DNA of 41,546 bases from Planctomycetota bacterium (GTDB lineage: Bacteria > Planctomycetota > JAJSAM01 > JAKLKS01). Made by a program: the position numbers and the translations under genes. Under the pieces are notes generated by a model. It was given only the letters and a program-made list of their open reading frames with translations, had not been told where the DNA came from and did no database searches. Of the stretch, positions 1 through 41,546 are shown in pieces (within the stretch, counting starts at the first letter, position 1; each line of letters begins with the position of its first letter). Location of the stretch: NCBI GenBank assembly GCA_023150535.1, contig JAKLKS010000006.1:1-41546 (forward strand), read 5' to 3'.

Positions 1-8
1 CGCATGGC

Positions 9-1256
9 ATGCCTCCGAGGCCCATGCCATTCGAATCGGCTCGCAGTCACTCACACTTGAGGCCTTTCAGCAGAGCATCCGACACACTCACAGTCACCGA
101 GGATGTCCCGGAGTTCAGGTCCGATGAGACACTGAAGCCGTTTTTCTTGGCTCCAGAACACGGAAGCACGTTGTACGCGAAAGTCCAAGTCAAGGCACAC
201 AGCGACGATGTAGCCCACAGGCTTGCGATCGGCGAAGTGGAACGGGCTATGGCAGCTGCATGCCTCATCGCCCCTAGCAGGGGCAGTGCGACTCTGGCTA
301 AGACCGTCATTGTCAAGGCAGGTGATGGTGGGGCGCGACTCATCAAGCAGGACGTGTCGCGCAGGGAGTACGTTCAGGATGCCACGGACAGCGCGACTCG
401 AGTAAGGCGCCTAGTCGGACTTCTGGGACGAGTGTCTTCGGGCGACCGCGAGCGGCTCTTCGCTGCCTTGCAACATCATCGACTTGCGCTATCTGCGCCG
501 TCGGACGAGACAATGCTCCTGAACCTCTGGATCGCCCTCGAGTGCCTTGCGCAGGCCGGCGAGGGCAATGCCCTCAAGCGGATATGCACGGTGCTGCCTC
601 CGGCGCTGGCCTTGAGGAACAGCATGCTGCTCGTCCGGAACCTAGCAATCTACCTGCGTACGCTCGGGAAGTCCGTTGGGATGGAGAACCTCCTCATCCA
701 CCTGGGACGCTCCCAACGCAAGCGGGTCGATCCGCTCGATGTTCTGGAGATACTCCTTGCGAGAGACGGCGATCCTCGCCTGAATGGGATCTATAGGTTG
801 TGCGTCGATAACCCCTTGTTGACCGATCGCATATGGAAGCTTCGCCATGAGGTGTTCCTGACTCCAAAGCACCTCGTCGAGAGGCTCGAACGGAACCGGC
901 GGGACATTCATTGGCAGGTGCGTCGGATTTACAGAACAAGAAACGAGTTGGTTCACCGCGGATGGGCTAGTCTCCAAGTCAATCACCTCGTCCAACACCT
1001 TCACACGTACCTCGTGCAGGCCATCCACTCGGTGGCCTACGACCTGGAGCAGTCCGGTGAGAGATGGAGCATCGATGACGCGTTGGAGTACCGCGTAACC
1101 TTGTACGGTGAGTTCGCCGCTGCACTCAAGTCGAGTAGTGCAGGTGACATCACGCCTGAGATCCTCCTCAACCCTGGCCTTCTCCTTCGACCTGCTCGTG
1201 GTGAACGTGCGTGGCCCGGAGAGTCTGGGGCGAGCGCGCCAAAGAAGGGTGCGTGA
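9..1256 (+). CDS. HEPN-domain protein (Apea-like HEPN), possibly 5'-truncated by the window edge
   Basis: 415-aa ORF; C-terminal helical region with LWIALECLA and RTRNELVHRGW, matching the HEPN Rx4-6H motif (RNELVH). Confidence 0.55.
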   Translation: MPPRPMPFESARSHSHLRPFSRASDTLTVTEDVPEFRSDETLKPFFLAPEHGSTLYAKVQVKAHSDDVAHRLAIGEVERAMAAACLIAPSRGSATLAKTVIVKAGDGGARLIKQDVSRREYVQDATDSATRVRRLVGLLGRVSSGDRERLFAALQHHRLALSAPSDETMLLNLWIALECLAQAGEGNALKRICTVLPPALALRNSMLLVRNLAIYLRTLGKSVGMENLLIHLGRSQRKRVDPLDVLEILLARDGDPRLNGIYRLCVDNPLLTDRIWKLRHEVFLTPKHLVERLERNRRDIHWQVRRIYRTRNELVHRGWASLQVNHLVQHLHTYLVQAIHSVAYDLEQSGERWSIDDALEYRVTLYGEFAAALKSSSAGDITPEILLNPGLLLRPARGERAWPGESGASAPKKGA

Positions 1257-1258
1257 GG

Positions 1259-1798
1259 CTACAAGTCTCGGAACCGGCGTCGGGCCAAGATCAGACTGCT
1301 CACTACCTTCACCGGGTCCTCACCGGGCTCGTAGACCTGGAGGAGTCGGAGGAGCGCCCCCGTGTTGATGGTCCTCCCGGCCTCGGCAGCCTGGATGGCG
1401 GCCACCAGGACCCGGGCCCGGGCGGCGGCCTGGGGGTAGGAGAGGCCCCGGAGCTTCCGCATCCGGGCCAGCCTTTCCCCGTCAAGTCGGATGCCGGAGG
1501 CCTTCCCAGCGGCCCGCTCCTCGTCCTTCTCCGAGGCCGGGGCGTCCTCGAAGTTGGCGAAGAGGTCGCTCGGGTGGCAGTCGATCTCCCGAGCGAGATC
1601 CTGGAGCTGGGAAGCCGTGGGCTCGTGGGCGGGGAGGGCACGGGGCGAGTCCGGGGCCGGGGACGACTCCCAGAGCGAGATGAGCTCCCAGGGTAGGCGG
1701 AGGCGAGCGGCGAGGGCCTTCCGGGAGAGACCGGCCTCCTCGCGGAGGTCGCTGAGGCGGGAACCGGAGAAGTGGCAAGTGCTCCTGGGTGAGCTCAT
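1259..1798 (-). CDS. Tandem-HTH (XRE-like) transcriptional regulator
   Basis: Two HTH-like segments (LSDLREEAGLSRKALAARLRLPWELISLWE and LARMRKLRGLSYPQAAARARVLVAAIQAAEAG). ATG at 1798 has AAGGAG upstream; ORF track extends to 1825. Confidence 0.7.
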   Translation of the reverse strand: MSSPRSTCHFSGSRLSDLREEAGLSRKALAARLRLPWELISLWESSPAPDSPRALPAHEPTASQLQDLAREIDCHPSDLFANFEDAPASEKDEERAAGKASGIRLDGERLARMRKLRGLSYPQAAARARVLVAAIQAAEAGRTINTGALLRLLQVYEPGEDPVKVVSSLILARRRFRDL

Positions 1799-1818
1799 GG
1801 AGTGCTCCTTGGCTGTGA

Positions 1819-1834
1819 GCTTCATACATGAAGC
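1819..1834. promoter_or_regulatory. Candidate operator, perfect palindrome GCTTCAT-AC-ATGAAGC
   Basis: 7-bp perfect inverted repeat between the HTH regulator start and drmD. Confidence 0.5.
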
Positions 1835-1920
1835 GACCTTCCGACTGACTTGGGCGATGCGCTACTCTCGTAGACCTTGGCGGTCGTGTTGGGCATCACG
1901 GGAGACTTCCGAGGAGGCGA

Positions 1921-4900
1921 GTTGACAACGGCACTCCGAACCCCACCTCCTGACCCGGGGCAGCTGGTGGAAGTCCGGCAACGGCGCTTCGTCGTGACGA
2001 ACGTGCGGCGGAGTGGTGTGGTGCCGTCTCCCCTCCAGCCGGGAGGGATCCCGCCGTCCGTTCAGCACCTAGTGACGCTCTCCTCTGTCGAAGACGACGC
2101 GATGGGGGAGGAGCTTCAGGTGGTCTGGGAGATCGAGCCCGGGGCGCGGGTCTTCGAGGACTCGACGCTTCCCGAAGTCTCAGCTTTCGATGATCCACGA
2201 CGCCTGGACGCGTTCCTTGATGCGGTCCGGTGGGGGGCGGTATCCCAGGCCGACAGGAGAAACCTCCAGGCGCCATTCCGGAGTGGGGTGGAGATCGAGG
2301 ACTACCAGCTCGATCCCCTCGTGCGCGCGCTCGAGATGCCCCGAGTCAACCTGCTGATTGCCGACGACGTCGGCCTGGGGAAGACCATCGAGGCGGGGCT
2401 CGTGGCCCAGGAGCTCATCCTCAGGCATCGGGTCCGGAGGATCCTAGTCGTGTGCCCCGCCGGCCTGCAGATCCAGTGGCGGGACCAGATGCGGGACAAG
2501 TTCGGGCTCGAGTTCCGCATCGTGGACGCAGAACGGCTCCGCGAACTTCGCCGAAGCCGCGGGATCAGGGTCAACCCCTGGACGCACTTCCCTCGGCTGA
2601 TCACGTCGATCGACTACCTGAAGCGGGAGCGCCCGATGCGGTTGTTCAGGGAGGCCTTGCCGGCGCAGGGGGAGGCGGCGTATCCGCGGAGGTTTGATCT
2701 GCTCGTGCTGGATGAGGCACACAACGTGGCACCCTCGGGGCGGGGGCACTACGCCATGGACTCCCAGCGGACCCAGGCGATCCGGGCCCTCGCGCCCCAC
2801 TTCGAGCACAGGCTGTTCCTGACCGCGACGCCACACAACGGATACCCCGAGAGCTTTGCAGCCCTCCTGGAGCTGCTCGACAGCCAGAGGTTCGCGCGGA
2901 CTCGGAGGCTGGACCGGAACCAGTTGGGCATCGCGATGGTGCGCAGGTTGAAGAGCGAGGTGAAGACTCGTTGGGATGGCACGCCCCGCTTCGCGGAGCG
3001 GAAGCTCGATGTCCTCGAGGTTCAGTACCCGGAAGAGGAACGGCGTGCGCACGAGGCGCTCCGCAAGTACACCGCACTTCGGATGGAGAAGGCCGGGGCC
3101 GAGGGGGAGGCCTTCGTCACCGAGTTCGTGCTCAAGCTCCTGAAGAAGAGGCTCTTCTCCTCCCCGGCCGCGTTCGCGACAACTCTCGAGGCACATGCGA
3201 GGTCGCTTGCGCGGGCTGGTGCCGGAGGCGCGTCACCCGTCCCGCCCGCCGTCGGACATCTCCGCCGGCAGGTAGAGGATCTGGAGGAGCGGTACGCGGA
3301 CGATGACGAGTACGAGGAAGCCAGCGAGGATCTTGTCAAGGCGTCCACGCGGTTACTGCGGGAGCCTTCGGAGCGGGAGAAGGCACTCCTGGGGGAGCTG
3401 CGCACCTTCGCGACCCAGGCATCCGCCCGCTTGGACATGAAGGCGAAGAAGCTCCTCGACTGGCTGAAGAAGACGGTCCGCCCGGGAGGTCTGTGGGGAC
3501 GGGAGCGTGTCATCGTCTTCACGGAGTACCGGGCGACCCAGAAGTGGCTCCACGAGAAGTTCGCAGCCGAGGGCCTGACTCAGGGCGATCGGCTGTTGAT
3601 GCTGCACGGAGGGATGCGCCCGGAGGACAGGGAGACGATCAAGGCGGCGTTCCAGGCGGATCCTGATGAGTCTCCGGTCCGCATCCTCCTGGCAACGGAC
3701 GCCGCGTCCGAGGGGATCGACCTGCAGCGGCACTGCCACCGACTCGTCCACTATGAGATCCCGTGGAACCCCAACCGGATGGAACAGCGCAATGGACGGA
3801 TCGACCGGCACGGGCAGCGGGCCCCGGAGGTCCTCGTCTACCACTTCGTCGGAGCCAGCTTCAGGGAGGACGCTGCTTCCCCTCGCCCAGCGGGTGACCT
3901 GGATGGCGATCTCGAGTTCCTGATGCGCGCCGCTCTCAAGGTGAACCAGATCCGCGAGGACCTCGGCAAGGTCGGTCCTGTCATCGCGGCACAGGTCGAA
4001 GAGGCGATGCTCGGCAAGAGACGGAGCCTGGACACCGCCGCCGCGGAGGAGCAGGGAGAACCGATCCGTCGGCTGCTCCGCCTGGAGCGGAAGATCGAGG
4101 AGCAGATCGCCCGTCTGCGCGAGCGTTTGGACGAGACGCGTCGGGACCTGCGTCTGGATCCCGAGAACATCCGGACCGTCGTGGAGGTGGGCCTGGACCT
4201 TGCCGGCCAGCCACCGTTGAAGCCCGTGGCGCTGCCAGGTACGCGGCCGGGAGTCTCGGGTGACGGAGAGAGCGCTGCCTACGCAATGCCGGCCCTTCGC
4301 GGGAGCTGGGCGGCTTGCTCTGAAGGCCTGAAGCATCCGCATTCTGGGAAGGTGCGACCTATCGTCTTCGACCATGGCATCGCGGAGGGGCGTGACGATG
4401 TCGTCCTCGTGCATCTGAACCACCGACTCGTGCAGATGTGCCTTCGGCTCCTACGCGCCGAGATCTGGTCGGGAGAGAGCCGTGCGAAGTTGAACCGGGT
4501 GACCGTTCGGAGCGTCCCGGACCTGGCTCTGGACGCTCCAGCCGTCATCGCACACGGTCGCATCGTTGTCCTCGGAGGGGACAACCAGCGCCTCCATGAG
4601 GAGATCATTGCGGCGGGCGGACGTCTCCGCGAGGGGCGCTTCTCCCGCATGAACGTGGGGGAGATCGATCGGGCTCTGAGTGCTGCCCAGCCCGAGAAGA
4701 CCTCCAAGACGGTCCAGGGCCGGCTGGCCGGCCTCTGGAGTTCGCTGAGACCGTCCCTCCTCTCGTCCTTGGAGGCGCGGATGAAGGAGCGCACGGAGAA
4801 CCTCCAGCGATCGCTAGAGGAGCGGGCAGAGAAGGAGGTTGCGGACGTACGGGCGATCCTCGAGGAGTTGCGCCGTTCCATCCACGAGGAGCTGGCAGAC

Positions 4901-5110
4901 AGGGGCCCGGAACAGCTCCAGCTCTGGCCCGAGATGGAGAGGGAGGAGTTCAAGCGGAACCAGGATGCGCTTCGCGCCCGGGCGAAGGAGATCCCTGAGG
5001 AGATTGTCAGAGAGACGGCGGCGATCCGGGCGCGCTACACCTCGCCGAAGGCTCGGCTCTTTCCCGTGGCGGTGACCTTCCTCGTGCCGGAGAAGTACTC
5101 GCGTGGCTAG
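1921..5110 (+). CDS. drmD: DISARM DrmD, SNF2-like helicase
   Basis: Walker A DDVGLGKTIEAGL, DEAH box (LVLDEAHNVAP), helicase C motifs (LLATDAASEGIDLQ, NRMEQRNGRIDRHGQ); first gene of a DISARM-ordered operon. TTG at 1921 follows GAGGAGG; ORF track starts at 1877. Confidence 0.88.
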
Positions 5111-8100
5111 GGGAAGACCCCGCGCGGCCCGCGGAACGGTCCAAGGCGGTCCCGTTCCCGTCGCGAGACAGCACGCGGAGTGGATGCGCCTGATTGACAT
5201 CTCGGGTCCGTTCCTGTCACTCGCTGTGCTGGAGCGGGCCTTTCCTCAAGGGCTCGAGGCCCACGATGCCGAGCATTCTGCCCTTCTCCGACGTGCCTAC
5301 GGCGACTGGGAGGAGTCGCAGGGCTCGGGAAGGGCGGATCCGGCTGTCCATCGCCAGTGGGTGCGGTTCGTGCTCTTGGAGACGCTTGCGCTCGGACAGG
5401 GCGCTTTGGCCGAAGGGCAGCGCATTCCACAGGCCCTCGCCGTGGCTGTTCCGGAGCATGGGGAGACTTTGCGCCCCGACTTCGCGGTAGTGACGCCGCC
5501 GGGGGGTGCCGACGCGGGGAAGGTGCGGCTTCTCGTCCAGGTTCTCCCCTCGGGGCAGGACCTTGAGAAGCCCCTCCCGGCGAAGCGGTGGAACGCGTCC
5601 TCCGCCACCCGCATGATGGAACTTCTCCAGGGGACCGAAGTCCGCCTGGGGCTCGTTACGAACGGGGAACAGTGGATGTTGGTCAGTGCGACCCGCGGCG
5701 AGACGACGGGGTTCGCGACGTGGCACTCCCACCTCTGGATTGAAGAGCCGGCGACGCTTCGGGCCTTCCGGACACTGCTCGGCGCACATCGGTTCTTCTC
5801 CGCGGCAGCGAACGAGACGCTCGAGGCCTTGCTGACGGAGAGCGCCACGACGCAGCACGAGGTGACGGACCAGCTGGGTGCTCAGGTCCGAAGGGCCGTG
5901 GAAGTACTTGTCCAAGCTCTGGACCGCATCGACCGTGACCGGGGGCGGACCCTGCTGAAGGGGGTCCCGGAGCGGGAGCTCTACGACGCGGCGCTCACGG
6001 TGATGATGCGCCTCGTCTTCCTCTTCGCTGCCGAGGAGAGAGGGCTCCTGATGCTCGGGGATCCCCTCTACGACCAGCACTATGCCGTCTCCACCCTGCG
6101 GGACCAGTTGCGGGAGGATGCGGACCAGCACGGCGAGGAGATCCTCGAGCGGCGGAGGGCCGCGTGGACCCGGCTCCTCGCGACCTTCCGTGCGGTTCAC
6201 GCAGGAGTGGAGCACGATGCCCTGCGACTGCCCGCGTACGGCGGCTCCCTCTTCGACCCGGATCGCTTCCCTTTCCTCGAGGGGCGAACTAGGGGAACCA
6301 GTTGGAGGGACACCCTCGCCGATCCCCTTCCCGTCCATGACCGGACCGTCCTTCACCTCCTGGAGGCGTTGCAGCTCCTGCAAGTGAAAGTAGGCAGAGG
6401 GCCCTCGGAGGCACAGCGAGTGTCCTTCCGCGCCCTCGACATCGAGCAGATCGGGCACATCTACGAGGGTCTCTTGGATCACACGGCGCGGAGGGCAGAC
6501 GCGCCCGTGCTTGGGCTCGCGGGAGCGAGAGGGCAGGAGCCCGAGGTCCCTCTCCCAGTCCTGGAGGAGCACCGGACGAGGGGGATAGAGAGTCTTCTTG
6601 AGTTCCTGACGGAGCAAACGGGTCGATCGGAGAAGGCGCTGCGGGGTGCGGTCTCCTACGAGGTCCCGTCCGACGATCATCGCTTCGTGGTGGCCTGCGA
6701 CAATGACACAAGCCTCCTTCAGCGAGTGCGTCCGTTCGCCGGTCTGGTCCGGGAGGACACCCAGGGCCTTCCGGTGGTGATCCCCCAGGGAAGCGTGTAT
6801 GTCACCCAGGGTAGCGACCGGCGAGCGACGGGGACCCACTACACGCCGAAGAGCCTCACGGAACCCATCGTCCAGTACGCGCTGGAGCCGCTCGTGTACG
6901 AGGGGCCGTCCGAAGGGCGGCCAAGGGAACAGTGGAGGCTCAAGTCTCCGGACCGGATCCTCTCGCTGCGTGTCTGCGACATGGCGATGGGGTCCGGCGC
7001 CTTCCTCGTTCAGGCATGCAGGTACTTGGCGGATCGGCTGGTAGAGGCTTGGACGTTGGCAGATGCTGACGCGGGGAAGGCTATAGCCGCCTCGGGTGAG
7101 GCGGGCACTCGAAAGCGGTCCGGAAGTCCCGCGGATCCTCCCAGTGACGTAGAAGAGCAGCTCATCCTGGCCCGGCGGCTTGTCACGGACCGCTGCCTCT
7201 ACGGGGTGGACGTGAACCCGATGGCCGTGGAGATGGCCAAGCTCTCGCTCTGGCTCGTGACCCTACAGAAGGACCGGCCGTTCACCTTCCTTGACCACGC
7301 GCTGAGGTGTGGTGACTCGCTCCTGGGGGTGTCCTCCTCAGAGCAGATCGAACACCTTCACATTGACCCGGTGAAGGGCCGGAAACAGAGGCAGGCGGAA
7401 CTCGAGTACCGGCGAGTCCTGGGGCCGGCACTGGCCGCCGCAGTATCGAAGAGAAGGAAGATCGAGTCCTTCACCGTAAGGGACATCAGGGATGCAGAGG
7501 AGAAGAGACGACTCCTCCGGGAGGCGGAAGCCAGTCTCACCGAGGTAGGCCGAGTCGCAGACCTTGTCGTGGGCGCCGCGCTGCACGCCGCAGGAACTCG
7601 AGGGGTGGACCTGGACGAGGTGCTGATCGCCATTGGCGACGAACTGGCGTTCGCTCTCTCGCCAAGCCATTCGCAAGTCGAGCGCGATCGCCGATGGGAG
7701 GCCTTGAGAACGCGGGCAAGGCAGATGCTCGACACAGGGGCCGCGCGAGGGCTGACGACTTTGAGGCCGTTCCACTGGCCGATCGAGTTCCCCGAGGTCT
7801 TCCTCGGAGACTCGGGGGCAGCCCGCGGATTTGATGCCATCGTTGGGAACCCCCCGTTCATGGGAGGTCAGAAGCTCACGGGGACTTTCGGAACAGCCTA
7901 TCGCGACTACCTTGTAGAGCACGTCGCGAGCGGGAAGAGAGGAAGTGCGGACCTATGCGCCTACTTCCTGCTTCGCGCCCATTCCCTCCTTCAGGACACC
8001 GGAGGCATGGCCATGCTCGCGACGAACACGATCGCCCAGGGAGACACTCGCGAGGTCGGGCTGGAGCAGCTCGTGGAACGGGGTTGCTCTATTCCTCGGG

Positions 8101-9305
8101 CGGTCGCCAGTCGTCCGTGGCCGGGCGTCGCAAACCTCGCCATCGCCGAGGTGTGGTTACGACGTGGTCAATGGCGTGGCCCCCATGTCCTGGCAGGGGA
8201 GGAGGTCCCGAGCATTACCCCCTTCCTCACGCGACCAGGGAGGGTCTCCGGGAAGCCATTCAGACTCGAGGCGAATGCTGGCGTGGCGTTCCAGGGTTCC
8301 ATCGTCCTGGGGCTTGGGTTCGTGCTGACGCCCAAGGAAGCCGAGGCTCTGTTGGAGGGCAATCCACGCAATCGTGAAGTCCTGTTCTTGTATCTGAGTG
8401 GAGAAGATCTCAACGCGCGTCCAGACCAATCTGCCAGTAGGTGGGTAATCAACTTCCGAGATTGGCCTCTGGACCGCGAGGCAGCGCCGGATGGGTACCG
8501 TGGACCGGTGGCCAGTGACTTCCCGGAGTGTCTTGATGTCGTACGTGAGAAGGTGAGGCCTGAGCGGGAAACGAACAACCGGAAGGTGTATCGGGTACGC
8601 TGGTGGCAGTACGGAGAGAAGCGCCCAGAACTCTACAAGGCCCTCGCCTCGCTCAAGCGTGTCTTGGTTATCCCGGAAACGACAAAATACTGTGCCTTTT
8701 CGATGTGTGCATCCTCTCAGGTCTTCTCTCATATGACAAAGGTCGTGGCGTCCGACAGTTGGGGGTTGTTCGGAGTCCTGAATGCAGCACCCCATCGCGC
8801 CTGGGCTAGGGCCTACTGTTCCACACTGGAGACCCGCCTGAAGTACATCACCACCGACGCGTTCGAGACCTATCCGCTGCCACGTGACTGCGACGCTCTA
8901 TCCGTCATTGGAGAGCGGTTTTCTGAGGCGCGCAGCAGAGTCATGCGCCGGATGGGCACCGGGCTAACGAAGACATACAACGCGTTCCACAACGAGGCTT
9001 GTCGGGATGGAGACATTGTGGCTCTCCGTGACTGTGCCGTGGAGTTGGACAGGGCGGTTGTCCGTGCATATGGCTGGGACGATCTCCAACTCAGGCACGG
9101 GTTCTTTCCGACGAAGCAGGGGCTCCGCTTCACAGTCGACGGAGGGCTACGTGACGAGTTGTTGGATCGCCTTCTTGCCCTGAACCACGAGCGGCACGCG
9201 GAGGAGGTGGCGAAGGGCCTGCACGTGGCAGGCAAGCCGAAGAAGCGCACTACCATACGGAGGAGTCCCGGGGTCAACCCACCAGGACTCTTCGACCCGA
9301 GGTAG
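5103..9305 (+). CDS. drmMI: DISARM DrmMI, N6-adenine DNA methyltransferase
   Basis: SAM motif CDMAMGSGAFLVQA and catalytic NPPF (IVGNPPFMGG); 1400 aa; GTG start overlaps the drmD stop by 8 bp. Confidence 0.9.
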   Translation: MARGRPRAARGTVQGGPVPVARQHAEWMRLIDISGPFLSLAVLERAFPQGLEAHDAEHSALLRRAYGDWEESQGSGRADPAVHRQWVRFVLLETLALGQGALAEGQRIPQALAVAVPEHGETLRPDFAVVTPPGGADAGKVRLLVQVLPSGQDLEKPLPAKRWNASSATRMMELLQGTEVRLGLVTNGEQWMLVSATRGETTGFATWHSHLWIEEPATLRAFRTLLGAHRFFSAAANETLEALLTESATTQHEVTDQLGAQVRRAVEVLVQALDRIDRDRGRTLLKGVPERELYDAALTVMMRLVFLFAAEERGLLMLGDPLYDQHYAVSTLRDQLREDADQHGEEILERRRAAWTRLLATFRAVHAGVEHDALRLPAYGGSLFDPDRFPFLEGRTRGTSWRDTLADPLPVHDRTVLHLLEALQLLQVKVGRGPSEAQRVSFRALDIEQIGHIYEGLLDHTARRADAPVLGLAGARGQEPEVPLPVLEEHRTRGIESLLEFLTEQTGRSEKALRGAVSYEVPSDDHRFVVACDNDTSLLQRVRPFAGLVREDTQGLPVVIPQGSVYVTQGSDRRATGTHYTPKSLTEPIVQYALEPLVYEGPSEGRPREQWRLKSPDRILSLRVCDMAMGSGAFLVQACRYLADRLVEAWTLADADAGKAIAASGEAGTRKRSGSPADPPSDVEEQLILARRLVTDRCLYGVDVNPMAVEMAKLSLWLVTLQKDRPFTFLDHALRCGDSLLGVSSSEQIEHLHIDPVKGRKQRQAELEYRRVLGPALAAAVSKRRKIESFTVRDIRDAEEKRRLLREAEASLTEVGRVADLVVGAALHAAGTRGVDLDEVLIAIGDELAFALSPSHSQVERDRRWEALRTRARQMLDTGAARGLTTLRPFHWPIEFPEVFLGDSGAARGFDAIVGNPPFMGGQKLTGTFGTAYRDYLVEHVASGKRGSADLCAYFLLRAHSLLQDTGGMAMLATNTIAQGDTREVGLEQLVERGCSIPRAVASRPWPGVANLAIAEVWLRRGQWRGPHVLAGEEVPSITPFLTRPGRVSGKPFRLEANAGVAFQGSIVLGLGFVLTPKEAEALLEGNPRNREVLFLYLSGEDLNARPDQSASRWVINFRDWPLDREAAPDGYRGPVASDFPECLDVVREKVRPERETNNRKVYRVRWWQYGEKRPELYKALASLKRVLVIPETTKYCAFSMCASSQVFSHMTKVVASDSWGLFGVLNAAPHRAWARAYCSTLETRLKYITTDAFETYPLPRDCDALSVIGERFSEARSRVMRRMGTGLTKTYNAFHNEACRDGDIVALRDCAVELDRAVVRAYGWDDLQLRHGFFPTKQGLRFTVDGGLRDELLDRLLALNHERHAEEVAKGLHVAGKPKKRTTIRRSPGVNPPGLFDPR

Positions 9306-9361
9306 ACAGCGCGTAGGATGCAGACTGAGGTTGGGTCAACGAAGGCCGCATCGCGAAGGGA

Positions 9362-12300
9362 GTGCCCGTGTCCGAGTCTGTGTCCATGAAGGAGCGGCCC
9401 AAGCCGGCAGTGCTTCGGGCGCAGCTTATAGAGAAGGTCGTCGGGGACCTGCTCGGACCTGCTGGCGGCGCAGAGGAGGAAATCGCTGAGGGCAGCGTCC
9501 AAGATCGTTACCTCGTCGGTCTCCTAGCGCCGAGACAGAAGCAGGTTCGCCCGGAGCAGCTGGAGGGCCTGTCAGTCGGCGGTGACGGGAGCCGCGAGGA
9601 GGGCACCGTCGAACCGGAGACCCCGTCCGCCGACACCCTGTTCCCCTCATCGATCGGGCTCACCTTCTCATTGGCGGGCGACAGCACCTCCATCCGGGTC
9701 CGAGCCGCGTGGGGGCGCTACGAGAGGGTCGTCAGCGAGACGCAGGTGGACTCGAAGACCGGGAACCCTCTCAGAGTCTGGAAGCGCCGCCCCGTCTCCG
9801 CGACCCTCGACTCCCTCCCGCTTCGGCCCGGGCCGATCCCTCCCTGGTCCCCAAGTCCGGAGCAGCCCGAGGTGCGCGTCCGAGGGCTGGTTCGGTCCGT
9901 CCATGGGGAGTGGATCGTCACCTTGTTCCTCGTGAACGGCCAGCCGGAGCCCGACAAGAACCGCGACGAGGCCTGGCTCTTCCAGCCCGAGTTGATGGTC
10001 GAGGCTCCGGACGGGGCTGCCGTGTTCGTCAGGCGCCCTCGTCGCAGGAGTTCGCCGCAGGCCGACCCGACCGCCCAGGCCGAGGAGGCGTCGATGGCGA
10101 TGCTCCATCGGCGGCACATGGAGTTCGCCGTCGGGCACGGTATCGCGGTTCACGCCGATGTGCACTCTCGCGACCCGTCCAGGGCAACGCGCGTCGCAAC
10201 CCGGGTCGTGCCTAGCTACGAGGTCCCTGCGACCGCATCCCCTTCTCAGGCAGAGAGACCGAGCCTCTCGGGGCTCGTCGTGGACATGAAGGTCCTAGCG
10301 GAAGCGGCGGAGGCTCGAGACCTCATCGAGAAGCTGAAGGCCCTGCCCGTGGCGTACGAGGAGTGGATCCGCGCCGAGGCGGACAAGGTCAAGAGCGGCG
10401 CGGCGGGGCTCACGGAGTACCAGGAGGCCGCGGAGAGCGCGCTCGCGCGATGCGAGGAGACCCTGGGCCGCATTCGGGAGGGGCTGGCTCTCCTTGAAGC
10501 CGATCCGAAGGCGGCGGACGCGTTCCGGTTCGCCAATCACGCCATGTGGCAGCAGAGGACCCGTTCGATCTACGCGGAGAGGGCGCGGCGTGGCCAGAAA
10601 CCCGTCATGGCCCAGATCGACGTCCCAGAGAACCGGTCCTGGTATCCCTTCCAGCTGGCCTTCCTGCTTCTCAACCTCCCCGGAGTCACCGACCTCGGCC
10701 ATCCCGACAGGCTGGAGGAGGCGGCGGCCGGGGCGGACCTGCTCTGGTTCCCGACGGGGGGCGGCAAGACCGAGGCCTACCTGGGCTTGGCCGCGTACGT
10801 CATGGGGATGCGCCGGCTACAGGGCGAGGAAGGCGGTCGGCGGGGCGATGCCGGCGTCGCCGTCCTCATGCGATACACCCTTCGCCTGCTGACCATCCAG
10901 CAGTTCCAGCGCGCCGCCGCTCTCGTGTGTGCATGCGAGATGTACCGCCAGGAGGCAATGAAGTCGGGCGACCTGCGATGGGGCACCACGCCGTTCCGGC
11001 TCGGACTCTGGGTCGGAGGAAGGGTAACGCCCAACCGGACGGCGGACTCCGCGGAGGCCATCCTCCAAGGAAGAGGCGGAGGCTACCGACGTGGCACCGC
11101 TGCGGCAGGCAGAGGAGATCCGGCCCAGCTGACCTCGTGCCCGTGGTGCGGCAGCGGGATTGCCAGGGGCAAGGACGTCGTCGTGGACACCAAAGGCCAC
11201 GGACGGACGTTCACGTACTGCGGAGACCACACGGGCCTCTGCCCCTTCAGCGCGCGCATGTCGCCGAAGGAGGGGGTCCCCGTCGTCGTCGTGGACGAGG
11301 AGATCTACCACCTGCTTCCCGGGCTCGTCATCGCGACGGTGGACAAGTTCGCCCAGATGCCCTGGAACGGGGCGACCCGCACGCTCTTCGGACACGTGCG
11401 GCGTCGGTGCCCCAGGCACGGGTTCCTGGCGCCTGACGAGGATCACCCCGGATCCCATCCGCAGCAGAAGGACCTCCACCCCGTGGCGGTGGAGGACTGC
11501 TCCCCCCTCCGCCCCCCGGATCTCATCATCCAGGACGAGCTGCACCTCATCAGTGGCCCCCTGGGGACGCTCGTGGGGCTCTATGAGACTGCCGTGGATC
11601 GCCTCTGTTCCTGGGAGGTGAATGGCAGACAGGTTCGCCCGAAGGTCATCGCCTCGACGGCGACCATCCGGCGGGCCCGCGAGCAGGTCCATGGCGTGTT
11701 CGTCAGGGAGGTTCGGGTGTTCCCTCCCCACGGGACGGACATTGGGGACAACTTCTTCGCGGTCCAGCGTGAGGACCGGACGCAGCATCCGGGGCGCCTC
11801 TACCTGGGGCTCTGTGCTCCTGGGCGCCGCCTGAAGCTCGCCCAGATCCGGGCCTACGTGGCGTTCCTCTCCGCGGCCCAGCAGCTGTACAACGAGCATG
11901 GGGTGGCTGTAGACCCGTGGATGACCCTCGTCGGCTACTTCAACTCCCTCCGCGAACTAGGGGGTATGAGGCGGCTGGTGGACGACGACGTGCGGTCGCG
12001 GCTCAAGTTCGCCGAGCAACGGGGCCTGGCGTACAGGAAGTTGAGCGAGCCTAGGGAGTTGACCTCCCGGATGGGCTCCTCGGAGATCCCCAAGACGCTG
12101 GACCTCCTCGAGGTTCCGTTCGATCCGGTCGCGATCGAGCGGCGGAAGAAGCTGAAGCAGTGGACGGACCCGCTCCCGGTGGACGTCCTCCTGGCCACGA
12201 ACATGATCTCGGTGGGAGTGGATGTGAAGCGGCTGGGCCTGATGGTGGTGTCCGGACAGCCCAAGAACACCGCCGAGTACATCCAGGCGACGAGCCGGGT

Positions 12301-12880
12301 CGGGCGCCAGCATCCCGGCATCGTCTGCACCATCCTCAACTGGGCTCGGCCCCGGGACCTCTCCCACTACGAGAGGTTCGAGCACTACCACGCGACCTTC
12401 TATCAGCACGTCGAGGCGCTCTCGGTGACGCCGTTCGCGCTCCGGGCCTTGGACCGCGGGCTCACCGCTGTCCTCGTGTCCATGCTGAGGCTTGCGGAGG
12501 AGGAGCTCGCGATGAACGTCGGTGCGGGCCGCATCGAGAAGTGTCGTCCGGTCGCAGACAGGGTCATCGAAGAGGTTGCTGCGCGGGCCGAGCAGGTCTC
12601 CGGCGAGAAGCGTGTGGGCGATCTCGTTCGCCAGATGGCGAAGCTCCGGCTGGACGAGTGGCTTGCTGCGGCCCGGAACAGGGCCGGAGGCCGGAACCTC
12701 GGGTACTTGGCGGATCGGAGCGGGGTCACGGCTGCCTTGCTTCGGAAACCCGAAGAGGGGGACTGGAGGATCTTCACCTGCCTCAACTCCCTGAGGGATG
12801 TTGAGCCGACCGTCGGCTTGGTCCTGGTCGATAAGCCGGGCGAGTCCGGCGGGCCGGCACCGCCGGGGGTGACGGCATGA
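9362..12880 (+). CDS. drmA: DISARM DrmA, helicase
   Basis: Walker A LWFPTGGGKTEAYLGLAAYV; IIQDELHLISGPLG; C-terminal NMISVGVDVKRLGLMVVSGQPKNTAEYIQATSRVGRQ. Confidence 0.9.
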   Translation: MPVSESVSMKERPKPAVLRAQLIEKVVGDLLGPAGGAEEEIAEGSVQDRYLVGLLAPRQKQVRPEQLEGLSVGGDGSREEGTVEPETPSADTLFPSSIGLTFSLAGDSTSIRVRAAWGRYERVVSETQVDSKTGNPLRVWKRRPVSATLDSLPLRPGPIPPWSPSPEQPEVRVRGLVRSVHGEWIVTLFLVNGQPEPDKNRDEAWLFQPELMVEAPDGAAVFVRRPRRRSSPQADPTAQAEEASMAMLHRRHMEFAVGHGIAVHADVHSRDPSRATRVATRVVPSYEVPATASPSQAERPSLSGLVVDMKVLAEAAEARDLIEKLKALPVAYEEWIRAEADKVKSGAAGLTEYQEAAESALARCEETLGRIREGLALLEADPKAADAFRFANHAMWQQRTRSIYAERARRGQKPVMAQIDVPENRSWYPFQLAFLLLNLPGVTDLGHPDRLEEAAAGADLLWFPTGGGKTEAYLGLAAYVMGMRRLQGEEGGRRGDAGVAVLMRYTLRLLTIQQFQRAAALVCACEMYRQEAMKSGDLRWGTTPFRLGLWVGGRVTPNRTADSAEAILQGRGGGYRRGTAAAGRGDPAQLTSCPWCGSGIARGKDVVVDTKGHGRTFTYCGDHTGLCPFSARMSPKEGVPVVVVDEEIYHLLPGLVIATVDKFAQMPWNGATRTLFGHVRRRCPRHGFLAPDEDHPGSHPQQKDLHPVAVEDCSPLRPPDLIIQDELHLISGPLGTLVGLYETAVDRLCSWEVNGRQVRPKVIASTATIRRAREQVHGVFVREVRVFPPHGTDIGDNFFAVQREDRTQHPGRLYLGLCAPGRRLKLAQIRAYVAFLSAAQQLYNEHGVAVDPWMTLVGYFNSLRELGGMRRLVDDDVRSRLKFAEQRGLAYRKLSEPRELTSRMGSSEIPKTLDLLEVPFDPVAIERRKKLKQWTDPLPVDVLLATNMISVGVDVKRLGLMVVSGQPKNTAEYIQATSRVGRQHPGIVCTILNWARPRDLSHYERFEHYHATFYQHVEALSVTPFALRALDRGLTAVLVSMLRLAEEELAMNVGAGRIEKCRPVADRVIEEVAARAEQVSGEKRVGDLVRQMAKLRLDEWLAAARNRAGGRNLGYLADRSGVTAALLRKPEEGDWRIFTCLNSLRDVEPTVGLVLVDKPGESGGPAPPGVTA

Positions 12881-14757
12881 GCCCCAAGGACGCTCCGTGC
12901 CGCGTCGGAGAACTGCGTCCGAGTCAGCTTCTCTATGCGTTCGGAGTCGGTGCGATGGTCGACCTTCCGCAGCTCTCTGCCATGGTCCTTGGTCTCGATG
13001 ATTGGGATGCGGCCCGGGCCAGGGAGATCAACGAGGAGCGGCTCCTTGTAGCGGTTCGCCAGGAGTTGGGCCTCCAGGTTGACAAGTTGCGCTCGCCGCC
13101 TGTCCCGGATGATGCCGCCGCGGCCCGGCAGGACCCGCTTGGGGACGAGGCTCGCGTGGGCGTGCCCGTGACCAGTTTCCCCGAGTGGTTGCGTTGCCCC
13201 TTCTGTCAGCTCATAGCGCCAATCGGTTCTGGGCTCTTCACGCTCAAGAAGGACCCATACCGGGCGGAGAGGACGGGCTACGTCCATACGAGTTGTCCCA
13301 AGGGGAACCGAAGTCCGCACGTGCTCCCCGCGCGCTTCCTGGTGGCTTGTGCCAATGGGCACCTGGACGACTTCCCGTGGCTCTACTACGTCCACCGGGG
13401 CCCGAGCGATTGCCACGGGCCTCTGCGACTCCAGGAGGGCTACTCGGCGAGCGAGATCACCGATGTGTGGGTCCGTTGCGACCCCTGCGACGCTTCGAGA
13501 CCCATGGTGGGCGCGTTCGAGCTTGACGGGGACGCTTTGCCGCCCTGCCGGGGGCGGCGTCCACACCTCCGGGACTTCGCGGCGGGGCCCTGTGTTGAGC
13601 GCAGCCGGGCGATCCTCCTCGGGGCGTCGAACAGCTGGTTCCCCATGTCCTTCTCAGTTCTCTCGATCCCAAACGCGTCGGACCGTCTCGGTCAACTGGT
13701 GGAGGCGAGGTGGGACAAGCTCTCCCAGCTTCAGTCGCGGCAGAACATCGAGCTTCTTCGCCAGTTCGGCCAACTCGACGAATTCGTGCAGTTCAGCGAC
13801 GAACATCTGTGGGGCGCCATCGAGGCGAAGCGGGCATCGAGTGTCGGAGCGGGCAAGGAGGGCTCCGCGCGGGACCTCAAGGGGCCTGAGTGGGAACGGT
13901 TCTCGCTCCCGGACCTGACCAGGAATGGTCCCGACTTCCACCTCGATCAGGTGGCCTCGCCTGCGACCTACAAGGAGGTCCTGAACAAGGTCGTGCTGGT
14001 CCGCCGCCTGCGCGAGGTCATCGCTCTCGTCGGCTTCACGCGCATCGACTCTCCGGGGGATCTGGCGGACGGCGCCCAGTTGCCGGTTTCTCGACGTGTG
14101 CCCCTCTCGCGAAGAGATCCAGTGTGGGTCCCGGCCAACGAGGTTCGAGGTGAGGGCATCTTCCTTCAGGTCCGGGAGGATGCGATTGCGTCCTGGGCCG
14201 CTCTGCCGGAAGTGAAGAAGCGAGGGGCAGACCTGCTGCAGGCGCACGTGGCCTGGCGTCAACGCCGACGGGTGGATCCTCCGGGCGCAGGGTTCCCGGG
14301 CATGCGGTATGTCCTCCTGCATTCCCTTTCGCACGTGCTCATGCGCCAGGTCGCGCTGGAGTGCGGCTACACGATGGCCAGCATTCGCGAGCGGATCTAC
14401 GCGCGCGAGGAGGGCGAGCCGGGCGGCCCGATGGCCGGCATCCTGCTATACACGGCGGCGCCGGACAGCGAGGGCACACTCGGAGGGCTCGTGAGCCTGG
14501 GAGAGCCCACCTCCCTCGGGAGGCACCTGGATGCGGCGCTGGAGGCCGCCAGGCTCTGCTCCTCCGACCCGCTCTGTTCCGAGCATCATCCCTTCAGCAG
14601 CGGCCTGACTCTCCATGGGGCTGCCTGTCACGCCTGCCTGTTCGCGCCCGAGACCTCCTGCGAGAGAGGCAACAAGTACCTGGACCGACTGTCCCTCGTC
14701 CCGACGTTCGCCGGTGGAGGGGGTGCCTTCTTCGGTCGGGCAGGACTCTCCCGGTGA
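12877..14757 (+). CDS. drmB: DISARM DrmB, DUF1998-containing protein
   Basis: LLHSLSHVLMRQVALECGYTMASIRERIY...GILLYTAAPDSEGTLGGLV plus Cys-rich HGAACHACLFAPETSCERGNKYLDR; ATGA overlap with drmA. Confidence 0.9.
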   Translation: MSPKDAPCRVGELRPSQLLYAFGVGAMVDLPQLSAMVLGLDDWDAARAREINEERLLVAVRQELGLQVDKLRSPPVPDDAAAARQDPLGDEARVGVPVTSFPEWLRCPFCQLIAPIGSGLFTLKKDPYRAERTGYVHTSCPKGNRSPHVLPARFLVACANGHLDDFPWLYYVHRGPSDCHGPLRLQEGYSASEITDVWVRCDPCDASRPMVGAFELDGDALPPCRGRRPHLRDFAAGPCVERSRAILLGASNSWFPMSFSVLSIPNASDRLGQLVEARWDKLSQLQSRQNIELLRQFGQLDEFVQFSDEHLWGAIEAKRASSVGAGKEGSARDLKGPEWERFSLPDLTRNGPDFHLDQVASPATYKEVLNKVVLVRRLREVIALVGFTRIDSPGDLADGAQLPVSRRVPLSRRDPVWVPANEVRGEGIFLQVREDAIASWAALPEVKKRGADLLQAHVAWRQRRRVDPPGAGFPGMRYVLLHSLSHVLMRQVALECGYTMASIRERIYAREEGEPGGPMAGILLYTAAPDSEGTLGGLVSLGEPTSLGRHLDAALEAARLCSSDPLCSEHHPFSSGLTLHGAACHACLFAPETSCERGNKYLDRLSLVPTFAGGGGAFFGRAGLSR

Positions 14758-15587
14758 AGAAGGAGATCCAGAGTCTCGCCGAGGCGGTCGGTGAGTTGGT
14801 ACGTGCCATCCCTGCCGATGCGGTAGAGAGGCTTGCGGCCGCGTTGGAGGCGATCCCGGCGGACGCGCCCCCTCGGCAACGACAGGCCATTGGCAACAGG
14901 GCGGCCCAGCCTCACGTCCGCTCGGCGGTGGCACGGCTTCTCAATGCCTGGACAGAGTTCTCACGAAGTGTCCCGCCAAGCGCATTGGCGCTAGCGCTAC
15001 GGGCGGCGGGAGGAGCTGACGATCAGGCCCGCAGGGAGCAGGTCCTGGAGCTAGTGTGGTCCGGGCCGCTCAGGGCTGAGGCGACGAACCGACGGACGGA
15101 GCAGGTGCTCCTGGACATGATCGAGAACGCGGCTCGGTCCCTGTTGCTCGTGACCTACAGCGCATACAAAGTCCCCCGCCTAGTGAAGGCGCTGCGCGAA
15201 GCCGTGCGCCGGAGGGTGTCCGTGACCCTTGTCCTTGAAAGTCCCGAGCGCACCCATGCCGTAGAGGCGTTCCGATTGCTCACGGGAGGAAGGGGCAAGT
15301 CCCACGTCGACGGGGAGCCACCCATGGTCTACGTCTGGCCGCTCGAGATGAGACCAGGAGACCCGAAGGGCAACCCCGCGGCGCTCCATGCCAAGTGCGC
15401 CGTCGCGGACGACGCTGTGCTGCTTGTCTCGAGCGCCAACCTCACGGAGTCGGCGTTCGAGATCAACATGGAGTTGGGGGTATTGGTGCGTGGCGGAGAC
15501 ATGCCGCGCCGGGTCGCCGAACACTGGCGCGGCCTTGCTTCGGATGGGCAACTCGTCCCCTTCAGGGCGGGGGCCAAGGACGCCTGA
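14754..15587 (+). CDS. drmC: DISARM DrmC, phospholipase D-like protein
   Basis: HKD motif ALHAKCAVADDAVLLVSSANLTESAFEINMELGV; GTGA overlap with drmB (GTG at 14754, drmB TGA 14755-14757). Confidence 0.87.
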   Translation: MKKEIQSLAEAVGELVRAIPADAVERLAAALEAIPADAPPRQRQAIGNRAAQPHVRSAVARLLNAWTEFSRSVPPSALALALRAAGGADDQARREQVLELVWSGPLRAEATNRRTEQVLLDMIENAARSLLLVTYSAYKVPRLVKALREAVRRRVSVTLVLESPERTHAVEAFRLLTGGRGKSHVDGEPPMVYVWPLEMRPGDPKGNPAALHAKCAVADDAVLLVSSANLTESAFEINMELGVLVRGGDMPRRVAEHWRGLASDGQLVPFRAGAKDA

Positions 15588-15728
15588 GGCGACCTCCTCG
15601 GCCTAGGAAGACGTTCCCCACTACTGCCCGTTCGAGTTCCATCCCTCGCGGGCCTGGGTACTTGAGGGCACCGAGGCGATGGCCAGGGGCCGGTCGAAAT
15701 CTCCGGCGGTGACTTGCATCGAGGGAGA

Positions 15729-15758
15729 GTCGGGGCGGCCGTTGCCGACCGCCCCGAC
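15729..15758. terminator. Candidate transcription-stop hairpin between convergent genes
   Basis: GTCGGGGCGG / CCGCCCCGAC, perfect 10-bp stem with 10-nt loop between drmC and the minus-strand gene; no clear T-tract. Confidence 0.45.
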
Positions 15759-15792
15759 CGTACTTCACCACCCTCCTGAGGTCGTTGCCGAC

Positions 15793-16134
15793 CTACAGGA
15801 CCCGGGCGTCTTCCAGGTGGGCCTTCTGGACCCCCTCGATGAACTTCCGGCGCCGCTTCCGCGGGACGAGGACGGCACACTTCGGCATGTGGTCCTCGAA
15901 CCACTTCCACGCCGCGTCGAAGTCATCGCGCTCCAGCGCCTGGGTGAGGTCCTCGAGGATCGAGGGCCACTCGTCCCAGCTGATGTCGTAGGGCACGCCC
16001 TGCGACAGGCTGTTGGCGAGGTGCCACCCCGCCCACTTGTAGGACTCCCTTCCGCCCCCACGCGCCTCGTAGCAGCAGGCGCGGAAGAACGTCGGGACCC
16101 CCTCGAAAACGCCCTTTACGACGGTGGTCGCCAT
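15793..16134 (-). CDS. Hypothetical protein (113 aa)
   Basis: MATTVVKGVFEGVPTFFRACCYEARGGGRESYKWAGWHLANSL...; ATG at 16134 preceded by AAGGAGG. Confidence 0.6.
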   Translation of the reverse strand: MATTVVKGVFEGVPTFFRACCYEARGGGRESYKWAGWHLANSLSQGVPYDISWDEWPSILEDLTQALERDDFDAAWKWFEDHMPKCAVLVPRKRRRKFIEGVQKAHLEDARVL

Positions 16135-16367
16135 GGCGACCTCCTTATTTCTGGCGCACGGCCACCCTAGGGTCGTCGTGACGCCGTCCAGTAAAGAGGC
16201 CCCTTCAGTCCTCCGGGTCTCCCCGCAGCCGCCTCGGACTTCCGGAGCGAGCGGATGGAGAACCACCTTGGTCCTCCACCACCCTGCCATGCCTTGCCTT
16301 GCAGTGGCGGCCGCCCGGATCATACGACCGCACGGTTGAGGATCAAGTGCGTGAGCCGGCAGGGTTG

Positions 16368-17831
16368 CTACTTGCGGCCAGTCTCGCCCCACCAGGCGGG
16401 GTCCCTGATCTCATCCCGTGCTTTCGCCTCGAGCGCCGCGAGGTTGACCTGAAGCACACCGGCCAACCAGGCTCCCTCAGCGCGAGCCCTCTCCATCGAC
16501 TCGTCGGAGAACCACCTCAGCGCCTCGACGACCGGCCTCTTCAGGCGCTCCCAGGCCTCGGCGGCCCATTCCTTCCCCTCCAGGGCGTACCGGGTCCTCC
16601 GAGCCTTGAGGACCCCCGAGTCCACGGTGGCCGGGAGCCTGTACGCGACGCAGAGGCCCATGACGACCTTGAGGTCTGGGGCGGGGAAGTTCTCGATGGA
16701 CTCCCGGAGGAGTTCGAGGACGCGGGCTGCCCGGCGCTTGGCGTAGCGCGCCTTGCTGGCCTCGAGCCGCTCCTTCGGGGACATCTCGGCGGCCGTCTTC
16801 CGGGGCTTCCGACCGTTCCCGGGCCCGTGGGAGGCTCTGGGAGCCTGGATCCAGACCCGGGTGACCCGGCCGTCCACGGTGACCTTGGCGGCCGGCAGGG
16901 CCCCCTTGGCGCTCTTCTTCGAGTCCTCCACCGTCCAGGAGTCGAGGACCTTCTGGTCCTTCAGGCACGGCAGGTGCTTCGCATCGACGTCCCCGGCGAT
17001 GAGCACGAGGTCCGGCTGCTCACTCCGGAGGCTGGCGAGGGACTGGGCGGCGTGCGCATCGGCCTTGGCGGTCCAGCAGAGGGCATCGCGACAGGTGGCC
17101 TTCCGGACGTCCTTCACTTCGCCATCGCTGAAGAGTCCCGGGCAGGCCATCGACTGCTTCGGGCACGACGCGCATGCCCCCGCCTTGGGCAACAGGGCGG
17201 CGTCCTCGAGGTCCCACGGTGCCTTCCCGAGCAGGCGGAAGTACTTGGAGACGATGCCCTGGAGCTGGCGGCCGTCTCGGACCCAAGAGACCCGCTCGAC
17301 CTCGGCATCCTGCACTTCGGGGGAGAGACGAGACCAGTCTTCGAGCCAGGAGACGGGCCAGCCTGCCCGAGCGAGCACTTCGCGCGACTTCTTGGTCAGG
17401 GTTTGGAGGTTCGCGCGCTGGGCGACCCACTTCGGGGGTTTCCCGAGCAGGTCGGCCACGGACCGGAGGGTGTGGACCGCCTTCTTGAGGAGCGCGTCCA
17501 CGGCCTTCGACTCCATGAACGGGTCGGGGTCCGTGCGGACGCGGTTGTCGGAGAGCATGAGGGCAAGGGCCTCGTCGTCGTCGAGGTCCTCCACGAGGCA
17601 GGGCACTTCCCGGCCGAGGAGCCTCCCGACGAAGGCCCGGCGGTGGCCGATGACGACCTGGTACTGCTTCGATCCGTTCTCTCCGACGGGACGGACGACG
17701 CACGGCTGCTGCTGACCGTGGGCCTCGATGCTGGCCCGGAGCTCGGAGACCTCGGACTCGGTCGGACGGGGGCGGGGGTTCTGCGGGTGCGGGGTGAGGA
17801 CCGACGGGGGAAGGGCGACGATGGGGGGCAT
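16368..17831 (-). CDS. ParB/RepB/Spo0J-family (ParB nuclease-like) protein with cysteine cluster
   Basis: N-terminal HPQNPRPRPTESEVSELRASIEAHGQQQPCVVRPV...YQVVIGHRRAFVGRLLG; central CASCPKQSMACPGLFSDGEVKDVRKATCRDALCW. Confidence 0.75.
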   Translation of the reverse strand: MPPIVALPPSVLTPHPQNPRPRPTESEVSELRASIEAHGQQQPCVVRPVGENGSKQYQVVIGHRRAFVGRLLGREVPCLVEDLDDDEALALMLSDNRVRTDPDPFMESKAVDALLKKAVHTLRSVADLLGKPPKWVAQRANLQTLTKKSREVLARAGWPVSWLEDWSRLSPEVQDAEVERVSWVRDGRQLQGIVSKYFRLLGKAPWDLEDAALLPKAGACASCPKQSMACPGLFSDGEVKDVRKATCRDALCWTAKADAHAAQSLASLRSEQPDLVLIAGDVDAKHLPCLKDQKVLDSWTVEDSKKSAKGALPAAKVTVDGRVTRVWIQAPRASHGPGNGRKPRKTAAEMSPKERLEASKARYAKRRAARVLELLRESIENFPAPDLKVVMGLCVAYRLPATVDSGVLKARRTRYALEGKEWAAEAWERLKRPVVEALRWFSDESMERARAEGAWLAGVLQVNLAALEAKARDEIRDPAWWGETGRK

Positions 17832-17855
17832 GGGTGTCCTTTCGGGATTGGGACT

Positions 17856-17886
17856 GTGAGCGACTCACTCCACGAGTGAGTCACTC
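17856..17886. promoter_or_regulatory. Nested inverted-repeat cluster upstream of the parB-like gene
   Basis: GTGAGcgaCTCAC, GACTCACTC-CAC-GAGTGAGTC and GAGTGAGTCACTC overlap in 31 bp. Confidence 0.6.
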
Positions 17887-18007
17887 TCATAAACCTCTGG
17901 AAATAATATGGTTAGGTATGCACCGCTTCGTCCGACAAGGTACCCTCCTGCCGTCGCCCGGAGGCTGAAGCGGGTGCATCGGCCAGAGGGCGGAGAGGAG
18001 GAGAACG

Positions 18008-18271
18008 ATGGCGAAGCGACGCGTTGTGGCCGCAGGTGTCGGAGACGTCGACGTGGATTGGGCCCGCAAGGTCGAAGCCGCGGCAGAGGCCGAAGTGGCT
18101 GTGAGGAAGGAGATCCTCGGCGTGCTGGAGTACGTCCACCACCTGAGCGGACGGCTCTCCGAACCGGGCAGGAAGGGTATGGCCGTCGTCATTCGGAAGT
18201 TCGCCGATCTGGTGGAGGACCCGGTGGCCTGGAGGGCCAAGCTCGAAGCAAGGCGGAGGGACCATGTGTAG
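18008..18271 (+). CDS. Small hypothetical protein (87 aa)
   Basis: MAKRRVVAAGVGDVDVDWARKVEAAAEAEVAVRKEILGVLEYVHHLSGRL...; AGGAGGAG-type RBS just upstream of ATG. Confidence 0.5.
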   Translation: MAKRRVVAAGVGDVDVDWARKVEAAAEAEVAVRKEILGVLEYVHHLSGRLSEPGRKGMAVVIRKFADLVEDPVAWRAKLEARRRDHV

Positions 18272-18337
18272 GACGCGACCTGTGAGTGAGCAGACCGTCC
18301 TCGACCCGCAGTGGGCCGAACGGTCCTGGACAACCTG

Positions 18338-18364
18338 GATCCCGGGGCTGAAGCCCGCGGGATC
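18338..18364. repeat. REP-like palindromic hairpin with TGAA tetraloop
   Basis: GATCCCG-GGGC-TGAA-GCCC-G-CGGGATC: 11-bp stem with one bulged G. Confidence 0.5.
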
Positions 18365-18385
18365 TACAACTGCAGGAGGTAGGTG

Positions 18386-18634
18386 ATGAGCATGCACACG
18401 CTGATCCAGTGGACGGACTCCACGGTCAATCCCGTCGGGGGGTGTGGAGGCTGCGAGCTGTGGGTGCCGGGCGCGCCGATCGAGGAACAGACGTGCTACG
18501 CCGGGCACTCGACGCAGTGGCGAAAGGGCAAGAACAGGGCCTTCGCGATGGACTTCAACGTGCCGGAACTGTTCCCCGGCCGGATGGCGGAGGCGGCCGC
18601 TTGGTCCGACCTCCTCGGAAAGGAGCGAGCATGA
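18386..18634 (+). CDS. DUF5131 (phage Gp37/Gp68-like) protein, N-terminal part
   Basis: MSMHTLIQWTDSTVNPVGGCGGCELW...EEQTCYAGHSTQWRKGK resembles the I-E-W-T-D...NP..GC...CYA N-terminus of this family; AGGAGG RBS. Track starts at GTG 18383. Confidence 0.65.
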   Translation: MSMHTLIQWTDSTVNPVGGCGGCELWVPGAPIEEQTCYAGHSTQWRKGKNRAFAMDFNVPELFPGRMAEAAAWSDLLGKERA

Positions 18635-19377
18635 GCTTCTCGAAGCCGTGGCTCAAGGGAGCAAGGCGCCTCATCTTTATCTCCGACATGGGAGACGCGC
18701 TGAGCGAGGGCACGTACCGGGACGCGGGCAACTACGCCACGACCCACGACAAGCGGCAGTCCGTGCGGGGGCGGCTGCACGACGGCGGCATCCCGTTCGC
18801 CTACCTGAAGACCGAGGTCATCGACAACGTCACGTCCGAGAAGGGCCGTCGGCACGTCTGGCTCTGGCTGACGAAGAGGCCTCACAGGATGGCGCAGTTC
18901 GCCGCTTGGCTCCGCGAGGAGCACGGCCTCGACTGGCCGGACAACCTCTGGGTGGGGACGTCGATCACCTCGGCGGCGACGCTCGGGCGGGTCCGCGAGC
19001 TGGCGAAGGTCGGGGCGCCGGTGATGTTCTTGAGCGTGGAGCCGCTCTGGGAGATGGTCTCGTTCAAGAAGAACCTCTCGGAGTACCCCGCGATCCGCTG
19101 GCTCCTGCTGGGCGGGGAGTCCGACCAGGGCGAGAACCGCGCCCACGAGTTCAGGCTCGAGTGGGCTCGGGACATCCTGCGGGAGTGCCGGGAGGCCGAC
19201 GTCGCCTTCTTCCTGAAGCAGCTCGGCTCCAACGTGACGGAGAACGGCAGGACGCTGGACTTCGGCAAGGGGCACGCCGGCGACTGGGAGAGGTGGCCTG
19301 TGGACCTTCGGGTCCGCGAGCTGCCGCCGGAGGCATACGTCGCGCCGGCGCCCGTGGTGGGGGAGGCCTCCCGGTAG
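18631..19377 (+). CDS. DUF5131 (phage Gp37/Gp68-like) protein, C-terminal part
   Basis: RRLIFISDMGDALSE...HVWLWLTKRPHRMAQFAAWL...NLWVGTSITS...PVMFLSVEPLWEMV...WLLLGGESDQGENRAHEFRLEWARDI...VAFFLKQLG; ATGA overlap with the preceding ORF. Confidence 0.75.
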   Translation: MSFSKPWLKGARRLIFISDMGDALSEGTYRDAGNYATTHDKRQSVRGRLHDGGIPFAYLKTEVIDNVTSEKGRRHVWLWLTKRPHRMAQFAAWLREEHGLDWPDNLWVGTSITSAATLGRVRELAKVGAPVMFLSVEPLWEMVSFKKNLSEYPAIRWLLLGGESDQGENRAHEFRLEWARDILRECREADVAFFLKQLGSNVTENGRTLDFGKGHAGDWERWPVDLRVRELPPEAYVAPAPVVGEASR

Positions 19378-19438
19378 TGGGCCGGGACGACGCCGACCTG
19401 CGGTTCGGCCGTCGGGCGCTGCGGCGGCTGGGCCCGAT

Positions 19439-20896
19439 CTAGATCACCCGGACAGGCGGCCAGTGCACAGGGGGATGGACGAGGGCGTCGATGGCCCCCT
19501 GGTCCGCCCACCCGACGATGTGCCGGCAGGGGCAGTCGGGGTTCGGTGGATCCCTCCGGTCGGCGACGTCCACGAACTTGCCGACGAGGTTCATCTGCAA
19601 GGTCTCGAAAGGGGCGTCGAACCTCCCGGTCAGCCAGCCAATGGCGTAGCCGGACGCCATGGCGGCCGCCGTCGTCGTCAGGTACCCGACGGTGTTCAGC
19701 TGGGGCATGTCCCTCCAGTAGGGATTGGGGTCCTCCCCTCGTTCCACGGCCTCGCGCGCCGCCTTGCGCCGGCTCTCCCTCTCCTCGGGCGACATCAGGG
19801 TCATCTTCTTGCACAGGGCGCATGTGTCCCACGGCAAGAGCCTCGTGATCTGAAGGACTTGGCCCGTCACCTCGCCGGCTTCCCCCTCCAAGCCCACGGC
19901 GCAGTCGATGGAGGGGATCAAGTACCGGAAGGCTAGGTCGCTCAGGGCGAGCCGGCTGTGGTGCTGGTCGGTGCACCCGAGGACGATGTCAGCGCCTACC
20001 ACCGCATCGACGATCTCCTTCTGGGGGAGGCGCCCGACGAGCGCCACCACCTTGCAGTCGGGGTCGATGGTGGCCACGTGCCTCTTCGCGACCTCCACCT
20101 TGAGGCGGTGCAGGGCGGCGTCCTCCGGGGTGCTGCCGTGGACGCGCTCGAGGTTCGACTCGTCCACATGATCCGGATCCACGATGATGAGCCGCCCGAC
20201 GCCCGCCCGCGCGAAGACCTCGATCGCCGCCGAGCCCGTGCCGCCGGCGCCGATGATCGCCGCGGTAGATCGGCGGAGGCGGGACTCAGCCTCGTCCCCG
20301 AAGGCAGACCGCAGGCGGGCCACCCGATTGCGAGCGGGCGGGTCGGGGACCGGGCGACGCCCTCCGACCCAGGCCCGCAGCGGCGTCCGCTTGACAAGGA
20401 CACGCTGGACGAGGCCCCAGCGCCCCTTCCAGAAAACCCTCCCGGAGATCGCGAGCTCCCCGCCCATCTCTGAGAGGACCAGGCTCACGTAGGGCCGCCC
20501 CGGTGCGAACCCCGAGAGGTAGTCGGCGTAGTACGTGTCCATGTCGTCATCGATGGGGCTCGGGTACGGAGGGCACCCCTTAGGGTGGGAGTGCGCGACG
20601 CCGACGCCGAGGCGGTGCTTCTCGGCGGCCAGCGCGGTCCTGAGGGTGTACGGTTCCTGGATCGCGACGTGCGCGACCCGGCCGTCTACGTCGCCGGGCT
20701 CCGGCGGGTCCATCCCGGCCAGGGTGACCACCAGCGTTTCGCCGGTGTCGCGCCAGCCCCACCGGAGGAACGTTGCCCACTCCATGGCCGGGTACCGAGA
20801 GAAGAGCAGGGACCGGAGCGCCGCGGTGTCCCGCTCGGTCATGCGGAGGACGACCGGAAGGCCGTCGTACCGGACTAGTTGAGCTTGTGGAGCCAT
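19439..20896 (-). CDS. JAB/JAMM deubiquitinase-like domain fused to ThiF/MoeB/E1-like adenylyltransferase
   Basis: N-terminal JAMM AMEWATFLRWG...VGVAHSHPKGCPPYPSPIDDDMD; E1 Rossmann AAIIGAGGTGSAAIEVFARAGVGRLIIVDPDHVDESNLERV; cysteine pairs DTCALC and DCPC. ATG at 20896 preferred over 20947. Confidence 0.85.
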   Translation of the reverse strand: MAPQAQLVRYDGLPVVLRMTERDTAALRSLLFSRYPAMEWATFLRWGWRDTGETLVVTLAGMDPPEPGDVDGRVAHVAIQEPYTLRTALAAEKHRLGVGVAHSHPKGCPPYPSPIDDDMDTYYADYLSGFAPGRPYVSLVLSEMGGELAISGRVFWKGRWGLVQRVLVKRTPLRAWVGGRRPVPDPPARNRVARLRSAFGDEAESRLRRSTAAIIGAGGTGSAAIEVFARAGVGRLIIVDPDHVDESNLERVHGSTPEDAALHRLKVEVAKRHVATIDPDCKVVALVGRLPQKEIVDAVVGADIVLGCTDQHHSRLALSDLAFRYLIPSIDCAVGLEGEAGEVTGQVLQITRLLPWDTCALCKKMTLMSPEERESRRKAAREAVERGEDPNPYWRDMPQLNTVGYLTTTAAAMASGYAIGWLTGRFDAPFETLQMNLVGKFVDVADRRDPPNPDCPCRHIVGWADQGAIDALVHPPVHWPPVRVI

Positions 20897-21288
20897 GAGA
20901 TCAGGTGGTCCGCGTAGGTATGGAAGCCGAAGCGCGTCTGGTCCCACGGGGGTCCGCCGCCGTTGCCGTGGGGGTGGTAGCTGGCCAGTTGCCAGTTCCG
21001 TCCATCGAGGGTGAGGGTGCCCTGGCTGTTGGTTCCGCCCTTGACCCGGGACAGGAACGGCGAGTCCAGCGGCAGCGCCGCCAGGTCGATCGGGGAGCCC
21101 GGGTAGCCCGGAGGGACCGGCACGACTACGTCCGCGGCGTCGGGGAGGCCGAGAGGCTGGCCGCCGGCCGGGACGCCCCGGTAGAGCACCAGCGGCCGGT
21201 CCCCGTCGAAGAGCTGCGCGTTCAGGCCCCCCTCGAGCAGCCGGGCGAGTTCCCGCTCGATCCGCTCCCTACTGGGGTCGGGCAGCAT
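20875..21288 (-). CDS. E2/UBC-superfamily-like protein (Prok-E2_E-like)
   Basis: Located between Ubl and JAB-E1 genes, overlapping both; VVVPVPPGYPGSPIDLAALPL...WQLASYHPHGNGGGPPWDQTRFGFHTYADHLISWLHKLN. Start at 21288 or 21303. Confidence 0.7.
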   Translation of the reverse strand: MLPDPSRERIERELARLLEGGLNAQLFDGDRPLVLYRGVPAGGQPLGLPDAADVVVPVPPGYPGSPIDLAALPLDSPFLSRVKGGTNSQGTLTLDGRNWQLASYHPHGNGGGPPWDQTRFGFHTYADHLISWLHKLN

Positions 21289-21595
21289 GGCCGCCCTCCA
21301 CAACCTTCCGGGTCACGACGAAGTGGTCGCCGCTCTTGATCGGGACGGTCTGGTTCACCCCGATCTCGTCCTTGTCGGGGCCGCTGTCCCTGCGGATGAC
21401 AGCGATGTCCGCGGGCGTGCCGACGAGGGCGGCGATCTCGGCGCCCGTCATCTGCGGCTTGACCCCGTCGCTCTCCTCGAACTTCCGCCTGTTCACGAAG
21501 ATGTGCAGGCTCGGGCCTCCGCCCTGCCCGCCACCGCCATGCCCGCCACCGCCATGCCCGCCGTCACCACCCTTCCCTTCGGCCGCTGCCGTCAT
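21269..21595 (-). CDS. Ubiquitin-like (multiubiquitin-family beta-grasp) modifier with Gly/His-rich N-terminus
   Basis: SLHIFVNRRKFEESDGVKPQMTGAEIAALVG...IGVNQTVPIKSGDHFVVTRKVVEGGHAARPQ; N-terminal GGDGGHGGGGHGGGGQGGG; operonic with E2- and E1-like genes. Confidence 0.75.
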   Translation of the reverse strand: MTAAAEGKGGDGGHGGGGHGGGGQGGGPSLHIFVNRRKFEESDGVKPQMTGAEIAALVGTPADIAVIRRDSGPDKDEIGVNQTVPIKSGDHFVVTRKVVEGGHAARPQ

Positions 21596-21660
21596 CTTCC
21601 GCTCCTTGCGCCTGGGGCGCTTGCCGGGCGCCCCCGCAGGACGCCCGAGCCACGGGGAGG

Positions 21661-21767
21661 AGTGTACCCGGTACGCCCAGGTTTGTCAAGGTAGAGAACA
21701 TAAGAGTCAGTATTCCTGACTGTCACGGTCCTTGACTTCGGGGTGCGCGGTGCGGTACAGTCTCGAC
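21661..21767. promoter_or_regulatory. Divergent promoters with central operator palindrome
   Basis: Minus: TTGACA (21684-21689) -17 bp- TACACT (21661-21666). Plus: TTGACT (21732-21737) -18 bp- TACAGT (21756-21761). Between them AGTCAG-tattc-CTGACT (21705-21721). Confidence 0.65.
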
Positions 21768-22217
21768 GTGGCGACACCTCCAGCACGGCTCTACGAGTTG
21801 CTCGGGAAGCGGGTCAAGGAGCGGCGCCGAAGCCTGGAGTTGAAGCAGGACCAGCTCGCCGAGCAGGTCGGTCTCAAGAGGACCTCCATCACCAATCTGG
21901 AGACGGGGCGCCAGAGGATCCCCTTGGACCAGCTGTACCGGATCGCCAGGGTCCTGGACGTCGAACTCCGGGACCTTCTTCCGACTCGGCAGGAGATCGA
22001 GACCCCAGGAAAGGTCCCTGTCGAGGTTGGTGGGAAGCACTTCGAGGCACCGCCCAATGCGGCCAGGCTGATCCAGAGGATCCTGGCAGGTCAGACAGGG
22101 GGACACGATGGCAAACGACAGGTTGCTGAAGGTGGCGGAGCAGGCCGCGACGGCGGTGCTGCAGCGCCACAAGGTCAAGGAACCCCCGGTGGACGTGGAG
22201 GCGCTCGCCGCCGCTGA
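21768..22217 (+). CDS. XRE-family HTH transcriptional regulator
   Basis: LGKRVKERRRSLELKQDQLAEQVGLKRTSITNLETGRQRIPLDQLYRIARVLDVELRDLLP; GTG at 21768. Confidence 0.8.
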   Translation: MATPPARLYELLGKRVKERRRSLELKQDQLAEQVGLKRTSITNLETGRQRIPLDQLYRIARVLDVELRDLLPTRQEIETPGKVPVEVGGKHFEAPPNAARLIQRILAGQTGGHDGKRQVAEGGGAGRDGGAAAPQGQGTPGGRGGARRR

Positions 22218-22650
22218 GGGCATCACCGTCACCTACGACGCGCTCGAGGAGTCCGTCTCCGGACTCCTTGTCAGGGACTCCAGCGGCAACGAGACCGCCG
22301 GCATCAACGCCCTGCACCACCCGAACCGGCAGCGGTTCACCATCGCCCACGAGATAGGCCACCACCTGCTCCACCCCAACAGGCCCGAGGTGGTGGTCGA
22401 CGAGATGATGTTCTACTTCCGTGGCGAGCCCCGCGACAAGGGCACTCCAGAGTACGTTCGTGAGATGCAGGCGAATGCCTTTGCCGCGGCGCTTCTCATG
22501 CCGAAGAAGTTCCTGCTCGCGGAGGCAGCGAGGCGGGAGTTCAGCGCGTTGGACGAGCCCGCCATGCGAAGCCTGGCGAACCGGTTTGGCGTGAGCACGC
22601 AGGCACTGAACTTCCGCCTGCAGAACCTCGGCATGCTGCAGGGAATGTAG
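22108..22650 (+). CDS. ImmA/IrrE-family metallopeptidase
   Basis: Zinc-protease motif TIAHEIGHHLLHP followed by MQANAFAAALLMPKKFL. Confidence 0.88.
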   Translation: MANDRLLKVAEQAATAVLQRHKVKEPPVDVEALAAAEGITVTYDALEESVSGLLVRDSSGNETAGINALHHPNRQRFTIAHEIGHHLLHPNRPEVVVDEMMFYFRGEPRDKGTPEYVREMQANAFAAALLMPKKFLLAEAARREFSALDEPAMRSLANRFGVSTQALNFRLQNLGMLQGM

Positions 22651-22676
22651 ACGGCTCTTCGCGCCTCACGGAGTCG

Positions 22677-23258
22677 CTACGCGAACGACCTCAGGGTGAT
22701 CGAGATCCTCCGGCCCACGTCGCCTGCGCGGTGCGGGACCTCGTGGGTCCACGCCAGGTTCACCTCGTAGGGCATGACGATGACGGTGCCGTCCGCGACC
22801 TCGAGGTCCAGGCGCCCGGCGCCTCCCCGCTGACGCATCCGGAACGTCCTCCGCTCGCCGAGCGAGATCGTGACGATGGGAGCGCCCGGGACCAGCCCGG
22901 TGCGGCTGTCCCTGTGCTGTCCGATGTGGTGCCGCTTCGCACCGTCGTACCAGTTCAGGAGGACGCCGTTGAGGCGGCGGTCGACCGCCTTGCGCGCGGA
23001 CTCCAGGAACTGGCGCAAGCCGGCGGGGATGGGGAGCGCGACGTTGGTGCTCCCGGTGTAGCGATAGTCCCTGCCGTACGCCTGCTGCCAGCGCGGCGTC
23101 GGGATCCTCCGGCCGAGCATCCGGACCACGTGGGGCCGGGGCGGATGGAGGTTCCAGAGCTCCTCGAACCCCTCTGCGTTCGGCAGCAGCCGAGGAGGAA
23201 GGGCGCCCACGAGGACGTGGTGCCCGTCTCCTAGTTCGTGGACAGTCAATCGGAACAT
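22677..23258 (-). CDS. AlkB-like 2OG-Fe(II) dioxygenase
   Basis: LNWYDGAKRHHIGQHRDSRTGLVPGAPIVTISLGERRTFRMR (HxD) ... NLAWTHEVPHR...RRISITLRSF (distal His and Arg). Confidence 0.8.
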   Translation of the reverse strand: MFRLTVHELGDGHHVLVGALPPRLLPNAEGFEELWNLHPPRPHVVRMLGRRIPTPRWQQAYGRDYRYTGSTNVALPIPAGLRQFLESARKAVDRRLNGVLLNWYDGAKRHHIGQHRDSRTGLVPGAPIVTISLGERRTFRMRQRGGAGRLDLEVADGTVIVMPYEVNLAWTHEVPHRAGDVGRRISITLRSFA

Positions 23259-23462
23259 CCGGGCTCCCCGCCATGCACGTCGGTCACGGTACGACGGCAC
23301 CTGATGGTGGGGCTTAGGGGGCCGATCTGGCTAGCACCGACCGGCCCCCAGTTGGCGGGCCCGGGATAGAGCCTTGCCCTTTACGCCGACCCTTCTTGGA
23401 GAATAGGGATGAGGTGGAAGTGGCCGGCGACCCATGCTCCGTCAGGCGCATGCTACCACCGG

Positions 23463-24572
23463 TCACGGCGCGATGCGGAGGAGCGCCTCCAGCCGGTCAC
23501 GGGCCAGGTCCGTGAAGTTAGCGGGGACGTGGGCCGCGTACCGGGAGACCATGACCATGGAGCCGTGGCCGAGGAGCCGGGCGAGGTCCCCGAGGGGGAC
23601 TCCGGCGCGAGCGGCAGTCGTCGCGAAGACGTGCCTCATGTCGTGCCACCGGAGCGTCGGATGCCCTGCTCGGGCGCGGCCCGCCACCCACTCCTTCCGG
23701 AAGCCGGGCACGAAGTCCGGCTCGCCTCGCCGGGACGGGCGGTTGAGCTCGCGGAACACCGGGTCGGGGACGGTGGCGGGATGCGCTCCGCGCAGCCGCC
23801 GTTGGTCGAGGAGACCCTCCAGGCCCCTTGAGGTGAACGGCACGGTCCGGGGTGTGCGGTTCTTCGAGACGCGGACGGTGAGCGCCTTCCGCTCGAGGTC
23901 GATGTCGCGCCAGTCCAATCGCAGGAGCTCTCCCAGGCGGAGCCCGGTGTCGAGGGTCAGCAGGACCGCGTTCCGCAGCGGGGGCTCGAAGACCGAGACG
24001 AGGTGGGCCTGGGCGGGCAGGTCGAGGAAGGGCGGCTCCCTCCGTGCCTCCTTACCGCGGGGGATGCCGCGGCAGGGGTTCTCGCGGACGTGGTTGCGGA
24101 GGAGGGCCTCGCGGAAGAGCGCGGACAGGATGGAGAGGTAGCGGTTCCTGGTCCCGGGAGAGAGGTCCCGGTCCTGCATCCGCTTCGACACGAAGCGCTC
24201 GATGTCCTCCCGCTGGATGTCGGAGAGCAGTCGTCCCCGGAAGACGGGGACGGCTACCGCGTTCAGGAACTCCAGCTCCCGCAGCACGGTGATGGAGCTC
24301 TTCTTCCCCCGGCAGGCGGCGGGGAGGTCCTTGAGGAAGTCCTCGAAGCGGATGGCGTCGAGCGGCCGGATGCCCATGGCCTCGGCGATGGCGAGGTCGG
24401 TCTCCTTCTTGGCCAGGAAGCGCTGCGCGAGGCCCTTGGTGGGGCCGATGGCCTTCGTCCGCGTCCGGCCCCGCTCCTGCCAGCGGGCGGTCCAGATCCT
24501 CCCCCGCAGGAAGATCGTGCCGAATGCCCGGCGCTGCCGACGCTGCGGCTTCGGAGGGATCTCGTCGGCCAT
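23463..24572 (-). CDS. Tyrosine-type site-specific integrase
   Basis: LDTGLRLGELLRLDWRDIDLERKALTV...HPTLRWHDMRHVFATTAARAGVPLGDLARLLGHGSMVMVSRYAAH (R...HxxR...H...Y). Confidence 0.9.
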   Translation of the reverse strand: MADEIPPKPQRRQRRAFGTIFLRGRIWTARWQERGRTRTKAIGPTKGLAQRFLAKKETDLAIAEAMGIRPLDAIRFEDFLKDLPAACRGKKSSITVLRELEFLNAVAVPVFRGRLLSDIQREDIERFVSKRMQDRDLSPGTRNRYLSILSALFREALLRNHVRENPCRGIPRGKEARREPPFLDLPAQAHLVSVFEPPLRNAVLLTLDTGLRLGELLRLDWRDIDLERKALTVRVSKNRTPRTVPFTSRGLEGLLDQRRLRGAHPATVPDPVFRELNRPSRRGEPDFVPGFRKEWVAGRARAGHPTLRWHDMRHVFATTAARAGVPLGDLARLLGHGSMVMVSRYAAHVPANFTDLARDRLEALLRIAP

Positions 24573-24579
24573 GGGGGAC

Positions 24580-24891
24580 CTACGCTTCCTTCCCGGTCGG
24601 CCGGTCCACCCGTCCTCGGCGGGCGAAGTCGCCGTCGAGCACGGCCGGAAGCTGCATCCTCCGCAGGGTCGCGATGACCTCGTCGGTGAGGAACAACCTC
24701 CTCTTGCCGAACTTCACGCTCGGGAGCCTCTGCTCCCGGGCGAGGCGGAGGATCTCGGCGCGGCTCTTCATCCCGAGGAGCAGGGCGCAGCTCCTCGCGT
24801 CGAGGACGGGAGGCATGTACGGCCAGTCGGTGATGCTCGGGCCGCGGTCCTCATCCGCGGCGTCCTCGGTGGGAGTGTCCGCTGTGGACAT
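24580..24891 (-). CDS. Excisionase-like HTH DNA-binding protein
   Basis: VLDARSCALLLGMKSRAEILRLAREQRLPSVKFGKRRLFLTDEVIATL; immediately upstream of the integrase. Confidence 0.6.
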   Translation of the reverse strand: MSTADTPTEDAADEDRGPSITDWPYMPPVLDARSCALLLGMKSRAEILRLAREQRLPSVKFGKRRLFLTDEVIATLRRMQLPAVLDGDFARRGRVDRPTGKEA

Positions 24892-25101
24892 GGAGTCCTC
24901 CTTCCTGGAGTGGGGGGAGAGGGCTGGACGAGCGAGGGAGACGCCCCGCGTCCGGGTGCGTTGGAGGGGCTTCTTCCTGTGCCTAACTTGCTACCCTAGC
25001 ACCTCGTCCCAGGCCGGTTTCGTTCGGCCTAGTTCGGCCTCTATGAAGAAGCCCGATCCGCCGCAAGTGCAGACGGGGAGCCCTCTTCAGGCTCGGGAGA
25101 G

Positions 25102-25178
<77 letters not shown>

Positions 25179-25409
25179 GCTGGCGACCGCGGCGCGCGTC
25201 GGGTCACATCGCTGTCGAGCCCCGGCGTGCGTATCTCCCGGAATGCACGGGAGGTGCGGCGCATCCTAGCGGGGGCGGGGCGGACGGGGAAGTTCTCCGC
25301 CGGGGGGTATCGGGGGCGTCACTTCGGGAGGCCGCTGGGGCGTGTCCCTCATGGTGTCCCTCGTCCTGTTTCCGCCTAGGGAAGCAAGGGTACCCATGGC
25401 GGATCCGTG

Positions 25410-25437
25410 TTTTACTTGTCCCCGCCATCGGTAAAAT
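25410..25437. promoter_or_regulatory. Inverted repeat TTTTAC...GTAAAA upstream of fic
   Basis: 6-bp perfect arms (25410-25415, 25431-25436) in an AT-rich patch; TAAAAT could be a -10. Confidence 0.4.
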
Positions 25438-25490
25438 AAGACCACTCGCCCGGGACCCTTGTTTCCAGGGGCGAAGGTAGGGAGGTCCGA

Positions 25491-26624
25491 GTGCGCGCAG
25501 GCAGGTACGTCCAGCAGCCCGAAGGCTACCGCGCCTTCCTCCCCGCGCCGCTTCCGCCGGACCCGCCCGTGGCCATGGACGGGGAGATGACGGCGCTCCT
25601 CTCCGAGGCGGACCGGGATCTAGGGCGCCTGGACGGCATCGCCAGCGTCCTCCCCAACCCGGACCTGTTCGTGGCCATGTACCTCCGGCACGAGGCAGTG
25701 CTCTCTTCGCAAATCGAGGGAACCCAGAGCACCCTCGAGGACGTCCTGGCCTACGAGGCGGGGGTGCGGGGGGAGAACCGGCCGAAGGACGTGGAGGAGG
25801 TCGTCAACTACGTCCACGCGATGAACTTCGGCCTGAAGCGGCTGGCCTCCCTGCCGCTCTCGCTCCGCCTCATCCGGGAGATCCACGAGCGGCTGATGAA
25901 GGGGGCGCGCGGGGGGCACCTCACACCCGGGGAGTTCCGGAGGAGCCAGAACTGGGTCGGCCCGGCAGGGTGCACGTTCAAGGATGCGACCTTCGTTCCG
26001 CCGCCCCCGCACGAGATGCACGCGGCGCTGGGGGACCTGGAGAAGTTCCTGCACGACCGGCGCCTTCCGGTCCTGGTCCAGTGCGGCCTTGCGCACGCGC
26101 AGTTCGAGACGATCCACCCGTTCCTCGACGGAAACGGGCGCGTGGGACGGCTCCTGGTCACTCTCCTCCTGTGCGAGCGGGGCGTTCTCCGACATCCCCT
26201 GCTCTACATTAGCCACCACCTGAAGCTTCAGCGGTCGGAGTACTACGCCTGCCTCACCGCCATCCGGAAGGACGGCGACTGGGAGCGCTGGGTGCGGTTC
26301 TTCCTCCGCGGAGTCTCGGACGTGAGCCGGTCCGCGACGGACACGGCCCGGGCCATCGTCGACCTCCGAGAGTCCCACCGTGAAAAGCTGGGCGACCAGC
26401 CGAACGGCGCGCGGATTCTCGACTACCTCTTCGTGCACCCGCTCGTGTCCGTGCGGATGGTGGAGAAGAAGCTCGCCTGCTCCTACCTCACCGCGGCCCG
26501 GCTCGTGGGCCGCCTCGAGAAGGAGGGGATGCTCCAGGAGATCACGGGTGGGAAGAGGAACCGGCTGTTCCGCTACGAGCCCTACTACAGCCTCTTCGAG
26601 AAGCAGGTTCCGAAGGCGGGGTAG
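25491..26624 (+). CDS. Fic-family protein (AMPylase) with C-terminal winged helix
   Basis: Fic motif HPFLDGNGRVGRLL; SSQIEG matches the (S/T)xxxE(G/N) inhibitory motif; C-terminal wHTH-like SVRMVEKKLACSYLTAARLVGRLEKEGML. Confidence 0.9.
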   Translation: MRAGRYVQQPEGYRAFLPAPLPPDPPVAMDGEMTALLSEADRDLGRLDGIASVLPNPDLFVAMYLRHEAVLSSQIEGTQSTLEDVLAYEAGVRGENRPKDVEEVVNYVHAMNFGLKRLASLPLSLRLIREIHERLMKGARGGHLTPGEFRRSQNWVGPAGCTFKDATFVPPPPHEMHAALGDLEKFLHDRRLPVLVQCGLAHAQFETIHPFLDGNGRVGRLLVTLLLCERGVLRHPLLYISHHLKLQRSEYYACLTAIRKDGDWERWVRFFLRGVSDVSRSATDTARAIVDLRESHREKLGDQPNGARILDYLFVHPLVSVRMVEKKLACSYLTAARLVGRLEKEGMLQEITGGKRNRLFRYEPYYSLFEKQVPKAG

Positions 26625-26648
26625 CCCTCTTGGTACTCGCTCGCCCGG

Positions 26649-27710
26649 CTAGGTTCCTGAGGCACGCGCCCTCCACGGGAGTGAGGTGCGACGGAGTTCC
26701 TCGGCGGCTTCCTTGGCCCGTTCCGGATGGCCCTTCAGGTCGACGTAGACCTGGACCGGGCTCGCGCAGGGTACGCCGCGGACTGGCTTCGCGCCATGGA
26801 GGACCCCCTCGTCGCGCGGCACGACGAGCCAGCAGTTCGCCCCCTTGGGCTCATCGAGGAACCCCGCCGAGGCGAGCACGGAGGGGGAGGGAGGCGACAG
26901 GACGAACACGGTCGCGAGACGGAAGGTCGCAAACCGGGTCAGGAGCCAGGCCCCTGCGAGGCCCGAGAAGGCGTACGGGTTCTCGGACGGCGCGAGGGCG
27001 TGGTGCAGCCGGTCGATGAGCTCCTGCCCGGTCTTCGCCGCGATGAACCCCGGCTGGATCCTGTGCCGCTGGAAGTCCTCCTCATCGGACCATGCGTCCA
27101 GCAGTCGATCGGGATCGGGGACCACGATGCGGCCGGCCGTGTCCCGCGAGAGCAGGAGGTCCTGGACGAGCCGGCGGATGATCCGGCTCACGTATCCCTC
27201 TCCCAGCCCTACGGCGCGGGCGATCTCGCGCTGGGTGTGGGGAGTCTTCGGGTCCTCGAGCAGGTAGCGGGTGACTCGTGCGCTCTTGGGGGCGAAGACG
27301 CTGGACGGGCGACCCCGCGATGGAAACGCGTTCGGGTGGCCCCTGACGTTGACGACGATGCCCTCGGCCCGGATGTCCGCGTTGCCGGACAGGTCCATCC
27401 AGGAGACTCCGGCCTCCCGGCACATCGCCCCTCCCTGCTCGCCCATGTAGGGCACAACGAGAAGGGGGATGTCCCCGGGGGAGTGCCGCCGGTGCTGTTC
27501 CTTCAGGCGGGCGATGACCGAGCGGAGGTGGCTGCAGGAACCGGCGGACTTGACCGCGACGGGGAACCTCCCGTGTGGGCCGACAAGCACCATCTCGAAG
27601 CCCTGCTCGTGCCTGCCGATCTTCCACCCCGTGGGGACGGGGAGTCCGAGGTGCATCCCCAGGAGCCGGGGGACCTCCTGCTGCGCGATCCGGTCCATCT
27701 GCCTCGCCAT
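26649..27710 (-). CDS. HTH-containing protein, possibly AbiEi-like type IV antitoxin/regulator
   Basis: VSWMDLSGNADIRAEGIVVNVRG...RVTRYLLEDPKTPHTQREIARAVGLGEGYVSRIIRRLVQDLLLSRD (wHTH) ... KGANCWLVVPRDEGVLHG. Family assignment tentative. Confidence 0.5.
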   Translation of the reverse strand: MARQMDRIAQQEVPRLLGMHLGLPVPTGWKIGRHEQGFEMVLVGPHGRFPVAVKSAGSCSHLRSVIARLKEQHRRHSPGDIPLLVVPYMGEQGGAMCREAGVSWMDLSGNADIRAEGIVVNVRGHPNAFPSRGRPSSVFAPKSARVTRYLLEDPKTPHTQREIARAVGLGEGYVSRIIRRLVQDLLLSRDTAGRIVVPDPDRLLDAWSDEEDFQRHRIQPGFIAAKTGQELIDRLHHALAPSENPYAFSGLAGAWLLTRFATFRLATVFVLSPPSPSVLASAGFLDEPKGANCWLVVPRDEGVLHGAKPVRGVPCASPVQVYVDLKGHPERAKEAAEELRRTSLPWRARASGT

Positions 27711-27712
27711 GT

Positions 27713-27767
27713 TTCACTAAAATAGCGTACTTCACCGTATTGTCAAGTATGGCTGTTTAGTGAAGTA
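27713..27767. promoter_or_regulatory. Operator array overlapping the promoter of the AbiEi-like gene
   Basis: TTCACTAAA (27713-27721), TACTTCAC (27728-27735) and the combined inverse TTTAGTGAAGTA (27756-27767); TTGACA on the minus strand at 27741-27746. Confidence 0.65.
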
Positions 27768-27830
27768 GTCGACCTGGCAACCCCGAGTTCAAGGTGGCGG
27801 ACGCCAGGGGGCAGAGGTAGAGGTGTCAGC

Positions 27831-28169
27831 GTGCGTATCCGCCTGTCAGGCATCGAGATGCAGCCGTGGGACCGGATCCGGCACCTGGACGCCGGAAGGG
27901 GTGGGCCGGCCGTCGAGCGCGACCTCCCCGTCCTCCGCGGCACCGTGAACTGGCTGCCCGACGGGCTCGATGCCCTGGTGGTCGCCTCCGACCTGCAGGG
28001 GAGGGAGCCCAGACAGCCCGGGGCGGACGGACCCCTTCGCCTCCTCGGCTGCCAGGTGGCGGAGACGCTGGAACGCTGGTGCCGGGAGGGCCGCCTGCCC
28101 CCGGCGGCGCGCGTGGGAGTGGTCCTCTGCGGTGACCTCTACGCCCACCCCGAGCTCGCCAAGCGGGGG
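27831..28169 (+). pseudogene. Truncated calcineurin-like metallophosphoesterase (N-terminal fragment)
   Basis: VRIRLSGIEMQPWDRIRHLD...GLDALVVASDLQGRE...VGVVLCGDLYAHPELAKRG then coding character is lost; ORF track continues to 28664 antisense to real genes. Confidence 0.5.
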
Positions 28170-28274
28170 ACGCACGAAGAGCCGCCACGACCGGGCGGCG
28201 AGGTCCCTCGTGTCGAACTTGGGGCAGGCCTCGGGTCGTTCGACGGGAGTCGGCAGGGCGGGGTTGTTCGTCAT
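28169..28274 (-). pseudogene. Truncated fifth gene of the ADP-ribosylglycohydrolase operon
   Basis: ATG at 28274 in ATGA overlap with the upstream stop; MTNNPALPTPVERPEACPKFDTRDLAARSWRLFVR then continues antisense to the phosphoesterase fragment. Confidence 0.4.
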
Positions 28275-29416
28275 ACCCGTGTCCCTCCGGTGGGCGGGAT
28301 GTCGGCGCCATCGGAGTACGGGGGAAGGAGCCGGCGGAAGCCGTGGGCGAGGACGATGGCCAGGAAGAGGATGTTCCTGGGCAGGACGGCGGGCCGGAAG
28401 AGGGGGAGTTCGCGGGCATTCGAACCGGGAGAGGCGTCCCCGGGGAATCGAGCGGCGAGGCGGCCCGCGAGCGCCTTCATCCACGAAGCCGATCTCGGCC
28501 ACTCGACGAGCCGGTCCGTCCAGTCCCGTGGGAGTGCCGCGCATCCGACGCCCGCCCCGACGATGCCGCCCACGATGGCGCCGGTCGTGTCGGCATCGCC
28601 GCCCAGGGCGACGACCTCGGTGACGGCGGCGCGGAAGTCCCCGGGGTGGCGCAACCACCCGTAGAGGGCGACCGGAACCGTGTGGTACGCGTAACCCGAG
28701 ACCCCGCGGGCGAGGCCGAGGGAGCCGGCGAACTCCCGCACACTGGCCCCCCGCGCGAGGTGGGCTCCGAGGGAGTCGAGAACGCACCGGATCTCGTCGT
28801 CGGCATCTCCCAGGGCATCGATCGCCCGAGGGAGGAACTCCTCGGCGTTCACGCCGGCGGGCGCCCGCGTGGAAGCATGGGCGGCGGCGCAGGCCACGAG
28901 GAACGCGGCCCTCTCGGCGCGCGGGTCCGTGTGGGTGCATCGGGTCGATGCCCGGACCCACCCGCGGAGGTTCCTCGGTTCGGTCCCGAGGCAGGCACCG
29001 AGGATGGCGGCCCTCATCGCCGGTCCGTTCCCTGCCGAGCGGACGCCGCTCGAGGACGGAGGCCACCCGAGCAGGAGCTTCCCGATGGCCCGGGCCGTCC
29101 CGAGCCCGACACCGGCCGGCAGGGCCAGGATCCAGAAGCGGAGCTTCCATGCGAGTGCCCGGGCGAACCTGTCGGGGTCGCCTCCTGAGGCGAGGAGCGC
29201 CTGGGCGACCATGCATGTGTGCTCGGTGTCGTCGCTCACCATCCCGCGTCCGAGGACGAGGGAGTGATGCAGGTCGGCGCCGAACAACCTGCGGGCACGA
29301 CCCGGGGTGAGCCCCTCGCGGGGAAGTCCCAGGGAGTCTCCGAGCGCGGTTCCCAGGAGGCACCCGGCAAGGCGCTCCACCCGGTCCGATCCCGACGGAG
29401 TTGTCGTTCCGTTCAT
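28271..29416 (-). CDS. ADP-ribosylglycohydrolase (DraG-like)
   Basis: LAGCLLGTALGDSLGLPREGL...MVSDDTEHTCMVAQAL...VTEVVALGGDADTTGAIVGGIVGAGVG. Confidence 0.88.
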   Translation of the reverse strand: MNGTTTPSGSDRVERLAGCLLGTALGDSLGLPREGLTPGRARRLFGADLHHSLVLGRGMVSDDTEHTCMVAQALLASGGDPDRFARALAWKLRFWILALPAGVGLGTARAIGKLLLGWPPSSSGVRSAGNGPAMRAAILGACLGTEPRNLRGWVRASTRCTHTDPRAERAAFLVACAAAHASTRAPAGVNAEEFLPRAIDALGDADDEIRCVLDSLGAHLARGASVREFAGSLGLARGVSGYAYHTVPVALYGWLRHPGDFRAAVTEVVALGGDADTTGAIVGGIVGAGVGCAALPRDWTDRLVEWPRSASWMKALAGRLAARFPGDASPGSNARELPLFRPAVLPRNILFLAIVLAHGFRRLLPPYSDGADIPPTGGTRV

Positions 29417-30315
29417 CCGCGCAGCAGCCTCAGCCGCGTCGGCGCCGCGTGGAGGGAGACCTTCCTGCCCCATGAGAACTCGATCCGGTCGGTCTCGATG
29501 CCGTCGCCGAAGAGGACGCCGTCGTCGTCCATCTCCGAGACGATGTCCACCGAGCGGCCGGCGGGGATGATCCCCTGGGTGAGGGAGGTCCCGGTCGCCA
29601 CGCTCGGCCAGGCCTCCCGGACGAAGAACACGAGCTGGCCCGAGGTGGGGGACGGGAGCTTCAGGGCGCTCGCCCTCTCGTGGTGGATGGACCGTGCCCA
29701 GCCCGTCGACCCGGTCCCGGTCGCGGTGATGACGCCGGAGGAGGAGTGGCGCTCGGTCTCCTCCCCCCAGGCCAGCCGGTAGCGCGAGGACTGGTGGGTC
29801 CGGTGGCCGACGAAGATCTCGTTGAGGGCGAGGAGCTTCTGGCCGTCGTCGAGGACGCCCTCGACCATCGTCCGCTCCTCGTACGTCCCCCGGCCCGCGA
29901 CGGCGATGCGGAGGAGTTCGGGGGCCGCCCGGGGAGGGTGGGGGACCAGGACCCCCTCGAAGAGGTCCGGCGCGGGGTTGAGGCCGATCACCGCCTGGCC
30001 GGACAGGTACTTCGCCACGTTGGCGACGAGGCCGTCCTGGCCGAGGGCGACGACCACGTCCTCCGGCTCGAAGAGGAACCGGTCCAGGTCGGTCCTGTCG
30101 ATGCGGTTGCGGCGCCAGCCGATGGGGATGGAGTTGAGGACGGACTCGAGCCCCGCGGCGAAGGCCTGGTGGCGGGCCTCCACCTCCTCGATCGACTGCC
30201 CTCGCGTCTCCAGGAAGAACGCCGCCTGGGCCCGGGTTCCGTGCCTCGCCACCAGCCGCTCGAAGTCGGTCGGGCGGGTGACGAGGACGACGCGCGGAAC
30301 GCGGGCCGCGGCCAT
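29413..30315 (-). CDS. NAD kinase-like protein
   Basis: VVVALGQDGLVANVAKYLSGQAVIGLNP...LLALNEIFVGHRTHQSSRYRL...SSGVITATGTGSTGWARSI (NAD kinase-type motifs). Confidence 0.75.
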   Translation of the reverse strand: MAAARVPRVVLVTRPTDFERLVARHGTRAQAAFFLETRGQSIEEVEARHQAFAAGLESVLNSIPIGWRRNRIDRTDLDRFLFEPEDVVVALGQDGLVANVAKYLSGQAVIGLNPAPDLFEGVLVPHPPRAAPELLRIAVAGRGTYEERTMVEGVLDDGQKLLALNEIFVGHRTHQSSRYRLAWGEETERHSSSGVITATGTGSTGWARSIHHERASALKLPSPTSGQLVFFVREAWPSVATGTSLTQGIIPAGRSVDIVSEMDDDGVLFGDGIETDRIEFSWGRKVSLHAAPTRLRLLRG

Positions 30316-30319
30316 GGAG

Positions 30320-31369
30320 TCAATCCGCCTTCGCGGCGGGCGGCTTGCCGCCGTTGACGCCGAGACGGCGGGTCCCGGCCTCGATCAGGTCGGTCAGGGC
30401 CGTGCCGAACAGGTCGGGCCCCAGGTTCAGGTGGTCGATGCGCCGCAGCTTCCCTGCGAACCGCCGCGCCGCCAGCCCCATCAGGACGGGGACCGGCATG
30501 TCGCGGTAGATGGCCATGCGCTCCCTCTCGGCCTCGCCTCGGGCCCCCTCGACCGTGCGGATGCCGTCGGCCTTCGTCGCGGCCTCCAGCTTCCGGCGCG
30601 CCGCCAGGGCCTCGGACTCGATGGCCCCCGCCTCGGCCTTCTCGCGGGCCAGGCGCCTGCCGTTCTGGCCCTGCTGGGTGATGAGCGCCTCCTCCCGCCT
30701 GGCCAGCTCGATGCGGTTCTGCAGCTCGTTCTCCTGGATGGCGCGCTCCTTCTCGACGGCCATCGCCCGCCGCTGGAAGGTGGCCTCGTCGGCCCTCTGC
30801 TGGATGGCCTCGCGGGTCGGGGTCTGGAGCGCCTTCTCCAGGTCCGCGGTGGGGGCGACCCCGGAGACGCGGACCGAGACGATCTCGATGCCCATCTTCG
30901 GGAGCGGCCCGTGGCCGGCGAAGCCGGCCCGGATGCGGTCCCCGACCTGGACCATGCCCTCGGCCAGGACCTCGTTCACGGGCGTGTGGACGATGTAGTC
31001 CCAGGCGAACTGCTGGGCCAGCTGGGTCAGGAGCTGGGCGATCTGGTCGAGCGGCGCGTGCTTCCACGTCCCGCGGGACGGGTCGATGGAGAAGTCCACG
31101 CGACGGGCCAGGATCTCCGGGTCCACGACCCGGTAGGTGATGACGCCCTGGGTCGTCACGTCCTGGAAGTCGCTCGTGCGGCCGTGGAACAGGAAGGCCA
31201 GGTCCCGGTCGTCGCAGGGCACCTCGGCGATGCTGGCCGAGAGCGGGTGGAACCAGAACGAGGTGCCGCGCCCGCCCCGGACCAGGCGTCCGCCCCGGAA
31301 GTGGAGGACGTGGTGGCTGGGGTCGCTGCGCAGGTGGCGGAAGACGGGGAAGCAGATGATCTGGGCCAA
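30320..31369 (-). CDS. SPFH/Band 7-domain protein
   Basis: VPCDDRDLAFLFHGRTSDFQDVTTQGVITYRVVDPEILARRVDF... with Ala/Glu-rich coiled coil (EKERAIQENELQNRIELARREEALITQQGQNGRRLAREKAEAGAIESEALAARRKLEAATKADG). Confidence 0.78.
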   Translation of the reverse strand: MAQIICFPVFRHLRSDPSHHVLHFRGGRLVRGGRGTSFWFHPLSASIAEVPCDDRDLAFLFHGRTSDFQDVTTQGVITYRVVDPEILARRVDFSIDPSRGTWKHAPLDQIAQLLTQLAQQFAWDYIVHTPVNEVLAEGMVQVGDRIRAGFAGHGPLPKMGIEIVSVRVSGVAPTADLEKALQTPTREAIQQRADEATFQRRAMAVEKERAIQENELQNRIELARREEALITQQGQNGRRLAREKAEAGAIESEALAARRKLEAATKADGIRTVEGARGEAERERMAIYRDMPVPVLMGLAARRFAGKLRRIDHLNLGPDLFGTALTDLIEAGTRRLGVNGGKPPAAKAD

Positions 31370-31378
31370 GGGTCCCTC

Positions 31379-32170
31379 CTATGCGTCCTCGGGCATCGCG
31401 TACCTGTAGAGCCCGGCGGGCCTGTAGGGAACGTCCCTCTCCATCTCCCCGGTGGCGGCGACGAGGCCCTTCGTGACGACGCTCCGGCGGAACGAGTCCT
31501 TGTTGAGCCTGCGGCCGAGGACGGCCTCGTGGACGTCCTGGAGCTGCCGCAGGGTGAACAGCGGCGGCAGGAGCTGGAAGCCGACGGGCGAGTAGTCGAG
31601 CTTCCCGCGGAGGCGCTTGACCGCCATGCCGAGGATGTCGGCGTGGTCGAAGGCGAGCGGCATCGCCATCCCCTCCGGATCCAGCGCCTCGACCGGCCCG
31701 CCGGCCTCGCCCTTCCAGGAGGTCCTCAAGCGCGCCAGCACGACGCCCTCCGTGGCGGCGCAGGCCTTCCGCAGCCGGTCGGCGTCCACGAGCGCGTAGT
31801 AGGCGACCGACAGGATGCGGGTCCGCGGGTCGCGGTCCGGCGCGCCGAAGGTGTAGAGCTGCTCCAGGAAGATGCCCGGGAGGCCGGCCTTGGTCCTCAG
31901 GACCCGGGCCGCGGCGTCGTCGAGGGACTCCTGGATGCCCACGAACCCGCCCGCCAGGGCCCAGCGACCGCGGTGGGGGTGCTCGCCACGACGGACGAGG
32001 AGCGCGTGCAGGTCCCCGTCCCGGGTCGTCATGGCAGCGACGTCCACCGCCACCGAGGGACGGGGGAAGGCGCCGGGGTCGTAGGTCTCGAGGAAGGCGC
32101 GTTCACCGGCGTCGGGCGCGGTGGCCTTCCCACGGGTGCGGCGGCCGGTCGTCCTCTTCCTGTCGGTCAC
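31379..32170 (-). CDS. Nudix-domain regulator (NrtR-like: Nudix plus C-terminal winged helix)
   Basis: AVDVAAMTTRDGDLHALLVRRGEHPHRGRWALAGGFVGIQESLDDAAARVLRTKAGL...; C-terminal LRQLQDVHEAVLGRRLNKDSFRRSVVTKGLV. Confidence 0.75.
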   Translation of the reverse strand: MTDRKRTTGRRTRGKATAPDAGERAFLETYDPGAFPRPSVAVDVAAMTTRDGDLHALLVRRGEHPHRGRWALAGGFVGIQESLDDAAARVLRTKAGLPGIFLEQLYTFGAPDRDPRTRILSVAYYALVDADRLRKACAATEGVVLARLRTSWKGEAGGPVEALDPEGMAMPLAFDHADILGMAVKRLRGKLDYSPVGFQLLPPLFTLRQLQDVHEAVLGRRLNKDSFRRSVVTKGLVAATGEMERDVPYRPAGLYRYAMPEDA

Positions 32171-32190
32171 GGGTCACCTTAGATACACAG

Positions 32191-32219
32191 AGTATATATG
32201 CGGGGAGCATATATGTCAA
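32191..32219 (-). promoter_or_regulatory. Consensus promoter with embedded palindrome for the NrtR-SPFH-NADK-ARG operon
   Basis: Minus strand TTGACA -17 bp- TATACT; ATATATGC-ggga/g-GCATATAT inverted repeat (32194-32201 / 32207-32214) lies across the spacer. Confidence 0.7.
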
Positions 32220-32371
32220 GCGGATTCGCGGGCGGGCACGACGGCTCGGGCCGTGAGTGGCCGGGCCGGCGGACTGAGGCCGCGAGGGACCTCGATCGAG
32301 GACTCCGGTCGGGTTCTCGGCTCCGCGCCGAGGCTCGACGCCATGGTCAGGACGAAGGCCCGCTGCCCGGC

Positions 32372-32421
32372 GGGTGCGGCTCCTCCTCCGCGGGGTCTCG
32401 GACGTGAGCCGGTCCGCGGCA
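32372..32421 (+). pseudogene. Remnant of a second fic gene
   Basis: GGGTGCGGCTCCTCCTCCGCGGGGTCTCGGACGTGAGCCGGTCCGCG nearly matches fic at about 26291-26337 (VRFFLRGVSDVSRSA vs VRLLLRGVSDVSRSA). Confidence 0.6.
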
Positions 32422-32528
32422 GCGAGGTCGGACCGCTCCGGGTCGAACGCGCCGATCCACCCGCGGTGGCCCCGCGGTCCCGGTGGTCGGGAGGGGCGAG
32501 GGCGCGTGCCGGACCTCGAGAGCGACCC

Positions 32529-33584
32529 TCAGGGGTCGGCGAGGTCCCCCAGGACCCCGAGGATCCCCTCCGTCGCCCGCGCGAAGCGGTCGTAGTCGAG
32601 GGTGTCCTCCGTGTCGGCGCCGGTGTGGTACCGCGGGTTCCGGAAGGGGGCGGTGTCGGTGACCATCACCGCGGGGTACCCCTCGCGCCAGAAGGACCAG
32701 TGGTCCGACAGCCCCGCCCCCGGGACCGATTCCGGCAGCGCCGCCCCCTCCGAGGGGAAGCGCGCCCGCCGCCGGAACGAGGCGACGCACTCCCGGACGA
32801 GGTCCCTCTCCGAGACCCTCCCCACGAAGCACAGGAAGTCCCCCGTCGAGGGGTAGAAGGCGGAGAAGGGGAAGGGGTAGTGCTGGGTCCCCTCCCGGGT
32901 GTCGTAGCACCCGAGGGATTCCAGGCAGACCATGGCGGCGATGCCGTCGCCGCGCCTCCGGCAGGCGCGGGCGTACTCGAGGCTCCCCATCCCCTCCCGC
33001 TGGAACCAGGGGGGCTCCTCGTTCACGAAGGCGACGAAGCGCACCGTGCGGGCCGGCCGCTTCCCCGCGAAGGCGGCCGACGCCTCGAGGAGGGCGGCGA
33101 CGCCGGAGGCGTTGTCGTCCGCGCCCGGGGTCGCCGCGTCGCTGTCGTAGTGGGCGCCGACGACGAGGATCTCCGCCGCCCGCGCGCCTCCGGGGACCTC
33201 CACCTCGAGGTTGAAGACCTCCCCGGCCCGCGTGGCGAAGGGGAGGCGGCGCGGCGCGTGGCCCTGGCGGCGCCACTCCTCCTCGAGGAGGACCGCCGCC
33301 CTCTCGAGCGACCCGGGGGTGTGGAGCCCCCGCCTCCCGACGGTCGTCGCGAGGAGGGCCACCCGGGAGCGGAGGCGCGCGGCCAGGGCCGCCTGCGCCG
33401 GCGTGGCGGGGTCGAGCGGCCCGCGGAAGGAGGAGCCGGGCATGGCGACCACGCGCCAGCCCATGACGGCGAGGAGGAGGACCGGCAGGCCGAGGACCAG
33501 GGCGAACCGGATCCAGGCGCGGCGGCCGGAGGGGAGGGCGCGGAGGCGGAGGGAGACCCGGCGCGGCGTCGGCGCCCGGACCAT
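32529..33584 (-). CDS. M28-family metallopeptidase with N-terminal membrane anchor
   Basis: VVGAHYDSDAATPGADDNASGVAALLE; FVNEEPPWF; hydrophobic IRFALVLGLPVLLLAVMGW near N-terminus. Confidence 0.85.
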   Translation of the reverse strand: MVRAPTPRRVSLRLRALPSGRRAWIRFALVLGLPVLLLAVMGWRVVAMPGSSFRGPLDPATPAQAALAARLRSRVALLATTVGRRGLHTPGSLERAAVLLEEEWRRQGHAPRRLPFATRAGEVFNLEVEVPGGARAAEILVVGAHYDSDAATPGADDNASGVAALLEASAAFAGKRPARTVRFVAFVNEEPPWFQREGMGSLEYARACRRRGDGIAAMVCLESLGCYDTREGTQHYPFPFSAFYPSTGDFLCFVGRVSERDLVRECVASFRRRARFPSEGAALPESVPGAGLSDHWSFWREGYPAVMVTDTAPFRNPRYHTGADTEDTLDYDRFARATEGILGVLGDLADP

Positions 33585-33811
33585 CAGACCCCGAGGTCGT
33601 AGAGGTGCTCGAACTCCATGCCGGCGTCGTCCACGACCTGGTAGAGGCAGGCGAGCGACTTCATGAGGTTCCGCCGCGTGCAGGGGGGGAGGTCGTCCCG
33701 CCCGAGGAGGGCCTTGGTCTTGCGGTACATCCAGGCCACCTCCTGGTGGACCTCGTCCACGGGCCTCCCGGCCAGGTCCCTCGGGTGCAGGATGTCGGTG
33801 CGGTCGCCCAT
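33584..33811 (-). CDS. Small hypothetical protein (75 aa)
   Basis: MGDRTDILHPRDLAGRPVDEVHQEVAWMYRKTKALLGRDDLPPCTRRNLMKSLACLYQVVDDAGMEFEHLYDLGV; ATGA overlap with the peptidase gene. Confidence 0.6.
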   Translation of the reverse strand: MGDRTDILHPRDLAGRPVDEVHQEVAWMYRKTKALLGRDDLPPCTRRNLMKSLACLYQVVDDAGMEFEHLYDLGV

Positions 33812-33831
33812 GGTCGTCCCCCTCGGCGCGC

Positions 33832-35181
33832 CTAGTAGGTCCTCTTGTCCACCAGCCGCTTCGCCTTCAGCTCGAAGCGCGGCAGGGTCCCCGGCTCCGC
33901 CAGCTCGAGCTGGAAGCGGAGGTTCTCGTGGGCCTCGGCCAGGTCGTGGTCGAGCGCCGTGCGGATGGAGGGCCAGTGGTCCTCGCTCCCCTTCGGCAGC
34001 TCGCAGCGCACGGTGATCTCGTCCCGGTCCTTCTCCCGCCAGAGCACAATCTGGAACTCCTCGACGAGCGCGTGCTCCCGCACGATGGCCTCGACGGCGC
34101 GGGGGTAGACGTTGGTGCCCCGGATCTTGTGCATGTCGTCGACGCGGCCGAGGATCCCCCCCTGGTAGAGGTCGAAGGTCCGGCCGCAGGTGCAGGAGGA
34201 GGCGGGAACGCGGCAGACGAGGTCCCGCGTGCGGTAGCGGACGAGGGGCAGGATCCCCCGCCCGAAGGAGGTCACGACCCTCTCCCCCTTCTCCCCCGGG
34301 CCGACCGGCTCGCCGCTCTCCGGGTCGAGGACCTCCTCGATGAAGTGATCCTCGATGATGTGCATCCCGCCGGGGCGGTGGCGGCACTCGAACATCATGA
34401 TGGTGCCGATCTCCGTCATCCCCGCGGAGTCCCCGCAGGGGGCGCCCCACTCCTCCTCGATCTTCCGCCGCACCGCGGGCACCGACCCCGAGGGCTCGCC
34501 GGAGAGGAGGATCCTCTCCACCTTCCCCGCCTTCCGGAGGTCGACGCCCATCTCCCGCGCGACCTGGGCGAGGCGGAGCACGTAGGTGGGGGTGGCGCAG
34601 ACGGTGGTGGCGCCGTTCTCGACGATGAGCTTCACCCGGGTGTCGGTGGGGAGGCTGCCCGAGGGGATGACCAGCGCGCCGAGCTTCTCGCAGGCGTAGT
34701 GGGCCCCCCAGAACCCGATGAAGGAGGCGTAGGAGAAGGCGAAGAACACGGTGTCCGAGGGGCGCACCCCGAAGGCGTGGAAGCCGTGGCACCACATCTC
34801 GGCGATCCACTCCCAGTCGCGCATGCCGTCGAGGGCGCGGAGCGGCATGCGGCCCGTGGTCCCGCTGGTGGTGTGGAGGCGGATGGCCACCTCCGGCGGG
34901 GCGGCGGGGAGGTCGCCGTAGGGGGGATGGGCGGCCTGGGCCTCCATCCACTCGGCGCGGGTCATGGGGGGGATGCGGCGGAGGTCGTCGAGGGAGCGGA
35001 ACTGGCCGGGCTCGAAGCCCGCGGCCTCCCACCGGCGGCGGTGGAAGGGGCTCCGCTCCCAGGCGTAGGCGAGCTGGCGGCGCATCTTGGCGACCTGGAT
35101 GGCCGTGATCTCCGCCCGGGGCATCGTCTCGTGCCTCGGGTTCCAGTACTCGTCGGGCGCGATGGCCGGCTTCGCTCCCAT
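33832..35181 (-). CDS. Phenylacetate-CoA ligase-like AMP-dependent ligase
   Basis: IRLHTTSGTTGRMPLRAL; LLSGEPSGSVPAVRRKIEEEWGAPCGDSAGMTEIG; YRTRDLVCRV; GRVDDMHKIRGTNVYPRAVE. Confidence 0.85.
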   Translation of the reverse strand: MGAKPAIAPDEYWNPRHETMPRAEITAIQVAKMRRQLAYAWERSPFHRRRWEAAGFEPGQFRSLDDLRRIPPMTRAEWMEAQAAHPPYGDLPAAPPEVAIRLHTTSGTTGRMPLRALDGMRDWEWIAEMWCHGFHAFGVRPSDTVFFAFSYASFIGFWGAHYACEKLGALVIPSGSLPTDTRVKLIVENGATTVCATPTYVLRLAQVAREMGVDLRKAGKVERILLSGEPSGSVPAVRRKIEEEWGAPCGDSAGMTEIGTIMMFECRHRPGGMHIIEDHFIEEVLDPESGEPVGPGEKGERVVTSFGRGILPLVRYRTRDLVCRVPASSCTCGRTFDLYQGGILGRVDDMHKIRGTNVYPRAVEAIVREHALVEEFQIVLWREKDRDEITVRCELPKGSEDHWPSIRTALDHDLAEAHENLRFQLELAEPGTLPRFELKAKRLVDKRTY

Positions 35182-35325
35182 CGGGGGCGCCTCCTTTCTC
35201 GGGCCGCCACTGTAGGAGGGCCCCTCCGCGGAGTCAACCTGATCAGTACGGAACCCGACCCGTTTCCGTCGACCGGCGGGCGGGGGGCGCCCGCCGCCCG
35301 CTGCAATCCCCCGTAGGATCCACCG

Positions 35326-36177
35326 ATGAACCTCGACAGGCACGACGGACCGGCCTCCTTCCTCGCCGCGGCGGAGCCCTTCCTCCTCGCCGCCGAGGCC
35401 CGCCACGGGCTGCCGCTGGCGGTGGCCCGCACCTGCCTCGAGGAGCCGGACCGGTACGGGGGCCGCAACTACTTCGCCACCGTCCGCGGGAACGGACGCG
35501 TCCTCGGCGCCGCCCTCATGACGCCGCCCCACCAGGTCGCGGTCCACGTCCCCCCGGCGGCGGCCGGCCTCCTCGCGGAGGACCTCGCGGCGGGGGGCTT
35601 CCCGGTGCCCGGGGCCTTCGGGCCGGTGGAGTGCGTGGACGTCTTCGCGGCGGCCTGGGCGCTCCCCCGGGGGCTCGCGGCGCGGCGGCGGCGGGACCTC
35701 CGGGCCTTCTCGCTGGAGCGGGTGATCCCGGCGCCGCCCGCGCGCGGGGGGATGCGGGCGGCCGTGGAGGGGGACGTCCCGACGGCGGCGGAGTTCCTCG
35801 CGGCCTTCCACGCGGAGTCCCGTCCCCAGGCGGTCTCCGAGGAGCCGGAGGCGGCGGCGCGCCGCGCCGTCGCGGCGGGGCGGCTCTTCCTCTGGCAGGA
35901 CGGGGCGCGGGTGGTGGCGCAGGCCCGGGTGATGGGGTTCACCGCCACGGGGGTCCGGGTGGGGGCGGTCTACACGCCGCCCGGGGACCGGCGGCGGGGC
36001 TACGCGACGGCGCTCGTGGGCGCGCTGTCGGCGCGCCTGCTCGCGGAGGGGCGGCGCTTCTGCTGCCTCTTCACCGACCTCGCGAACCCGGTCGCCAACT
36101 CCATCTACCCCAAGGTCGGCTACCGCCCGGTGGGGGACTTCCGGGAGTGGGAGTGGGGGGGCGGGGGGGCTCCCTAG
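35326..36177 (+). CDS. GNAT-family N-acetyltransferase
   Basis: TGVRVGAVYTPPGDRRRGYATALVGALSARLLAEGRRFCCLFTDLANPVANSIYPKVGYRPVGDF. Confidence 0.82.
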   Translation: MNLDRHDGPASFLAAAEPFLLAAEARHGLPLAVARTCLEEPDRYGGRNYFATVRGNGRVLGAALMTPPHQVAVHVPPAAAGLLAEDLAAGGFPVPGAFGPVECVDVFAAAWALPRGLAARRRRDLRAFSLERVIPAPPARGGMRAAVEGDVPTAAEFLAAFHAESRPQAVSEEPEAAARRAVAAGRLFLWQDGARVVAQARVMGFTATGVRVGAVYTPPGDRRRGYATALVGALSARLLAEGRRFCCLFTDLANPVANSIYPKVGYRPVGDFREWEWGGGGAP

Positions 36178-37658
36178 AGGAGCCCGTCGAGAATCCGGTT
36201 CACCGCCCCCGGGTCCGCCGTCCCCCGCATCCGCTTCATCACCTGCCCGACGAGGGCCCCGCGGGCCGCCGTCTTCCCGGCCCGGATCTTCGCCACGACG
36301 TCGGGGTTCGCCGCCACCACCTCCGCGCAGGCCGCCCGCACGGCCTCCTCCCCCGCGCCGCCGAGGAGCCCCCTCCCCGCGAGGAAGGCGGCCGGGTCCC
36401 CTCCCGTCCCCGGCCACTCCCCCGCGAGCAGGTGCTCCTTCACGACCTGGGCCGTCGCCTTCCCCGTCCGCTGGAGCCCGAGCGCCGCGGCGAGGTCCCC
36501 CGCCGACGCCCGCAGCGCCGCCCAGTCGCCGCCCCTCCCGTTCACCCAGCCCGCCAGCGGCCCGAGGAACCAGCCCGCGAGCGCCGGCCCCGCCTCCGCC
36601 GCGGGCGCCCCGGCCCCCTCCGCCGCCGCCAGGGCCGCGGCGAACCGCCCCCCGGTCAGGTCCCGCACGAGGAGGAGGTCGGCCTGGTCCGCGGCGAGCC
36701 CGAGCCTCACCGCCTCCGCCCGCGCCCGGCCGGCCGCCGCCGAGCGGTCCGCGTCGGCCGCCGCCAGCGCCGCCCGCCCCTCGGCGACGAACCCCGCCAG
36801 CGCCTCCGCCGGCAGGTCGGGCAGGTCCGGCTCCGGGAAGTAGCGGTAGTCGGCCGCCGTCTCCTTCGTCCGCTGGAGGATCGTCCGCCCCCCGGCGTCG
36901 TCCCAGCCGTAGGTCGTCCGCGGCGGCGCCGCCCCCGCCGGGTGCCAGGGCCCCTCCTCGAGGCGCTTCGCCTCGAAGGCCACCGCAGCCCGCACCGCGG
37001 CGAAGGAGTTGAGGTTCTTCAGCTCGCTGATCCCCGTCGAGCTCCCGTCCCCGCGGACCAGGCTCACGTTCGGCTCGCAGCGCATCTCCCCCTTCTCCAT
37101 GCTGCAGGAGGAGGCCCCCGCGAGGATCATCCGATCCCGGAGGAGCCGCAGGTACTCCTCCACCGCCGCCGCGCTCCCGAGGTCCGGCTCCGTCACGATC
37201 TCGAGCAGCGGCACACCGCAGCGGTTGAAGTCCACCAGCGTCTCCCCGTCCCCGGCGTGGGAGGACTTCCCCGTGTCCTCCTCGAGGTGGGCGCGGCGGA
37301 TCCGCACCCGCGTCCCGTCGGAGAGGGCGAGGGCGCCGTTCTCGCAGAGCGGGTGGTCGTACTGCGTGATCTGGTACCCCTTCGGGAGGTCGGGGTAGAA
37401 GTAGTTCTTCCGGTCCCAGCGGACCGCGCCCCGCGGCGCGACGGCGCAGCCGAGGGCGAGCCCCGCCCGCACCGCCGCCGCGAGCGCCCCGCGGTTGAGG
37501 GTCGGGAGCGCGCCGGGGTGCCCGAGGCAGACCGGGCAGCAGAGGGCGTTCGGCTCCGCGCCGAACTCCACGGGGCAGGCGCAGAAGGCCTTCGTCCGCG
37601 TCGCGAGCTGGACGTGGACCTCGACGCCGACCACGAGCCGGGGGGGGCGGGCGCTCAC
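36174..37658 (-). CDS. gatB: Asp-tRNA(Asn)/Glu-tRNA(Gln) amidotransferase subunit B
   Basis: [47 protein letters not shown]...[28 protein letters not shown] start in GTGA overlap with gatA. Confidence 0.95.
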
Positions 37659-39130
37659 GCGAACGCCCCCGGGAGGGCCGCGGGGAGGAGCCCCGCCGCC
37701 TCCACCGCCGCCGCCGCCCGCAGCGCCGCGTCCTCGCGGAGCGCGGGGGCCATCACCTGGAAGCCCGCCGGCAGCCCGGCCGGGTCGGCGCCGCAGGGCA
37801 CCGACACCGCGGGGATCCCGGCGAGGTTCGCCGTCACCGCGAAGACGTCGCAGAGGTACATGGCCAGGGGATCCTCGATCTTCTCCCCGAGGGGGAAGGC
37901 GACGGTGGGCGCCGTCGGGCCCACCAGCACGTCCACCTCGCGGAAGGCCCGGTCGAGGTCGTCGGCGATGAGCCGCCGCACCCGGAGCGCCCTCTGGTAG
38001 TAGGCGTCGGCGTATCCCGCCGAGAGGGCGAAGGTCCCGAGCAGGATCCGCCGCTTCACCTCGGTCCCGAAGCCGCGGTCCCGGGTCTCCTCGTACATCC
38101 CGGCGAGGTCCCGTCCCTCCACCCGGAGCCCGTAGCGCACCCCGTCGAAGCGGGCGAGGTTGCTCGACGCCTCGCTCGTGGCGACGAGGTAGTAGACCGC
38201 GATCCCGTCCCCGGAGCGGGGAAGGGAGACCTCCCTCACCTCCGCCCCCCCGGCGCGGAGGACCCCGACGGCGGCCTCCACCGCGGCCTTCACCGCGGGC
38301 TCGAGCCCCTCGCCCTCGAGGTGCTCCTTCACGACGCCGACCCTCATCCCGCGCAGCCCCCCCTCCGCGAGGGAGGCCGCGGGGGCCTCGAGGGCGAGGC
38401 TCGTCGCGTCCATCGGGTCGCGGCCGGCGATCACCGACAGCGCGAGCGCCGCGTCCGCCGCGGTGCGGCAGAGCGGTCCCACCTGGTCGAGGGAGGAGCC
38501 GAAGGCGACGAGCCCGCTCCGGGAGACCCGCCCGTAGGTGGGCTTCAGGCCGAGGATCCCGCAGAGGGCCGCGGGCTGGCGGATGGAGCCCCCGGTGTCG
38601 GAGCCGAGGGCGAGCGGCGCGAAGCCCGCGGCCACCGCCGCCGCCGACCCGCCCGAGGACCCTCCCGGCACGCGGGAGGGATCGCGGGGGTTCCGCGTCG
38701 GGCCGAAGGCGGAGTTCTCCGTGGAGGAGCCCATGGCGAACTCGTCGAGGTTCGTCTTCCCGAGGATCACCGCCCCCGCGGCGCGCAGGCGCGCGACGGC
38801 GGTCGCGTCCCTCGGGGCGACGAACCCCTCGAGGATGCGGGAGGCGCAGGTGGTGGGGAGGCCCTCGACGTTCAGGTTGTCCTTCACCGCGACGGGGACC
38901 CCCTCGAGGGGTCGCGGCGCGCCGCCCGCGTCGAGGCGGGCGTCGGAGGCGCGGGCCGAGCGGAGCGCGCCCTCGGCGTCCACCCGGAGGAAGGCGCCGA
39001 TCCCCCCGTCGAGGCGGGCGATGCGGTCGAGGAAGTGGCGGGCCGCCTCCTCGGCGGAGACCTCGCGGGAGGCGATGCGGTCGCGGAGCGCCGCCGCCGG
39101 GAGCGCGTGGAGGGGGAGGCCGCCGGCCAC
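37655..39130 (-). CDS. gatA: Asp-tRNA(Asn)/Glu-tRNA(Gln) amidotransferase subunit A
   Basis: Amidase signature GTAAVKDN-like [26 protein letters not shown]...[48 protein letters not shown]. Confidence 0.95.
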
Positions 39131-39132
39131 TG

Positions 39133-39462
39133 CTACCGCCCCTCCTCGAGGACGCGGGGGACGCGGAGGAGGCGGCCGTCGTGGTCCGGCGCGGCGGCGA
39201 TGACCTGCGCGAGGGGGAGCGGCGCGGCGGGGCCGACGGCGGGTCCGTCGGGGCGGAGGGTCGAGGCCGGCTCGGCGGGGGGGACGGCGTGGACGAGGGG
39301 CTCCACGGCGTCGGCCTCGTCCCTCGCGCGGAGGCGGTCCACGTAGCCGAGGATGCGGCCGAAGTCGCGGGCGAGGGGCTCCGCCTCCCCGGGGGCGAGG
39401 CGGATCCTCGCGAGCGCGGCGATGCGGCGGACCTCGTCCGGGCCGTGGGGGGGGAGGGGCAT
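39133..39462 (-). CDS. gatC: Asp-tRNA(Asn)/Glu-tRNA(Gln) amidotransferase subunit C
   Basis: [48 protein letters not shown]; immediately upstream of gatA. Confidence 0.88.
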
Positions 39463-39579
39463 GGCGGCGGAGTATAGCGGGGGAGGCGGTCGCGGGAAGC
39501 ACCCCGCGCGGGGCGGGGCGCGCTATGCTGGCCCCCTTCGCGTCCCCGGTCGGGGGCGCGTCTCCCGGAGGATCCCGCC

Positions 39580-40128
39580 ATGATGCGTCGCGCCCTGCTC
39601 GGACTCGTCCTGTGCGCCGCCGCCGCGGCCCTGGCCACGGCCTGCGCGTCCGCCTCGAAGGCCCCGCTCGATTCCGCGGTCGCCGTCCTCGGGCCGGCCA
39701 GCGGGAGCAAGGTGTCGGGGAAGGCGGTCTTCACCCGGATGGAGGGGGACTGGATCCGGATCCGCATCGACATCGCGGGGGCGGAGCCGGGGCTGCACGC
39801 GGTGCACATCCACGAGCACGGGGACTGCTCCTCGCCGGACGCGATGTCGGCGGGGGGGCACTGGAACCCGACGATGAAGAAGCACGGGCGGTTCGGGCAG
39901 GCGGACGGGGAGTTCCACCTCGGGGACCTCGGGAACATCGAGGTCGGGGCGGACGGGACGGGGTACCTGGAGCTGACGACGCCGCTGCTGGGGATGGGGT
40001 GCGGGTGCGAGAAGGACTTCCTCGGGCGGTCGATCATCGTGCACGCGAAGCGGGACGACTTCACGACCCAGCCGACGGGGGACGCGGGGGCGCGCATCGG
40101 GTGCGGGGTGATCCGGGCGGGGAGGTAG
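39580..40128 (+). CDS. sodC: Cu/Zn superoxide dismutase, lipoprotein
   Basis: Signal/lipobox [31 protein letters not shown]...[10 protein letters not shown]...[28 protein letters not shown]. Confidence 0.9.
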
Positions 40129-40206
40129 GCGGGGGGGGCGGGGGAGGCGGGGCCTCCGGCCGCCTTCCTCGATGGAGGGCCCAGGCTCACATCCCCGTCT
40201 CCTGGC

Positions 40207-40671
40207 CTACCCCGGGCGACCCTCCGGCACTCCCGGCGGAGGGCCCGCCGCGAAGGTGAACATCACCTGCTCCTCCGGGTCCCGGACGCCGCCCCGGGAC
40301 AGGTAGAGCCGCTGGGCGGGGAGGTTGTCCCGGCCGGTGAGGACCCAGGCCTCGCGGCACCCGAGGACCCCCGCGCGGGCGAGGAGCGCACCCAGCACCT
40401 CCTTCCCCGTCCCGCGCCCCCGGTGGGTCGGCGCCACCCCGACCTCGTTCACGAACATCTCCGGCGCCGGCTTGTCCGGATGGAAGTAGTGGACGCCGGA
40501 GGCGAACCCGACCACCACCCCGTCCTCCACCGCCACGGCGAGGTGGTGGCGCGGGTCGGCCAGGAACGCGCGCGCCGCCTCCCCGTCCACCGCGTGATCG
40601 AACACACCCGGCGCCACCCGCCCCAGGATCGCCTCCTCCCCGGAGCCGAGAACGCGGACCTCGATGCCCAT
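40207..40671 (-). CDS. GNAT-family N-acetyltransferase
   Basis: EMFVNEVGVAPTHRGRGTGKEVLGALLARAGVLGCREAWVLTGRDNLPAQRLYLSRGG. Confidence 0.85.
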   Translation of the reverse strand: MGIEVRVLGSGEEAILGRVAPGVFDHAVDGEAARAFLADPRHHLAVAVEDGVVVGFASGVHYFHPDKPAPEMFVNEVGVAPTHRGRGTGKEVLGALLARAGVLGCREAWVLTGRDNLPAQRLYLSRGGVRDPEEQVMFTFAAGPPPGVPEGRPG

Positions 40672-40753
40672 GGAACTCCCTCCCTTCCTCGCGGCGGGAC
40701 GGCTTCGCGGAGCATCCTACGACCCGGCGGCCCGCGTCCACCCCGTCAGGGCC

Positions 40754-40782
40754 TTGACTGACTACTACACATGTAGTAGATT
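40754..40782 (+). promoter_or_regulatory. Promoter with BlaI/MecI-type operator
   Basis: TTGACT -17 bp- TAGATT with CTACTACA-CA-TGTAGTAG (40762-40779) in the spacer. Confidence 0.85.
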
Positions 40783-40820
40783 CTCCCCCGTCGCCCGCCG
40801 CCCCGCCCCCGGAGACCCCC

Positions 40821-41231
40821 GTGCACCTGTCCGACGCCGAATGGGAAGTCATGGACGCCCTCTGGCGCCTCCGCGCCGCCACCGCGCGCGAGATCCGCGA
40901 CGCCCTCCCGCCCGCCAACCGCTGGGCCTACACCACCGTGAAGACCATGCTCGACCGCCTCGCCCGCAAGGGCGCCGTCTCCGAGGCGAAGGAGGGCCGC
41001 CGCCTCCTCTTCACCCCCCTCCTCACCCGCGCCGCCGCCCGCCGGGCCGCCCTCGGCACCCTCCTCGAGCGCGCCTTCGACGGATCCTGGGCCCCCCTCC
41101 TCTCCTTCGCCGCCGAGGACCGCCGCCTCCCGAAGCGCGAGCGCGACGCCCTCCGCCGCCTCCTCGAGGAGGAGGAGCGGAGGAAGGGCGCCGCCCCCTG
41201 CGCCGCCGCCGACGGGGAGGAGGCCCCGTGA
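40821..41231 (+). CDS. BlaI/MecI-family transcriptional repressor
   Basis: LSDAEWEVMDALWRLRAATAREIRDALPPANRWAYTTVKTMLDRLARKGAVSEAKEGRRLLFTPLL. Confidence 0.92.
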   Translation: MHLSDAEWEVMDALWRLRAATAREIRDALPPANRWAYTTVKTMLDRLARKGAVSEAKEGRRLLFTPLLTRAAARRAALGTLLERAFDGSWAPLLSFAAEDRRLPKRERDALRRLLEEEERRKGAAPCAAADGEEAP

Positions 41232-41546
41232 TTTCCGACCTCCCCGCGGCCGCCGCGGCCCTCCGCGAGTGGGTCCTCCCCGCCTCGATCCAGGCCGCCG
41301 CCCTCCTCCTCGCCGTCCTCCTCGCCGACGCCCTCCTCCGCGGCCGCGCCTCCCCGAGGCTCCGCGCCGCCCTGTGGTGGGTCCTCGTCCTCCGCCTGCT
41401 CCTGCCCCCGACCCTCGCCGCCCCCTGGAGCCTCGACCTCCTCGCCCCCTCCGGCGGGGGGGGGAGGGACCGCCGCGCCCGCGGCCGCTCCGTCGATCCT
41501 CCTCCCCGCCCTCTGGGCCGCCGGCGCCGCGGTCGTCCAGGTCGGC
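41228..41546 (+). CDS. BlaR1/M56-family sensor peptidase, N-terminal part, apparent frameshift in a G tract; truncated by window end
   Basis: VISDLPAAAAALREWVLPASIQAAALLLAVLLADALLRGRASPRLRAALWWVLVLRLLLPPTLAAPWSLD; GTGA overlap with blaI. Confidence 0.7.
   Translation, partial: MISDLPAAAAALREWVLPASIQAAALLLAVLLADALLRGRASPRLRAALWWVLVLRLLLPPTLAAPWSLDLLAPSGGGGRDRRARGRSVDPPPRPLGRRRRGRPGR

What the first reader, a model, noticed from the sequence alone, without database searches (positions are those of the whole stretch)
19439..21595. Compact bacterial ubiquitin-like conjugation operon (Ubl, E2-like, JAB-E1 fusion)
Three overlapping genes encode a beta-grasp modifier, an E2-superfamily protein and a single polypeptide fusing a JAMM protease to an E1. 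Bacterial Ubl/E1/E2/JAB operons are an established theme, several being anti-phage. This minimal three-gene form inside a defence island is a strong candidate for an under-characterised system.
Basis: partly seen in the sequence, partly recalled or inferred. Interest (0 to 1): 0.85.

Follow-up and report, generated by a model that had tools for sequence, protein, structure and literature searches.

The report
Cysteine-less bacterial ubiquitin-like operon (Bub variant)
This is a real three-gene bacterial ubiquitin-like operon, related to the recently described Bub pathways but belonging to a separate branch that lacks the usual fourth gene (BubE/DUF6527), has no catalytic cysteine in its E1- or E2-like proteins, and is probably switched on by DNA damage inside an anti-phage defence island.

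Summary
In detail: three overlapping minus-strand genes encode a solo ubiquitin-like protein (21595-21269), an E2-fold protein (21288-20875) and a JAMM-E1 fusion (20896-19439). Profiles built only from relatives each pick out exactly these ORFs among 590 in the window. The closest solved structures are Citrobacter BubA, BubB and BubCD. So this is Bub-like (Iyer 2006 type 6e), not a Bil- or CBASS-type thioester cascade. I found ten members of this branch. All lack DUF6527 at the locus; eight of nine host genomes lack it altogether. All ten Ubls carry Gly-Gly followed by a tail or by the E2 domain, so JAMM cleavage is probably needed. Neighbours include DISARM, IetAS, GmrSD and pAgo. Best explanation: a DNA-damage-induced, cysteine-independent Ubl conjugation system with a likely defence role. 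Chemistry, targets and anti-phage activity are inferred. Verdict: new variant of a known kind.

The parts
21269..21595 (-). Ubl (BubA-like), 108 aa: Gly/His-rich N-terminal stretch (residues 7-28), beta-grasp domain (about residues 29-97), invariant Gly101-Gly102, 6-residue tail HAARPQ
   Evidence: Multi_ubiq 21.3 bits; leave-window-out HMM 6e-27; AF2 beta-grasp with best PDB matches bacterial multi-ubiquitin proteins and BubA 9ea8_B; V-x-G-G invariant in 10 relatives
21290..21295 (-). codons of Gly101-Gly102, the predicted JAMM cleavage point
   Evidence: Gly-Gly invariant; what follows is a variable tail in solo Ubls, or the E2 domain directly in fused versions. Cleavage is inferred.
20875..21288 (-). 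E2-like protein (BubB-like), 137 aa, no cysteine; motif SYHPH..G..P.W...(R)xG.HTY
   Evidence: Prok-E2_E 22.3 bits; profile vs canonical BubB group hhalign 98%, E 2e-13; AF2 pLDDT 90, best PDB match BubB 9eae_C, then the Vps23 UEV domain
19439..20896 (-). JAMM-E1 fusion (BubCD-like), 485 aa: N-terminal JAMM/Prok-JAB domain, C-terminal ThiF/E1 domain with a CxxC...CxC zinc site
   Evidence: ThiF 129.7 bits, Prok-JAB 24.1 bits; best PDB match Citrobacter BubCD, profile E 2e-27
20549..20593 (-). JAMM motif H102-x-H104-x8-S113-x2-D116
   Evidence: invariant in 10 relatives, together with upstream E39
21768..22217 (+). CapH-like HTH repressor (likely start GTG 21768; the TTG start at 21732 lies on the -35 box)
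   Evidence: PADLOC capH 51.4 bits, HTH_3 47.8 bits
22108..22650 (+). CapP-like M78/ImmA metallopeptidase with HEIGH motif
   Evidence: PADLOC capP 110.2 bits, Peptidase_M78 84.5 bits; HEIGH
21661..21689 (-). promoter-like site TTGACA-17-TACACT for the Ubl operon
   Evidence: 3 sites found in the region, 0.0 expected from shuffles
21732..21761 (+). promoter-like site TTGACT-18-TACAGT for capH
21696..21730 (.). inverted repeat between the divergent promoters (core AGTCAG-GAATA-CTGACT), candidate CapH operator
   Evidence: operator role inferred

Best explanation
A Bub-type ubiquitin-like conjugation system of a separate, BubE-less branch. A CapH-like repressor keeps it off; DNA damage or infection activates the CapP-like peptidase, which cleaves CapH and releases the divergent promoter (inferred from CapH/CapP). 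The JAMM domain of the fusion trims the Ubl precursor after Gly-Gly, or cuts it from the E2 domain in fused relatives. The E1 domain adenylates the Gly-Gly end. The E2-fold protein has no cysteine and works as a BubB/UEV-like partner rather than a thioester carrier, so the Ubl passes to targets without E1 or E2 cysteine thioesters (hydroxyl ester or directly from the adenylate). With no BubE/DUF6527 protease, the JAMM domain is the only visible candidate for deconjugation. Likely biological role: induced defence against phage or mobile DNA. Shown here: genes, homology, folds, catalytic-residue pattern, absence of DUF6527, regulator homology, defence neighbours. Inferred: processing, chemistry, targets, induction, defence.
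For: Homology to Citrobacter BubA/BubB/BubCD by sequence and fold. JAMM and adenylation residues invariant in ten relatives (G216, G219, T220, G221, D240, S247, N248, R251, K266, D310, R315). Only Cys308 (in the GCTD motif) and the four zinc cysteines are conserved in the E1, and no E2 cysteine is conserved. The branch of ten is well supported (98/99) and separate from canonical Bub (first tree, 100/99). DUF6527 absent at all ten loci; absent from eight of nine host genomes and from the tenth member's plasmid, but beside the JAB-E1 gene in the canonical genomes. CapH and/or CapP matches at all nine E2-bearing loci scanned. Known defence genes beside five of those nine: DISARM (window), IetAS (L045, L072), GmrSD/HEC-05 and a type I specificity subunit (L060), pAgo (L073). 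PMC13373217: 219 of 544 Bub operons carry CapW or CapH+CapP.
Against: No activity is shown for any member. The closest member without an E2-like gene, L021 (54% identical JAB-E1), sits in what looks like a biosynthetic cluster with SufE, MoaD and HesA-like genes, so Ubl activation in this branch need not mean protein conjugation. Bub operons have not been shown to protect against phage (PMC13373217). Sampling and defence-neighbour counts have no formal background control. The window genome is an 88% complete assembly in 529 contigs, so absence of DUF6527 there alone is weak.
Confidence: 0.6

Rival explanations
1. Sulfur carrier: JAMM trims the Ubl, the E1 adenylates it, and the Gly-Gly end becomes a thiocarboxylate that donates sulfur to a metabolite, as in ThiS/MoaD/CysO-type pathways.
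For: The E1 domain resembles ThiF/MoeB in NCBIfam (97 and 86 bits) and lacks E1-type catalytic cysteines. Relative L021 encodes only Ubl + JAB-E1 and lies beside SufE, MoaD and HesA/MoeB-like genes.
Against: Nine of ten members keep the E2-like protein, which sulfur carriers do not need, and carry a CapH-type defence regulator. No sulfur or biosynthesis genes lie next to the window operon. The closest solved relatives are Bub proteins, not sulfur-transfer enzymes.
Confidence: 0.15
2. Classical Bil/CBASS-like conjugation through E1 and E2 cysteine thioesters.
For: Ubl, E2-fold, E1 and JAMM are all present.
Against: The window E2-like protein has no cysteine and none is conserved in its family; the E1 has no conserved cysteine beyond the GCTD motif and zinc ligands. 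The best fold matches are BubB and a UEV domain, not an active E2.
Confidence: 0.05
3. Non-covalent system: the Ubl oligomerises or acts as a ligand, with the E1 and E2-like proteins serving assembly or sensing rather than target modification.
For: Bacterial multi-ubiquitin proteins in the PDB form filaments (9d59, 9d5b titles) and are the closest fold matches of the Ubl.
Against: The window Ubl is solo, and its Gly-Gly plus the intact JAMM and adenylation residues are conserved, which points to enzymatic use of the C-terminus.
Confidence: 0.1
4. DNA-damage response or mobile-element regulation rather than anti-phage defence.
For: CapH/CapP-type regulators respond to DNA damage (PMC13373217), the locus lies beside an integrase (23463-24572), and Bub operons have no demonstrated anti-phage effect.
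Against: Repeated placement next to known defence systems.
Confidence: 0.3

Closest known systems
Bub (bacterial ubiquitination-like) operons; Citrobacter BubA/BubB/BubCD (PDB 9ea4, 9ea5, 9ea8, 9eae, 9eav)
   Same: Ubl + cysteine-less E2-like (Prok-E2_E) + JAMM-E1 fusion; CapH/CapP-type regulators also known for Bub (PMC13373217)
   Different: No BubE/DUF6527; separate clade; Ubl has Gly-Gly plus tail where most canonical Ubls seen here end at or near a single Gly; E2 motif SYHPH..G..P.W instead of WQRWSRH...WRPG
Iyer et al. 2006 operon type 6e (PMC1779556)
   Same: Ubl(s), cysteine-less RWD/E2-like domain fused to the Ubl or standing between the Ubl and JAB-E1 genes, JAB fused to E1; a solo Ubl is recorded for one member
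   Different: No metal-binding 'Y' protein recognised next to the window operon; CapH/CapP regulation was not described there
Bil (BilABCD)
   Same: Ubl, E2, E1 and JAMM components; the Ubl precursor is processed by the JAMM (PMC11354881)
   Different: Bil has a catalytic E2 cysteine (CEHH motif) and a separate BilC protease
CBASS type II Cap2/Cap3 and related E1-E2 systems
   Same: E1 domain similarity (PADLOC E1-E2 up to 60 bits); CapH/CapP regulators
   Different: No nucleotidyltransferase, no E2-E1 fusion, separate E2-like gene without cysteine
ThiS/MoaD sulfur-carrier pathways
   Same: ThiF-like E1 and a Gly-Gly beta-grasp protein
   Different: E2-like protein, JAMM-E1 fusion and defence regulator are extra

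Membership tests
Bub (canonical four-component operon) | BubA-type multi-ubiquitin-family Ubl | tested here: met
   canonical-only HMM 2e-6; fold match to BubA 9ea8_B and multi-ubiquitin proteins
Bub (canonical four-component operon) | BubB: cysteine-less Prok-E2_E protein | tested here: met
   hhalign 98%, E 2e-13; fold match to BubB, prob 1.00, TM 0.61
Bub (canonical four-component operon) | BubCD: JAMM-E1 fusion | tested here: met
   best PDB match BubCD, E 3.6e-19 single sequence and 2e-27 profile
Bub (canonical four-component operon) | BubE/DUF6527 gene (PF20137) | tested here: not met
   absent from the window, the window genome and seven of the eight other host genomes of the branch; G1386 has one on another contig. 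Hence 'Bub-like variant', not a canonical Bub operon.
Bub (canonical four-component operon) | conjugation without E1/E2 cysteine thioesters | not testable with these tools
   the absence of conserved cysteines is consistent with it; the reaction itself needs biochemistry
Iyer 2006 type 6e | inactive E2/RWD-like domain plus JAB-E1 fusion plus Ubl | tested here: met
   definition read in PMC1779556
Iyer 2006 type 6e | metal-binding protein Y (C-x3-C-x35-38-H-x2-C) | tested here: inconclusive
   no fourth co-directional gene follows JAB-E1 in the window; no motif search for Y was run
Bil (BilABCD) | E2 with catalytic cysteine | tested here: not met
   window E2-like protein contains no cysteine
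Bil (BilABCD) | separate JAMM protease | tested here: not met
   JAMM is fused to the E1
CapH/CapP regulator | XRE-type HTH repressor next to an M78 metallopeptidase with HExxH, divergent from a defence operon | tested here: met
   PADLOC capH 51 bits, capP 110 bits, HEIGH, divergent promoters
CapH/CapP regulator | DNA-damage-triggered cleavage of the repressor | not testable with these tools
   needs a reporter assay

The most novel reading that the evidence does not exclude
A distinct Bub subtype that has dispensed with BubE: the JAMM domain alone both matures the Ubl and removes it from targets, the Ubl moves through a cysteine-free E1/E2-like pair, and some members (L045, L072) couple the modification to a downstream effector pair, IetA (AAA ATPase) and IetS (subtilase), encoded directly after JAB-E1.
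Probability: 0.25. Interest if true: 0.65.

Novelty: new variant of a known kind. Interest (0 to 1): 0.45.

Why it matters
If the reading is right, this branch shows how little a bacterial ubiquitin-like system needs: a solo Ubl, a UEV-like partner with no cysteine, and one JAMM-E1 polypeptide. It offers a compact natural test of whether cysteine-free Ubl transfer and JAMM-only deconjugation are possible, and its CapH/CapP-type control makes a DNA-damage-induced conjugation experiment practical. The E2-less relative in a sulfur/biosynthesis setting gives a direct comparison between carrier and conjugation uses within one enzyme branch.

Tried and rejected
Classical thioester cascade: rejected on missing cysteines. 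Chance ORFs: rejected by profiles made without the window. A hidden BubE elsewhere in the genome: not found by PF20137, with working positive controls. Phage origin: two viral-contig scans found no relative; the phage collection gave only two weak E1-domain matches. Plasmid search with the E2-like protein: no match. Single-sequence PDB searches with the E2-like and Ubl proteins were uninformative (the Ubl hits are glycine-linker artefacts), and a four-row profile of this branch's E2 reached BubB only at E 0.56; the wider profile, hhalign and the fold search were informative. An E1 nucleophile was sought among invariant residues: T402, Y405, T407 and T408 in the crossover region are invariant in all ten, but I did not assign one. 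In an early 23-sequence alignment the E2 position near the classical active site looked like an invariant Trp; L074 has Phe there, so it is not strictly invariant. The key Bub papers (Ye et al. 2026, doi 10.1038/s41594-025-01696-1; Gong et al. 2025, doi 10.1016/j.str.2025.03.011) are not held. My recollection that Bub uses oxyester intermediates and that BubE is a serine protease is from memory and unverified here.

Full report
Observation. Three overlapping minus-strand ORFs lie exactly where the finding places them. The likely starts are 21595 for the Ubl (108 aa), 21288 for the E2-like protein (137 aa) and 20896 for the JAB-E1 fusion (485 aa), ending at 19439. The next gene beyond 19439 is convergent (DUF5131, plus strand, ending 19377), so the operon has three genes. 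Pfam scores are just under the curated cut-offs for Multi_ubiq, Prok-E2_E and Prok-JAB, and strong for ThiF. Because three of the four are sub-threshold, I made an independent test. HMMs built from relatives with the window left out, and HMMs built only from canonical Bub operons, each hit exactly one ORF among 590 in the window, the expected one every time.

Relatives. The JAB-E1 protein was searched in whole genomes, plasmids, phages and viral contigs. Closest are L001/L060 (a deltaproteobacterial groundwater MAG, 62%), L070 (60%) and L021 (Terrarubrum flagellatum plasmid, 54%), followed by six loci at 37-38% (L044, L045, L071-L074). The host is probably a member of the Planctomycetota. This is inferred: G156, whose 45168-base contig has the same length as plasmid pPla86_1 of Planctomycetes bacterium Pla86, is reported as 'same phylum'. 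No viral contig gave a relative.

A separate branch. A maximum-likelihood tree of 29 JAB-E1 and ThiF-type proteins puts the window and nine relatives in one clade (98/99), apart from all canonical Bub sequences sampled (a first tree of 25 gave 100/99 for the five then known). In the second tree the three ThiF-type sequences group beside this clade (99/98), whereas in the first they fall outside all JAB-E1 proteins, so the deeper branching order is not settled. Within the clade the window groups with L060, L070 and L021. The window, L060 and L070 have a solo Ubl and a separate E2-like gene. Six have three tandem Ubl domains fused to the E2-like domain. L021 has a Ubl and JAB-E1 but no E2-like gene.

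Fourth gene. Canonical Bub operons sampled here carry DUF6527 (PF20137) next to JAB-E1. None of the ten loci of this branch does. The family was sought in the whole genomes: absent from G000, G259, G244, G393, G1307, G1355, G1389 and G1396 and from the L021 plasmid; G1386 has one on a different contig. It was found in all eight canonical genomes or plasmids searched as positive controls. The window genome is 88% complete, so its own absence is weak, but four genomes of the branch are at least 99% complete.

Chemistry. JAMM residues E39, H102, H104, S113 and D116 and the adenylation residues are invariant across the ten. The only conserved cysteines in the E1 are C308 (in the GCTD motif) and four in a CxxC...CxC site that looks like a zinc site; the cysteine of the MoeB/ThiF crossover region is not present, and an invariant TVGY(L/I)TT stands there. 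The E2-like protein of the window has no cysteine, and none is conserved in the family. Its AlphaFold model (pLDDT 90, pTM 0.86) matches Citrobacter BubB best (E 4e-4, probability 1.00, TM 0.61), then the yeast Vps23 UEV domain (probability 0.96), an E2 relative without activity. The Ubl model (well predicted only in residues about 30-97) matches bacterial multi-ubiquitin proteins and BubA.

Ubl maturation. V-x-G-G is invariant in all ten Ubls. In solo Ubls it is followed by a tail (HAARPQ, HES, DRGDLR, ANDARERILS); in fused ones it is followed directly by the E2-like domain. Most canonical Ubls seen here end at or close to a glycine with no such tail. Processing by JAMM is therefore likely required in this branch. 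This is inference from sequence; no cleavage was shown.

Regulation. On the plus strand a CapH-like HTH protein and a CapP-like M78 peptidase with HEIGH are encoded divergently. Promoter-like sites face both ways, three found against 0.0 expected in shuffles, with an inverted repeat between them. All nine E2-bearing loci of the branch have a CapH and/or CapP match; for L071 and L074 the match scanned was CapP. According to PMC13373217, 219 of 544 Bub operons carry CapW or CapH+CapP, and these respond to DNA damage.

Context. The window carries a complete-looking class 1 DISARM (DrmD, DrmMI, DrmA, DrmB, DrmC at 1877-15587). L045 and L072 have IetA and IetS directly downstream of JAB-E1 in the same orientation; L060 has GmrSD/HEC-05 and a type I specificity subunit; L073 has a pAgo. 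I ran no background control for how often such neighbours occur, so this is supportive only. L021 is the exception: it lies among SufE, MoaD, HesA/MoeB-like, radical SAM and aminotransferase genes, which keeps a sulfur-carrier reading alive.

Mechanism and what is known. I favour a damage-induced, cysteine-independent Ubl conjugation system in which JAMM matures the Ubl and may also remove it, E1 adenylates it, and the E2-like protein acts as a non-catalytic partner. Architecturally it is Iyer et al. 2006 type 6e and works like Bub, but it is not filed as a canonical Bub operon because the DUF6527 feature was tested and not met. Two papers that define Bub biochemistry were not available; I recall from memory, unverified, that Bub conjugation was reported to proceed through oxyester intermediates. 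Whether BubE-less members were already catalogued is therefore open.

Limits. Nothing here shows adenylation, conjugation, targets, induction or protection. The structure tool folds single chains, so no complex was modelled. Homology searches were capped samples of large collections, so the size and range of this branch are lower bounds.

Noticed in passing
L070:1633-3156 (-); L060:4979-6504 (+, split into two frames near 5626); plasmid loci L076, L077: A conserved ~500 aa protein with papain/C39-like motifs (QGVSACATAALW, DEGHAVCAMGV; my reading by eye) and no Pfam or NCBIfam match lies next to Bub or Bub-like operons in L060, L070, Mesorhizobium AR07 and P. aeruginosa p4782_002. In the four plasmid records a small ORF of about 55 aa precedes it. 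Candidate accessory protease, effector or deconjugase; absent from the window and its genome.
   Followed up: partly
L021 (Terrarubrum flagellatum plasmid NZ_CP091852.1): Closest E2-less relative: Ubl + JAB-E1 only, in a cluster with SufE, MoaD, HesA/MoeB-like, radical SAM, DegT aminotransferase and acyl-CoA dehydrogenase genes. Possible sulfur-carrier use of the same enzyme branch.
   Followed up: partly
L045:10070-13682 (+) and L072:4778-8219 (-): IetA and IetS (AAA ATPase + subtilase defence pair) directly downstream of JAB-E1, same orientation, in two different genera.
   Followed up: partly
window 1877-15587 (+): Class 1 DISARM: DrmD, DrmMI, DrmA, DrmB, DrmC, consecutive on one strand.
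   Followed up: partly
window 9-1256 (+): ORF with partial similarity to ApeA (PADLOC, 50 bits) just before DISARM.
   Followed up: no
window 18383-19377 (+): DUF5131 protein appears split: an 83 aa ORF (18383-18634), which reads by eye like its N-terminus, overlaps the longer frame; either coupled genes or a frameshift.
   Followed up: no
window 22108-22217: The last ~37 codons of the capH ORF overlap the start of capP in another frame and lie beyond the part that matches the capH profile; may be a genuine long overlap or an assembly indel.
   Followed up: no
window 16368-17831 (-), 22677-23300 (-), 23463-24572 (-): ParB-like protein, AlkB-like 2OG-Fe(II) oxygenase and a tyrosine integrase close to the operon, suggesting an integrated mobile element.
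   Followed up: no
window Ubl residues 7-28 (minus strand, about 21512-21577): Gly/His-rich low-complexity N-terminal stretch (GKGGDGGHGGGGHGGGGQGGG) absent from the relatives examined.
   Followed up: no
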